DNA from: Desulfatitalea sp. BRH_c12
GTDB taxonomy: Bacteria; Desulfobacterota; Desulfobacteria; Desulfobacterales; Desulfosarcinaceae
DNA length: 50,632 nucleotides
Reading direction: 5' to 3'
Assembly: GCA_000961655.1 (NCBI GenBank)
Contig: LADR01000058.1
Coordinates: 1 to 50,632 of the forward strand
Position 1 is the first letter of the stretch, and each line of letters starts with the position of its first letter. Below, in pieces: positions 1 through 50,632 of the stretch. Below the pieces are notes generated by a model. It saw only the letters and a list, made by a program, of their open reading frames with translations. It had not been told where the DNA came from and searched no databases. Position numbers and translations under genes: made by a program.

Positions 1-482
1 GATCAACATAAGATAACGGTGGGCGATGCCCACCCTACCTGGCTGGCACTGACGTAGTGCCCTGAATCTCATACACATCTACAGGACAAATATCGACGCA
101 TTCCTTCGCGTAGGCTTGGGCAATGCGCCAATCAAAAGGAATCTCCATCAGAATGTAGGGTGGGCATTGCCCACCACTATTACCCGCAAACAACATCATC
201 GGTTTCTGACACTGATCCCGCCCAAGCGATTGGGTAGACACCGGATCGAACATAGCGAGGAAACCTTGAACACGGCCGATCACAGAGGCGATCAACATAA
301 GATAACGGTGGGCGATGAACGATTGCCCGCAAACAACATCATCGGTTTCTGACACTGATCCCGCCCAAGCGATTGGATAGACACCGGATCGAACATAGCG
401 ATGAAACCTTGAATACGGCCAATCACAGAGGCGATCTACATAAGACAGTGGTGGGCGATGCCCACCCTACTGCTGTCGCTCA
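1..482. repeat. Tandem repeat of about 143 bp with palindromic GTGGGC..GCCCAC elements
   Basis: Two nearly identical copies of a unit lie side by side. One starts near 183 and the next near 326, and both carry the block GCAAACAACATCATCGG (186 and 329, giving the 143-bp period). The tail of an earlier unit fills positions 1-38. Palindromes of the type GTGGGCGATGCCCACCCTAC occur at about 19-38, 158-175 and 451-470. Units differ by a few substitutions. Short open frames here read through the repeats and are not convincing genes. It looks like an intergenic palindromic repeat array. Confidence 0.8.
35..148 (-). pseudogene. Possible relic of a 4Fe-4S ferredoxin-type protein
   Basis: Between two repeat copies, the minus strand encodes a short stretch with ECVDICPVDVYEI. 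This resembles the second half of a bacterial ferredoxin cluster (CxxxCP followed by V-[DE]-V-[YF]). The matching N-terminal CxxCxxC part is absent, and upstream sequence is repeat. It ends in a stop at 35. The call rests on about 15 residues, so it is weak. It could also be a chance reading. Confidence 0.25.
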
Positions 483-677
483 TCCATTTACTCCCCCATG
501 GCAAGGTATAACTATAAATCACTTTTCAGGTTTAAACATGCTTGAAGAACGGGACGGGTAGTCCAGTTCGTATGCAATTGGCGGTTTCAGGTTTCAGGAA
601 ACCTTACTCCTAAATGCTTTAATTATTTTAATGCGCGCGAATACCGAACGTTAAACCGTTTGCCGACCAGTACTGCG

Positions 678-998
678 TCACATACGGGCATTGAAAAATA
701 CATTATTCGTCAGATAAGCATCCAGAACATCTTCGGCATTACCTGATGAAAAAGGAATCAGTTTAATGCCTTGTGTTTCAATCAAGTTGGCAAACGACTC
801 AGAAATACCATTACATATCAATATATTCACACCTAAATCACTCAATCGTGCTGCCCGGGCAATGGCGGAGTCGCAGTCAAAACACTCGTAATGCTTTTCA
901 ACGATCCTGCGACCTTTTACCTCTGCGACAAGCAGCATGCGCGTAGCGTCGAAGAGAGGAGAAATCCGACCTTCCCAAACGGTCAATGCCACCTGCAT
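678..998 (-). CDS. NifX/NifB-type dinitrogenase cofactor-domain protein
   Basis: This 106-residue protein is a stand-alone member of the dinitrogenase iron-molybdenum cofactor biosynthesis domain family. In that family NifX and NafY carry FeMo-co precursors, while many anaerobe members have unknown Mo/Fe-S roles. The opening MQVALTVWEGRISPLFDATR fits the family start (short beta strand, then G-R-[IV]-S-P-x-F-D). The later NILICNGIS segment fits the conserved ICxGI-type strand. The start at 998 has GGGAGG about 8 bases upstream. Residues CFDC near 39-42 could bind metal. No nif genes are nearby. It lies with cooT and the cooS relic on the same strand, and a second family member occurs at 3824-4345. 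Confidence 0.8.
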   Translation of the reverse strand: MQVALTVWEGRISPLFDATRMLLVAEVKGRRIVEKHYECFDCDSAIARAARLSDLGVNILICNGISESFANLIETQGIKLIPFSSGNAEDVLDAYLTNNVFFNARM

Positions 999-1136
999 GG
1001 CAGGTACCTCCCCTTTCTTTGCATCGATGCAGAGCGTATGCCGTGCTTTTTTGAACCTGCAATTTGCGGCAAATACCCTTTATTGCACCAAATTATAGAT
1101 ATAGACGGACAACTGGCACCCCTTGCGCTACTGGTC

Positions 1137-1340
1137 TCAATGCTGGCGTCCCGGGGAATCGATCACCACAGAGTGCCCATCCACCAAGTCGATTGTACGA
1201 ATGGTACCTTCGATGAACTTCTTTTCTCCAAAAAGCGTGACCAGCCAGAACCCATGTCCTTCAGCTTCGATTCTGGCCACATCTTTCATGATTTCATTTT
1301 GCCCACGCGTTGAACGAACATATATGGTACTCAGGCACAT
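1137..1340 (-). CDS. cooT: CooT-family nickel-binding accessory protein
   Basis: A 67-residue protein starting MCLSTIYV, with the family layout: Cys at position 2, then VARIEAEGHGFWLVTLFGEK, and a C-terminal IDLVDGHSVVID strand. CooT is a small dimeric nickel-binding protein, with Cys2 implicated in the metal site, that helps mature anaerobic CO dehydrogenase. The start is preceded by AGGAAGCGACG. It lies downstream of, and on the same strand as, the broken cooS at 1550-2363, so it may be an orphan of a decaying CODH locus. It may also serve another nickel enzyme, since family members occur without CODH. Confidence 0.8.
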   Translation of the reverse strand: MCLSTIYVRSTRGQNEIMKDVARIEAEGHGFWLVTLFGEKKFIEGTIRTIDLVDGHSVVIDSPGRQH

Positions 1341-1549
1341 CGTCGCTTCCTATTTGAATTGTTTTTTGATTCCCACTGCCCCCTTTGCCGCAGACCGATA
1401 TCTTCATTTACTGGCCTCCCAGATGCTGACTATTGATTGATAACGCAATTTCACTGTCGCCATAGGGCATCGGTGCGAACCCACCGGCTGCGATTCGTTT
1501 TTTCCAAATGCTGCGAAGTACACATTGCGCCCGTTCCGAGGGAATCCGG

Positions 1550-2363
1550 CTATCCAGCCTGTAGTTCCCGGCGATCAGCCATGTCGGTCAACACTCTTTC
1601 GCGGGATCGATCGATACCCAATTCCTTGCGCTTGCGGTCAATGTGCGCAATCATTTTGTGAGCATGCAGAATAGAATCCGCCTCGAGATCCCACATGCCG
1701 CCGTACTGCTTTTCAAGTTCCTTGTGGCCGTGCAGCAAATCCCTGAAAGCTGAATGCCTTTGGCCCCCTTGGATTTGGCATAGTCATCCATCTGCTTGGT
1801 CTGCGCCACGGCCACAATCATCTCAGAAAGCACCGGTTCATGCCAATGAATCACGAGGTTGACATAGTCTTTTTTCAACACGCCGAGATTGGCTTCGGAT
1901 TGAACCGGGTACGGCGTTCCAAAAAGAACATCCTGCAGATCGGTCGCCAGCATGGACCCGCCCCAGCCATCGGCGACGTCTGTTTCCTTCCGCGCGGCGG
2001 ACAAAAACACCTCGGCCACGCACCTGCCATGATCCGAATGGGCGGCGGCACCGCCGGCGATCATACGAATGTAATTGTGGGCAGCGATGGTATTGGCCGT
2101 TGCCCCGCACAATCCTTTGCGTTCGTCCGGGCCGTCTATCCCGCCCTTTGGAAGTGGCAGGCATGGGCCCATGCCGCAGTTTTTGCAGCAGGTGCCTTGA
2201 ACCCGATATTGCAGGGCTTCATGTTCTCGGCGCGGTCGAAAATGGTTTCGATGCCCAGATGCTGGGCATGCCGGATCATCTCCTGGGTGGCCAAATCGAT
2301 CGAAGCCTTTTCAGGATCGGCCATTTTTTTATCTTTCACAGTCGACTTTACTTCCTTTTCCAT
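1550..2363 (-). pseudogene. cooS: Anaerobic CO dehydrogenase catalytic subunit, frameshifted and internally deleted
   Basis: The N-terminal frame starts at 2363 behind AAGGAGTCAATA and runs to MKPCNIGFK. A one-base loss near 2195 moves the next motif, GTCCKNCGMGPC (Cys ligands of the B/D clusters), into another frame. That frame continues through CGATANTIAAHNYIRMIAGG and AAAHSDHGR to GIQLSGICC near 1750. There the sequence jumps, in a third frame, to the family's C-terminal end (DLLHGHKELEKQYGGMWD, then KMIAHIDRKRKELGID) and stops at 1550. About 270 codons remain of the usual 630-680, and the region holding most C-cluster ligands is gone. The join lies in ATTTGCTGCACGGC, which reads sensibly in both flanking frames, suggesting deletion between short homologies. 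No functional CODH is expected. Confidence 0.85.
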
Positions 2364-3075
2364 TATTGACTCCTTATTGGATTCTCCGAAATGTATTCGG
2401 GGTTAACGGACCGCTTAGGGGTTTCCGGGAGAGCGGCGAAGGTCATCACATGATCGATGTGCGCTCCCTTGCAATGAAAACGGTGTCGAGGGAGTGGCGT
2501 GCCTGTTTTTGCGAGACCTCCTGATTGGCTGAGCCCTGCTGGTTGTCCAGTATGATACTCAGATAGCAAAGAGTATGCCGAATGGAATACGAAAGAACTC
2601 TGAGCAATCCTTTCGATACGGAAACCGCCGTTGCGCGGTTGTAAGCCGGGGCTCGACCTGTCGTGTTAAGGCGGCTGACATCTGACCGATCGTTCTTGAT
2701 AAAGGCGCAGACATAAGTTTACCGTTCCACTTTTGCAATCGGAGAGAAAAAGAGTCGCACAAGTGCAACCGTCTTGTGATGTCAAAACGACTGCAAACCG
2801 GCTGTGGGCCACTCCTGGCACAGATTAGACCGGACGCCAACCTGCGCCACAGTATTCGCTCAGGTGTCATGCGCGGGGAGTAGTAACTCACTTTGGCGCC
2901 GCTCTTGCATGATTCGAATGCACAGGCATGACAGGAATTGACGCTACAAAGTTCTTCCCTATTGGGGACGATCATCGTGCCGGCTTTTGATATAAGATAC
3001 AATCAGGACTGCACTGATTGAAAATGCGGAATCATGATGGCCAATATGTGTCATCTGAAGAAAGGAGCGTGCAAC
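2364..3075. other. Intergenic region without a convincing gene
   Basis: About 710 bases separate the divergent cooS relic and the DUF5320 gene. Open frames here lack family resemblance and ribosome-binding sites. Near 3001 there is a short inverted repeat (AATCAG/CTGATT with a 7-base loop), about 60 bases before the DUF5320 start. It may belong to that promoter region. Nothing else was recognised. Confidence 0.5.
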
Positions 3076-3459
3076 ATGCCAGGAGGAGATCGAACAGGAC
3101 CCATGGGTATGGGCGCCATGACCGGACGCGCGGCTGGGTACTGCGTGGGGTCCGGGGTTTCGGGATATTCAACGCAATTTCCTGGGCAACTTTTTGGAAT
3201 GGGTTTCGGAGGCGGACGCGGAGCCCGCAGCAACATCCTGCGGCGCGGCGGACGCGGGCGGCGGAATATGTTTTATGCCACCGGTGTTCCCGGCTGGCAG
3301 CGGTTCAGTTGGCAAACCACACCTTATTCACCGGATCGGCAATCGGTTTCGATGCAAGACAAGCAGGCCCTCAAGAACCAGGCCGAAGCGTTGCAGTCGG
3401 AGTTGGAAGCAATCAAAAGACGCCTGGAAGACATTGAATCCCGCAACGCCACAGACTGA
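3076..3459 (+). CDS. DUF5320 domain-containing protein
   Basis: A 127-residue protein beginning MPGGDRTGPMGMGAMTGRAA, the signature of DUF5320 proteins, a family common in anaerobic bacteria and archaea and of unknown function. A Gly/Arg-rich middle (GFGGGRGARS.., RRGGRGRRNMF) is followed by an amphipathic, probably coiled-coil C-terminus (about residues 93-125: KNQAEALQSELEAIKRRLEDI). The start at 3076 has AAAGGAG 6-7 bases upstream; an ATG at 3034 is less likely. DUF5320 genes often sit next to NifX-type proteins, as here (3824-4345 on the other strand), suggesting a shared Fe-S or Mo-related role. Confidence 0.8.
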   Translation: MPGGDRTGPMGMGAMTGRAAGYCVGSGVSGYSTQFPGQLFGMGFGGGRGARSNILRRGGRGRRNMFYATGVPGWQRFSWQTTPYSPDRQSVSMQDKQALKNQAEALQSELEAIKRRLEDIESRNATD

Positions 3460-3823
3460 TCGTCAACGTCGGGGATTGGCGCGGAACCCCAACCGGATCA
3501 CCGGGGCTTTGGCTTTTTTACGTCACCCACACCCGTATCTCACTTGACCGAAGTGGATAACCAGAAACCTGAAAAGCACCGAACATGTCCAACCTTCGAA
3601 AATGTGTTCGCTCGATGAATAGGCATGGGAGGGTAGCAGGGGGCGCGTGTGTTCTCCGCGGACGCGACGGTCAATAGACGCCGGGACAACGGGTTGAAAA
3701 TAGCCTGTGACGCAGCGCCCAGATTGCGAGCGGGCTTGCCGGTAGAGGTTTGCTGCAGTGCAAACCCCGAAAGTTTCGACATATTCCTCAGGTCGCTTTC
3801 GGGATTAGCGCGCGTTGCCTCAT
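3460..3823. other. Convergent intergenic region, nothing recognised
   Basis: The stretch lies between the 3' ends of the DUF5320 gene (plus) and the NifX-like gene (minus). No protein family, RNA gene or strong hairpin followed by a T-run was recognised. Confidence 0.4.
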
Positions 3824-4345
3824 TTATTGGGGGCGACCCATACCTCCGCCGCCGCCCATACCTCCCCCACCCATACCTCTACCTCCGCCGCCGCCCATAC
3901 CACGACCACCGCCCATGCCACGGCCGCCGCCCATGCCGCGACCGCCGCCCATGCCGCGGCCAACACCCGTGCCTTGAGCAACTCCCGTGCCGTAATGGCT
4001 TTGCACGGAAGGTGCGGACGATTGGGTCAGACGGCCTGCTTTAAATTGTTCTACCGCTTCACGCACCGGGCCGCTGACACCGGTAATCACCTGAATACCG
4101 GCAGCCCCGAAGGTTTGAAACGCGTTGGGACCGCAGTTGCCGGTGAGCACGACCGATACGCCTTTTTCGGCCATCAACTGCGCCGATTGCGGTCCGGCGC
4201 CACCGCCCAAGGAGATGTTGGGGTTGGGAATCGCCTCCAGCGATTGGGTATCCAGATCGATGCACAAAAAATAAGGACAGCGACCGAAGCGGGCCTCCAC
4301 CATCGCGTCAAGGTTAGAGCCATTGGATGTCACTGCTATTTTCAT
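3824..4345 (-). CDS. NifX-type protein with a Gly/Met/Arg repeat tail
   Basis: A 173-residue protein. Residues 1-115 form a dinitrogenase iron-molybdenum cofactor domain: MKIAVTSNGSNLDAMVEARF, the RCPYFLCIDLDT strand, and GVSVVLTGNCGPNAFQTF, where VLTGxxGxxAF is typical. Residues from about 130 to the end are a low-complexity run of GRGMGG units, encoded by imperfect 15-18 bp DNA repeats at about 3838-3975. Similar tails occur in related anaerobe proteins. The start at 4345 follows AAGGAGGACAAGC; the reading frame stays open to 4414 but has no ribosome-binding site there. Metal or Fe-S cluster binding is likely; the exact role is unknown. Confidence 0.85.
   Translation of the reverse strand: MKIAVTSNGSNLDAMVEARFGRCPYFLCIDLDTQSLEAIPNPNISLGGGAGPQSAQLMAEKGVSVVLTGNCGPNAFQTFGAAGIQVITGVSGPVREAVEQFKAGRLTQSSAPSVQSHYGTGVAQGTGVGRGMGGGRGMGGGRGMGGGRGMGGGGGRGMGGGGMGGGGGMGRPQ
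3838..3975. repeat. In-frame minisatellite encoding GRGMGG units
   Basis: Imperfect head-to-tail copies of a CCGCCGCCCATGCC(A/G)CG-type unit lie inside the 3' part of the NifX-like gene. They encode a Met/Gly/Arg-rich tail. All units keep the frame, which argues for selection on the protein, while copy number could change by slippage. Confidence 0.75.
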
Positions 4346-4902
4346 TGCTTGTCCTCCTTTGTCGAACGTTATCTGATTTATGAAAACGAGGCGACAAGAT
4401 CGCTTCCGGTCCAATTCAATTCTGAAAAGTCAACCCTCATGGTGTGCGCGTATACTTCCGACAGGATTCATCGGGCGTGTGGCCGTCGCCATTGTATTGG
4501 AGATACTATCTTCCCAGCAAAACATGTGCCGACATTAAAAATAGGCGCGTAAACAGCTATCCTCACCCCCTGGCTTACCAAATCAACCCCGTAGAAAGCA
4601 TCACGGATCGCTATTTTTTTCGCAACAATGCGACGCAACTCTCAATGACCGTCGCAATTGCAAGACACTTTCCGGATAGCGCCTGAGTTTCAGGCCCCGT
4701 GTCGGGTCTAAAATCTGCCCCTCGCGCGGAACGCTTTTATGGCATGGCCTGTGCTTTACAAGTTCTTCTCGAGATGTGGGAGCCTTCCGGTTGGCGTGAA
4801 GAGATCCCATCGAGGTCGGAATCGGATCGGGATCGGCCAGGATGGTGCAAACTGGTTCGATCCCGATTCCGATATTTTCTCTCAAACGATGGCGGCTGAC
4901 AT
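4346..4902. other. Intergenic region with an inverted repeat at 4815-4873
   Basis: No gene was recognised in these 557 bases between two minus-strand genes. Near the 3' end of the receiver-kinase gene, GTCGGAATCGG..GATCGG (4815-4836) faces CGATCCCGATTCCGAT (4858-4873). This can form a long, imperfect hairpin with a 5-base slip and a loop of about 20 bases. There is no T-run, so it is at most a factor-dependent terminator or a 3'-end stabilising structure. Confidence 0.5.
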
Positions 4903-6060
4903 TTACGCGCCGGCTTTTTCCAGGTCGGCCGCACTTCTGGGAAGCACCAGGGTAAAGCGGCTGCCGCGGCCGGGTGTGGAAGCTACCGTGATGGTGCCGC
5001 CATGCTGCGAGATGATTTTTTGGGTGATGTACAATCCCAGCCCGGTGCCTTTGCGGCCTTTGGAGGAGAAAAAAAGGGTGAACAGTTTGTCCTGCGTTTC
5101 CGCATCCATGCCCGTGCCCGTGTCGCTGATGGTGAAGGTGATATGGGTAGCATCGGATTTTACACCGAAAGTGATGCGGTGGTCGGAGCGGTCGGTTTGG
5201 CGCTGGCAGGCGTCAATGGCGTTGTCGAAAAGGTTGATCAGCGCGATGTGAACGGATCCGGGATCGATCGTACAATCGACCCAGGGGCCTCCGAATTCGC
5301 GTACATACATGATGCCCGTGTCTTTCAGGCGATTTTCCATGATGCGCCCGATCTCTTCGACAAAGTGACGCAAATCGACTTTTTCCCACTGCAAATCGCG
5401 CTTTTTAGCGTAAAAAAGAATATCCATCACCATCTTGCGGATACGCTCGGCCATCAGCCGGACCGTTTGCCACCCCTCCTCCATCTGGACTTCGTCGCCG
5501 GTTTTCAACCCTTTGCCAAGCAGGTAGATGCCACCGTCCAATCCGGTCAGCAACCCCTTGATGCCATGGGAGATCGAGCCGATCATCAGTCCCAATGAGG
5601 AGAGATGATCTTGCAACTGGCTCTTCTCACGTACCAGCGCCTCCAGGTGCGTCGTATACTCCTGAAGCTTGCGGCGCATCACAATCCGCTCGCGCGTGCG
5701 CTGAAGCGTGATATCCAGGGCATCCACATTGATCGGCTTGGTGATAAAATCGCCGGCTTTGTATTTCAGGCTTTTGATTGCCAGGTCCATGTCCCCATGC
5801 CCGGTAATCATGATCACCTCGGTTTCCGGGTTCTCGCGCTTGATGCGCTGCAGCAGTTCGATGCCGTCCATAACGGGCATTTTGATGTCGGTGATGACGA
5901 TCGGCGGGCTGCTCTCACGAAAAAGAGCCAAGGCTTGTTGACCATTTTCAGCCAGAGAAACCGTATAGCCCGAATCCGATAGGGCCACCTGCAAGACATC
6001 GCGGATGTCCCGTTCATCATCGACCAGCAGCACGTGGAAAGAATTTGTCATGGGTGACAT
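4903..6060 (-). CDS. Response regulator-histidine kinase (REC-HK) protein
   Basis: A 385-residue soluble protein. Residues about 5-120 are a receiver domain: VLLVDDERDIRD acidic pair, phosphoacceptor Asp in VITDIKMPVMDG, T in MITGHG and K in ITKPIN. A linker helix is followed by a kinase: SISHGIKGLLTGLDGG as the H-box, LINLFDNAIDA as the N-box, DTGTGM as G1 and GRKGTGLGLYITQKI as G2. The H-box is unusual, with SHGIKG in place of SHEIRNP. It is the last gene of the minus-strand hdr operon, 123 bases after the heme-motif kinase. The start follows GGGAGATAGGCC, and a CCGGC/GCCGG hairpin lies just upstream of that site. It probably receives or relays phosphate in the redox signalling system of this operon. 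Confidence 0.88.
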   Translation of the reverse strand: MSPMTNSFHVLLVDDERDIRDVLQVALSDSGYTVSLAENGQQALALFRESSPPIVITDIKMPVMDGIELLQRIKRENPETEVIMITGHGDMDLAIKSLKYKAGDFITKPINVDALDITLQRTRERIVMRRKLQEYTTHLEALVREKSQLQDHLSSLGLMIGSISHGIKGLLTGLDGGIYLLGKGLKTGDEVQMEEGWQTVRLMAERIRKMVMDILFYAKKRDLQWEKVDLRHFVEEIGRIMENRLKDTGIMYVREFGGPWVDCTIDPGSVHIALINLFDNAIDACQRQTDRSDHRITFGVKSDATHITFTISDTGTGMDAETQDKLFTLFFSSKGRKGTGLGLYITQKIISQHGGTITVASTPGRGSRFTLVLPRSAADLEKAGA

Positions 6061-6073
6061 GGCCTATCTCCCG

Positions 6074-6088
6074 ACCGGCTGCGCCGGA
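6074..6088 (-). promoter_or_regulatory. Hairpin just 5' of a ribosome-binding site (copy 1)
   Basis: On the minus strand TCCGGCGCAGCCGGTC forms a 5-bp GC hairpin with a 3-base loop, directly followed by GGGAG and the ATG at 6060. The same 16 bases occur in the same place before the hdrB-like gene (9489-9503). This suggests a shared translational or mRNA-processing element. Confidence 0.5.
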
Positions 6089-6183
6089 GTATTAGGGGGT
6101 CGAATTCGCACTGGCTCCAGGTGACCCGGGCGGATGGAACTCTTTTTTCAAAGGGCACCCTTCTATGCATATCGGCGTGCGTT

Positions 6184-8466
6184 CTAGGAAGAATTCTCCG
6201 CCACCGGGAAGTCAAGTTCGAAACAGGTTCCCGAATCGGTGTTCGGCTTGCATTCAAGCCTGCCCCGGCACTCCCGGACAATGCCGTAGCTGATGGATAG
6301 CCCCAAACCGGTGCCTTTGCCCACCTCCTTGGTCGTGAAAAAGGGTTCGAATATCTTGTCCCGGACCTGCGGCGCGATACCTATGCCCGTGTCGCAAATC
6401 CGGCAGATGACCCGTTTTTCGCGGAACGCGCTGTGGATCGTGATGTGATCGACCTGCGACGACTGTCCTGCCTGCTGCCACTTTTCTTCAATGGCATCAC
6501 GTGCATTGAGCAGCAGGTTGATAAAAACCTGTTCCAGGCGCTGTGGGTCCGCCTCGATGTCGGGCAGGTTGTCGCATAATTCCCAGAGCACCGCGATACC
6601 GTGCGCCTTCAACTGCTGGCTGAAAATATCGAAGGCGCTGTGCAGGATCTCGTTGATCTTGACCCTTTGCATCACCATATCCGATTTGCGCGCGAATTGA
6701 CGCATATGGTGAATGATACGCGTGGCGCGGTCCACGTTGGTATCCGCTTTGGCCAGCATGGTCGATAACATATCCGGCGCGATGGCTTCCTGGCGCGCGA
6801 CCTTGCGCATGAAAAAGCTGGAAATGGTTTTGATGACCGACAGCGGCTGGTTCAACTCGTGGGCCACACCCGAAGCCATTTCGCCGAGAGTGGTCATTTT
6901 GCCCGCCTGGATCAATTGCTGCTCAGCCTCCAGACGTTGGGTGATATCGTTGGTGGTCACCAGCAACACCTTTTTATCCGCATACTCCGAAGGTGAAATG
7001 CGGATGTTCACATACAACATCCGACCGCTTTTATGCACCTGGCGCACCTGGAGCAGTTCCTGGGCGGTCGCCAGACGCTCTTGCCAGTGCTTGCGTTCCT
7101 GTTCGACAAACAGATCCCAAAAACTGGTGTTGACCAGTTCTTCCACCGTATATCCGTAAATCGCAACGACGCTGTGGTTGCAATCCATAATGGTGAAATC
7201 AGCGGGATCCAATACGAACACGGGATTGGGAATGTTGCTGAAGATAGCATGGTATTTGCGTTCCGATTTGGCCAATTCCACCTCGAGTTGACGGCGTTCG
7301 GTAATATCGTGAGAGATCTCCATGGCCGCCACGATCCGGTCGTTTTCATCGCGGATGGCGGAGGTGCGCACCAGCCAGTAGGATTGGGTGCCGTCCTTGT
7401 TGATACCGCTTTCCTCGGTGTAATGGGAACGACCATCTCTGAAGGTCTCTTGGACCGGGCAGGACTCGCACGGGCGCTCGCGCCCCTTGTAAGCCCGGAA
7501 GCAGGTGTCGCCCTCGCGCGGGGCGAAGCGTCTGGCAAACTCCCGGTTGAAGCGCAGCAAACGAAAATCACGGTCCTGCACTGTAATCAGGCATGGGACC
7601 AATTCGAACAACACCTGGTATTCGTCTCGCTGTTTCTTTAATCCGATGCGCTGGGTGGCGATGGCGTCGCCCATCTGGTTGATGGCCTCGGCCAGATGCC
7701 CCATTTCATTTTTGCGGGATAAAGTGAGGTAAGAAGTAAACTCACCACCGGCAATGCGCTGCGTGCCAGCGATCAGTGCGCGAATTGGCCGGTTGACGAA
7801 GCGCAGCAAAAAGATCACGATAATGGCCGAGGTCGCCAGGAAGATAAAAGCCGTGAAGGCAAACATGCTGCGCTGGGCTGCAGCGATTTCCCGGTCGGTT
7901 TTTTCCAGGGATACCACTGTGTCCAGGGCGCCCAGTATTTTTTTATCCGCGGGGTGGAAGTGGCATTCGCCCGAGCTGCAGCCCGGCTCGTTGCCGATGG
8001 GGGTGATGATGCCCAGTAACCGATACCCTCTTGGTGAACGGAAAATGCGTGTTCGTTCGGCAAGATCCAGTGCTCCCAGGGGCGGGTCGGTGCGATGGCA
8101 GATGTAGCAGGCTTCCGCCTCGATATTGGTAACCCGATCGACTTCGGTGGGCTGGTCGGAGTATTTGATCTGTCCTTGTTTGTTGTAGATCCGGATGTTT
8201 TCGATCTCTTTCTGGCGGCCTACATTGCTGATGATTTGCGTAATGTCGTCGCGTGAGTTGAGCATCATGGCATAGTGGGTGCCCAGCCGGACGGTGTTGG
8301 TCAAACGGTCGGTGCCGAGCAGGATGTTTTCCATCAAGCGCTCTTGCTGGTCGGCGACGTTGGTGTAGGCCCACAACGACATGGCGATCAGCAGCACCCC
8401 TCCCACGGTCAGGGCCAACTGGGCAGCAAGGCTGTATTTCAGGCTGCGTATTATCGATTGCAGCAT
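6184..8466 (-). CDS. Membrane histidine kinase with c-type heme motifs in its sensor domain
   Basis: A 760-residue kinase. One membrane segment lies at about 12-33 and another at about 203-222, bracketing an extracytoplasmic sensor. That sensor has CxxCH (Cys120, Cys123, His124 in ACYICH) and a second Cx4CH (Cys163, Cys168, His169). Cytochrome-type heme attachment is the natural reading, so it may sense redox state or a small gas. A HAMP-like stretch, two PAS domains (the first with RPCESCPVQ) and the kinase core follow: GEMASGVAHELNQPLSVI, LINLLLNARDA, CDTGIGI and GKGTGLGLSISYGIV. The start at 8466 follows GGAGGAGCC; the 12 codons upstream in frame are less likely. It lies just after hdrB in the operon, so it may couple periplasmic redox conditions to the Hdr complex. 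Confidence 0.9.
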   Translation of the reverse strand: MLQSIIRSLKYSLAAQLALTVGGVLLIAMSLWAYTNVADQQERLMENILLGTDRLTNTVRLGTHYAMMLNSRDDITQIISNVGRQKEIENIRIYNKQGQIKYSDQPTEVDRVTNIEAEACYICHRTDPPLGALDLAERTRIFRSPRGYRLLGIITPIGNEPGCSSGECHFHPADKKILGALDTVVSLEKTDREIAAAQRSMFAFTAFIFLATSAIIVIFLLRFVNRPIRALIAGTQRIAGGEFTSYLTLSRKNEMGHLAEAINQMGDAIATQRIGLKKQRDEYQVLFELVPCLITVQDRDFRLLRFNREFARRFAPREGDTCFRAYKGRERPCESCPVQETFRDGRSHYTEESGINKDGTQSYWLVRTSAIRDENDRIVAAMEISHDITERRQLEVELAKSERKYHAIFSNIPNPVFVLDPADFTIMDCNHSVVAIYGYTVEELVNTSFWDLFVEQERKHWQERLATAQELLQVRQVHKSGRMLYVNIRISPSEYADKKVLLVTTNDITQRLEAEQQLIQAGKMTTLGEMASGVAHELNQPLSVIKTISSFFMRKVARQEAIAPDMLSTMLAKADTNVDRATRIIHHMRQFARKSDMVMQRVKINEILHSAFDIFSQQLKAHGIAVLWELCDNLPDIEADPQRLEQVFINLLLNARDAIEEKWQQAGQSSQVDHITIHSAFREKRVICRICDTGIGIAPQVRDKIFEPFFTTKEVGKGTGLGLSISYGIVRECRGRLECKPNTDSGTCFELDFPVAENSS

Positions 8467-8518
8467 GGCTCCTCCGTTTCGGCTTTGCAAACCCCGGCGC
8501 ATTTTTCCAACCGGGGGT

Positions 8519-9475
8519 TTATACGCTGGCCTCCAAAGACCTCAGGGCATTTTTGAACGATGCGGTCACCGATAGATTGCGCTGCAATCCGACAGCATGC
8601 GGTCCCAATCCCATGGCGAGGCCCAGCAGTTGGGGTAGGTAGACAACAGTGGTTTCAAGAACCGCCCCCCTGTGCCGGGCGATTTTTTTCTGAAATCCGT
8701 CCAGGTTGATCTGGCACATGGGACAGACCGTTGCGATGGCGTCGGCGTCCTTGGCCGCCGCCAGGATGGCGCCGGTCAAGTCCATGCCTGCATGCATGTG
8801 GGTGGTCATGTGAGCGCCGCCGCAGCACCTGGGCCCCATCGTCCACGGCAGGACCTCGGCGCCCACAGCGCGGATCAGTGGTGACATGCTGGCAGGCGCC
8901 TGGGGATCGTCGAAGACTGCGTAGGGCCGCAGGCACTGGCAGCCGTAATAGGGCGCAATCGTCTGGCCGTTCAACGGCCGGCGCACATGGCTCGCGATCG
9001 TATCGGCCCCCACATCCCGGGCCAGGACATCCAGGATATGACGGACCCTTACGGTCCCGGTGACCGACAGATGCTCATCCGCCAGAATCCGGTTGACCGC
9101 CGCGCGCGTTTGCGGCTCTTCACGCATGGCATGGGCGGCTCTCTGCAAATTCAGATAGCAGGCACTGCAGGGCACCAGCAGATCGCAGTCGCTGTGCATC
9201 GCTTCCGCCAGGGCCAGGTTGCGCGCCGCCAGGCTCAGCGCCAGCAGACGGCTCACCCCGGAGGCGGCCGTGGCCCCGCAGCACGTCCACCCCGCAACAT
9301 CGATCACGTCAATGTCCAATGCCTGCATCAAGGCCCGCGTCGCAAGATCGTACTCGACGGCCGTGCCTTCCAACGAACAGCCTGGGTAGTAAAGATAGCG
9401 CATCGGCTTCGCCGCGGTTGAAAGGGTCACGTGTACCGTGGAATGTGACAGGTTTCTATCGATTTTATCCGCCAT
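8519..9475 (-). CDS. hdrB: Heterodisulfide reductase subunit B-like protein
   Basis: A 318-residue protein with two CCG-type cysteine domains: CSLEGTAVEYD.., VAGWTCCGA, then YYGCQCLRP.. and GPRCCGGAHM with VCPMCQINLD. In HdrB these bind noncubane 4Fe-4S clusters that cleave a disulfide substrate. The family usually begins at the MRYLYYPGC part; here about 24 residues precede it, but AGGAGAAGGTC sits correctly before the ATG at 9475. It follows hdrC by 41 bases and ends the Hdr core. In a bacterium without methanogenesis the disulfide substrate is not CoM-S-S-CoB and is unknown. Confidence 0.9.
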   Translation of the reverse strand: MADKIDRNLSHSTVHVTLSTAAKPMRYLYYPGCSLEGTAVEYDLATRALMQALDIDVIDVAGWTCCGATAASGVSRLLALSLAARNLALAEAMHSDCDLLVPCSACYLNLQRAAHAMREEPQTRAAVNRILADEHLSVTGTVRVRHILDVLARDVGADTIASHVRRPLNGQTIAPYYGCQCLRPYAVFDDPQAPASMSPLIRAVGAEVLPWTMGPRCCGGAHMTTHMHAGMDLTGAILAAAKDADAIATVCPMCQINLDGFQKKIARHRGAVLETTVVYLPQLLGLAMGLGPHAVGLQRNLSVTASFKNALRSLEASV

Positions 9476-9488
9476 GACCTTCTCCTAG

Positions 9489-9503
9489 ACCGGCTGCGCC
9501 GGA
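9489..9503 (-). promoter_or_regulatory. Hairpin just 5' of a ribosome-binding site (copy 2)
   Basis: TCCGGCGCAGCCGGTC on the minus strand folds into a CCGGC/GCCGG hairpin, followed at once by AGGAGAAGGTC and the ATG of the hdrB-like gene. It is identical to the element before the receiver-kinase at 6060. Confidence 0.5.
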
Positions 9504-9516
9504 ATATAAGCGATCA

Positions 9517-10086
9517 TCAGTTTTCTTCCTCGACCTGGGCGACCTTCGCAAAGAGGGCATCCAACTTGCCCTTACCGCGAGCCGGACGCGGCAGGCTGAT
9601 TTTGCCTTTGGAGGTCAGTTTCCATCCCAGAGAGGCGTAGCGCAGCGGCAGCAAAGGATTTTTCATGTGCGCAAAGTAGCCGGTCATCACTTCCATTTCA
9701 TGCACGCGGCCGTTGCGGCGGACGCTTCGCAGAAAATAACGGTAGAACAACGTGCTTGACCGATGCTGCGGCATTTGCCGGGCGGCCGCGATGCATTTGA
9801 GGGCCGCCATGGCATCGGCCGGCTGCAGGCCGCGCGGGCAGCGCAGGCTGCAGTAATAACATGAGGAGCAGAGCGTGAACGTTTGGCTGGTGAAGATCTC
9901 TTCAAAGGAATCCATCTGCACACACCGCCAGATCCGGCGCGGGGTCATGTCCATGGCGCCGGCATTGGGACATGAAGCGCTGCACGTGCCGCATTGGATG
10001 CAGGCCCGCATCATTTGCCGCACGGATGCCGTATGCGCTTCCAATGACACCCCCTCGCCTTTCCTTTCAGTCGCTGAATGCAGCAT
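9517..10086 (-). CDS. hdrC: Heterodisulfide reductase subunit C-like iron-sulfur protein
   Basis: A 189-residue protein with two 4Fe-4S motifs: CIQCGTCSASCP near residues 29-40 and CSSCYYCSLRCP near 73-84. HdrC relays electrons from HdrA to HdrB. The start follows CAAGGAGCACAATC. It lies between the receiver-containing HdrA (62 bases upstream) and hdrB, the usual A-C-B order. The rest of the protein is helical and basic and ends in VEEEN. Confidence 0.9.
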   Translation of the reverse strand: MLHSATERKGEGVSLEAHTASVRQMMRACIQCGTCSASCPNAGAMDMTPRRIWRCVQMDSFEEIFTSQTFTLCSSCYYCSLRCPRGLQPADAMAALKCIAAARQMPQHRSSTLFYRYFLRSVRRNGRVHEMEVMTGYFAHMKNPLLPLRYASLGWKLTSKGKISLPRPARGKGKLDALFAKVAQVEEEN

Positions 10087-10147
10087 GATTGTGCTCCTTG
10101 TTAGCGCCAGTTGCGCTCAAATAGACAGATTTGCTTCCACGTCACAG

Positions 10148-13100
10148 TCACACGTCGCATTTTACCACTTCCGCGATCATCGCCAGCATCTGCCCTGCGC
10201 TGTAATTGCTCACCACAGCCGCGCCATTGGGGCAGGCCGCCGCACAGGCACCACACCCCTGGCACATGGCCGGATTGATCAGCACCTGGTCCTGTTCGGG
10301 GCTGAGGGCGCGGGCGCCAAAAGGACAAGCGTCGATGCACCGCTCGCACAGGCTACACAGACTGCGACGCACCGTGGCGGTCACAGCGTCGGGGGCAATG
10401 GTCGGCCGCCTGAGAATGCCCACCGCTTTCTGGGCGGCCGCCTGGGCCGTGGCGATTGATTCTGCCACGCCGCGGGGCGAAAGCGCGCAACCACAGGCAA
10501 ACACGCCGGCCGTCAAGGCTTCGACCGGGCGCCACTTGAAATCGGCCGGCCTGAAAAAATGGTCTTCATCCAACTGCGCGCCATAGGCTGTGGCCAGTTC
10601 GGGCGGCAACTCGGGAACCAAGCCGGTGGCCAGAACCAGCAGATCCACGCGGATTTCAACGTCCGCCCCCAAGATCGAATCCATCGTCCGTATGCACGGC
10701 CCCTGGGTGGCGTCAGCCGTTACACGCGGCTTGGCGTCGGTCGCGTACGGCATAAAAACAATGCCCTCCCGGCGGGCCTGGGTGAAGAAGGTCTCGCTGA
10801 AACCGCAGGTCATCATGTCGCGGTACAGAATGTAAACGGCCGTTGCGGGATTGGCTCTTTTTAGTGTTAAGGCCTGCTTGAGCGCCGTCGGACAGCAGAC
10901 CCGGCTGCAGTAGCTGCGTGGCGCCTCACGGGACGCCACGCACAGGATCATGACCACCGCACCCAGTTGTTGCGGGTCGATGCGCTGGTCAGCCAAGCGC
11001 ACTTCCAACTCTTTTTGTGTCACGACGGCCGCATGCGTGCCGTAGCCGTACGCAGCCGTGGACGCTTCGCCGCAGCCGGTGGCCAGCACCGTCACGCCGT
11101 GCTCGAGAATGTGTGGCGCTGCTTTGGCCGGGGCCAGCGTCGTATAAAAATGACCGACCTGCCCAAAGGCGGATTGCACCTCTGTTTGCAGATGCACATG
11201 GATCAGGGGCTGGTGCGCCACCCGGTCGATGGTGTCGGCCAACAGCGCAGTCAGATCGGCGCCATCGAGGGTTTGCCGCAGCCAGTGCAAATTTCCACCC
11301 AAGGATGCCTGCTTTTCCACCAGGGTCACCAGATAGCCGCGCTCGGCAATCGACAGGGCTGCCTGCATCCCGGCAATGCCGCCGCCGACAACCAGGGCAT
11401 GCTGAACGACGGACACGCCGGGCGGCCGAACGGGTTCCGCATGTTTCAAACGCGCCACGGCCATGGCCAGATCGGTCGCGACCCGTGCCTGCCGCGACGC
11501 AGCGGACGGTTCGCGGTCGTAAATACGCAGATCCACGGCCTCGACCATCTGCGAAGGCAGACCATTTTCCGCGACCAGCGCGCGCAGCCGGGGAGTGAAC
11601 GCATCGGACCGGCAGGCGCCGAGCAGGATGCGATTGGCCTGCGGATCGTTCAGGCCGTCGACAAGGGTGCGCCAGCCATCGTCCGTGCAGAGCCGATTCA
11701 GGAAAACGATGCGGCTCACGCACGGGTCCTGGTTCAGGCGCGCTTCGAGGGCGGCGGCCGCGCCCTCAGCGTTCAATGCCCCATCGCATGTGCATAGGGC
11801 CACGGCAATACGCGGCGGATCGGCTGACAGATCACGAGGTGGCGTACGCGCCGCATCGGCCGCCACCGACAGCGTGCCGCCGGTCGCATGCAGAATACGC
11901 CCGGCTTCGGCCGCGGCAGCTGAAGCCTGGATCACCGACTCGTTGATATCCTTGAGGCCCGCACAGGCACCGGCCACCAGGATCCCTGCCTGGTCGGTCC
12001 GGACGAGGGAATGCGCTTGCGTCCGGACAAAACCCCACGGGTTCAGGCTCAAACCGGTCATTTCAGCCAAAGGTGCAAGCCCCTGGGCTGGACGCTGACC
12101 AACAGCCAGTACGACCAAATCGAAAGTCTCACCTGTTATTTGACCGTCTGGGCCCAGCCAAGTGAGCACCGGGTCGCCACTGGCGGGGTCTGCCAGCAGC
12201 GAGTGCACCCGGCCGCGCACCAGGCGCAGCTGGTCTTGCTCGCAGGCCGCTTCGCCCCATCGTTGATACGGCAGGCCGGCCGTCCGCAAATCCATGTGGA
12301 AAAGGGTCGCGGCAAGCTGCGCCCCGCCCCGCTCCCTGGCCAGACGCGCCTGTTTGATGGCGATCATGCAGCAGACCGACGAACAGAAATCCGCATCGCT
12401 TTGCAGATCACGCGATCCCACGCACTGCAAAAAAGCGATCTTGCCGACGGGCCGCCGGTCGGCCGGGCGCAACAACGCGCCGCCGAACGGACCGCTGCCG
12501 CTGAGCAGGCGTTCAAATTCCAGTTGGGTCAGCACGTGCGGGCAGGTGCCGTAGCCATATGGATTTTTACCCCGCCGTGGGTCAAAATAGTCGCTTCCGC
12601 AGGCCAATATCACAGCCCCCACCGCGATCGACTCGTCCTGTTCAGCCATTTGCTCCTGGAATACGGCGGCCACCTTATCCATCATCGCGGCAGTGTCGAA
12701 CGGCTTCATCAAGTAGTCCAAAGCCCCCATCTTCATGGCTTCCACCGCCGTCTCCACGGTCGCGTAGGCGGTCATCATCAGCACGCACAATTCGGGCAAT
12801 ATCTGCCGGGACCGCTGCAGCAGTTCGACCCCATCCATGCCCGGCATCTTGATATCGGCCAGCATCAGGTGAACGGGCTGCCCGCTCAGCATCTCCAGGG
12901 CCTCGGCGCCCGAAGCGGCCATCCGCACGCTGTACCCTTCGGCGAGCAGCCACTCTTTTAAACTGTCGCGCACGACCAGTTCGTCATCGACCACCAGGAT
13001 ATGGAATTTGCGGCGTCCGTCCTGCGCCAGTTGAATGGCTTGCGTGGGACAGACCGATGCGCACACCCCACACTGGGTGCAGGCCTGCACATCGATGACA

Positions 13101-13570
13101 TAGCCGGTGGAGCGATCGTGGGGCACCGGTTGGTAAATGGCTTTGCGTGTGGTCAGGCCGGCGTTGAAAGGATCAGGCACCACGACCGGGCACACCTCGG
13201 CGCACTCTCCACAGCCCACGCAACGCCGCGCATCGACGCCATTGGGCGCCGTGCGCAGACTCACCTGCATATGTCCGGGAGCGCCGCTCAGGGCAGTGAT
13301 CTGCGTGGACAGGCGAATGTCGATGCGCTCATGGAAAAGTCCTCTGCGCAGGCAGGCCTGGGACGCCGCATCGCGTTCGAACGCCGGCAGCATCCGGCAC
13401 ATGCCGCAACGGTTGGTGGGAAACTGGCGGTCCAATTGGCTGAGGATGCCACCCAAATGCGGCGCGCGTTCGACCAGGACGACCCGGTGGCCGCTCTCGG
13501 CCAAGTCCAACGCCGCTCGGATGCCGCTGATACCGGCCCCAACGACCAATGCTGTATTAGAATTTTCCAT
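10148..13570 (-). CDS. hdrA: HdrA-like flavoprotein, double module, with an inserted response-regulator receiver domain
   Basis: A 1140-residue fusion. Residues 1-110 start an HdrA FAD domain (ALVVGAGISGIRAAL, CGMCRM). Two ferredoxin motifs follow (CVGCGECAEVCP at 117-128; CTQCGVCASVCP at 164-175). Residues about 188-307 are a complete receiver domain: Asp195/196, phosphoacceptor Asp239 in LMLADIKMPG, Thr267 and Lys289 in LMKPFD. The HdrA FAD fold then resumes (VGAVILACGSDYFDP). From about residue 725 a second HdrA-like FAD domain begins (ALVVGGGIAGMQAAL), ending in two ferredoxin motifs (CSLCERCIDACP, CQGCGACAAACP). HdrA performs flavin-based electron bifurcation. The receiver domain implies control by phosphorylation, probably from a kinase in this operon. 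The start has only a weak GAAGCAT site upstream. Confidence 0.92.
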   Translation of the reverse strand: MENSNTALVVGAGISGIRAALDLAESGHRVVLVERAPHLGGILSQLDRQFPTNRCGMCRMLPAFERDAASQACLRRGLFHERIDIRLSTQITALSGAPGHMQVSLRTAPNGVDARRCVGCGECAEVCPVVVPDPFNAGLTTRKAIYQPVPHDRSTGYVIDVQACTQCGVCASVCPTQAIQLAQDGRRKFHILVVDDELVVRDSLKEWLLAEGYSVRMAASGAEALEMLSGQPVHLMLADIKMPGMDGVELLQRSRQILPELCVLMMTAYATVETAVEAMKMGALDYLMKPFDTAAMMDKVAAVFQEQMAEQDESIAVGAVILACGSDYFDPRRGKNPYGYGTCPHVLTQLEFERLLSGSGPFGGALLRPADRRPVGKIAFLQCVGSRDLQSDADFCSSVCCMIAIKQARLARERGGAQLAATLFHMDLRTAGLPYQRWGEAACEQDQLRLVRGRVHSLLADPASGDPVLTWLGPDGQITGETFDLVVLAVGQRPAQGLAPLAEMTGLSLNPWGFVRTQAHSLVRTDQAGILVAGACAGLKDINESVIQASAAAAEAGRILHATGGTLSVAADAARTPPRDLSADPPRIAVALCTCDGALNAEGAAAALEARLNQDPCVSRIVFLNRLCTDDGWRTLVDGLNDPQANRILLGACRSDAFTPRLRALVAENGLPSQMVEAVDLRIYDREPSAASRQARVATDLAMAVARLKHAEPVRPPGVSVVQHALVVGGGIAGMQAALSIAERGYLVTLVEKQASLGGNLHWLRQTLDGADLTALLADTIDRVAHQPLIHVHLQTEVQSAFGQVGHFYTTLAPAKAAPHILEHGVTVLATGCGEASTAAYGYGTHAAVVTQKELEVRLADQRIDPQQLGAVVMILCVASREAPRSYCSRVCCPTALKQALTLKRANPATAVYILYRDMMTCGFSETFFTQARREGIVFMPYATDAKPRVTADATQGPCIRTMDSILGADVEIRVDLLVLATGLVPELPPELATAYGAQLDEDHFFRPADFKWRPVEALTAGVFACGCALSPRGVAESIATAQAAAQKAVGILRRPTIAPDAVTATVRRSLCSLCERCIDACPFGARALSPEQDQVLINPAMCQGCGACAAACPNGAAVVSNYSAGQMLAMIAEVVKCDV

Positions 13571-13636
13571 ATGCTTCTAATGCTTCCGTAATTTAGAAAG
13601 AATGGATTCACTTTACACTTTACACTTTCTTTTCTA

Positions 13637-14782
13637 TTATTCCCCGATCCCCACCACCTCCTGAAATTCATCTTCCTTGAACTGCGTCAAGGGCGGCTTT
13701 GCCGCCAAGTCTTCGCCGGCTTTGTAGTCAAAAACGCCCTGGGTGCGATGGGCCACAAGCCGGAACAACGGCATGAGATCAATGCCGTTGGGGCAGGCGT
13801 TGCTGCATTGCCCGCAACCGACACAGGCCGTGCTCATATGGGCCATCCGCGTCAGGTGGTAGAAAAGCGTATCCGTGGGCAGCTTGACCGCGCCTCTACG
13901 CTGAGCCCAACTCAGGTACTGCAAGGGATCGTGGTCGAACAGATCGGTGGTGAAAACGCATTCACGGCAGTAGCAGACCGGACAGGCCACCCGACAGTTG
14001 TAGCAATTGACACAGTGGGACAGATAGGCGGCCAGTTTTTCCAGGGTACCGATGGCGGCGGCAGTGGCGGCAAACATGGCATCGCGATAGTCGGTGCGCT
14101 GGTCAACTAAAGCATGGACGACGCCCTCGCGCTCGGACGGCACCTGACCTGTCGGCAACTGAAGCTTTTCCAACAGCGCGGCGCCCTTATCGGTTTGGGC
14201 TTCGAGCAGGATGTGGCGTTCAGTGGCCACGCCCCACAAGCGCACGGCCAGGTCCGCGCCGGTCGGCAGAAACGATTCGCAAGCGCGACAGGCCCCGGAC
14301 AGGTTGATCCCCTCCAGGACAGCCTCCTGCCCGGAGAGCATACTTTGATAAAAGATGCGGCTGGCGTCTTCCCCCTTGGCCTGGGCAAAAGCGAAGTAAT
14401 CGTGGTTCGTAAAGGCGCCCAGGCAGTCGCTGCCGATGATAAGGATGTTCTCCGTTTGCCCCTGGTTGAGCTTGACCAACTCGACAAAGGCGCGAATTTC
14501 GCAAGGACGCAGCAGCACCGCGATCTTTCCGATACCTGCCTTGCGGTTGCGGGTGAGTTGGCCAACCACCTTGGCAGCGTTGAGTGCAAACGACGGTGCC
14601 AGCGGGTCTATGCGCTCCAGGTGTGCGGGATCGGTCACCAGGGTCGGCATAACCGCAGACCCGCAGGGCAACCGCATGGGGACGAAGACGGCATCGATCG
14701 TCTCCAAAGTCAGAACGGCGGTTGAGAGTGTCCGGAAAGCCGCGGTCAGATCATGGTCATGGACCTCGATTGCTGCAACCAT
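13637..14782 (-). CDS. FrhB/FdhB-type iron-sulfur flavoprotein subunit
   Basis: A 381-residue member of the coenzyme F420 hydrogenase/dehydrogenase beta-subunit family, also found as beta subunits of formate dehydrogenases. Visible marks are VLLRPCEIRAFVELVKLNQG and IIGSDCLGAF in the nucleotide-binding part, SGACRACE, a Cys-rich HCVNCYNCRVACPVCYCREC stretch, and a C-terminal 4Fe-4S motif CVGCGQCSNACPNG. It probably moves electrons between a pyridine nucleotide, flavin or ferredoxin partner and the Hdr proteins. The start follows CGAGGAGGTTTTGA. It sits 17 bases after mvhD. F420 itself need not be involved in a bacterium. Confidence 0.82.
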   Translation of the reverse strand: MVAAIEVHDHDLTAAFRTLSTAVLTLETIDAVFVPMRLPCGSAVMPTLVTDPAHLERIDPLAPSFALNAAKVVGQLTRNRKAGIGKIAVLLRPCEIRAFVELVKLNQGQTENILIIGSDCLGAFTNHDYFAFAQAKGEDASRIFYQSMLSGQEAVLEGINLSGACRACESFLPTGADLAVRLWGVATERHILLEAQTDKGAALLEKLQLPTGQVPSEREGVVHALVDQRTDYRDAMFAATAAAIGTLEKLAAYLSHCVNCYNCRVACPVCYCRECVFTTDLFDHDPLQYLSWAQRRGAVKLPTDTLFYHLTRMAHMSTACVGCGQCSNACPNGIDLMPLFRLVAHRTQGVFDYKAGEDLAAKPPLTQFKEDEFQEVVGIGE

Positions 14783-14799
14783 TCAAAACCTCCTCGTAT

Positions 14800-15222
14800 T
14801 CAGACAATCATGGCCGAGCGCGCCTGACTGGGCCCCAGGGCCGTGACCTGCGCGACCAGCGCACGCATGATCGCCGCAAACTGGATACCGTCGCTGGCAC
14901 CGATCCAGGTCAGTTGCAGCCGTTCGGGTTCGAAACCGAACTGGGGCAGAATCTCCTTGAGCAGTTTGATCCGCCGGCGGGCCTTGTAGTTGCCGTTGAT
15001 GTAGTGGCAGTCGCCCGGATGACAGCCACTGACCAGCACGGCATCAGCGCCTTCCAGCAAGGCTTTGAGAATATACTGCGGATCGACCATGCCGGTGCAC
15101 ATGACCCGGATCAGGCGCACGTTGGGCGGGTAGTCCAGGCGCGAGGTGCCGGCCAGATCGGCGGCCGTGTAGGTGCACCAGTTGCAGACGAAAGCGACGA
15201 CGACCGGTTCAAATGATTCCAT
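14800..15222 (-). CDS. mvhD: MvhD-like hydrogenase/Hdr linker iron-sulfur subunit
   Basis: A 140-residue protein with the MvhD pattern: VVAFVCNWCTYTAADLAG near the start, RVMCTGMVDPQYILKAL, and GCHPGDCHYINGN. MvhD carries a 2Fe-2S cluster and passes electrons to HdrA. The start at 15222 has AGAGGGAGCCT upstream and gives the family N-terminus MESFEPVVVAF; the frame is open 8 codons further. It sits between the two HdrA-type genes. No hydrogenase large subunit is in the window, so the donor is probably the NAD(P)-binding GltD module or the FrhB-like subunit. Confidence 0.9.
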   Translation of the reverse strand: MESFEPVVVAFVCNWCTYTAADLAGTSRLDYPPNVRLIRVMCTGMVDPQYILKALLEGADAVLVSGCHPGDCHYINGNYKARRRIKLLKEILPQFGFEPERLQLTWIGASDGIQFAAIMRALVAQVTALGPSQARSAMIV

Positions 15223-15369
15223 AGGCTCCCTCTTTGTTGTATCCATTGGCCCGTTACCCGTTGTGATCGGTATTCAGATCGTTACGTCCATGCGCAGGGC
15301 GGATCTTGTGTTTGCCCGGTGGGTGCGTCGGCACACGATGCCGTGCGTCCACCACGGGCAACGCCTCCC

Positions 15370-18300
15370 TTATCCTGCCAATCGGTGCGTGGCCTCGAAA
15401 ATCCCATCGATCTCGGCAAAGAGCTGCCTGCCCGTAAAATGCCGGCTGGCGGCCGCACCGCTGGGACAAACGGCCGAGCAGGTGCCGCATCCTTTACAAA
15501 TCAAAGGATTGACCTGGGCGCGCCCGATGCGTTCATTGAAACTGATCGCGCCGTAAGGACACAGCTCGATGCACATGCGGCAGCCGGCGCAGATGTCCGC
15601 ATCGATAACGGAAATGGTCGGCGCGATCTCCACCTGGCCCTTAACGGCCAAGGATAGGGCCTTGGCGGCCGCGCCCGAGGCATGCGATACGCTGTCGGGA
15701 ATATCCATGGGCTTCTGGCAGCACCCGGCCAGGAACAAGCCATCCGTGGCGGTGGCGATCGGTCCCAATTTGGGATGCAGCTCCAAAAAGAAACCGTCGC
15801 CGCCCTGGGACACTCCGAAGATGCGCCCCGTGCAATCGGCATCCGCGCGGGCTTCTATGGCCGTGCACAGCACCGCCATGTCCACCGGCAAACGCACCGT
15901 GCGTCCGAGCAGTGTGTCTTCGGCAATCACGATCAAGCGGCCGTTTTCCTCCGCGCAAAGCGGCTGATCGCTGATTTCAGCAACCTTGCCGCGGATAAAG
16001 CAAGTGCCCTCCTCCTGGCAGCGCCGGTAGAACTCTTCATAGCCTTCGCCAAAACAGCGCATATCGATGTAAAAATCGTAAACCGCCGTGTCCGCCCCCA
16101 CCTTCTCCTTGATCAGGTGGGTATACTTAAGCGCGTACATGCAGCACACCCGCGAGCAGTAGTCGTGATAACGCACGTCGCGACTGCCGATGCAGTGCAA
16201 CAAGGCGACACTGCCGGGCGGCCGATCGAAACAACCTTGGCCATCGCGCATGAGGATGCGGCCGCCGGTGGGCCCGGTGGCGTTGCTGAGCCGCTCGAAT
16301 TCCAGTGCGGTAAACACATTCGGCAGACGGCCGTAACCGTATTCGGTCATCAGGGTCGGATCGAGGGTGTCGTATCCTGTGGCCAGAATGATGCTACCGA
16401 CATGGACTTTGGTTTCGGTGGCCTGCATGTGGTGGTCGATCGCCTTGACTTCGCAGGCCGCCTCGCACTGCATACACTCGCAGCACACCGCGCAGTTGAG
16501 ACAGCGTGCGGCTTCAGCGCGGGCCTGCGTTTCGGTCAATCCCAGATCGACCTCGACAAAGGTTCCTGCGCTCGGCTCGGCCGGTCGTCGCCCGGACGCG
16601 GCGCGCGCTGATAGCGCCATACCCGGTGGAATCTCCGCCCAATCCCCCGCATGGTCATCAGCCGCCAGCGACGGCGCGCCATCCGACAAAGACGCGCCAC
16701 GCACAAAGCGGTCCAGGGCCGCCACGGCCCGGTGCGCGGCACCGACCGCCTCAATGGCGAGTGCCGGCCCACTGGCCATGTCGCCGGCGGCAAAAACATG
16801 CGCCAGGGAAGTTTGCCCGGTATGCGGATCGATCGTCAGTGTACCGCGCCGCGTCCAGGACAGATCGGGCACATCGGCAGCCCATGCGCTGTCGGTGGTC
16901 TGACCGACGGCCGCGATGACAGCGTCGCAGTCAATGGAAAAGACGGTTTCCGGCATCACCTTGGGCCGGCGGCGGCCATCCGCGCCGGGCTCCCCAAGAC
17001 GGGTCCGCACGCAAGTCAGGGCCGCCACTTGCCCGGCCTGGCTCTCGATGCACACGGGGGCGGTCAGAAACAGGAAGTCGATTCCTTCCTGCCGGGCGTC
17101 CCGAATCTCCTCCGCATAGGCCGGCATCTCCTGTTCGGTCCGCCGGTAAACGACCGTGACCGCGCGACTGCCTAACCGCCGGGCACAGCGCGCGGCATCA
17201 ATGGCCACATTGCCGCCACCGACGATCACCACCCGATCGCCCGGCTTTGCGCGCGCGCCGCTGTTGACCGCGTGCAGAAAAGTGACGCCGTCGATCACGC
17301 CGGCTGTCTCAGCCTCACCGGGGATATGCAGACGCATGGCCTGATGGGCGCCTAAACCCAGAAAAACGCCCGCATAGCCTTGGGTGCTCAAATCAGCCAA
17401 GCTGAAGTCCCGGCCCAGGCGCAGGCCGGTACGCGCATCGACGCCCAGGGAAAGGATATAAGCGATCTCCTGGTCCAGGATATCCGGCGGCAAGCGATAA
17501 TCGGGGATACCCACGCGCAGCATGCCGCCCAGGCAGTCAAGGCCTTCGAACAGCGTGACCTGGTATCCTTTCAGACGCAAATCATAGGCTGCCGTCAGAC
17601 CCGCCGGTCCGCCACCGACCACCGCGATCTTCTCCGGACGCTCCTTGATTTCGGGAACCGGCAGCGCGCTCATCGCGACCTGGTCAGCCGCGAAACGTTT
17701 CAGGGCGCGAATCGATACGGGTGCATCCACCTGTGCCCGCCGGCATTGGTCCTCGCACGGATGCGGGCAGATGCGTCCCAAGGTCCCGGGCAGCGGCAGA
17801 CGCTGCATGATCAGATCCAATGCCTGGCGATATTTGCCCTGGCCGACGAGCTGCACATACCCCTGAACATTGATGCCGGCCGGGCAAGCGGCCGCGCATG
17901 GCGCGCGGTCTTTTTTTTCGATATTGAAGGCAATGGGAACGGCCTGCGGAAATGCCCGGCCGATCGCATGGCGCTGCGCCATACCCTGATCCCAGGCGTT
18001 GGGAATCGACACCGGACATACCTTGGCGCACTCCCCACAGCCCGTGCAGGACTGGGCATTCACATAGCGCGGGTGGTGGCGGATGGTCACTGCAAAGTTG
18101 CCCACGAACCCGGAAACATCGGTCACCTCGCTCAACGCGTGCAGGCGGACGTTGGGGTGCTGACCGACGTCGACCATTTTGGGGGTGCCGATGCAGGCCG
18201 CGCAGTCCAGGGTGGGAAAGGTCTTGTCGAATTGCAGCATGTGACCGCCGATAGTGGTGTCCCGTTCGACCAGGTGCACGATGTGGCCGGCATCGGCGAT

Positions 18301-18771
18301 GTCCAGGGCTGCCTGCATGCCCGCGATGCCACCGCCAACCACCAGCATCTCCGGGTGCACCGCGGCCCAGCGGCTTGTCAGCGCCTGGTGGTCCTGCACC
18401 CTGCGCACAGCGGCCGCGACCAGGATCTTGGCTTTGGCCGTGGCAGCCACTGAATCCGTTGTGACCCACGAGACCTGCTCGCGCACGGATGCCATTTGAA
18501 AGTAGTACGGGTTCAGTCCGGCACGGCGGCAAACGTTCATGAAGGTCTTGCCGTGCAGGCGCGGTGAACACGAGGCCACCACCACGCGGTCCAGCCCCAG
18601 TGGGCGGATGTCGTTTTCGATCATGGCCTGTCCGGGGTCGGAACACATGAACCGATAGTCGCGCGCGATAGCCACACCCCGCAACCCCTGGGCAAACTCA
18701 GCCACGGCGCCCACATCGACCCGGTGAGCGATATTGATGCCGCAATGGCAGATATATACGCCGGTTCGCAT
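15370..18771 (-). CDS. hdrA: HdrA flavoprotein with inserted GltD-like NAD(P)H oxidoreductase module
   Basis: An 1133-residue fusion. An N-terminal HdrA domain (GVYICHCGINIAHRVDV) is followed by the FAD fold (LVVGGGIAGMQAALDI, FPTLDCAACIGTPKM) and a ferredoxin motif CTGCGECAKVCP. A whole GltD/NfnB-like module is then inserted: Fe-S part CPAGINVQGY..ICPHPCEDQCRR, FAD motif IAVVGGGPAGLTAAYDL and NAD(P) motif VVIVGGGNVAIDAARC. After a Cys-rich stretch (CLNCAVCCECMQC) the HdrA fold resumes (VGSIILATGYDTLDP), ending in CAGCRMCIELCP and CKGCGTCSAVCP. It is probably the entry or exit point for NAD(P)H in bifurcation. The start at 18771 lies 2 bases after the stop of the regulator gene, behind AAAGGG. 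Confidence 0.92.
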   Translation of the reverse strand: MRTGVYICHCGINIAHRVDVGAVAEFAQGLRGVAIARDYRFMCSDPGQAMIENDIRPLGLDRVVVASCSPRLHGKTFMNVCRRAGLNPYYFQMASVREQVSWVTTDSVAATAKAKILVAAAVRRVQDHQALTSRWAAVHPEMLVVGGGIAGMQAALDIADAGHIVHLVERDTTIGGHMLQFDKTFPTLDCAACIGTPKMVDVGQHPNVRLHALSEVTDVSGFVGNFAVTIRHHPRYVNAQSCTGCGECAKVCPVSIPNAWDQGMAQRHAIGRAFPQAVPIAFNIEKKDRAPCAAACPAGINVQGYVQLVGQGKYRQALDLIMQRLPLPGTLGRICPHPCEDQCRRAQVDAPVSIRALKRFAADQVAMSALPVPEIKERPEKIAVVGGGPAGLTAAYDLRLKGYQVTLFEGLDCLGGMLRVGIPDYRLPPDILDQEIAYILSLGVDARTGLRLGRDFSLADLSTQGYAGVFLGLGAHQAMRLHIPGEAETAGVIDGVTFLHAVNSGARAKPGDRVVIVGGGNVAIDAARCARRLGSRAVTVVYRRTEQEMPAYAEEIRDARQEGIDFLFLTAPVCIESQAGQVAALTCVRTRLGEPGADGRRRPKVMPETVFSIDCDAVIAAVGQTTDSAWAADVPDLSWTRRGTLTIDPHTGQTSLAHVFAAGDMASGPALAIEAVGAAHRAVAALDRFVRGASLSDGAPSLAADDHAGDWAEIPPGMALSARAASGRRPAEPSAGTFVEVDLGLTETQARAEAARCLNCAVCCECMQCEAACEVKAIDHHMQATETKVHVGSIILATGYDTLDPTLMTEYGYGRLPNVFTALEFERLSNATGPTGGRILMRDGQGCFDRPPGSVALLHCIGSRDVRYHDYCSRVCCMYALKYTHLIKEKVGADTAVYDFYIDMRCFGEGYEEFYRRCQEEGTCFIRGKVAEISDQPLCAEENGRLIVIAEDTLLGRTVRLPVDMAVLCTAIEARADADCTGRIFGVSQGGDGFFLELHPKLGPIATATDGLFLAGCCQKPMDIPDSVSHASGAAAKALSLAVKGQVEIAPTISVIDADICAGCRMCIELCPYGAISFNERIGRAQVNPLICKGCGTCSAVCPSGAAASRHFTGRQLFAEIDGIFEATHRLAG

Positions 18772-18773
18772 GT

Positions 18774-19211
18774 TCAATCCCTTTCGGTTTCGTCGCAACA
18801 ACTGGAAATCCCAGTCAACCGTTGCACCACGGCGATGAACTCGTCCGCCTCGGGCGGGTTGGGTAAAAAGGCGTCCGGCAAAGGCAGATGACGGACGTTC
18901 GTGGACAAGACGCTTTGCAAACGGGCGGCGTGCAGCTCACGCCGGGTCAGACTGGAGAGCATCACTACCGGCACATGACGCAGCCGCGTATCATCTTTGA
19001 GCCCGGCGAAAATCTGCTGGGTGCCATCCGCTGGCAACATGGCATCCAGAACGATCAGCGAAGGTGCGTGAAAACGGGCGGCATCCAGGGCATCGCAGGG
19101 CCGATCCACCGTCAGCGGTTCAAATCCGTGGGCGCGTAGCAGATTGACAACATAAAGGCGCTGATCGTGCTCATCTTCGATCACCAGGATCTTGATCATC
19201 GATGCGGGCAT
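18774..19211 (-). CDS. Stand-alone response regulator (receiver domain only)
   Basis: A 145-residue single receiver domain: KILVIEDEHDQR acidic patch, probable phosphoacceptor Asp in LIVLDAMLPADG, and Ser in MLSSLTRR. The position equivalent to the conserved Lys falls near HLPLPDAFLP and shows no clear KP motif, so switching may be atypical. There is no output domain. The start at 19211 follows AAGGAGGCGCCT. It is the first gene after the sigma-54-type promoter at about 19268-19285 and ends 2 bases before the HdrA-GltD start, so it is co-expressed with the Hdr genes. Confidence 0.85.
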   Translation of the reverse strand: MPASMIKILVIEDEHDQRLYVVNLLRAHGFEPLTVDRPCDALDAARFHAPSLIVLDAMLPADGTQQIFAGLKDDTRLRHVPVVMLSSLTRRELHAARLQSVLSTNVRHLPLPDAFLPNPPEADEFIAVVQRLTGISSCCDETERD

Positions 19212-19267
19212 AGGCGCCTCCTTGGTCCGGACGCTTTGTAACCGCGTCACGGTGTTGCCCTTTACCT

Positions 19268-19285
19268 AAGCACACCCCATGCCAC
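19268..19285 (-). promoter_or_regulatory. Sigma-54 (-24/-12) promoter of the hdr operon
   Basis: The minus strand reads TGGCATGGGGTGTGCTT. The GG and GC doublets are exactly 10 bases apart, as in the TGGCAC-N5-TTGCA consensus; TGGCA is exact and the -12 half reads GTGCT. The ATG at 19211 lies about 57 bases downstream. The next gene upstream encodes a sigma-54 activator, which fits. Confidence 0.65.
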
Positions 19286-19357
19286 ATGGCCATCATTCGT
19301 AAGCGACTGTGTTCGCTACATAAATATAATCGAAAAAAATTCGGCAGCCCGCCCCGC

Positions 19358-19455
19358 GCAGTTGCAACCATGCAACAACCGCCACGCAGATTTAAAATAA
19401 CACTCCGATAAATAGAAATTTTTAGATGATGCAGCTGTTGCGCAACAGGCTTGTT
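19358..19455. promoter_or_regulatory. Inverted repeats resembling activator binding sites upstream of the -24/-12 promoter
   Basis: GTTGCAACCATGCAAC (about 19358-19373) and TGTTGCGCAACAGGCTTGTTGC (about 19436-19455, written here as TGTTGC-GCAACA-GGCT-TGTTGC) are built from the same GTTGC/GCAAC half-sites. They lie about 75-185 bases upstream of the promoter, the usual range for upstream activating sequences of sigma-54 enhancer-binding proteins. No other function was seen for this stretch. Confidence 0.5.
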
Positions 19456-19555
19456 GCGTTCACCATGCAGAGGCGAACCTTATGGTCGCGAGGTTCGTTC
19501 ACGTGGATTGTTTTTTGAGAAAGGGGCCGTGCGCCCAAGGGCTAGCGAGCCAGGG

Positions 19556-21286
19556 TCAGTGCAACCCGTAGCGTTTCATTTTACGCCACAAGGTTGTGCG
19601 GTCCATACGCAGGTTGTGGGCGGTTTTGCCGCGGTGCCCGTTGAAACGGGTCAGAGCGGCGGCAATGCGGTCGGCTTCATGGGCAGGCTCGTGCGCCGAC
19701 CGCCCTTGCTGGGGGGGCCGGACCGTTGCCGATGCGGTCAGCGTGGCTGGCAGATGTGCATGCTGGATGGGCCCGGCGCCGCTCAAGATCAGGGCATGCT
19801 CCAGGATATTTTCCAGTTCGCGCACATTGCCCGGATAGGCATGGTTGAGCAGGATGCCCATGGCATCTTCTGAAATGAGCACCGGGGTAAGTCCGCGCGC
19901 GGCGCACAATTTGCGCAAGATATGGCGAATGAGCAACGGCAGGTCGTCACGCCTGGCTTCGAGCGACGGCAACACGATGCGCACCACGTTGAGTCGGTAA
20001 TACAGGTCCTCCCTGAACTGACGGGCGTTGACCAGTTGCTCCAGCTTACGATTGGTGGCTGAAATGATGCGCACATCCACTTTGACCGTGCGACGGCTGC
20101 CCAAGGGGTAAAACTCTTTTTCTTCGAGCACGCGCAGCAGTTTGGCCTGCAGCGGCAGTGGAAGATCGCCGATTTCGTCGAGAAAAATCGTGCCGCCGGC
20201 GGCTTCCTGAAACCGGCCCGGCTTGTCACGATCGGCGCCGGTAAACGCACCCTTGACGTATCCAAAAATTTCCGATTCGATCAAACTGTCCGGAATGGCC
20301 GCGCAATTGATTTTCACCCAGGGCTTGCCCTTGCGCGGGCTGGCGGCATGGATGATCTTAGCCAAAAGATCCTTACCCGTGCCGGTGGGCCCTTCGATCA
20401 GGACGGTAGCGCCGCTGGCGGCCACCACCGGTATCATGGCGAAGATTTTCAGCATGGATGCGCTCTTGCCGATCATATCGAAACAGGTGTAGCGGTTCTT
20501 GGTGACCTGATCGAGCTGGTGTACCAGGGTCATGTCCTGGAAGGTGGCCAAGCTGCCCACCACCGCCCCTTTTTCATCGCGCAGGGCAACATAATTCGAC
20601 CGGATGGGAATGGCGCTGCCCTCTTTGTCGCGCAGCCAACCCTCTTGGCCACGATGGCTGGTGTCACGTGCGATGACGTCCCGGATCGCTGAAACGCTCG
20701 GCCGGTCGCTGCCGCCCAATAAGGACGCGCACGACAGGCCGAGCACCTCACTGCGCGCGTAGCCGGAAATCTGTTCAGCCGCCGTGTTGAAAAAGGTAAT
20801 CAGCCCGCCCCGATTGGTTGTGAAGACGCCCACATCAAGGCTGTCCAGAATGTTTTTCAAGCTGCGCTCTTCGTAACGCAGCCTGTCGATCAGGTCGCTG
20901 ATCGGCGAATGATCCTGCAACACGGTCAAACAACCAACCACCTGCCGCTCCAAGTTAAAAATCGGTGTGGCCATGCGGGTGACCAGATGCTGGCGCTGAT
21001 CTTCGTCCGTGACCCGCATGGGCACGTCTTCGGCTTGACGGCCGCTGCCACTGCCGACCATGCAGTTGACCATGCACGGCACGCCGGTGAATACTTCGCG
21101 GCACTCCTTGCCAAGGATCTCGACGGCGCGCAATCCAATCAAGGCCTGGGCGCAATGATTGATGGCCGTGATGCGGTGGTCGAGGTTGACAGTAAAGGCC
21201 CCGATATTCAGTTCATCGAGCACCGCCAGCCATTGATCGCAGGGGATGCTCGTGTCGCCGCATACGATGGAAGCGCTCGCCTGCAT
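19556..21286 (-). CDS. Sigma-54-dependent transcriptional activator (PAS-PAS-AAA-Fis HTH)
   Basis: A 576-residue enhancer-binding protein. Two PAS-like domains (about 15-125 and 140-260) precede the AAA+ domain, which has Walker A VLIEGPTGTGKD, the sigma-54 contact loop GAFTGADRDKPGRF, Walker B TIFLDEIGDLP and an arginine-finger region LYYRLNVV. The C-terminus is a Fis-type helix-turn-helix (AALTRFNGHRGKTAHNLRMD..LWRKMKRYGL). There is no receiver domain, so the PAS domains sense the signal directly or through the kinase. The gene starts 9 bases after the kinase stop codon (AGAGAGGCTTT before ATG). It very probably drives the promoter at 19268-19285. Confidence 0.92.
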   Translation of the reverse strand: MQASASIVCGDTSIPCDQWLAVLDELNIGAFTVNLDHRITAINHCAQALIGLRAVEILGKECREVFTGVPCMVNCMVGSGSGRQAEDVPMRVTDEDQRQHLVTRMATPIFNLERQVVGCLTVLQDHSPISDLIDRLRYEERSLKNILDSLDVGVFTTNRGGLITFFNTAAEQISGYARSEVLGLSCASLLGGSDRPSVSAIRDVIARDTSHRGQEGWLRDKEGSAIPIRSNYVALRDEKGAVVGSLATFQDMTLVHQLDQVTKNRYTCFDMIGKSASMLKIFAMIPVVAASGATVLIEGPTGTGKDLLAKIIHAASPRKGKPWVKINCAAIPDSLIESEIFGYVKGAFTGADRDKPGRFQEAAGGTIFLDEIGDLPLPLQAKLLRVLEEKEFYPLGSRRTVKVDVRIISATNRKLEQLVNARQFREDLYYRLNVVRIVLPSLEARRDDLPLLIRHILRKLCAARGLTPVLISEDAMGILLNHAYPGNVRELENILEHALILSGAGPIQHAHLPATLTASATVRPPQQGRSAHEPAHEADRIAAALTRFNGHRGKTAHNLRMDRTTLWRKMKRYGLH

Positions 21287-21295
21287 AAAGCCTCT

Positions 21296-22858
21296 CTAGT
21301 CGCCTGCCCGGATATCACCGGCCGGCAATTGAATAGTGAAAACGGTTCCTTGCCCCAAGCGGCTGTGCACATCGATGGTGCCGTGATGCCGCTCGATGAT
21401 GCCGAACGTGGTGGCCAGACCCAGTCCAATTCGGGCCCCTTCGTGTTTGGTCGAGAAAAAAGGTTCAAAAATATGCGGCAAAACGTCTGGAGCAATGCCG
21501 CAGCCACTGTCCTCGACCGTGATCAGCACAGTGCGGCCATCCGGCGCAGGCGCGGCATTTACCGATAAACGGCCGCCCTGGGGCATGGCGTCGATGGCAT
21601 TGAAGATCAGGTTGAGCAGGCACTGGTGCAGTTGATTGGCATCGCCATGGACCGGTGGCAGGTCTGCGGAGCACTGCTGGACCACGCTGATGTTGCCCAG
21701 TTCCAGGCGATGGCGGCTCAGATCGAGGCAGCGCCGCAGCAAGCCATCGACTGGCACCCATTGGAATTCGACCGGTGATTTGCGAGCGAACGTCAGCAGG
21801 TTGGACACTATGCCCGCGCAGCGGGACACCTCCTGTTCGCTGGTGGTCAGATAGCGCTGGAACAAATCGGAACGATCAGGGCGGCCCGCCTCGCCGAGCA
21901 TGCGCTGCATGAGACGCAAATAATTGAGCACACCCGACAAAGGATTGTTGATTTCGTGGGCCACGCTGGCTGCCAGGCGTCCGAGTGAGATCATTTTGTC
22001 CTGGTGCAGCATCCGCGCCTGATCGGCCATTTGCTGCTCCATGCGCCGAAGTTCGCGCAAATCGCGCACAAAACAGACCAGACCTTCAAGACGCGCACCC
22101 TCTTGAATTGCAACGGCTGACAGCTGTACGGGAACATCCTGGCCGCTGCGGGTACGCAGGCAGGTTTCGTAAAGATACAGACGCTCGGGACCGCCGTAGG
22201 CCGTGTCGGAAAACGCCTGGCGGAAAGCGGCCAGACGGGGTGGATCAAAAAAATCCGCCAGCTGCATGCGATGCATTGCCTGGCGCTTGGAATATCCCAG
22301 CATTTTTTCCAGGCTGGCGTTGTAAGTGACCACAATGTCACGCGCGTTGCAGCCCAGGATGCCATCAGTGGCGCTTTCGATCAGCTTGTGCTGATAGGCG
22401 AAGGTCTCCATCAGCTCGTGCGTGGTTTCGGTCCAGCCCTCTTCCAGAAAACGCGTGTAATCCTGAAGCTGCCGGCGCGTGGCCGACCGTTGCCTGGCGC
22501 GCTCGACGGCTGTGATCAGCACCGTGTGATCGATGGGTTTATTGATAAAATCCGAGGCATCCAATTGGAGGGCGCGCACGGCCAGGTCCATTTCGCCAAA
22601 GGCCGTGATCACGATGACTTCGATGTCGCGTCGATAGCGCTTGAGATGTTCCAGAACCTGCAGGCCGTCCATGCGCGGCATGCGGATATCGGTAATCACG
22701 ATATGCGGATCGAACGCGCCGCAATGCTCGATCCCCGCCTGGCCGTCAGCCGCCGTGGCCAACGTGTAGCCCGCGTCGGTCAGGATCATGGCAATCACCT
22801 CGCGGACATCCGGTTCGTCGTCGATGATCAGTATGCGCCAATCTTTGTTCTGCGACAT
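21296..22858 (-). CDS. REC-PAS-histidine kinase
   Basis: A 520-residue soluble kinase. The receiver domain (about 5-125) has ILIIDDEPDVRE, phosphoacceptor Asp in VITDIRMPRMDG, T in VITAFG and K in INKPID. A PAS domain (about 165-280, GCNARDIVVTYNASLEKML) leads to the kinase core: GRLAASVAHEINNPLSGVL (H-box), LLNLIFNAIDAMPQGG (N-box), VEDSGCGI and GARIGLGLATTFGII. G2 has R-I-GLGL in place of the usual K-GTGLGL. The start at 22858 follows CGGGGGTTGGGC. It is transcribed just ahead of the sigma-54 activator and is probably its signalling partner. Confidence 0.9.
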   Translation of the reverse strand: MSQNKDWRILIIDDEPDVREVIAMILTDAGYTLATAADGQAGIEHCGAFDPHIVITDIRMPRMDGLQVLEHLKRYRRDIEVIVITAFGEMDLAVRALQLDASDFINKPIDHTVLITAVERARQRSATRRQLQDYTRFLEEGWTETTHELMETFAYQHKLIESATDGILGCNARDIVVTYNASLEKMLGYSKRQAMHRMQLADFFDPPRLAAFRQAFSDTAYGGPERLYLYETCLRTRSGQDVPVQLSAVAIQEGARLEGLVCFVRDLRELRRMEQQMADQARMLHQDKMISLGRLAASVAHEINNPLSGVLNYLRLMQRMLGEAGRPDRSDLFQRYLTTSEQEVSRCAGIVSNLLTFARKSPVEFQWVPVDGLLRRCLDLSRHRLELGNISVVQQCSADLPPVHGDANQLHQCLLNLIFNAIDAMPQGGRLSVNAAPAPDGRTVLITVEDSGCGIAPDVLPHIFEPFFSTKHEGARIGLGLATTFGIIERHHGTIDVHSRLGQGTVFTIQLPAGDIRAGD

Positions 22859-23046
22859 GCCCAACCCCCGTAAGTGGTTGGTTCCTGTTCGGCAAGAAAA
22901 GATGTTGCAGTCAGTATAGACCCTTTATCGAAAACGTGCACGTAAAAGCGAACATCGTGAAAGAATGTCATGGGGTGGGCATGTTTTAAGCCATTATAAA
23001 ATCGTGGTTTTTCAGCGCCCAATGTTTGCAACAGAGTATTTATACC

Positions 23047-23508
23047 TTAGCTGATATTCGGCATAAGCGCCCACTTAATGATCCATGTTGGGGTATCCGG
23101 CTGCCTGTCCAGACAGACAATACCGCCATTTTGAAACTTAAACACCGGCGGCTCGATTGTACCGATAATCAGATAGGATGTCAGCCGTTGCATAAAAGGC
23201 AGATGGCCGACCAGCATGACATTGTCTTCAACCGACAGGTTCCCTGAAAAAGCGGCCACATCATCCAATGGGTTGAGACCACTGACTACTACAACACCAT
23301 TTTCGGGTTTCAGGTATGATTCGAAAATTTCTGCTGTCTGCTTGGCGCGTTTTTTACCGCTATGGGATATTTTCCCAACCTTGCAGCCATAACCGGCCGC
23401 CACTCCGGCAATCCGCTTGACCTCGGAGATGCCTTCCTCGGAAAGCCCTTTGTCCGGATCGACCTCTTTAGGAAGGCTCTTCCCGTGTTGAACCAAATAA
23501 AGTGCCAT
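23047..23508 (-). CDS. sixA: SixA-type phosphohistidine phosphatase
   Basis: A 153-residue histidine phosphatase superfamily protein. It has the LVQHGKSLPKE motif (RHG-type; here Gln precedes the catalytic His), the SGKKRAKQTAEIF segment and VMLVGHLPFMQRL with the second catalytic His. SixA removes phosphate from histidine phosphotransfer domains. AAGGAGG lies just before the tandem ATGATG; the second ATG (23508) has the better spacing. The gene stands alone, but next to a cluster of kinases, so it could damp that phosphorelay. QHG replaces the canonical RHG; this variant also occurs in the family. Confidence 0.85.
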   Translation of the reverse strand: MALYLVQHGKSLPKEVDPDKGLSEEGISEVKRIAGVAAGYGCKVGKISHSGKKRAKQTAEIFESYLKPENGVVVVSGLNPLDDVAAFSGNLSVEDNVMLVGHLPFMQRLTSYLIIGTIEPPVFKFQNGGIVCLDRQPDTPTWIIKWALMPNIS

Positions 23509-24562
23509 CATGTCCTCCTTGTGTTTGTTGAATGATAAGCAGTTATAAGTGTCGACTTTCGGGATGGCGCCAACCACCCACCCGGATCGCCAGGGTTTGA
23601 AAACCCGAAAGTTGCCACATACAAAAATTATCTTTGTGGGAATGATCCTTTCACATCGGAGGGAGGTTTTCAAATACCGAAAAACCATCACAGATGGGCG
23701 TTTCAAAGATTAAAAAAGAGTGCAATGAAAAATAATGGGAATTTGTTGATCGGAGAGGTCGCCCTGGCATCGGTGATCCCCAAAAAGTATGCCCATTATC
23801 GTCGACTGGTTCAGGGAGCACTCGGCCAGTTTATCGCGTTGCTCAACCCTGACCAGTAGGCGGATATTTTGACCAGCAAAGAAGGTCGCCCATTTCAGCA
23901 AGTGCCGCCCGGCGCCTTGCGCTTTTAGCATGCCGACCCGCATGCCGGAAGTCTGCCCGCCGGTGCTGCCGGCGAGGTGCTCGTGCGCGATTCATACGCC
24001 CGTTTGTCCGTGAATAGCCTCAGCGCTGGGTCAAACCATTTTTCTCGCGGTCCTTTGCCACCCGACTTTCGAGCGCATCTATTGGGGCTGGCGCTATCTT
24101 TTCGTTGGCCGCTACTGGCGCCTGCCTGCGCAAGCAGATGTTGTTGACGCCGTATCATGTCAAGCAATAAAAGAAGAGGCTATATTGAGTAAATAGAAAA
24201 TAAGGGGACTATAGCGCGCTGGTTGCCGGAAAGTTGGAGAAAATCGTAACCCTTTAAGACATCGCTATCTATAGGAGTCCAAGATTTATATGGGTTTCTT
24301 TTTAAGCCATTGACGCCTGGCATCGCAGCTGCGCGCTCTTCAGAGAAACGTAATGGAGGTTTCCCTTCCGCATTGCCGGTTATCTTTCCAAGACTGTATC
24401 CTCTACGCCATATCTCTATGCAAAAAAATACCTTCGTAAGATGGAAGAAATTGGCTTTTTGGGAAGCAGAATACATATAACTAAGTGACTTTCTGTTGAA
24501 TAAAGAAGTCTGCAATCCTCTGCACAATTATAACCAGTTGATCTCTTGGCTCAATTCAATGC
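23509..24562. other. Gene-poor stretch, nothing firmly recognised
   Basis: Over a kilobase has no convincing coding region. Base composition shifts to AT-rich after about 24180. Short open frames lack ribosome-binding sites and family motifs. Upstream of SixA a 200-base leader is present. The part from 23700 to 24170 keeps high GC and may be decayed coding sequence, but no family was identified. Confidence 0.4.
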
Positions 24563-24578
24563 TGGCACGGCGAGTGCA
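24563..24578 (+). promoter_or_regulatory. Sigma-54 (-24/-12) promoter, near consensus
   Basis: TGGCACGGCGAGTGCA matches TGGCACG-N4-TTGCA at all but one base of the conserved positions, with GG and GC 10 bases apart. The small gene at 24647 begins about 69 bases downstream on the same strand. No activator gene adjoins it; the activator at 19556-21286 is one candidate. Confidence 0.7.
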
Positions 24579-24646
24579 TATTAAGCTGCCAAAGTTTGGG
24601 GGCGCACCACCAGGGTGCTTTTACATTCAGAAAGGAGATGGATACC

Positions 24647-24856
24647 ATGATTACTTTAAGACGCATGAAGGATACCACAAGAGAGAGATTGATTGGACTT
24701 GTAGACGATACGGAAGTCATTTCAGTTGAAAGAAGTGTGTTTGAACCATTATGGAAGGTGACCCAACAACTCAGATTGCCCGATCATCTCACGATGGCTA
24801 AAGAGTACAGTAAATGCATTAACGATATCGTTTTTGCAGCCGAAGTATCTCGATAA
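24647..24856 (+). CDS. Small protein of unknown function under a sigma-54 promoter
   Basis: A 69-residue protein beginning MITLRRMKDTTRERLIGLVD and ending IVFAAEVSR. It has no membrane segment and no metal motif; one Cys lies in YSKCINDI. The start at 24647 has AAAGGAGATGGATACC upstream; an ATG 9 bases earlier overlaps that site and is less likely. The near-consensus sigma-54 promoter 69 bases upstream argues that it is expressed. Codon use is AT-rich relative to its neighbours. The charged, helical character would suit a small regulator or a partner-binding protein, but no family was recognised. Confidence 0.55.
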   Translation: MITLRRMKDTTRERLIGLVDDTEVISVERSVFEPLWKVTQQLRLPDHLTMAKEYSKCINDIVFAAEVSR

Positions 24857-25311
24857 TCCCAATACTCTTGTAGAAGAGTATTGAATTCAAGTTGGAAGAG
24901 CAGTTCTACTGCGCCAAGACTTAAGCAATAAGAACTTAGTCTAAAAAAAGATTCGTTTAAAGAGCGGTATTGCTTTTTGGCCAGTAGTATAACCATGCCC
25001 TGGGCAGCCTGGCGGTCAAAGATGTTCTCAAGAACATCGGCCGCCAGGCTCCGGTCTGTTGGTGGGGCTGGGCGTTAGTAATTATTGATGGGGAGCGTTG
25101 GTTAATTTTCTACTGCCGATGTCGGATAGATTTTGTTCCTTTTTTTTCTTCAGATGCAGTTTTCAAGCGCCCCCTGGCACGGGAAATTGCCCCAGGATAG
25201 ACAGCTTATCGGACGGCCGCTCTATCCCGCGAAAGGATAACCCTACAGAAAGATCCGGTAATCGGCTGCGTTGAGCGCCTTAGCCGGCTTTTCAGCTCGG
25301 TTTTTACCGAT
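24857..25311. other. Intergenic region with a long hairpin at 25006-25050
   Basis: AGCCTGGCGG (25006-25015) pairs with CCGCCAGGCT (25041-25050), and GATGTTCT (25021-25028) pairs with AGAACATC (25031-25038), giving one imperfect stem-loop with a small internal bulge. It has no T-run. It could be a structured 3' end for the small gene or a mobile-element end. No coding region was found. Confidence 0.5.
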
Positions 25312-25485
25312 CGATCGCTTTCCGTTTTCCATTTCGCCCAACAGCACGGCGATAACGAAATCGATCAACTAACCTCTGACCAGGTCCTTACCTTCCTCAA
25401 TCAACTCACCGAAGGCAATAAACCCTACACCAAACGAATCCCTTGGCCCCGGGTCCACTCCGCCATCAGGGGAACTGCCAGATAA
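25312..25485 (+). pseudogene. Relic of a tyrosine recombinase/phage integrase N-terminal domain
   Basis: The plus strand encodes SVFHFAQQHGDNEIDQLTSD followed by QVLTFLNQLTEGNKPYTKRI and then a stop. This resembles the SAM-like N-terminal (core-binding) domain of phage integrases and XerC/D-type enzymes. No start codon with a ribosome-binding site was found and the catalytic domain is absent. It marks past integration near the AT-rich stretch. Confidence 0.5.
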
Positions 25486-25992
25486 CTGGGAATCATCGAC
25501 ATAGTCACAAACTGGCCGAACCCAATCGCAACCCACAGCTTGCCTCACATCATGAAATAACTTGACAACGATTTCGCAGCTGACTTAATAAAAAATGACA
25601 GGCGCACTCATCCGCTCTTCGGTTGAATCCTCTCCATTCACCATTGCCTGCATGCCCCATAGAAATTTACACCCATGAAAATGGTCCTTGTCATGTAGGG
25701 GAGGCTCAAATAAATAGCCCTGGTGCCGGATCTGTAATTCTCGGCATCCGATGGCACTTTCAAACAGTGCAATAGAAGAGGGTGCAAGGATACCTTCGCA
25801 CTGGTAGCATTTGGAGGGCAAGAAAAGACAAGCAACGATTGGTTTTTATTGTACCTCTTTTTTCATAATCCCGCAGAACCAGGCAAGAATCCACCTTTTC
25901 CGATCAAATTCGATAAATCCCCATTCTCATACATAGGGTCCAAACATCGATCTTTCACCGAGCTGCCTTTTTAAACCTGAAATCCGGTAGGC
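25486..25992. other. Intergenic, no convincing gene
   Basis: A minus-strand frame at 25585-25821 contains a CYQC pair but depends on a TTG start without a ribosome-binding site. Nothing else was recognised before the hairpin at 25993. Confidence 0.4.
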
Positions 25993-26021
25993 CACTCTTA
26001 AATCTTTTTAAGAGTGTTTTT
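25993..26021 (+). terminator. Intrinsic-terminator-like hairpin in the leader of the multicopper oxidase gene
   Basis: CACTCTTAAA and TTTAAGAGTG form a perfect 10-bp stem with a 4-base loop (TCTT), followed by TTTTT. It ends 28 bases before the ATG at 26050. No plus-strand gene ends just upstream, so it may act as an attenuator of the oxidase transcript, or stop stray transcription. The stem is AT-rich, so its strength is uncertain. Confidence 0.55.
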
Positions 26022-26049
26022 CCATGGCCCGAAAATAAAGGAGACGATC

Positions 26050-28098
26050 ATGAAAAATGAAAACTTAAATAGGAAAAAGGGGATAAGAATGAGTCGCCGG
26101 CAGCTCTTAAAAGCAGGGCTTATCGGTGGGGCTACCCTGTTCTGGCATGGTGACACACTCTTTGGCTTGTTTGGAGGTGAATACGTTGCTTTCGCAGCGA
26201 TCCCCGGCGGTACTTTGGACCCCAAGACAGTGCCGAAATACGTCTCTCCGCTGGTCATACCGCCGGCGATGCCGAACACAGGGACTGCGCACACGTATTC
26301 CATTGCAGTCAAACAATTCGGACAGCAGATTCTACCCCCTCCTTTCCCACAGACAACAGTATGGAGCTACGGTGCGAGCAACAATCTCGGAACGCTCAAT
26401 TATCCGGCCTTCACAATCGAAGCTGTCCGGGGCACTCCGACGAATGTGACATGGATCAACGGACTCGTGGACGGCTCCGGCAATTATCTGCCCCACCTGC
26501 TGCCGGTCGATCCGACCCTGCATTGGGCCAACCCGCCCGGTGGCATAAGCGGCCGCGACATGCGCCCGACTTTTACTGCAACACCGGGACCGTACACCGG
26601 CCCCGTTCCCATTGTGACACACGTGCACGGCATGGAAGGTGTAGAGGATTGGTCGGACGGGTATGCTGAGGCGTGGTACCTTCCAAATGCCATCAACATT
26701 CCGGCTGGATATGCCCCCGTTGGCACCTGGTACGACTTTTTTAATGAAAAAGCGGGGGCCTCCTGGGCACTGGGCACCGCTGCCTTTGAATACCCGAATA
26801 GCCAGCGGCCTTCCACTGCCTGGTACCATGACCACACGCTTGGAATGACGCGGCTCAATGTCTACGCCGGCCCAGCTGGATTATACATTGTCCGCAGCGA
26901 AAATCCTGCGGATAACCCTACCTCGGCCGGCGGCGGTGCTGCCGTACTGCCAGGACCGGCTCCGCAGCTGGGAGACCCACAGAACACAAGATACTACGAG
27001 ATCCCGCTCGCCGTGCAGGATCGCTCTTTCGACCTCGGTGGAGAGCTCTTTTATCCAAACAATCGAGCCTTCTTTGATGGCTTCATCGGGCCTTTTATCC
27101 CGCTATCAGATGTCTCCCCGATCTGGAACCCCGAGTTCTTCGGCAACCACATGGTGGTCAACGGCCAAACGTGGCCGTTCCTTGAAGTAGAGCCTCGGCA
27201 CTACCGCTTCCGTTTGCTCAACGGCTGCCAGTCGCGCTTCTTGATCCTCAGCTTCGACGATCCTAAAGTCGATATATGGCAGATTGGAAACGAGGGAGGT
27301 TTCCTGCGCTCGCCGGTGCAATTGAAGGAAATCCTGATGAGCCCGGCGGAACGGGCCGACATCATCGTCGATTTCTCGCAAGTCAAGTTCGGCAAGAGCG
27401 TGAAGATGATCAACCGCGGTCCCGACGCGCCATACGGCGGCGGTGGCTTCCGGCCGTCAGACCCCCAGACGACCGGTCAGGTCATGCAGTTCAATGTGAA
27501 CATAGCGCTCACAGGCATTGACAGTACTACCCCACCGGCACAGTTGGTGCTCCCCGGCGACATTCCCCAGGTTTTGCCCACACCCGATGTAACACGAGGC
27601 CTTGCGCTGCTGGAAAAGATGTCGACGACCCTGGGTGTGCCGCCTATTCCTGTCGAGGCTCTTCTCGGCATCAAGGCTGCGGATCCGAATGCCAATGCCG
27701 GTCCAGGCATTGCCGCACCTCCAGGTTTTATCGAGAAGCTGTGGATGGATGAAATAACCGAAAATCCGGAGCTGAATACTGTCGAAACCTGGGAGATCTA
27801 CAACTTCACCGCCGACGCGCATCCGATCCATATTCATGAGGTGTTTTTCCAGGTAATCAACCGGCAGCGGCTTGACAAGCACACCGGCCTGCCCATCCAG
27901 AATTTGATACCGCCCGCGCCATGGGAGAATGGCTATAAGGACACGGTGATTGCCTACCCAGGCGAGGTGACACGCGTGCAGATGGAGTTCGGTATGGAAG
28001 GCCAGTTCGTCTGGCACTGCCACATCGTCGAGCACGAAGACAATGAGATGATGCGGCCTTACCGGATCGGGAACGTGCAGCCGGGGCAACCGGGCTAA
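26050..28098 (+). CDS. Tat-exported multicopper oxidase (CotA/bilirubin oxidase-like)
   Basis: A 682-residue protein. The N-terminus carries a Tat-type signal (SRRQLLKAGLIGGATLF). Four copper motifs are present: THVHG, WYHDHTLGM, HPIHIHEVFFQV and HCHIVEHEDNEMM, supplying the type 1, 2 and 3 copper ligands, with Met as the probable axial type 1 ligand. The architecture is that of the three-domain laccase/CotA/bilirubin oxidase group, which oxidises phenols, metals or pigments and reduces O2 to water. The start at 26050 has AAAGGAGACGATC upstream. It is monocistronic and has a terminator-like hairpin in its leader. In an anaerobe it could serve in O2 or metal defence; the substrate is unknown. 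Confidence 0.92.
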   Translation: MKNENLNRKKGIRMSRRQLLKAGLIGGATLFWHGDTLFGLFGGEYVAFAAIPGGTLDPKTVPKYVSPLVIPPAMPNTGTAHTYSIAVKQFGQQILPPPFPQTTVWSYGASNNLGTLNYPAFTIEAVRGTPTNVTWINGLVDGSGNYLPHLLPVDPTLHWANPPGGISGRDMRPTFTATPGPYTGPVPIVTHVHGMEGVEDWSDGYAEAWYLPNAINIPAGYAPVGTWYDFFNEKAGASWALGTAAFEYPNSQRPSTAWYHDHTLGMTRLNVYAGPAGLYIVRSENPADNPTSAGGGAAVLPGPAPQLGDPQNTRYYEIPLAVQDRSFDLGGELFYPNNRAFFDGFIGPFIPLSDVSPIWNPEFFGNHMVVNGQTWPFLEVEPRHYRFRLLNGCQSRFLILSFDDPKVDIWQIGNEGGFLRSPVQLKEILMSPAERADIIVDFSQVKFGKSVKMINRGPDAPYGGGGFRPSDPQTTGQVMQFNVNIALTGIDSTTPPAQLVLPGDIPQVLPTPDVTRGLALLEKMSTTLGVPPIPVEALLGIKAADPNANAGPGIAAPPGFIEKLWMDEITENPELNTVETWEIYNFTADAHPIHIHEVFFQVINRQRLDKHTGLPIQNLIPPAPWENGYKDTVIAYPGEVTRVQMEFGMEGQFVWHCHIVEHEDNEMMRPYRIGNVQPGQPG

Positions 28099-28381
28099 GC
28101 CTAACTGTCTGAATGACCATAGGCAATCGTCGGGAATAACAACCACCCCGCGCGAGCGCCAAGCCTTGGGCCTGGATGAGAAAACCCGGCCGGCTGCGCC
28201 CTTGATGACAACCGAAGAGCAAAAGGCAAACCTGAGGCATGTGGCTCTGTTGGCGGCAGAGGTCACCAGGAGCGCTGCATATCTGTCTCTATTGCTGCTG
28301 CAACGCTCACCCTTTAAATGATTTGGGCTTAGCTCAGCCTGATTTTAACGTTCACAGGGGATTGGTGGAACACATCGCATT
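28099..28381. other. Convergent intergenic region
   Basis: This separates the oxidase and the cyclase gene 3' ends. A plus-strand frame stays open from about 28136 to 28321 (ATG at 28205, 38 codons, MTTEEQKANLRHVALLAAEV..), but it has no ribosome-binding site. It may be a relic; no family was recognised. Confidence 0.4.
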
Positions 28382-30277
28382 TCACTCCGGCAACCCTGCC
28401 TTTCGTAAAGCCTGAGAAAAACGATCTCTGGCATCGGAATCAGCAACCAGAGCTATTTTCATGAATCGCCCGACAGAAAACTTCGGATTGATCCTCAGGG
28501 CCTCCTTCGCTGCCGCACGGGCCTCCTCTTCTTTACCGGTCATTGCACAGCACGCGGCCAAGTTAATGTGAGCAAAAATATTGTCCGGGGTCAGCGCGAT
28601 GGTTTTTTTGTACATGGCAATGGCTTCTTCGAGAAGACCGAGCTTACGGTATGCGTGGCCGAAGTTAAGAGAATAAAAAGCCGGGGGCATGGGGTTCAAA
28701 CGCATCGCTTTTTTGAAAAGCGGAATGGCTTCTTGATCCCTCCCCGCCAGGGTCAGGCTCATGGCCAGCCACGCATAGGCATTCGCTCCGTTCGGCACAA
28801 GGGATATGCCTTTTTCTCCAAACTCGATGGCCCTGCCATAGTCCTTCTTCATGGCGAACAGGTACCCTAATATCGGATATACTTGACCCTTCGCGACATC
28901 TGTCATGCCAAGCGCTTTTTCCATAAACTGAATTGCAGTATCTATAGATTTTTCAGGATCCTTGCCGTAATCCAGCCAATAATCCATCATGTGGACCGCA
29001 CCATATAAAACATAATTGCCCCCAAAATCGGGCTCGAGCGCGATGCATTCCTCGGCGATGACCCGGGCCCGGTTGTTGTCATCTGTATTGAATCCCCTCA
29101 AATACTTAATGCCTTGCATCAACTTAATTTGAACCTGAATATTCCTGGGCATTTCAACATGCAACGCATCTTCTCCGAGGGTCAGCTTCAGCCCTATGCC
29201 GGTCAGAACCTTCTGCACCAGTTCGTCCTGGAGCGAGAAAAGATCTTTGAGTTCCCAGTCGTATCGCTCGGACCATATGTGATAGCCTTTCAGCGCATCT
29301 ATCAATTGGGCCGTCACGCGGATGCGGTCCCCGGACGTTGCGACACTTCCTTCAAGCACATAGTGTACGCCCAGGTCTTCAGCGACCTGCTGAACCTTCA
29401 CCGGTTTTCCTTTGTAGGCGAAGCTCGAATTGCCCGCGATGACAAAAAGATTGGGCAATGCAGAAAGAACACTAATGAGGTTTTCCGTTATTCCGTCCGA
29501 GAGATATTCCTGCGCTTGATCGCCGCTCATGTTAACGAAAGGCAGCACGGCGATGGAGGGTTCTTCCGGCAGGGGGAACGCCATCTTCTCCAGGGAGGCG
29601 GGTTCGATTTTTGGTTGCCGAAAGGAAAAATTCCAAATCAGCCCGCCAACGATGATCAAGACAACGATAAGCGCCCCTGCGACGATATTTTTATACCGGT
29701 CCGCTGCGCGCCTTTGCGGCCTTGTTTTGCCCTGTGCGCCGGTGACCCGGGTTTGCATCAAAACCTTGTAGGCCCCGACCGGCCTGGTGATGTTTTTGAC
29801 CGTCTGCTCCCCAAGATACTCGTAGCCGAAGGGCAGTTTGGTTTCGATCTGGTCAAAAGCTGTTTTAGAGATGCAGATGCCACCGGGATCGGCCAATGAC
29901 TCCAAGCGAGCGGCAATGTTTACGCCGTCACCATAAATTTTACCCTCCTCTTCGATCACATCGCCCAGGTTGACCCCGATGCGAAATTCCATGCGCCGGT
30001 TTTCAGGCAGTTGCGCATTCCTGGCCTGGATCTCCTTCTGAACGGATACCGCACACTGGACAGCATCTACGACGCTGGTAAACTCGCATAGCAGGTTATC
30101 CCCCGGTGAGTCGATGACCCTGCCCCGGTGCTGCCTGATGAGGTCCCCCAAAACCTTCCTGTAGGCGGACAGGGTCCTGACAGTGGCAGCCTCGTCTTGC
30201 CCCATAAGGCGGCTGTAACCGGTCACGTCCGCGCTGAAGATTGTGGTCAGTTTGCGGTCGAATCCCTGGTCGTTCAT
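28382..30277 (-). CDS. Class III adenylate/guanylate cyclase with TPR repeats
   Basis: A 631-residue protein. Residues about 8-180 form a class III cyclase domain: TTIFSADVTGYSRLMGQDE with the first metal-binding Asp, VIDSPGDNLLCEF with the second Asp, and IGVNLGDVIEEEGKIYGDGV. One membrane segment follows at about 200-222 (NIVAGALIVVLIIVGGLIW). A TolB-like domain (PSIAVLPFVNMSGDQAQEYL) precedes C-terminal TPR-type helices (about 430-610). The start at 30277 follows AAGGGGGTGATCTC. The cytoplasmic cyclase and external TolB/TPR part suggest signalling; the ligand is unknown. A relic of a second cyclase lies just upstream. Confidence 0.88.
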   Translation of the reverse strand: MNDQGFDRKLTTIFSADVTGYSRLMGQDEAATVRTLSAYRKVLGDLIRQHRGRVIDSPGDNLLCEFTSVVDAVQCAVSVQKEIQARNAQLPENRRMEFRIGVNLGDVIEEEGKIYGDGVNIAARLESLADPGGICISKTAFDQIETKLPFGYEYLGEQTVKNITRPVGAYKVLMQTRVTGAQGKTRPQRRAADRYKNIVAGALIVVLIIVGGLIWNFSFRQPKIEPASLEKMAFPLPEEPSIAVLPFVNMSGDQAQEYLSDGITENLISVLSALPNLFVIAGNSSFAYKGKPVKVQQVAEDLGVHYVLEGSVATSGDRIRVTAQLIDALKGYHIWSERYDWELKDLFSLQDELVQKVLTGIGLKLTLGEDALHVEMPRNIQVQIKLMQGIKYLRGFNTDDNNRARVIAEECIALEPDFGGNYVLYGAVHMMDYWLDYGKDPEKSIDTAIQFMEKALGMTDVAKGQVYPILGYLFAMKKDYGRAIEFGEKGISLVPNGANAYAWLAMSLTLAGRDQEAIPLFKKAMRLNPMPPAFYSLNFGHAYRKLGLLEEAIAMYKKTIALTPDNIFAHINLAACCAMTGKEEEARAAAKEALRINPKFSVGRFMKIALVADSDARDRFSQALRKAGLPE

Positions 30278-30338
30278 GAGATCACCCCCTTATAAACTTG
30301 ATACAACGACCCAGTGGGGCGCCCCACCTTTTCTGCCG

Positions 30339-30481
30339 TTAAGCCGCAAGCTTGTAGACCTGGGGGGTGAAGTTTTCCATATCGGCAAACAGCACCGTGA
30401 CCTGTTTGCGTTCGGGACGCCGCGCTCGCTGAAAAATAAATGTTCCTGAGGATTTTTGGTCCGGCACTTGGGGCATTCCAT
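30339..30481 (-). pseudogene. Cyclase N-terminal relic with zinc ribbon and frameshift
   Basis: The start at 30481 has GGAGGCGCCTTT upstream and encodes MECPKCRTKNPQEHLFF, the first half of a zinc-ribbon leader seen in some cyclase-ATPase proteins. After a frame change near 30420 the sequence reads RPERKQVTVLFADMENFTPQ, the start of a class III cyclase domain, and then a stop at 30339. The rest is missing. Confidence 0.65.
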
Positions 30482-31088
30482 AAAGGCGCCTCCATGCACA
30501 TGATATAATAAACCCTATCAGAGAGTATCAGGCATTTGGATTGCGGTGTTTAGCCTCGGGAGGAGCCGTAGCGTTTGAACTTTCCAATCAGGCACTTGCG
30601 TAAGCGGTCTTACATAAAGATCGTGGAGTATAAATATACTTATAAACTCAGAACCTGAAACCGGTCAACTGGAAAGAATACAAACCCATTTGAGGAAGCA
30701 CCCACATTTGCCCTTACCACTTTAATCTTACCTGGGAGTTGTGATTACATACCATTTGGGCATCTATCTGAATGCTGCAGATAGCCTAAAACCCCAAAGA
30801 TGACTTAAGTTATTCAACTTTCATAATGGAAGATGCGATCACGCCGAAGCCCCGGTCCTCTTTCCCCACATATGAAGTTTGCGCTTAGCATCCCACGGTT
30901 ACCACTTCCGAGCCCTCAACCATATGAACTGTTTGTATAGGTGTACCCACTTTGTATAGGTGTACCCACTCGCCTTCACCCCTTTCTTGCTCCGACCCCA
31001 CTCCCTGGCAATCCGACAAAAGGTGGAATTATCCCAAAGATGAACCCACGCTGTATCCAAGTGTGTTGAGCCGAGATGCATTTTAGAG
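30482..31088. other. AT-rich intergenic region with a tandem repeat
   Basis: No gene was recognised in about 600 bases. It includes a perfect 19-bp tandem repeat at 30932-30969 (listed separately). Divergent promoters are not needed here, because both flanking genes point to the minus strand. Confidence 0.4.
30932..30969. repeat. Perfect 19-bp tandem direct repeat
   Basis: TTTGTATAGGTGTACCCAC occurs twice with no spacer. GGTGTACC inside each unit is itself palindromic, so each copy could bind a dimeric protein. It lies about 120 bases past the 3' end of the lipoprotein gene, so its role is unclear. Confidence 0.65.
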
Positions 31089-33395
31089 CTATTCGGCCGG
31101 AAGGGGTGGAATCACCAGGACCGTGGGCTGGTAGCCGCCGTTAGTGGCCGTCAGCCGTTGCAGCTCGGTAACCCCGCCGGTGTCGCCATTTACCGAGTAC
31201 ACCAGCGCCACCTTATTTCCGGAAGAGTACAGTTCGGCGGCTGCGTAAAGCATTCCGCCGTTGGACGCCACGCGCATGTCCATGCGGTGGATATTGAATT
31301 GCGGGTCCAGGTTCGTGACGCCGAGCTGAGTCAGTTCGCCGGTCGTGCTGTCGATTTCGAATACGAAAAGGACCGCTTGGGAGGAGGCATCCTTCGCGAG
31401 CACGTATAGCAGCGGATCGACCGGGTCTTGCGCCATCACCATCGTCAGACCGGCAAAAGGCGTGCTTTCTTCGAGCGTGAGCTGCCCGGTCGTGGAATCG
31501 AGCGAGAAATGATGGATCGCGCCCGGGTCGGTGACCGCGTTCCAGTTGTTGCCGGCATAGAGATGGTTCCCGTCGGGCGAGACGACCATGCCGAATTTCA
31601 CGCCCGACTTGCGCGGGAGGATTTCCGTCAGATGGCCGTTGGTTGAGTCCACTTGGAAGGACAACAACGAAAAGGTGTAGGGTATCGTATTTGAATCCTG
31701 GCCGATCATATAAAAGGAGGCGCCGTCGGGCGTGAACGCCTGGGCGACGGCGTAGTTGCTGCCCACAAAGGTCCCCGGATCGCTGGTGGTAAAGCCTTCT
31801 CCGGTGATATCGTACGCCCGGATGGTGTTGCCGATCCTGTCTTGCCAGCTCACAGCGTACATCCAGGGCTGCGTGGGATGCGCCCACAGACCGTTGGGCT
31901 CATCACCCGGAATGGTAAACGGGGATCCGGGGAGTGAAGTAAGCGTGCCGTCCGTGCGATTGATGCGCGAGGCGTAGATGCCGGTTTCGTACTCCGTGAA
32001 AGCATAGCTGCCGGAATGGTCGGTGACCACGCGGTCGCCGCCGATGGCCCCGTCATTTTGAACGGGTGATGCCGGCATAACCGCCAGGAGGCCGTCGCCC
32101 TGGATGCCGTACACGTACCAGTTCGCCTGGTTGAACGGCCAGATGTAGACCAGGCCACCGGCTTCCTGCGCCGGGCTGACCGTCAGTATGGCGGTGGCGG
32201 TGATGCCGTTCAGTGTGGCCCGAATGGAGCTGCTGCCTTCGGCCAGGCCGAGCGCCAGGCCGGTGTTGTCGATGGCGGCGACATCCATGTCGGAAGAGGT
32301 CCAGGTGGCGGTGGCGGTGACGTCCTGGGTGGTCGAATCCGACCGGGTGGCGGTGGCGGTGAACTGTCGGGTGTCATTCACCTCAACGCCGGCCACTTCC
32401 GGTGTGACCGCGATGGAAACGATCGTAGGCGCCAAAACCGTCAGGGTTGTCGAAGCCGACATGTTCTCGGCCTGAAGTGAGATGTTGGTCTGCCCCTGTG
32501 AGAGGGTGGTCACCAGGCCGTTGGCATCGATGGTGGCCACGGCGGTGTTCGAGGACCCCCATTGGGGATGGGACGGCGCGTAGGTGCTGGCGTCGGTTCG
32601 AACGCACTGCGCCGTGACCTGCTGCTGCAACCCGAGCGCCAGTGACGGGTGGGTGGGGGTGATCTGGACATGATCCAGCACCGCCGCGGAGACGGCAATG
32701 GCGGAAATCGTGCTCAACGAGCCGCAGGTTGCGGTAATGATCGCTTGGCCGACTGCGTGGGGGGTCACCAACCCGTTTGCATCGACGGTCGCTTTGTCTG
32801 TTGCCGAGGATACAAAGGTGCAGGTGCTGAAATACGAGGGATCCGCAGGGGTATTGTCAGACAGCGTCCCTTCCAGTGTGAGTTGCTGCGTGCGGCCCAG
32901 AGGGACCGATGCGCCGGCGGGTGAGAGCGATATGGTTTCGAGCACCCCCATGGTAACGTCAAAGACGCCCGAAAGCCTGTTCGAGTCCCGCCCCCTTGTA
33001 TCGGTGACAAAGATCCCGAAAGAAAAACTCCCGGCAGTATCGGTCGGCACCGTCGCCGAAAAGGCGATCGTGCCGGACGCCCCATCGGGCACATCAGAAA
33101 GCGTATAGGATCCGGTTGTAAGCAGATTGTCGCCACTGTCATATATTTCAACCGTGCAGGTCGACAGAGCACCATTTACATCACTAAAATCGATTGTTCC
33201 CGTAACCGTCGCAGTTCCGCCGCTACTCTCTAAAGATACCTGCGCAGGTGAATACAACAGGTTGGAAATCGTGGGGGCATTTGTCCCTCCATTGTCTGAA
33301 TCATCGCCGCCACATCCCGTAAATACCGCCATGAACAAAGCCATTGCCACATATGCCGTGAGCAATGATATCCTACGCCGTTTGCGTGCAGTCAT
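31089..33395 (-). CDS. Surface lipoprotein with bacterial Ig-like domains and a beta-propeller
   Basis: A 768-residue protein. The N-terminus is a lipoprotein signal (basic residues, hydrophobic LTAYVAMALFMAVF, lipobox FTGC, then GGDDSDNGG). Residues about 40-150 form an Ig-like module. Three BIG2-type domains follow (LSPAGASVPLGRTQQLTLEG, HPSLALGLQQQVTAQC, VAGVEVNDTRQFTATATRSD). The C-terminal half (about 430-765) has repeating blades of the YncE/6-phosphogluconolactonase type (VVSPDGNHLYAGNNWN, VSWQDRIGNTIRAYDI). It is probably anchored in a membrane, exposed, and adhesive or binding. No catalytic residues were assigned. A likely promoter region lies at 33396-33980. Confidence 0.85.
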   Translation of the reverse strand: MTARKRRRISLLTAYVAMALFMAVFTGCGGDDSDNGGTNAPTISNLLYSPAQVSLESSGGTATVTGTIDFSDVNGALSTCTVEIYDSGDNLLTTGSYTLSDVPDGASGTIAFSATVPTDTAGSFSFGIFVTDTRGRDSNRLSGVFDVTMGVLETISLSPAGASVPLGRTQQLTLEGTLSDNTPADPSYFSTCTFVSSATDKATVDANGLVTPHAVGQAIITATCGSLSTISAIAVSAAVLDHVQITPTHPSLALGLQQQVTAQCVRTDASTYAPSHPQWGSSNTAVATIDANGLVTTLSQGQTNISLQAENMSASTTLTVLAPTIVSIAVTPEVAGVEVNDTRQFTATATRSDSTTQDVTATATWTSSDMDVAAIDNTGLALGLAEGSSSIRATLNGITATAILTVSPAQEAGGLVYIWPFNQANWYVYGIQGDGLLAVMPASPVQNDGAIGGDRVVTDHSGSYAFTEYETGIYASRINRTDGTLTSLPGSPFTIPGDEPNGLWAHPTQPWMYAVSWQDRIGNTIRAYDITGEGFTTSDPGTFVGSNYAVAQAFTPDGASFYMIGQDSNTIPYTFSLLSFQVDSTNGHLTEILPRKSGVKFGMVVSPDGNHLYAGNNWNAVTDPGAIHHFSLDSTTGQLTLEESTPFAGLTMVMAQDPVDPLLYVLAKDASSQAVLFVFEIDSTTGELTQLGVTNLDPQFNIHRMDMRVASNGGMLYAAAELYSSGNKVALVYSVNGDTGGVTELQRLTATNGGYQPTVLVIPPLPAE

Positions 33396-33980
33396 AGTTT
33401 CCTCTTTCGCTTCTGTTTCAAGCTCAAATTGGTGCTTGTCCTATATCGATTGAATGTGCCGGTTCCATGTGTGTTTTCAATTGAGGTGATCATCAGTCAG
33501 TGTTCAGCCTCTTTGGCGTTTTCATGAATCGAGATGTTTACAGTCCTTTTCGTATCGCGTCCGCATTCCCCTTTCGTCGATTGCCAGCGCCAACGTCGGT
33601 GTGTCTTTCGATCAAAATGTGAGATTGCTCTATGAAATTGGCAGCGAATACATGGGGTCGTCTTTTTTCGTGAATAGCAATTTAACAAAACGAGGATTAC
33701 AGATGGGGTACAGATCGCGGAAATTCGGAGATATGATCAAAGGGTTGTTCAGGGAGAACAGAAATATAGCGCGCAGCCCAAGGTGATTTTGTGATGGTGG
33801 ACACCCGCGCCAAAGACCGACGCGGAACCATACGGGCATTGACCATCAACGGTTGCATCGACGAAATCGCCAGTTTTTCAATTCACATAAACAGCCGCAA
33901 TAAAATATTTGATATTTATAAGAGCAGTCTGTATTGTGAAACTGGATTGAATCACAGGGCTAAGCTGAAGTTGCATTCAA
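33396..33980. other. Divergent intergenic region
   Basis: Nearly 600 AT-rich bases separate the minus-strand lipoprotein and the plus-strand hybrid kinase. It should hold both promoters, but no motif was clear enough to place. A frame at 33791-33991 overlaps the kinase start and has no recognisable product. Confidence 0.4.
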
Positions 33981-36869
33981 ATGACAAATGAAGCGCCTTT
34001 ATATAATAGCAGAATTTTTCAGACCTATCTTGATTATCTGCGCATCTACCATCCTGACTGCGATATACAGGAAATTTGCGATCAATCCGGTATGGCGGCG
34101 GAAGAGGTAGCCGACTCGGCTCATTGGTTTACCCAGCAGCAGGCCGACCGCTTTCATGATACTTTGATTGCCAAAACCGGTGACAAAGATATTTCAAGGA
34201 AAGCCGGACGTTTCAGCGCCTCGTCTACAGGCCTGACCCTTATAAAACAATATATATCGGGGCTGCTCAACACCGAAACCGCTTTTATGGCCATGGCCAA
34301 ACTCTTTCCTTTGATGACAAGGGCCTCTACGGTTGAGGTAATCAAAATTGGACCTGGCAAGTTTGAGATAATCGCCACCCCCGTCTCCGATGTCGAAGAA
34401 AAACCCTATCAGTGTGAAAACCGCCTGGGCATTATCGAGGCACTGCCGAAGCTGTTTACAAACCTTTATGGCCACATCGAGCACCCAGCCTGCCTTCATA
34501 AGGGTGACGGGGCCTGCCGCTATATTGTTTCGTGGGACAATCCTGTTTCCACGGCCATTCGATTGCTGCGCAACTATTCATTGATATGCTCTTTGTTGCT
34601 TGCGCCAATCCTTTACTTCTTTATGTCCGGGTTTTCCTTTCTTCTCCTGTCGGTTTTCTTATTATGCCTCAATGCAGGCCTGGGGTTCGGCTATAGCCAT
34701 CTGAAAATCAAGGAGCTTGAAAAAATCATTGAAAGCAGCCGCACTACAGCTGAAAAGCGTATCGAAAACGCCAATATCGATTATAACAATTCCCTGCTGG
34801 TCCAAGAGGTCGGTCAGGCGACGGCCGCAATTCTCAACATAGATGATTTGATGCGCAAAATTACTACTTTGATGGAACAGCGTCTTGATTTTGACCGCAG
34901 CCTTATCATGCTCGCCAACGAAAACGGCACCCAGCTGGTTTATGCCGCCGGCTTCGGATATTCGCAGGAGGAAAATCAATATCTGCAAGAAACCGTTTTC
35001 CATCTGGACAATCAGAACTCAAAGGGATTTTTTGTCCGGGCTTTTCTGGACCGCCAAACCGTCATAATCAAAAATGCCGATGAAATAGCGGATGTCCTTT
35101 CGGCCAATAGCCGCAAACTTCTGGAAGCTTTCCGTGTCCGATCCCTGTTATGCATACCGATCTTATACAAGGATGCCTCCTTGGGCATCCTGGCTGTGGA
35201 CAACGTGACCTCCAAAGCGCCCTTCAAAAAGAGCGACATCAATCTTTTACAGGGCATCGCATCCCATATCGCTATCAGTATCAACAATGCGCGATCCTTT
35301 AAGACATTGCAGGAAATCGGGAACAGATATCGCCAGACCCTTGAGAGCATCGAAGAGGGTTATTTTGAAGTCGACCTGGACGGGCGAGTCACTTTCGTCA
35401 ACAAAGCGTTTTGTCAGCTGATCGGTCTGCCCCTCGACCGGCTTCCGGAATACACCTTCGAACGCTACTTTGTGCCGGAATCGGCCATGCGTCTGGATCG
35501 GTTGTTCGAGCAGATGCGCGCCTGCGGAGAATCGGTTCATTTTGCGCAACTTGAACTATCCTTCAACAATGGTACAACCCTTCCCGTGGATCTTTCCGCC
35601 TCGTTGATTGTGGACCACAACAGCCAGGCCGTGGGCTTTCGGGGGTTGCTGCGCGATGCAAGGGACCGCTTAAACCTGGAAAATGAGCGCAGGGAACTTG
35701 AAAAAAAGTTACTGCACTCGCAGAAAATGGAATCTTTAGGCCTGCTGGCCGGCGGCATTGCCCATAATTTTAATAACTGGCTCGGTGGCATACTGGGCAA
35801 CGTGGGCATGATCCGTCTATCTGTCGAAGGCCAGACAAAAGTGATAGAGCGGATTGCCAAGATAGAAAACATCATCGACAATGCCGCCAAGATGACACAC
35901 CAGCTGCTCGGCTACGCCCGCGGCGGCAACTACGAAAAAAAACATATCAACCTGAACACGATCATCCAGGAGGTTTCGGAAACTTTTGCGGCAGCCAGAA
36001 AGGATGTTGCTATCCAGCTATCCCTCGCCCCTGACCTGAGGACCGTTAAAGTTGATAAAAGCCAGATCGAACAGGTGTTGTGGAATTTGTATGTCAATGC
36101 GGCAGATGCCATGCCCGAAGGCGGCACTTTCACTATCAGGACAGCCAATGCAAACTTTGCGAAAGTAAAAAAGGGGCGCTTACATGACATCGCTCCCGGC
36201 AAATACGTGATGCTCAACTGCACGGATAACGGAACCGGTATCTCGCCCGAACACTTAGACAAAATCTTCGAACCGTTTTTCACCACAAAGAAAAGCAAAG
36301 GCACGGGGCTCGGTCTGGCCTCATGCTTTGGCATCGTCAAATCCCACAAGGGCTATATCGAGGCCTCCTCTCAAAAAGGCACTGGCAGCACCTTCACCAT
36401 CTATCTGCCTGAAGCTGGTGTTTTACAGGATTTCAATGAAGAGCACCTGTCGTCTACCCAAAAAGGCCATGGCACTATATTGATCGTGGATGATGAACAA
36501 ATGTTGCGCGAACCCATCGAGAGACTTCTGAGTAGCCTTGGATACAGTGTGCTTTGTGCGGCAAGCGGTGAAGAGGCATTGGAAAAATATGCAGATCATC
36601 TGGATGCCATCGATATTTTTATCATCGACATGATCATGCCCGGAATGGGTGGTGGTGAACTGCACACCCGCATTACAAAACTTAAACCGGACGCAAAAAC
36701 AATACTGTGCAGCGGATACGCAATGAACCAGCGTATTCAGGAGATAATGGATCGAGGTTGCACCTCATTTTTACAAAAACCTTTCAACCTGGCTAAATTG
36801 TCGGAAACAATAAAGAACATTTCGAACGACGAAAAACTAACAGCAGAACGCAGCATCGCTGTGATTTGA
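33981..36869 (+). CDS. Hybrid histidine kinase (unknown N-terminal domain-TM-GAF-PAS-HK-REC)
   Basis: A 962-residue protein. Residues 1-190 form a domain of unknown class (FQTYLDYLRIYHPDCDIQEI, WFTQQQADRFHD, HPACLHKGDGACRYIVSW), reminiscent of V4R/heme-NO-type sensor regions but not assignable. Two hydrophobic helices lie at about 198-240. A GAF domain (about 270-440), a PAS domain (about 450-565), the kinase core (GLLAGGIAHNFNNWLGGILG; LWNLYVNAADAMPEGG; CTDNGTGI; KGTGLGLASCFGIV) and a C-terminal receiver domain (ILIVDDEQMLREP, Asp in IIDMIMPGMGG, Lys in LQKPFN) follow. The ATG at 33981 has a weak site upstream. Confidence 0.88.
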   Translation: MTNEAPLYNSRIFQTYLDYLRIYHPDCDIQEICDQSGMAAEEVADSAHWFTQQQADRFHDTLIAKTGDKDISRKAGRFSASSTGLTLIKQYISGLLNTETAFMAMAKLFPLMTRASTVEVIKIGPGKFEIIATPVSDVEEKPYQCENRLGIIEALPKLFTNLYGHIEHPACLHKGDGACRYIVSWDNPVSTAIRLLRNYSLICSLLLAPILYFFMSGFSFLLLSVFLLCLNAGLGFGYSHLKIKELEKIIESSRTTAEKRIENANIDYNNSLLVQEVGQATAAILNIDDLMRKITTLMEQRLDFDRSLIMLANENGTQLVYAAGFGYSQEENQYLQETVFHLDNQNSKGFFVRAFLDRQTVIIKNADEIADVLSANSRKLLEAFRVRSLLCIPILYKDASLGILAVDNVTSKAPFKKSDINLLQGIASHIAISINNARSFKTLQEIGNRYRQTLESIEEGYFEVDLDGRVTFVNKAFCQLIGLPLDRLPEYTFERYFVPESAMRLDRLFEQMRACGESVHFAQLELSFNNGTTLPVDLSASLIVDHNSQAVGFRGLLRDARDRLNLENERRELEKKLLHSQKMESLGLLAGGIAHNFNNWLGGILGNVGMIRLSVEGQTKVIERIAKIENIIDNAAKMTHQLLGYARGGNYEKKHINLNTIIQEVSETFAAARKDVAIQLSLAPDLRTVKVDKSQIEQVLWNLYVNAADAMPEGGTFTIRTANANFAKVKKGRLHDIAPGKYVMLNCTDNGTGISPEHLDKIFEPFFTTKKSKGTGLGLASCFGIVKSHKGYIEASSQKGTGSTFTIYLPEAGVLQDFNEEHLSSTQKGHGTILIVDDEQMLREPIERLLSSLGYSVLCAASGEEALEKYADHLDAIDIFIIDMIMPGMGGGELHTRITKLKPDAKTILCSGYAMNQRIQEIMDRGCTSFLQKPFNLAKLSETIKNISNDEKLTAERSIAVI

Positions 36870-37210
36870 AAGATTCTAAGCTAATCACATCATACGAGAA
36901 AGACCCCTTTCGAATGGAGCTATCGCCTATGGTGCTGACCAAGGTTCAAGGGCTATGACTGTTGATCACAATGGTTCCCCAAAAAACACAGGCCAGGTGT
37001 AGACTGGTCAAATCCACCGTCATCCTATCCGTTTTCCCACAGCCGATCCAGCTGCAGCGGGCCTTCCTTTGCACTTGACGCAAAAACCGCTAATCACCAG
37101 ATCATCCCAGGATCTCTAAAAGAAGGGTGGCGAGACGATAACCATTTTGCACAATTAGAAGCTCAAAGGAGGATTCTCCATTAATCTGGCCCCAGAAAGG
37201 AGCAAAAACA
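36870..37210. other. Intergenic region before the acyl-CoA synthetase
   Basis: No gene was recognised. It should contain the synthetase promoter: TTGACG near 37076 could be a -35, but the -10 is unclear. Two purine-rich sites (AAAGGAGGA at 37166, GAAAGGAGC at 37196) lie near the start codon. Confidence 0.4.
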
Positions 37211-38776
37211 ATGTATGTTCCCATGACGCCCAGTCGAATTCTAAAAAGAGCCGTAAAACTTTATTCCACAAAAACAGCCGTGGTGGATGGTGCTGTGAGA
37301 TTGACCTACGCTGATGTTCAGAAACGGGTGTGGCATGTTTATCATGCCGTGGAAAAGGCAGGTCTGACTTTCGATGGACGTGTAGCGGTTCTAGATTATA
37401 ACACCTACCGCTATTTCGAACTCTATTTCGGCATGTCGCTAACGCATCACACTTTGTTGCCTCTCAACATCCGTCTGTCACCTGCCGAATACACCTACAT
37501 TTTAAACGATTCCGAAGCCGAAGCGATCATTTTTCATGCAGATTTCAAACCCGTGCTGGAAAAAATCCGCCCCGATCTTCACTCAGTCAAATATTTTTAT
37601 GTCGCCGAAGGTGCCGCTGACGTGGACTGGATCACGGATACTTATGAAAACCTCATCGATAATGCTTCGAGTGAACCTGTGGAAGCAACCGTGGATGACG
37701 AAAACGCTTTGTTGAATCTGTATTACACCAGTGGCACGACCGGCAAACCTAAAGGGGTAATGCTCACGCACCGCAATATCTACGCCAATGCCATGACCAC
37801 GATTGTTGCATTTAAGCTTGAGGACCGCACGGTGTGGCATCACATCGCCCCGTTATTCCATTTGGCCGATGCCTTTTTTATCTGGTCGGTGACGTATCAG
37901 GGCGGACGGCATGTCATGCAGCGCCAGTTTGTTCCTCAGAATGTGCTGGAAACAATCCAATCCGAGGGTATTACCGCTGCCATGATGGTTCCCACAATGA
38001 TCAATTTTCTACTGAACGTGCCTGACCTTGAACGTTATGATTTGTCATCTCTGCAGTGGGTCATGGTCGGCGGTGCGCCCATGTCACCCGCCAATGCGCA
38101 ACGCATGATGAAAAGCCTGGGATGCCGGTACCTATCGGGGTACGGCCTCACCGAAACCTGCCCGCTGCTGACGGTCGGCAATATCAAGGATACCTTGTTG
38201 CACCTTCCCGAAGAAGATCAGATGAAGTATCTCACACGCACGGGTCTGGAGGTCCCGGGTGTGGATTTGAAAGTGGTCGATATCTCAGGCAAAGAAATCC
38301 CTTGGGACGGCCAGAGTGTTGGGGAAATTATCGTGCGTGGCGACAATGTGATGAAAGGCTATTGGAAGCTTCCCAATGAAACCGCCGGGGCCATACGCGA
38401 TGGGTATTTTTATACCGGAGATTTGGCGACGGTGGATGAAGAAGGCTATGTTCTCATTGTCGATCGGGCTAAAGACATTATCATCAGCGGGGGTGAAAAT
38501 ATTTCTTCGGTGGAGATCGAAAATGTCCTTTACATGCATCCCGCTGTATTGGAGTGCGCCGTAATTGCCATACCAGACGCAAAATGGGGCGAGATTCCCA
38601 AAGCGATCGTCGCTTTGAAACCGGACAGCAGCATCACGGAAGAAGAATTAGTCATTTTTGCCCGCGAGCGTTTGGCCGGATTTAAAACACCCAAGGCTAT
38701 CCTGTTTGTAAAAGAATTGCCCAAAACGGGATCAGGCAAAATTCTAAAAACAGAACTGCGCGCGCGTTATCGATAG
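37211..38776 (+). CDS. AMP-forming acyl-CoA synthetase (fatty-acid CoA ligase family)
   Basis: A 521-residue ANL-superfamily enzyme, which adenylates a carboxylic acid and transfers it to CoA. Motifs: the P-loop YYTSGTTGKPKGVMLTHRN, GYGLTETCP, YTGDLATVDEEGYVLIVDR, the hinge RAKDIIISGGENISSVEIE and the catalytic C-terminal Lys in PKTGSGKILKTELR. The start follows GAAAGGAGCAAAAACA. The full length and intact motifs suggest activity on medium- or long-chain fatty or aromatic acids; the chain length cannot be told. It is followed by a small NTF2-like gene on the same strand 119 bases later. Confidence 0.92.
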   Translation: MYVPMTPSRILKRAVKLYSTKTAVVDGAVRLTYADVQKRVWHVYHAVEKAGLTFDGRVAVLDYNTYRYFELYFGMSLTHHTLLPLNIRLSPAEYTYILNDSEAEAIIFHADFKPVLEKIRPDLHSVKYFYVAEGAADVDWITDTYENLIDNASSEPVEATVDDENALLNLYYTSGTTGKPKGVMLTHRNIYANAMTTIVAFKLEDRTVWHHIAPLFHLADAFFIWSVTYQGGRHVMQRQFVPQNVLETIQSEGITAAMMVPTMINFLLNVPDLERYDLSSLQWVMVGGAPMSPANAQRMMKSLGCRYLSGYGLTETCPLLTVGNIKDTLLHLPEEDQMKYLTRTGLEVPGVDLKVVDISGKEIPWDGQSVGEIIVRGDNVMKGYWKLPNETAGAIRDGYFYTGDLATVDEEGYVLIVDRAKDIIISGGENISSVEIENVLYMHPAVLECAVIAIPDAKWGEIPKAIVALKPDSSITEEELVIFARERLAGFKTPKAILFVKELPKTGSGKILKTELRARYR

Positions 38777-38895
38777 CTTCGTACCGGATAAGTTTAACCC
38801 TGCAAATGGAGGGCACTTTCAGTCGTTCAAGGGCGAACGAAGACCACTGGAACTCGAATCTTGACTAAAACTCTCCTATATAAAGGATGTAAAAA

Positions 38896-39279
38896 ATGAT
38901 TGAGAACACGATGAAGGCATGGCATCAGTTGGTAGCATCGAAGGACGAGGCGGGGCTGGATGATATTCTTGCCGACGATGTGGTTTTTCACTCTCCAGTG
39001 GTACACACGCCGCAAGAGGGCAAACCGATCACCAAATTATATCTGACTGCGGCGATGCATGTGCTCAATAACACCAGTTTCAAGTATGTGAGAGAGATTG
39101 TGTCCGGCAACCATGCGGTGCTTGAATTCCTTACGGAAATTGACGGAATCACCGTTAATGGCGTGGACATGATCACCTGTGGCGACGACGGCAGGATTAC
39201 CGATTTCAAAGTGATGCTTCGGCCGCTTAAAGCCATTAACTTGATTCACCGCATGATGGGCGAAATGTTGCAGAAATAA
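38896..39279 (+). CDS. NTF2-like/SnoaL-type small protein
   Basis: A 127-residue protein with the fold pattern of the NTF2/SnoaL family: an N-terminal helix (MIENTMKAWHQLVASKDEAG), LDDILADDVVFHSPVV, VLEFLTEIDGITVNGVDMIT and GRITDFKVMLRPLKAI. Members bind small hydrophobic ligands in a cone-shaped pocket and may be isomerases, hydratases or binding proteins. AAAGGATGTAAAAA precedes the ATG. The place after the acyl-CoA synthetase suggests a related lipid or acid role (inference). Confidence 0.78.
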   Translation: MIENTMKAWHQLVASKDEAGLDDILADDVVFHSPVVHTPQEGKPITKLYLTAAMHVLNNTSFKYVREIVSGNHAVLEFLTEIDGITVNGVDMITCGDDGRITDFKVMLRPLKAINLIHRMMGEMLQK

Positions 39280-39344
39280 AGTAAAAAAAAGAGGCATCGG
39301 TCAAGGTGTCCATCCTGACCCATGCCCAACTGGCGGTTATATAG

Positions 39345-39540
39345 GATCAGACTGGGAACATTTTCAGCCGTCTTTATCGTGCACGCAGTTGTGGAAATCC
39401 TCGCCCCCAAAAGGGCACTAAGGCTCCCAAGCCCCGGCGAAGGTTTGCCAATGATACTATCCTAGCACTTAATCCCTTATCGAATTTTTGCAGTTCCCCA
39501 TCTTGCCCGTTGGATTGGCCCTCTTTGCATCCGAACACAC
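39345..39540 (+). pseudogene. Degraded 5' fragment of a sterol-desaturase-family gene (duplicate of 46132-46330)
   Basis: About 196 bases match the start of the intact desaturase-like gene at 46094-46930 almost base for base, for example GCCGTCTTTATCGTGC, GCCCCCAAAAGGGCACT and CGTTGGATTGGCCCT. Several small indels and stops are present. It is a dead partial copy lying 6.8 kb upstream of its parent. Confidence 0.85.
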
Positions 39541-39725
39541 TGTCCCATTCCGGGACCTGCGGAAGTCAAGAACAAGGTGCCTATCTCATCGACGATGAGG
39601 CTCTTGGACCCCCAGAATACCATCTGATTAAAAAGTAGCGGCCCAACCTTCCATTAAATTGAAAAAGTTCCTATTTTTTCAAACACCAGTGGTGCCTTCT
39701 CGTTGGGAAGGGAAAGGAGATCAAT
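39541..39725. other. Leader of the selenoprotein methyltransferase gene, with an inverted repeat
   Basis: TTGAAAAA (39659-39666) and TTTTTTCAA (39674-39682) form a hairpin of 8 bp with a 7-base loop. It lies about 45 bases before the methyltransferase start and could be a terminator for upstream transcription or an operator. Confidence 0.45.
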
Positions 39726-40535
39726 ATGGATATCACACAAGCCATTACCAACATATCCAGCGATGTGCTGCGCCGCGCAATTAAAGCGGAATACGCACAA
39801 GTGGCGCTGAATCCTAATAAGGGCTATCATTTTCATACAGGACGCGAGGCGCTAACCCGAATAGGCTATGATCCGGAGTTGTACGCATCGCTGCCTGAAG
39901 AAAATATTGCCTCGTTTGCCGGTACCGGCAACCCATTTAGCTTTAGACCCATCCGTCAAGGCGATGTCGTGGTCGATGTCGGATCGGGTTCGGGATTCGA
40001 TTCCTTGATTGCCGCACGCTTGGTGGGTGCACAGGGGCGTGTGGTGGGCATAGACATGACCGCCGAGATGATTGAAAAGGCCCAGGCTGGGGCAAAGGCA
40101 ATGGGATTTACCCATGTCGCGTTCAGCCATGGCCTTGCAGATGACTTGCCGCTTCCGGATGACTTTGCCGATGTGATTATCAGCAATGGGGTGCTGAATT
40201 TAACGCCGGATAAAAATAAGACCTTGAAAGAGTGGGCACGCGTGCTCAATTGGGGTGGCCGTCTGTCCATCGGAGATATTGTCATTGAGAAGAAAATGCC
40301 CCAGGAGGCATTGGACGATATTTCATTGTGGACCGGCTGAATTGCCGGCGGTTTGCTGGAGGCAGACCTTTTGAAAACAGTGAACAGCGCGGGTTTTACA
40401 AAGGCTCAAATCATTCAGCATCATTCAATTTTCGAAGGCGTCCCCAATCCTTCGAGTGCACTTGAATTTGGAACAAAGGGGATCACTCTACGGGCTTTGA
40501 AAAATAGTTTTCCTGTGTTTGAACAAATGGCATAA
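39726..40535 (+). CDS. Selenocysteine-containing ArsM-like SAM methyltransferase
   Basis: A 269-residue protein if the in-frame TGA at 40338-40340 is read as Sec205; otherwise it would stop after WTG. The frame continues without a break with IAGGLLEADLLKTVNSAGF to a TAA at 40535. SAM motif I is VVVDVGSGSGFDSLIAA; VVGIDMTAEMIEKA and LNWGGRLSIGDIVI follow. The order and the (E/T)G-[C/U]-IAGxL motif fit the arsenite methyltransferase group, where the equivalent Cys binds As. The radical SAM fusion at 46967-50014 has Cys in this place (GECIAGAL). The protein has no Cys at all, so Sec205 is its only strong nucleophile. AAAGGAGATCAAT precedes the ATG. Arsenic is an inferred substrate; selenium or sulfur compounds are alternatives. 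Confidence 0.88.
40350..40368 (+). promoter_or_regulatory. SECIS-like hairpin of the methyltransferase gene
   Basis: GGTTTGC pairs with GCAGACC (7 bp with one U-G pair) around the loop TGGAG, starting 9 bases after the TGA at 40338. Position and G-containing loop fit bacterial SECIS elements read by SelB. Confidence 0.65.
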
Positions 40536-40548
40536 CAGTAGGCAGGTT

Positions 40549-40668
40549 TTACATGCCGCCATAAATCGGGCCGGTCGGAATGCCATGCACAAAGATCACG
40601 GGCGTGCCTTCCCCGGCCTCCTCCCAGCGCATGCGGGTGCCGTCAACTTCCAAAATTTTCGTTTCCAT
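40549..40668 (-). pseudogene. Truncated alpha/beta hydrolase N-terminus
   Basis: 39 residues start at 40668 behind GGAGGTGTTTTC with METKILEVDGTRMRWEEAGE and reach VIFVHGIPTGP, the oxyanion-hole strand of alpha/beta hydrolases. The frame then stops at 40549. The nucleophile elbow and all later parts are missing, so it is a dead 5' fragment with an intact ribosome-binding site. Confidence 0.7.
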
Positions 40669-40733
40669 GAAAACACCTCCCGTTTATTTGCCGGTGCGAC
40701 CAATTGTTTCGGCGACCTGCGCAAAATCGGGCC

Positions 40734-40835
40734 GCTGGCGACGTGCGCGATGCGAGCATCAAGCAAGTGGTCAGCGCAGCCGGCGAAGGCGGCACAGCGG
40801 CTCTTGAGATCCGGGAATTTCTTAAACGAACGTAG
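40734..40835 (+). pseudogene. C-terminal relic of a thioredoxin reductase gene
   Basis: The frame AGDVRDASIKQVVSAAGEGG then TAALEIREFLKRT and a stop matches the conserved end of thioredoxin reductases (AGDVR..QVVxAAGEG). No upstream part remains apart from a possible GDLRKI fragment near 40710. An intact thioredoxin reductase begins 250 bases downstream, so this looks like a dead partial paralogue. Confidence 0.65.
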
Positions 40836-40968
40836 GCAATTGACAGGCGTGGCGAAGATAAATGTGAAAATCAGCGTCATCATAGCTCAGAAAACCCTGT
40901 TCAACTTCACCTGACAAAAGTCGGAATACCGCCTTATATACAGCATTCTCCAGCGTGTAAAAATCCAA
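40836..40968. other. Short spacer between the relics and the operon promoter
   Basis: Nothing was recognised in these 133 bases. Confidence 0.4.
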
Positions 40969-41017
40969 TTGACAGAGAGCCCAACAACATATAAACGTAA
41001 ATTTATATGTTGTTGGG
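40969..41017 (+). promoter_or_regulatory. Promoter with a perfect palindromic operator over the -10 region
   Basis: TTGACA at 40969-40974 is a consensus -35; TATAAA at 40990-40995 (15-base spacer) or TAAACG at 40992-40997 (17-base spacer) can serve as -10. The -10 lies in a palindrome: CCCAACAACATATAAA (40980-40995), 6 bases, then its exact complement TTTATATGTTGTTGGG (41002-41017). It sits 66 bases before the thioredoxin reductase start, and the second gene of the operon encodes an ArsR-type repressor, its likely ligand. The palindrome has no T-run, so a terminator is unlikely. Confidence 0.7.
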
Positions 41018-41083
41018 CGTTGCCTTTTAAATGCCTTTGAAAACCTCATGACCACTCAGGTCGGAAACATGAGAAGGGACAGT

Positions 41084-42043
41084 ATGTCGAAAAACGAGAT
41101 GTACGATTTGATCATCGTAGGAGGCGGACCCGCGGGCTTATCCGCTGGGATCTATGCTATGCGCGCAGCGCTCAAAACCGTGTTGATCGAAAGCGGCGTC
41201 CCCGGCGGACAGGTGGCCATTACCAAGGAAGTGGAAAACTACCCTGGTTTTATAGAGATCGGCGGCTTCGATCTTTGTGAAAAATTCCTGCTGCATGCCA
41301 AACATTACGAACTCGAAATTTTAGAAAAGGAAGCCGTCGCAACAGACCCCGGGATTGAATACCACTCGGTACGCCTCGCCGATGGCACCCTTCTGAAAGC
41401 TCATGCGGTCATCCTGGCGGCAGGCGGCACGGCCCGAAAGCTGAACATACCTGGTGAAAACGAGCATTTCGGCAGTGGTGTGTCCTATTGCGCGACCTGC
41501 GACGGTTTCTTTTTTCGTGATAAAATCGTAGCGGTCGTCGGCGGGGGCGATACAGCTTTGGAAGATGCCCTTTATCTTTCCAAGATCACCCGCAAGGTCT
41601 ATCTCATTCACCGGCGGGAGGCCTTCCGGGGCAGTCGCATCCTTCAGCAGCGCGTATTTGCCGAACCCCGGATCGAAATCATTTACAATACGGTCGTCAC
41701 CGCGATCAATGGTGACGACAGCGGCGTCCGCGCCATCTCCCTGAAAGATACGCAAAGCGGCGCTCAGCGCGATATCGACACCGAAGGCGTTTTCATATTT
41801 GTCGGTTTTACGCCGAACAACACACTGGTTCCCGCCGGGATCAAGACCAATGGCACCGGCTATGTCATCACGGATGAAAAATGCGAGACCGATATTCCGG
41901 GTATTTTTGCCGTGGGCGACCTCCGGCAAAAATACGCCAACCAGATCGTTCTGGCCGCCGCGGATGGCTGCACGGCGGCCCTGGCGGCCGCGCACTATGT
42001 CGAAACCCGCAAAGACGCCCAGACGTGCCAAGCCGCGGGTTGA
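41084..42043 (+). CDS. trxB: Thioredoxin reductase family flavoprotein
   Basis: A 319-residue FAD/NAD(P)H enzyme. FAD motif: DLIIVGGGPAGLSAGIYAMR; redox pair CATC in VSYCATCDGFFFRDK; NAD(P) motif VAVVGGGDTALEDALYL with HRREAFRGS (the arginines suit NADPH); C-terminal FAD motif GIFAVGDLRQKYANQIVLAA. The start at 41084 has GAAGGGACAGT upstream; the frame is open 36 bases earlier. As first gene of the operon with several thioredoxin-like selenoproteins, it probably supplies them with electrons. The final residues DAQTCQAAG carry an extra Cys. Confidence 0.92.
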   Translation: MSKNEMYDLIIVGGGPAGLSAGIYAMRAALKTVLIESGVPGGQVAITKEVENYPGFIEIGGFDLCEKFLLHAKHYELEILEKEAVATDPGIEYHSVRLADGTLLKAHAVILAAGGTARKLNIPGENEHFGSGVSYCATCDGFFFRDKIVAVVGGGDTALEDALYLSKITRKVYLIHRREAFRGSRILQQRVFAEPRIEIIYNTVVTAINGDDSGVRAISLKDTQSGAQRDIDTEGVFIFVGFTPNNTLVPAGIKTNGTGYVITDEKCETDIPGIFAVGDLRQKYANQIVLAAADGCTAALAAAHYVETRKDAQTCQAAG

Positions 42044-42098
42044 ATTACAGGTGAAACCATCGACAGGGCATCGATCGCCATCCACAGAGTGTCTGATT

Positions 42099-42479
42099 AT
42101 GGGTAAAATGGAAATGAAATCATCACCGGACGACCCGGCAGTTCAAAACGATGGATTTTTGGCGCAATGCCGGTTGGATAACGACCATCTTCAAAGGGCC
42201 GCCTTCCTGGCCAAGAGCCTGTCGGACGGCAACCGTCTGAGGATATTGTTGCTCATCAGCGCAAGCAAGAAGTCGGTGTCCGCCATCGTCGAGGCATTGG
42301 ATCTGTCGCAACCGCTGGTGTCGCACCATCTGAAGGAGTTAAAACGCTCGCTGCTGGTCAAGGTGGAGCGCGAGGGGCCGTTTATCTACTATGAACTGGC
42401 GGATACGAGAATTCTGGATGTTTTACGAACCTTAGGCGAGGTGGCAACTGATCTTTTGTCCACACGAAGGACTTTTTAG
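42099..42479 (+). CDS. ArsR-family transcriptional repressor
   Basis: A 126-residue winged-helix protein: AAFLAKSLSDGNRLRILLLI, ASKKSVSAIVEALDLSQPLV, SHHLKELKRSLLVKVEREGP, FIYYELADTRILDVLRTLGE. ArsR/SmtB repressors release DNA on binding metals, metalloids or sulfur species. The classic ELCVCDL metal-binding motif in the recognition region is replaced by VSAIVEAL. A single Cys lies in the N-terminal extension (AQCRLDN), so sensing is atypical or uses thiol chemistry there. It lies 55 bases after trxB and 23 before the Sec/HTH gene. The palindrome at 40980-41017 is the probable operator. Confidence 0.88.
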   Translation: MGKMEMKSSPDDPAVQNDGFLAQCRLDNDHLQRAAFLAKSLSDGNRLRILLLISASKKSVSAIVEALDLSQPLVSHHLKELKRSLLVKVEREGPFIYYELADTRILDVLRTLGEVATDLLSTRRTF

Positions 42480-42502
42480 TACAAAGGAGGCAAACCAATC
42501 CT

Positions 42503-42970
42503 ATGGATGAGCTTTTTGAAATCATCTCCCGCATGGCCCCGGAAGAGGCCCTGTCGAAAATCACAACGGTCGCGGGAAGACTTTTGGCGGACCTGGACGG
42601 CACTGCGCGCGAGCGTTTCCTGATGAACCTGATCGGGCAATCCGAGGGCGACAAAGTATCCGGCATGGTGCACTTGTGACTGGCCGAATGCATGGGCGAA
42701 GGTGTCGACCCAACACAGATGTGCCAAAGCCTTGTGGACAAGGTCATGCAGTCCGAGCAACTCATGGCGATCGCCGATCCCGACCTGTTGGTGCTTTTCG
42801 AAGACTGGCTGGAAGAATTGGAAGCAGAGGTGCGGGCGCTTTTAAAAACGCAGGGACCCTTGGACGATGAAACCGTGGCCGACAAGCTCGGCCTGTCGCG
42901 AAGAGGGGCGAAATTCCTGCTTACCAAGCTGTTAAGCGAAGGGGCGCGGCCCATCGGGGATGAATCTTGA
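42503..42970 (+). CDS. Selenocysteine-containing small protein with possible helix-turn-helix
   Basis: 155 residues, with Sec59 encoded by the TGA at 42677-42679 (VHL-U-LAEC). Without recoding, the product would stop at residue 58, and the rest would begin without a ribosome-binding site. AAAGGAGG lies 12 bases before the ATG at 42503. Sec59 and Cys63 form a UxxxC pair; Cys74 is nearby. The N-terminal half is helical (MDELFEIISRMAPEEALSKI). Residues about 116-148 (DDETVADKLGLSRRGAKFLL) look like a helix-turn-helix, so the protein may sense a redox or metalloid signal. No family was recognised. It follows the ArsR gene and precedes the UxxC thioredoxin-like gene by 19 bases. Confidence 0.82.
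42693..42712 (+). promoter_or_regulatory. SECIS-like hairpin of the 155-residue selenoprotein gene
   Basis: TGGG and CCCA close a stem that contains a further GA/TC pair and the loop AGGTG, starting 13 bases after the TGA. It is weaker than the others in this operon, with an internal mismatch. Confidence 0.45.
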
Positions 42971-42989
42971 ATAGCAGGAGGGATAAACA

Positions 42990-43274
42990 ATGCACAAGTT
43001 GGTCGTGTTTCATAGTGGCAACCCCGGCTGAGTCTCATGCAGAAAGGCTATAGGTGTAGCCAACGACATGAAGGAAAGATTCGCTGAAGAACTGGATGTA
43101 AAGATCTACACCATGGATACGGAGGAAGCGAAACCGTACGCATTTGCCTTTAAGGGTTCGACCAATGTCCTTTTCGATGAGGATTGGGTGCCCCTCGGTG
43201 TAGCGATTGACAAAGCCAAAATGGAAACATTTTTATCCGGAAAAGTATCACCGGAAACAGGAAACGGTACATGA
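42990..43274 (+). CDS. Thioredoxin-like selenoprotein with a UxxC active site
   Basis: 94 residues, with Sec14 encoded by the TGA at 43029-43031: VVFHSGNPG-U-VSCRKA. Sec14 and Cys17 form UxxC at the end of the first beta strand, the thioredoxin active-site position. A second strand (LDVKIYTMDT) and a C-terminal strand with FAFKGSTNVLF fit a small thioredoxin fold. GCAGGAGGGATAAACA precedes the ATG. The stop overlaps the next start (ATGA at 43271), so the two genes are translationally coupled. It is the likely soluble carrier between thioredoxin reductase and a target. Other Cys are absent, so a UxxC exchange reaction is expected. Confidence 0.88.
43046..43061 (+). promoter_or_regulatory. SECIS-like hairpin of the UxxC gene
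   Basis: GGCTA and TAGCC form a perfect 5-bp stem with loop TAGGTG, starting 14 bases after the TGA at 43029. The GGU-type loop and distance match bacterial SECIS elements. Confidence 0.75.
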
Positions 43275-45034
43275 ACAAAAGGATATCCTCTTTTTTGGCG
43301 CTGGCGGCCGTGTTGATCACGATCGTCTATGTTTGGCACGATCAGCGCCCTCCCGTGCTGGCGCAGGTTACCTGGGATGACGTGATCGCCGAGGCCAGAA
43401 CCGGTGGCTACCGCATCATCACCACCGAAGCGCTTGCCGAAATATATGACAAGTCCCCTTCCGATCTGATGCTGATCGACACCCGCCAGGAGTGGGAATA
43501 TCGCACGGGGCACATCAAAGGCGCGCTTAATTTCTCGATGGCGCCCACCTGGTGGGCGCGCTGGCAAAAGGCGGACGACCTGGAAGCGTTTTTAGGTCCG
43601 GACAAGGCGCGCACCCTCGTATTTTACTGAGCCGGGTTGACATGAGTCCGTAGCGACTCGGCGGCCCGTGTGGCCGTATCGCTTGGTTACCAAAACGTTT
43701 ACCGTGACCCTTATGGTTTTCCCAAATGGCAGGAACAGGGACTGCCGATTGCAAGCACGCCCGCCGGATTATCGGCGCCCGTCCAGGCCGATGCCGACCC
43801 CACCAGCAGCCGATCGCTTCAGGGATGGGCCATGCTGTGGACGCTTTTGGGTGTTTTTGCCGGCGGCCTGGCGTTGAATCTGACGCCCTGCGTCTATCCC
43901 ATGATCCCGATCACGGTCTCCTTTTTCGGGGGGCGCACGACCCGGGATAATCCCAACCAGTTCAAGCTGGTTTTGCATGGGCTTTGTTACCTGTTGGGAT
44001 TGGCGGCAACCAACTCGGCATTGGGCGTAGCCGCCGCGCTCACCGGCGGATTGATGGGCGCCGTGTTGCAAAATCCCATCGTTCTGACCCTTGTGGCCGG
44101 TGTCCTGATCCTGTTTGCCACCAGCCTGTTCGGGTTTTGGGAACTGCGCCTGCCCGGCGCGCTGACCCAGGCCGCGGGCCGATCCTACAGCGGCTATTTT
44201 GGCAGCCTGTTCATGGGGCTTACCCTGGGCATTGTCGCTGCACCGTGCATCGGCCCCTTTGTCTTGGGACTGCTCACCTGGGTGGCCGGGATGGGAAATC
44301 CCTGGTTAGGTTTCTTGATTTTCTTTATTCTCAGCCTGGGCCTGGGGACGCCGCTTTTCGTACTGGCGCTTTTTTCCGGCCAATTGCAGCGCTTGCCGCG
44401 GGCCGGCGGCTGGATGCTCTGGGTGCGCAATCTCATGGGTTGGGTGCTGGTCGGCATGGCGGCCTACTTTATTCGGCCGATTTTGCCCGAAATCTTGAAA
44501 ATCGCCTTGCCGGTCGCTGTCGCCTTGGCCGCCGGTCTGCACCTGGGCTGGCTGGACAAAAACCAAGCCGGCTTCAGGGCTTTTCCATGGCTGAAAACCA
44601 TCGTGGGTACGGCCTGTCTGGTTCTGGCGACTTTCTGGATCACCGCCTGGGCCATGCGCGGCCCTGGAATCGATTGGCAGACCTATTCGCAAACAACCCT
44701 GCAAGAGGCAACCGCACAGGAAAAACCGGTGATCATCGACTTTTATGCCGACTGGTGCACGCCCTGCCGCGAGTTGGAAGAGGTCACTTTTCATCAAGCC
44801 GATGTGGTCCGCCAGGCGCGAAATAATTTTATCATGATCAAGGTGGATGTGACCAAAGGGGGCAACCCAGTGCACGAACAGTTGCTCAAGCAATACGGTG
44901 TCCAGGGGGTGCCCACGATTGTCTTTATAGATGATCGCGGCAAGGAACGAACAGATCTGCGCCTGGTGGATTTTTTGCCCCCAACGGATTTTTTGGGTCA
45001 CATGGCCGATTTGAAGAAGACGAATCAACAATAA
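43271..45034 (+). CDS. Rhodanese-DsbD-thioredoxin fusion with two selenocysteines
   Basis: 587 residues when the TGAs at 43628-43630 and 43643-43645 are read as Sec120 and Sec125. The frame then runs on without a stop. An N-terminal signal or anchor helix (ISSFLALAAVLITIVYVW) is followed by a rhodanese domain (about 40-165: LMLIDTRQEWEYRTGHIKGA, active loop VFY-U-AGLT-U-VRSDSAARVAVSL). In homologues this loop has the CxGxxC pattern. The DsbD membrane core (about 188-460) has Cys207 (NLTPCVYP) and Cys326 (AAPCIGPF). The C-terminal thioredoxin domain has CTPC at 496-499. The rhodanese replaces the usual N-terminal DsbD domain, so electrons may pass from the cytoplasm through the membrane cysteines to an external selenol rhodanese. 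The targets are unknown. Confidence 0.9.
43644..43659 (+). promoter_or_regulatory. SECIS-like hairpin for the first Sec codon of the rhodanese fusion
   Basis: GAGTC and GACTC form a perfect stem with loop CGTAGC. It starts 13 bases after the TGA at 43628 and overlaps the second TGA (43643-43645). Confidence 0.7.
43662..43676 (+). promoter_or_regulatory. SECIS-like hairpin for the second Sec codon of the rhodanese fusion
   Basis: CGGCC and GGCCG form a perfect stem with loop CGTGT, starting 16 bases after the TGA at 43643. So each of the two close Sec codons has its own hairpin. Confidence 0.7.
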
Positions 45035-45049
45035 AGGAGATCATTGAAC

Positions 45050-45370
45050 ATGCTCAAAGTCCGCTTTTTTCTCAACGAGCCCAACGGCAAGCCCTGAAAA
45101 CATTTTAAGCAGATGATGCCCAGGTTGGGCGCCAAATACCCTGTTGAAATCGTCGTCACGTCAAAGCCAAAAGCCGAGTACTCGACGGACGAGTACTTCG
45201 AACTGGATCTGCCCGTGGCCCCGGCCGTCATGGTCGGCGATGAAATCGTAGTGGAAGGCCAAGACGTTCCCGCAAACACGGTAGAGGTTCATATTTGCCG
45301 GCAACTGGGATTGCCCGAACCACAAGCGCGGAAAAAGGGTGTGCTGAGCCGAATTTTTAAAAAAGATTAG
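45050..45370 (+). CDS. Thioredoxin-like selenoprotein with GKPU motif
   Basis: 106 residues, with Sec16 encoded by the TGA at 45095-45097: VRFFLNEPNGKP-U-KHFKQM. The Sec lies where thioredoxin folds keep the nucleophile, after strand one and before helix one. YPVEIVVTSKP and PVAPAVMVGDEIVVEG (the latter with a cis-Pro-like VAPAV) complete the pattern. There is no resolving Cys near Sec16; one Cys lies in EVHICRQLG. AAAGGAGATCATTGAAC precedes the ATG, 15 bases after the DsbD stop. It is probably a partner or acceptor in the operon's relay. Confidence 0.85.
45118..45130 (+). promoter_or_regulatory. SECIS-like hairpin of the GKPU gene
   Basis: GCCCA and TGGGC pair around the short loop GGT, starting 20 bases after the TGA at 45095. 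Loop GGU fits SelB-binding hairpins. Confidence 0.65.
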
Positions 45371-45413
45371 CACAATGGTGAATTGAAATGAGCGTGATAA
45401 CCAAGGGGACATC

Positions 45414-46097
45414 ATGCAAGTCGATGTAAAGAAAAAAAGCGCATGGGTAAGGTTGTCGATTCTGGTCTTGTTCATTGCCGCGGCGATTTACCTGGTCCGT
45501 TTTTCGCCTGCCCAAAAGTACCTCACGATCGAACAGCTGGGGCAGTTTATCGATGCAGCGGGTGTTTGGGCACCTTTGGTGTTTGTGTTCGTTTACGCGG
45601 CCGGCGTGTGCCTTTTTCTTCCCGGCACATTGCTGACCGCTTTAGGCGCCGCGATCTTCGGGCCGTACTGGGGATTCTTATACGTCTGGCTGGGGGCCAT
45701 GTTCGGCGCAAGTCTGGCCTTTGTGATCGGACGCTACCTGGGACGGGACTTCGCTGCATCCATTGTCGGCAGCCGGTTGAAACGCTATGACGATGCTATC
45801 GGGCGCAATGGCTTTGCCACGGTCCTGTATCTGCGCCTGATCTATTTTCCTTTCACCCCCATGAATTTCGGCATGGGACTGACCAAGGTCCGTTTTTGGG
45901 ACTATTTTGCCGGTACCGCCCTTGGCATTATGGTCGGCACTTTCATTTTCACGTTTTTTATTGGAACGATAAAGGAGATTTGGATCTCCGGCCGTTGGGA
46001 AGGACTTCTGAGCTGGAATGTGTTTATCTCCCTTGCGCTGTTCATTTTCTCCTTTTTCATTCCCAAGCTCCTGAAAATGGCGCGCGGATCGGAATGA
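45414..46097 (+). CDS. TVP38/TMEM64 (VTT domain) membrane protein
   Basis: A 227-residue integral membrane protein. After a short basic N-terminus, hydrophobic helices appear at about 12-28, 48-85, 88-105, 165-190 and 200-222. The VTT/DedA-like core shows LFLPGTLLTALGAAIFGPYWGF, FVIGRYLGRDFAA and LRLIYFPFTPMNFGMGLTKV. Family members are membrane proteins of uncertain transport or lipid-handling roles that often sit next to mercuric-reductase-like genes and redox genes. It starts 43 bases after the GKPU gene, behind AAGGGGACATC, and its stop overlaps the next start. Confidence 0.85.
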   Translation: MQVDVKKKSAWVRLSILVLFIAAAIYLVRFSPAQKYLTIEQLGQFIDAAGVWAPLVFVFVYAAGVCLFLPGTLLTALGAAIFGPYWGFLYVWLGAMFGASLAFVIGRYLGRDFAASIVGSRLKRYDDAIGRNGFATVLYLRLIYFPFTPMNFGMGLTKVRFWDYFAGTALGIMVGTFIFTFFIGTIKEIWISGRWEGLLSWNVFISLALFIFSFFIPKLLKMARGSE

Positions 46098-46930
46098 TTA
46101 TGGATATTGCTTTCCTGAAAGATGAAAGAACGATCAGACTCGGCGCATTTTTAGCCGTCTTTATCGTGCTTGCGGTTGTGGAAGTCTTTGCCCCCAAAAG
46201 GGCACTGCTGACCTCCAAGCCCCGGCGATGGTTTGCCAATCTCACTATCGTGGCATTGAATCCCGTATCGGTGTTTTTGCTGTTCCCCATTCTACCCGTT
46301 GGATTGGCCCTTTTTGCATCCGAACACAATTGGGGACTGCTCAACCAAGTGGCACTTCCTGAATGGCTGACGGTCATTGCAGCCGTGGTGGTGCTCGATC
46401 TTGTGGTTTATACGCAACATGTACTATTTCATGCGATCCCAACTCTGTGGCGGCTTCACATGATGCACCACGCCGATATGGATATCGATATGACCACGGG
46501 ATTGCGGTTTCATCCGATAGAGATTACCGTATCCATGGTCTTCAAGCTCTCCACCATTGCCGCGCTGGGGGCGCCAGCGGTGGCCGTTCTGATCTTCGAA
46601 GTGGCTTTGAACGCTACCTCCATGTTCAATCACGGCAATATCAGCCTTCCGCAAGGAATCGACCGGATACTGCGACTGATCGTGGTTACACCGGACATGC
46701 ATCGGGTCCACCATTCGGTGATTATTCGCGAGACCAATAGTAATTACGGCTTTAACCTGCCGTGGTGGGATCGCCTGTTCGGCACCTATAAAAGTCAGCC
46801 CGCCAAAGGACACACAGACATGACAATCGGTTTGTCGCAGTTCCGCGATCCACAAAAGCTTTCCCTGCCGCGCCTGCTGATCCTGCCGTTCGTGGGCGAT
46901 CCCGGCCGGGTGCCCATCAATCGGCATTGA
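46094..46930 (+). CDS. Sterol desaturase/fatty acid hydroxylase superfamily membrane protein
   Basis: A 278-residue membrane protein with di-iron type His motifs: HVLFHAIPTLWRLHMMHHAD and HRVHHS, plus a further His in MFNHGNIS. In this superfamily eight His bind two irons for O2-dependent hydroxylation or desaturation; in an anaerobe the reaction is uncertain. The ATG at 46094 overlaps the TVP38 stop (ATGA); an ATG at 46100 is an alternative. It is the last gene of the selenoprotein operon and is convergent with the radical SAM gene 36 bases away. A dead partial copy lies at 39345-39540. Confidence 0.85.
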   Translation: MIMDIAFLKDERTIRLGAFLAVFIVLAVVEVFAPKRALLTSKPRRWFANLTIVALNPVSVFLLFPILPVGLALFASEHNWGLLNQVALPEWLTVIAAVVVLDLVVYTQHVLFHAIPTLWRLHMMHHADMDIDMTTGLRFHPIEITVSMVFKLSTIAALGAPAVAVLIFEVALNATSMFNHGNISLPQGIDRILRLIVVTPDMHRVHHSVIIRETNSNYGFNLPWWDRLFGTYKSQPAKGHTDMTIGLSQFRDPQKLSLPRLLILPFVGDPGRVPINRH

Positions 46931-46966
46931 TGAAGATGTCAGCGATTAGAACTTTCTTGCCGTTTG

Positions 46967-49900
46967 TTACCCGCGCGTCTTGATCGGGTGCAGAACGCAG
47001 GTCTTTCCCAGACATTCCTTGTTCAGATGCATTTGCCTGCAGACAAGCCTGTATTCGGCCTTGAGCGTGACGGGAAGAAGTGTTTGGGACAGCTCGGCCG
47101 CCTTGGTCAACGCGATGAAGCCGTCTCGCTGGCAGCAGCGGGCGGCCTTTACGCCGGCAATCTGTGCGAGCACAGCCTGCGTGACGCCCTGGACGGTGCT
47201 GCGCTGCGAGGGCTTGACCGGATTGGCGTCCAGAAGCAGGCTGAACGCGACGCCAACGCCCACTGCCGCGCCGCAGATGCCCATAAATCCGCAAAACCCA
47301 CCCGCAACGCCCTTTCCGCGCAAAATGCCGGTTTCGATCATCTTGTCCGAAATGTCTCCGCCCAGGTTTCTGTAGATACACAATAGGATGCCCGGAATCA
47401 TGGCATGGTACTCCGGGCCGTGCATGGCGATGGACGGATGGCTGCGAATTGTTTCGAACAGCCGAACAACGTCTGTTTCGTCAGTCTGAAGGCAGATATG
47501 GCGAATGACCTCCACCGCGTCTTGCGTGTGGCATTGATCGCAAACATAATGGCCCTTTTCGCAGGTGGTGTTGGCGGAAAAGACCACGCCGCAGAACGCG
47601 CATTGCCGGTCCTGGGGATCCCTCGCGTAGATCAGCGGGGATCCGCAGACCATGCAGCCCATTGTTTTTTTTGCAGTATCCTGGATTACCAGCGGGGCCA
47701 GGGCGAATTTGTCGGCCGGCGGCGGCGCAGCCTTTTCTTCGGGGGCGACATAACAGGCGCACGTATTTTCCGCCACGACATTCATCACTGTACCGCTTTC
47801 GTCCAGCACGAATACCTGATCTCCCATCCAGTCCGCCTCGCTCCGGTCGAGCTTGGCAACGACGCCCTTTCGAAGCAAAGTGCCTCCCTGGGTCATCAAA
47901 AATGGAAGTGGGCCGCGGTAGATCACATCGACTTGCCCGGAGGTCTTTGGCTTGATGGCCGAGTAGGTGAGTGAAAAGAACGGGTGGCCGTTCACTTTCC
48001 GATAAGCAAACCGTTTCACGAGGGTGACCGCTTCAAACCCGGTCTCCTCCAGCAGGCCCACCAGGTGGGATGCGGTCAGCGCGCCCGCGATGCACTCACC
48101 CTTGAGCACCTCATCGTTTCGAATCGCCGGGTCCGGTTCCGTGTCGCAGACCACATCGGAGATCACCAGCCGTCCGCCCGGCCGAAGAACCCTGAAAATC
48201 TCGGCATAGGACTTGCGTTTATGCACCGACAGGTTCATTACGCAGTTGGATATCGCCACGTCCGCCGAATCGTCTTCCAGGGGCAATGCTTCCAGGTAGC
48301 CTTTCTTGAACTCTATATTGTCATACCCCAGGTTTTTGGCCACTTGGGGCCGGGCTGCATTGGCCAGGTCCAGCATGGGATCGAGCATGTCGATTCCCAC
48401 GACCTTTCCCTTGCTTGCGCATAACCGGGACGCGATAAAGCACTCCACGCCCCCGCCGCATCCCAGATCCACCACGGTCTCGCCTTCCTGGATGTGCGCG
48501 TCCATAATGGGGCTTCCACAACCGTAACCCCGAAATCGATACTGCTCGGGAATATGGTCGATGAGCGCGGTTTCGTAACAGACCGGATTGAGAATGTCGA
48601 TCTTGGAATCGGCCACGGCTTCGGCATAAAACGCCTTGATGGTGGTCAGGCTGTCATTCTGAGCCGTGGCCAACAGGCAGTTGGAATGAACCAGGGCGAT
48701 TTTACCGTGCGCCCCGCAGCTTTCAAGGATCTCGCCCATCTGGAGAAGTAAACTGGGTTGGCCGTTTTGCTTCTGCTTTTCTGCCTCCCGGCTCACCAAC
48801 CAAAGAGCGATTTTTTCGTAGAGTTTCAGATAGGGGTCTTCGCCGAGGAATTTTTTGCCGTGCAGATAGCTATGGTCGATATCTCCTCCGCCGAGAATAA
48901 AGCGTAAAGGAGAATCGCCGCCGGCCACCGTACTGTTTCGGATTTTTTGCAGTACAGGGCTGCGCTGCCAGGTATCGACCAGGCCTGATCCCATTTCGCT
49001 GGCAAGTGCTTCGATGCCCACCAAGGCGGCCGACGGGTACAGTTTTTCTTCCGGTCCCACCGCCAATGATACCCAACCGGCGGTACTCCCGTCGTGGATC
49101 GTCCCCGCGGGGGCAAATATCTGTGTCTTCATGGCCTCGATGTTGTCGACTGGAATGCCGCGCTTTTTCCCTCGCATCGAAGATGCGACCAAACTATCGA
49201 AAATCGTGTCAACGGATGCCACACCGGATTGTTTTGCCCTGCCGCGAACAAAATACCACATGTAATGGACGTTGCTTGCGCCCATGTCGGCGGCCAAATC
49301 CACGATGCCGGGCATTTCGTGCACGTTGGCGCTTGTGACGCACATGGCGATCGTATAGGGATAGCCTTTATTTTTCAGCCAATGGAATAGCTTGCACAAC
49401 TTGGCGAACGCGTCTTTTCCCCTCAGCTTGTCGTGGGTGGCCCCCAAACCGTCCAAACTGATTTGGAGATGGAAGAACTCCGGATCCGGTTGCAGGCGCG
49501 AAAGAAAGGGTCTTACGGCGAGGCCATTGGTCAGCATGACCACATGGGTCTGGTCGTAGCCGAGAAGTTTACCGACGATTTCGTCGATACCGGGATGGAC
49601 CAGCGGCTCTCCACCGGTCAGCACGAAAAGGCCGCATCCCGCGTTACGGGCTTCCGCTGCAATGTCCAGTACGCGCAGCGTCGATATTTCCGAACCGTCG
49701 TCCGGGGAGGAGGAAAAAAGGCAGTGGCTGCAACGCATGTTGCATCGGTTGGTCAGGTGAAACCAAAGCTCGCCGATTCGCTCGAGTGAAAGCGAACCCG
49801 ACCTGCCCGTGTAATCGAGTTGCGGCGTTTCGGGTAACCTGGACAAAAGGCGCATGGCATTCAGATTGCCGTTGGGAGATGCGCCCATGACCATTTTGCG

Positions 49901-50014
49901 CAAGATGTCGTCGGCCGTTCGGTTGGGAACGAACCAGTTTGGGCCTTGTCTTGAAAAATATACAGGGGTGTCGCCGTGGGCGAAGCGGACCCAGGGGAAA
50001 TGTGTGTTCGGCAT
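46967..50014 (-). CDS. Radical SAM-methyltransferase-DUF5714 fusion protein
   Basis: A 1015-residue fusion. Residues about 85-300 form a radical SAM domain: HLTNRCNMRCSHC (Cys91, 95, 98), LTGGEPL and QISLDGLGATHD. A connector with CYETALIDHIP and GYGCGSP leads to a class I methyltransferase (about 530-700: VVDLGCGGGVECFIASR, SNCVMNLSVHK, RPGGRLVISDVV, and GECIAGAL with the arsenite-methyltransferase-type Cys). The C-terminal part (about 800-1015) matches DUF5714 (CMVCGSPLIY.. , CAFCG.. , GHYVCDQCH) and is Cys-rich. The domain order suggests a complex methylation or carbon-metalloid bond-forming reaction; the substrate is unknown. The start at 50014 has a weak ribosome-binding site. Confidence 0.88.
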   Translation of the reverse strand: MPNTHFPWVRFAHGDTPVYFSRQGPNWFVPNRTADDILRKMVMGASPNGNLNAMRLLSRLPETPQLDYTGRSGSLSLERIGELWFHLTNRCNMRCSHCLFSSSPDDGSEISTLRVLDIAAEARNAGCGLFVLTGGEPLVHPGIDEIVGKLLGYDQTHVVMLTNGLAVRPFLSRLQPDPEFFHLQISLDGLGATHDKLRGKDAFAKLCKLFHWLKNKGYPYTIAMCVTSANVHEMPGIVDLAADMGASNVHYMWYFVRGRAKQSGVASVDTIFDSLVASSMRGKKRGIPVDNIEAMKTQIFAPAGTIHDGSTAGWVSLAVGPEEKLYPSAALVGIEALASEMGSGLVDTWQRSPVLQKIRNSTVAGGDSPLRFILGGGDIDHSYLHGKKFLGEDPYLKLYEKIALWLVSREAEKQKQNGQPSLLLQMGEILESCGAHGKIALVHSNCLLATAQNDSLTTIKAFYAEAVADSKIDILNPVCYETALIDHIPEQYRFRGYGCGSPIMDAHIQEGETVVDLGCGGGVECFIASRLCASKGKVVGIDMLDPMLDLANAARPQVAKNLGYDNIEFKKGYLEALPLEDDSADVAISNCVMNLSVHKRKSYAEIFRVLRPGGRLVISDVVCDTEPDPAIRNDEVLKGECIAGALTASHLVGLLEETGFEAVTLVKRFAYRKVNGHPFFSLTYSAIKPKTSGQVDVIYRGPLPFLMTQGGTLLRKGVVAKLDRSEADWMGDQVFVLDESGTVMNVVAENTCACYVAPEEKAAPPPADKFALAPLVIQDTAKKTMGCMVCGSPLIYARDPQDRQCAFCGVVFSANTTCEKGHYVCDQCHTQDAVEVIRHICLQTDETDVVRLFETIRSHPSIAMHGPEYHAMIPGILLCIYRNLGGDISDKMIETGILRGKGVAGGFCGFMGICGAAVGVGVAFSLLLDANPVKPSQRSTVQGVTQAVLAQIAGVKAARCCQRDGFIALTKAAELSQTLLPVTLKAEYRLVCRQMHLNKECLGKTCVLHPIKTRG

Positions 50015-50330
50015 AGTAACTTAGCTCACTTGTCCGCGCCCTCTTTCGGGGCACTGACGCTTATTTCAACCCCGACTGCTGAAAACCCGATGATTTTGCA
50101 AATCTTGCAGCCGTGAATACCTTCGCATTGATACTATGTCAAGGGTACCAAGGCTCAGCCGATAAAGCCAGCCAGGCACATTACGGGATGCGGCCGGCGC
50201 ATCCGAAAAGCGCTTAAGAATATTCGGTGATATGACCTGGGCCGAGGGAAAGGATGGCTGACGAAAATACGCCAAGAAAGCTCCGGAAGATCCGCTGAAC
50301 TGCATCTATCGTTTACATGGGAGAGCGCAA
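50015..50330. other. Divergent promoter region, no gene recognised
   Basis: About 316 bases separate the radical SAM gene (minus) and the reductase gene (plus). Both promoters should be here; no motif was clear. GGGAGAGC sits before the ATG at 50331. Confidence 0.4.

Positions 50331-50632
<302 letters not shown>

Follow-up and report, generated by a model that had tools for sequence, protein, structure and literature searches.

Does the run of closely spaced redox genes in Desulfatitalea sp. BRH_c12 genuinely encode selenoproteins, and if so, what switches it on and what would its products handle? The window, i.e. the whole 50,632-nucleotide stretch analysed, holds a real operon of Sec-containing redox proteins (Table 1), supporting the four selenoproteins, the ArsR-type gene and the redox theme given in the preliminary description. 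The genes from trxB to the fatty acid hydroxylase gene all lie on the plus strand, as described, with intervals in order of 55 (the longest), 23, 19, -4 (an ATGA overlap of tsoX and tsoB), 15, 43 and 2 bases. An Rfam scan of the window led nowhere.

Table 1. Features of the operon and its surroundings (window coordinates)
Feature	Position	Strand	Evidence or remark
ArsM-like methyltransferase, likely Sec at 40338 (WTG-U-IAGG)	39726-40535	+	NF041537 241.7 bits (cut-off 510)
Hairpin after ArsM-like TGA 40338	40350-40368	+	Chosen by eye
TTGACA, putative -35 element	40969-40974	+	14 bp before operator core
Putative TsoR operator, 17-bp perfect inverted repeat	40979-41018	+	Core 40989-41008 ATATAAA-cgtaaa-TTTATAT
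trxB, thioredoxin-disulfide reductase	41048-42043	+	TIGR01292 353.9 bits (cut-off 343.45)
tsoR, ArsR-type regulator	42099-42479	+	NF045707 160.9 bits (cut-off 115)
tsoA selenoprotein	42503-42970	+	Sec at 42677; NF045695 209.4 bits (cut-off 170)
SECIS-like hairpin, tsoA	42694-42711	+	Chosen by eye; consensus fold in relatives
tsoX selenoprotein, UxxC	42990-43274	+	Sec at 43029; NF045809 128.5 bits (cut-off 52)
SECIS-like hairpin, tsoX	43046-43061	+	Chosen by eye
tsoB selenoprotein	43271-45034	+	Sec at 43628 and 43643; NF045694 981.2 bits (cut-off 805)
SECIS-like hairpin, first Sec of tsoB	43644-43659	+	Chosen by eye; consensus fold in relatives
SECIS-like hairpin, second Sec of tsoB	43661-43677	+	Chosen by eye; consensus fold in relatives
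tsoC selenoprotein, NEPNGKPU	45050-45370	+	Sec at 45095; NF045708 146.2 bits (cut-off 45)
SECIS-like hairpin, tsoC	45118-45130	+	Chosen by eye; consensus fold in relatives
VTT/TVP38 membrane protein	45414-46097	+	PF09335
Fatty acid hydroxylase superfamily protein	46100-46930	+	PF04116
Radical SAM / ArsM-like / DUF5714 (MbdU-like) fusion, 1015 aa, neighbour	46967-50014	-	Pfam and family-model matches

Selenocysteine codons of the operon

The five TGAs reported within the operon are exactly placed and all lie in frame. With the window counted, the aligned column is Sec in 20/20 TsoA and 34/34 TsoC sequences, while TsoB carries Sec at both columns in 27 sequences and Cys at both in the one that remains; among the 21 TsoX matches above cut-off, all but one carry a single TGA (20/21). 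The genome encodes selA (613.8 bits), selB (379.5 bits), selC (tRNA-Sec, 72.4 bits) and selD (372.6 bits, with a TGA of its own), all four over their cut-offs. The codons are not a product of chance: relatives keep Sec at these columns, and consensus folds follow the TGAs in tsoA, tsoB and tsoC. We give next to no probability to the reading of the TGAs as ordinary stops in decayed genes: no point in its support was found, and it is opposed by the conservation of the Sec columns across families and orders, by the presence of the Sec machinery and by the replacement of both Sec with Cys in the sole over-cut-off TsoB lacking TGA.

A sixth TGA, in the upstream ArsM-like gene, was missed in the preliminary description. 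The claim made there that a hairpin with G in its loop follows each TGA holds for hairpins chosen by eye, where G falls within the first two loop bases after all six TGAs, but fails under an automatic minimum-energy rule, which finds such a G at 3/6, compared with 6/20 control TGA stops (the TGA at 40338 being itself among the 20) and 30/100 random stretches. The tsoA hairpin taken alone is not significant, as 31 of 200 shuffles fold equally well. In tsoA, tsoB and tsoC the consensus folds behind the TGAs show no covariation, and folding is weak or absent further downstream. In relatives, G-in-loop is seen for tsoA in 13/20 (control 8/20), for the first tsoB site in 21/27 (control 8/27), for the second in 17/27 (control 14/27) and for tsoC in 9/34, below its control of 13/34. 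We therefore rejected G in the hairpin loop as proof of Sec, given the automatic result and the tsoC relatives.

Relation to named systems

The preliminary description held that such an operon had not been described as a system. This no longer stands, as NCBIfam names TsoR, TsoA, TsoX, TsoB and TsoC, and a 2026 review (PMC13188914), in its available text, describes Tso as the 'three selenoprotein operon' and attributes the names to Haft & Tolstoy 2025 (mSystems 10:e0141724). Judged by family models, the operon is a member of this recently named system: all five models (NF045707, NF045695, NF045694, NF045708 and NF045809) score over their cut-offs, and the order tsoR-tsoA-tsoB-tsoC is that of relatives. 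It differs in that trxB leads, tsoX lies between tsoA and tsoB, and the fatty acid hydroxylase gene comes last. Among our literature search results Tso was named only in that review, and the literature searched, apart from the naming paper, yielded no experiment on what a Tso protein does; in the literature consulted, the Tso selenoproteins have names but no function.

TsoB was over cut-off in 22/395 genomes, and 30 tsoB loci, some cut by contig ends, were compared. The view of trxB and tsoX as general parts of the system had to be given up, since each occurs in only 2/30 of these loci, the window being one in both cases; a further 35-residue match to trxB lies in L131. The VTT/TVP38 gene is present in 14/30. 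A fatty acid hydroxylase gene also stands beside tso genes in L050, L140, L256 and L258, and beside tsoX in L194.

Comparison with other known systems helps to place the individual proteins. By Pfam, TsoB comprises an N-terminal hydrophobic segment, a rhodanese domain with two Sec, a DsbD transmembrane part and a thioredoxin domain. It resembles DsbD in its DsbD_TM domain, its two membrane cysteines and its C-terminal WCxxC thioredoxin domain (Cys207, Cys326, Cys496 and Cys499 are invariant in 28/28) but differs in the rhodanese-like, two-Sec N-terminal domain and in a score of 270.1 bits against NF001419, below the cut-off of 330. For TsoC, a thioredoxin-like fold is predicted (model pLDDT 87.1). 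The available text of PMC13188914 also describes the SAO (Sec-assisted organometallic) system, a six-selenoprotein operon with a metal/metalloid theme; Tso is likewise a multi-selenoprotein operon, with a possible theme of this kind, but no Sao family was among the matches listed for the ten proteins scanned here.

A putative promoter-operator pattern and the TsoR-TsoA pair

The 17-bp inverted repeat before trxB was missed in the preliminary description. It forms part of a pattern of TTGACA followed by ATATAAA-N6-TTTATAT, whose left half overlaps a putative -10 element, and TTGACA copies with 0-1 mismatch precede the sites in relatives. A predicted operator lies before 25/45 tsoR-type loci against 0.09 expected, a count that includes the window and the six loci viewed before the motif was written (L138, L139, L142, L147, L148 and L151), takes the stretch before trxB for the window, counts L142 and its duplicate L054 once, skips L133 (102 bases upstream) and contains four sites matching only at 3 mismatches (L140, L242, L250 and L256). 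In the other 20/45 loci it was not found within the 300 bases tested for each; of four loci added later, one has it and three lack it over the same length. All three trxB-first operons seen carry it upstream of trxB (the window, L190 with 1 mismatch and L135 with 3), and in G296, where tsoB and tsoR-tsoA are on different contigs, tsoB has a copy of its own just upstream (L132, 2 mismatches). This conserved promoter switch before a Tso operon looks new.

The inverted repeat at 40979-41018 could be read as an intrinsic terminator of an upstream transcript, as its perfect 17-bp stem is followed by GTTGCCTTTT and a terminator scan lists it. We consider this very improbable, because relatives share the inner core with its N6 spacing and upstream TTGACA, while the outer arms vary among the sites printed. 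Read as an operator, the exact core is unique in the 6.0-Mb assembly. When up to 2 mismatches are allowed, the motif occurs at 19 places and its reverse, used as a control, at 21; the exact site alone is thus exceptional, and a wider TsoR regulon in the genome is unsupported. The single exact predicted operator offers a cheap reporter or gel-shift route to the inducer which, once identified, would reveal what the Tso system handles.

The preliminary description placed the operon under an ArsR-type repressor. The ArsR-type gene is there, and TsoR shares with ArsR/SmtB proteins the winged-helix HTH_5 domain (PF01022, E 3.7e-11) and a palindrome over the promoter. Repression by TsoR is inferred, and the predicted operator renders it plausible, but TsoR differs from ArsR/SmtB proteins in having no conserved Cys across 20 sequences, with no Cys column above 6/20. 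In the same 20 there is no conserved metal-ligand site of Cys, His or Asp and no conserved C-terminal His, and the only two His columns conserved at 70% or more both lie in the recognition helix.

In the window tsoR directly precedes tsoA, and 50 of the 51 TsoA-type matches examined (of 52; L199, cut by a contig end, was left out) have a TsoR-type gene ahead of them. The sole exception, L263, is the weakest TsoA-type match and has no adjoining TsoR-type gene; in L250, L259 and L260 a VTT gene lies between the two. TsoA itself has an invariant Sec59-Cys63-Cys74 set and a C-terminal HTH-like region. Five TsoA-type proteins (L245-L249) have a Met-rich start and no Sec, and L250, L259 and L260 have both a Met-rich start and a TGA, followed in all three by a hairpin. 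The predicted TsoA model is poor (pLDDT 65.9), so that a meeting of the three chalcogens is unsupported; a fold search gave no match at E <=0.001, and looking for TsoA in solved structures and in a plasmid collection led nowhere.

The lack of a conserved Cys in TsoR, together with its near-constant partner, suggests that TsoA, a selenoprotein, may do the sensing for the TsoR repressor, a hint that also looks new. If so, Sec would act as a signal detector in the control of transcription, beyond its part in catalysis. A broader form of this idea is conceivable, though we would not lean on it: TsoR-TsoA would be a two-gene sensor in which sensing has been handed from the DNA-binding ArsR protein to a separate small protein, via Sec/Cys/Cys (TsoA), a Met-rich segment (L245-L249) or both (L250, L259 and L260). 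TsoA would then be a Sec-based transcriptional sensor, with the neighbours TsoB/C, TsoX, TsoY, MbdU-like proteins and seleno-ArsM as interchangeable outputs.

A possible reductive relay and its substrate

Gene identities, Sec positions and the conserved predicted promoter-operator can be read from the sequence. Our tentative reading, held with slightly less than even confidence, is that a soft metalloid, metal or electrophile switches on this variant of the Tso operon, whose products would form a reductive relay. TsoR on its operator would block RNA polymerase; since TsoR itself conserves neither Cys nor a ligand site, the inducer would be read by TsoA through Sec59/Cys63/Cys74, and TsoA would then release TsoR. 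Electrons could pass from NADPH through TrxB to the cytosolic thioredoxin-like TsoX/TsoC, or to ordinary thioredoxin, onward to the Cys207/Cys326 pair of membrane TsoB and its WCTPC thioredoxin domain, and finally, as in DsbD, to the periplasmic rhodanese-like Sec/Sec domain. The relay would yield a metalloid or sulfane species in reduced form, located at the membrane or outside it and processed next to seleno-ArsM-like methyltransferases.

The neighbourhood bears on the substrate. ArsM-like genes of the Sec type do cluster beside tso loci by gene position: 9/44 lie within 10 kb of tso genes against 0.26 expected, the binomial values treating related genomes as independent in a set of 34 genomes chosen for Tso-type genes. 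Eight of these nine genes have one TGA. The link is phylogenetically narrow, one genus holding 5/7 cases outside the BRH_c12 genome. In the window, the upstream gene is ArsM-like only, as NF008823 gives 220.6 bits, below the arsenite methyltransferase cut-off of 263, and it does not lie downstream of the predicted operator.

Reactive sulfur offers another substrate. The rhodanese-like domain of TsoB would take persulfide or polysulfide, the relay would reduce it, and the regulators would sense reactive sulfur, which we regard as possible, if doubtful. The domain itself fits, and in L050, L052 and L053, whose available sequence shows no TsoA, an ArsR-rhodanese fusion gene directly before tsoB points to sulfane sulfur and counts against our main reading; TsoR and its relatives also match BigR, a sulfite-sensing ArsR protein, far below cut-off. 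Persulfide-sensing ArsR proteins, however, require a Cys pair that TsoR does not conserve, and several neighbours in other loci are metal- or metalloid-related: an ArsP_1 permease and a heavy-metal P-type ATPase adjoin the Sec-less TsoA-type loci L246 and L249, respectively, and ArsM-like genes adjoin L250, L259 and L260. Induction by a metalloid or electrophile is the most likely reading, with the substrate putative.

The sharing of one operon by TrxB, thioredoxin-like selenoproteins and a DsbD-like protein would also suit a general role, thiol-redox repair in the envelope or defence against oxidants, in an O2-exposed anaerobe, with no specific toxic substrate. The fatty acid hydroxylase gene, whose family normally depends on O2, is found repeatedly at the end of the operon. 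We regard this as unlikely: the operon has its own regulator, a single exact predicted operator in the genome and a patchy distribution across genomes, which together suggest a specialised task.

Predicted selenocysteine codons and their hairpins

The five in-frame TGA codons of the preliminary description (42677 in tsoA, 43029 in tsoX, 43628 and 43643 in tsoB, 45095 in tsoC) lie exactly where it placed them, with frames open through all five, and trxB, the fatty acid hydroxylase gene and the six genes between them indeed share one direction, with gaps of at most 55 bases and one ATGA overlap. The assembly (6.0 Mb, 91 contigs) encodes the machinery for selenocysteine (Sec), with matches above cut-off for selB (379.5 bits), tRNA-Sec (72.4), selA (613.8) and selD (372.6), the last with a single TGA of its own. 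The suggestion that the operon had not been described as a system is contradicted by five NCBIfam families, all matched above cut-off (TsoR 160.9 bits, TsoA 209.4, TsoX 128.5, TsoB 981.2 and TsoC 146.2), and by a 2026 review (PMC13188914), which describes Tso, the "three selenoprotein operon", crediting Haft & Tolstoy 2025, and counts TsoA, B, C, X and Y among predicted selenoproteins. The system is real and already named, and its gene set here is unusual; we are nearly certain that the operon belongs to Tso and encodes four selenoproteins.

The case for the predicted reading of these codons as Sec rests on alignments. With the window counted, Sec stands at the aligned column in 20 of 20 TsoA sequences, at both columns in 27 of 28 TsoB sequences and in all 34 TsoC sequences, second copies from the same operon included; the lone TsoB exception (contig G278:C128) has Cys at both positions. 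A survey of 395 genomes of the phylum with curated cut-offs gave 34 TsoA matches in 33 genomes, each with one TGA, 23 TsoB matches in 22 genomes (two TGAs in 22 of the 23) and 21 TsoX matches in 21 genomes (one TGA in 20); the remaining TsoX, from genome G294, has no TGA and carries a residue other than Sec or Cys at that column. The Cys/Cys TsoB is full-length, its genome also encodes a Sec form, and an ArsM-like gene with a TGA accompanies it; no TsoR, TsoA or TsoC match was found within the 19.5 kb seen at this locus (L136).

Each TGA had also been said to precede a hairpin with G in its loop. Consensus folds over the 63 bases from the TGA reached -8.25 (tsoA), -15.98 (tsoB) and -6.92 kcal/mol (tsoC), whereas control segments taken further downstream gave 0.0, -2.9 and 0.0 kcal/mol. 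Covariation makes no contribution, so these folds represent shared structure without compensatory support. In tsoB there is one hairpin per Sec codon, with loops CGUAGC and CGUGU. An automatic rule for G in the loop picked out three of the six window TGAs and passed over the other three, while selecting 6/20 control TGA stops and 30/100 random stretches, and among tsoC relatives 9/34 versus 13/34 for the control. This feature discriminates poorly as a criterion for Sec.

Gene content and the putative operator

Among 30 tsoB loci, some truncated at contig ends, TsoR and TsoA occur in 20, TsoC in 25 (often as two copies) and VTT in 14. The window shares trxB with L135 (L131 shows a 35-residue match to it), TsoX with L140, and the fatty acid hydroxylase gene with L050 and L140. 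A gene of the hydroxylase superfamily also occurs at two loci found through TsoA, L256 and L258, and in L194, where it adjoins tsoX. TsoB was not found at most TsoX loci: TsoR-TsoA-TsoX stand on their own at L190, L192 and L201, and with TsoC at L191. In genome G330 (L256) the genes run ArsM-TsoR-TsoA-TsoB remnant-TsoC-VTT-hydroxylase, which is the window's order minus trxB and tsoX. At L050, L052 and L053 the gene directly before tsoB is an ArsR-rhodanese fusion, and the available sequence shows no TsoA. Upstream of the window's ArsM-like gene, a decayed copy of the hydroxylase gene start (81-91% identical in pieces) is perhaps the trace of an old duplication.

We read the perfect inverted repeat before trxB, whose exact core occurs once in this genome, as a predicted repressor site over a promoter. 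Drawing the repeat as a terminator is possible too, though in our view less likely. Defined as the core with up to three mismatches, preceded at 12-26 bases by a TTGACA-like element, the site was found upstream of TsoR-type genes at 25 of 45 loci, where first-order Markov copies of these stretches gave an expectation of 0.09; seven of the 45 had been inspected before the motif was defined. In a further set of four loci it was found at one. Operons that begin with trxB (window, L190, L135) carry it ahead of that gene, the L135 copy being recognisable only with three mismatches allowed. In genome G296 tsoR-tsoA and tsoB are on different contigs, and a separate copy lies immediately upstream of tsoB. 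At the three ArsR-rhodanese loci no site was found near tsoB. TsoR probably acts on the repeat. What merits testing in the laboratory is this putative operator, together with the TsoR-TsoA pairing.

Features located in the window, in TsoB and in related loci
Feature	Position	Strand	Detail
Perfect inverted repeat, 17 bp	40979-41018		core ATATAAA-N6-TTTATAT
tsoB site of G296 (L132)	core 10219-10238		TsoB match from 10140
ArsM-like methyltransferase	39726-40535		TGA 40338, WTG-U-IAGG
SECIS-like hairpin	40350-40368		3' of TGA 40338
Decayed hydroxylase gene start	39345-39539		compared with 46132-46328
Radical SAM + ArsM-like + DUF5714 (MbdU-like) fusion	46967-50014	minus	1015 aa
Two large FAD/4Fe-4S proteins	10148-13570, 15370-18801	minus	
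Met-rich TsoA-type genes (approximate)	L250 5404-5760; L259 4800-5140; L260 3730-4075		
TsoB N-terminal hydrophobic segment	residues 3-23		
TsoB rhodanese domain	Sec120 + Sec125		
TsoB DsbD membrane part	Cys207 + Cys326		invariant
TsoB thioredoxin domain	Cys496-x2-Cys499		

TsoA as candidate sensor

NCBIfam labels TsoR a metalloregulator despite the absence of a conserved Cys: across 20 sequences the best column reaches 6/20, and there is no conserved His beyond the recognition-helix pair. In TsoA, Sec59, Cys63 and Cys74 are invariant, and the C-terminal stretch bears a weak likeness to a winged helix (Foldseek local matches, E > 0.5; model pLDDT 65.9). A TsoR-type ArsR gene precedes the TsoA-type gene in 50 of the 51 matches with upstream sequence (52 in all), with a VTT gene between them at L250, L259 and L260; L263, the one match without such a gene, scores lowest of all (21.6 bits) and is probably a different protein. 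Because of these residues, the pairing and the TsoA-type variants, we propose from gene order and conservation that TsoA may do the sensing. That it reads a metalloid or soft metal as inducer is a tentative idea, and rather doubtful.

Five short TsoA-type proteins encoded after an ArsR gene (L245-L249) have a Met-rich start and no Sec; among the neighbours of these genes are those for an ArsP_1 permease in L246 and for a heavy-metal P-type ATPase in L249. At L250, L259 and L260 (two genomes of one genus) the order is ArsR-VTT-Met-rich TsoA-type-ArsM-like, and the Met-rich start is combined with an in-frame TGA (VER-U-MQMC) and, beyond this codon, a strong hairpin. These are likely a selenoprotein family below the TsoA cut-off.

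Electron path and possible substrates

In DsbD, electrons from cytosolic thioredoxin pass through the membrane pair to the C-terminal and then the N-terminal domain. By analogy, electrons in TsoB would pass from cytosolic thioredoxin through the membrane Cys pair and the C-terminal domain, with the N-terminal domain as their end point. TsoC is predicted to adopt a thioredoxin-like fold with Sec in the region where the first helix starts (pLDDT 87.1), its best solved-structure match being a thioredoxin (E 7.8e-4, TM 0.46), and TsoX carries a UxxC motif. On balance we lean towards a reductive relay as the function of the operon.

As for what the operon handles, a metalloid or soft electrophile seems to us a little likelier than sulfane sulfur, although the ArsR-rhodanese arrangement speaks against a metalloid role. 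Among 44 ArsM-like cases from 34 genomes (matches of at least 170 bits), nine lie within 10 kb of tso genes (0.26 expected), and since two of these are in the window and five of the other seven come from one genus, they amount to about four lineages; one TGA is present in eight of the nine and in 22 of the 44. DUF5714/MbdU-like genes follow TsoA at L198 and L243, and L199 and L241 hold phmmer matches to the window's fusion gene.

Where the window's ArsM-like gene has its TGA, this fusion has Cys (KGE-C-IAGA). ArsM-like matches also fall within open frames of 988-1130 aa in seven further genomes. Elsewhere in the window (4903-22864), histidine kinases, response regulators and a sigma-54 activator surround the two large FAD/4Fe-4S proteins, which by our reading are heterodisulfide-reductase-like.
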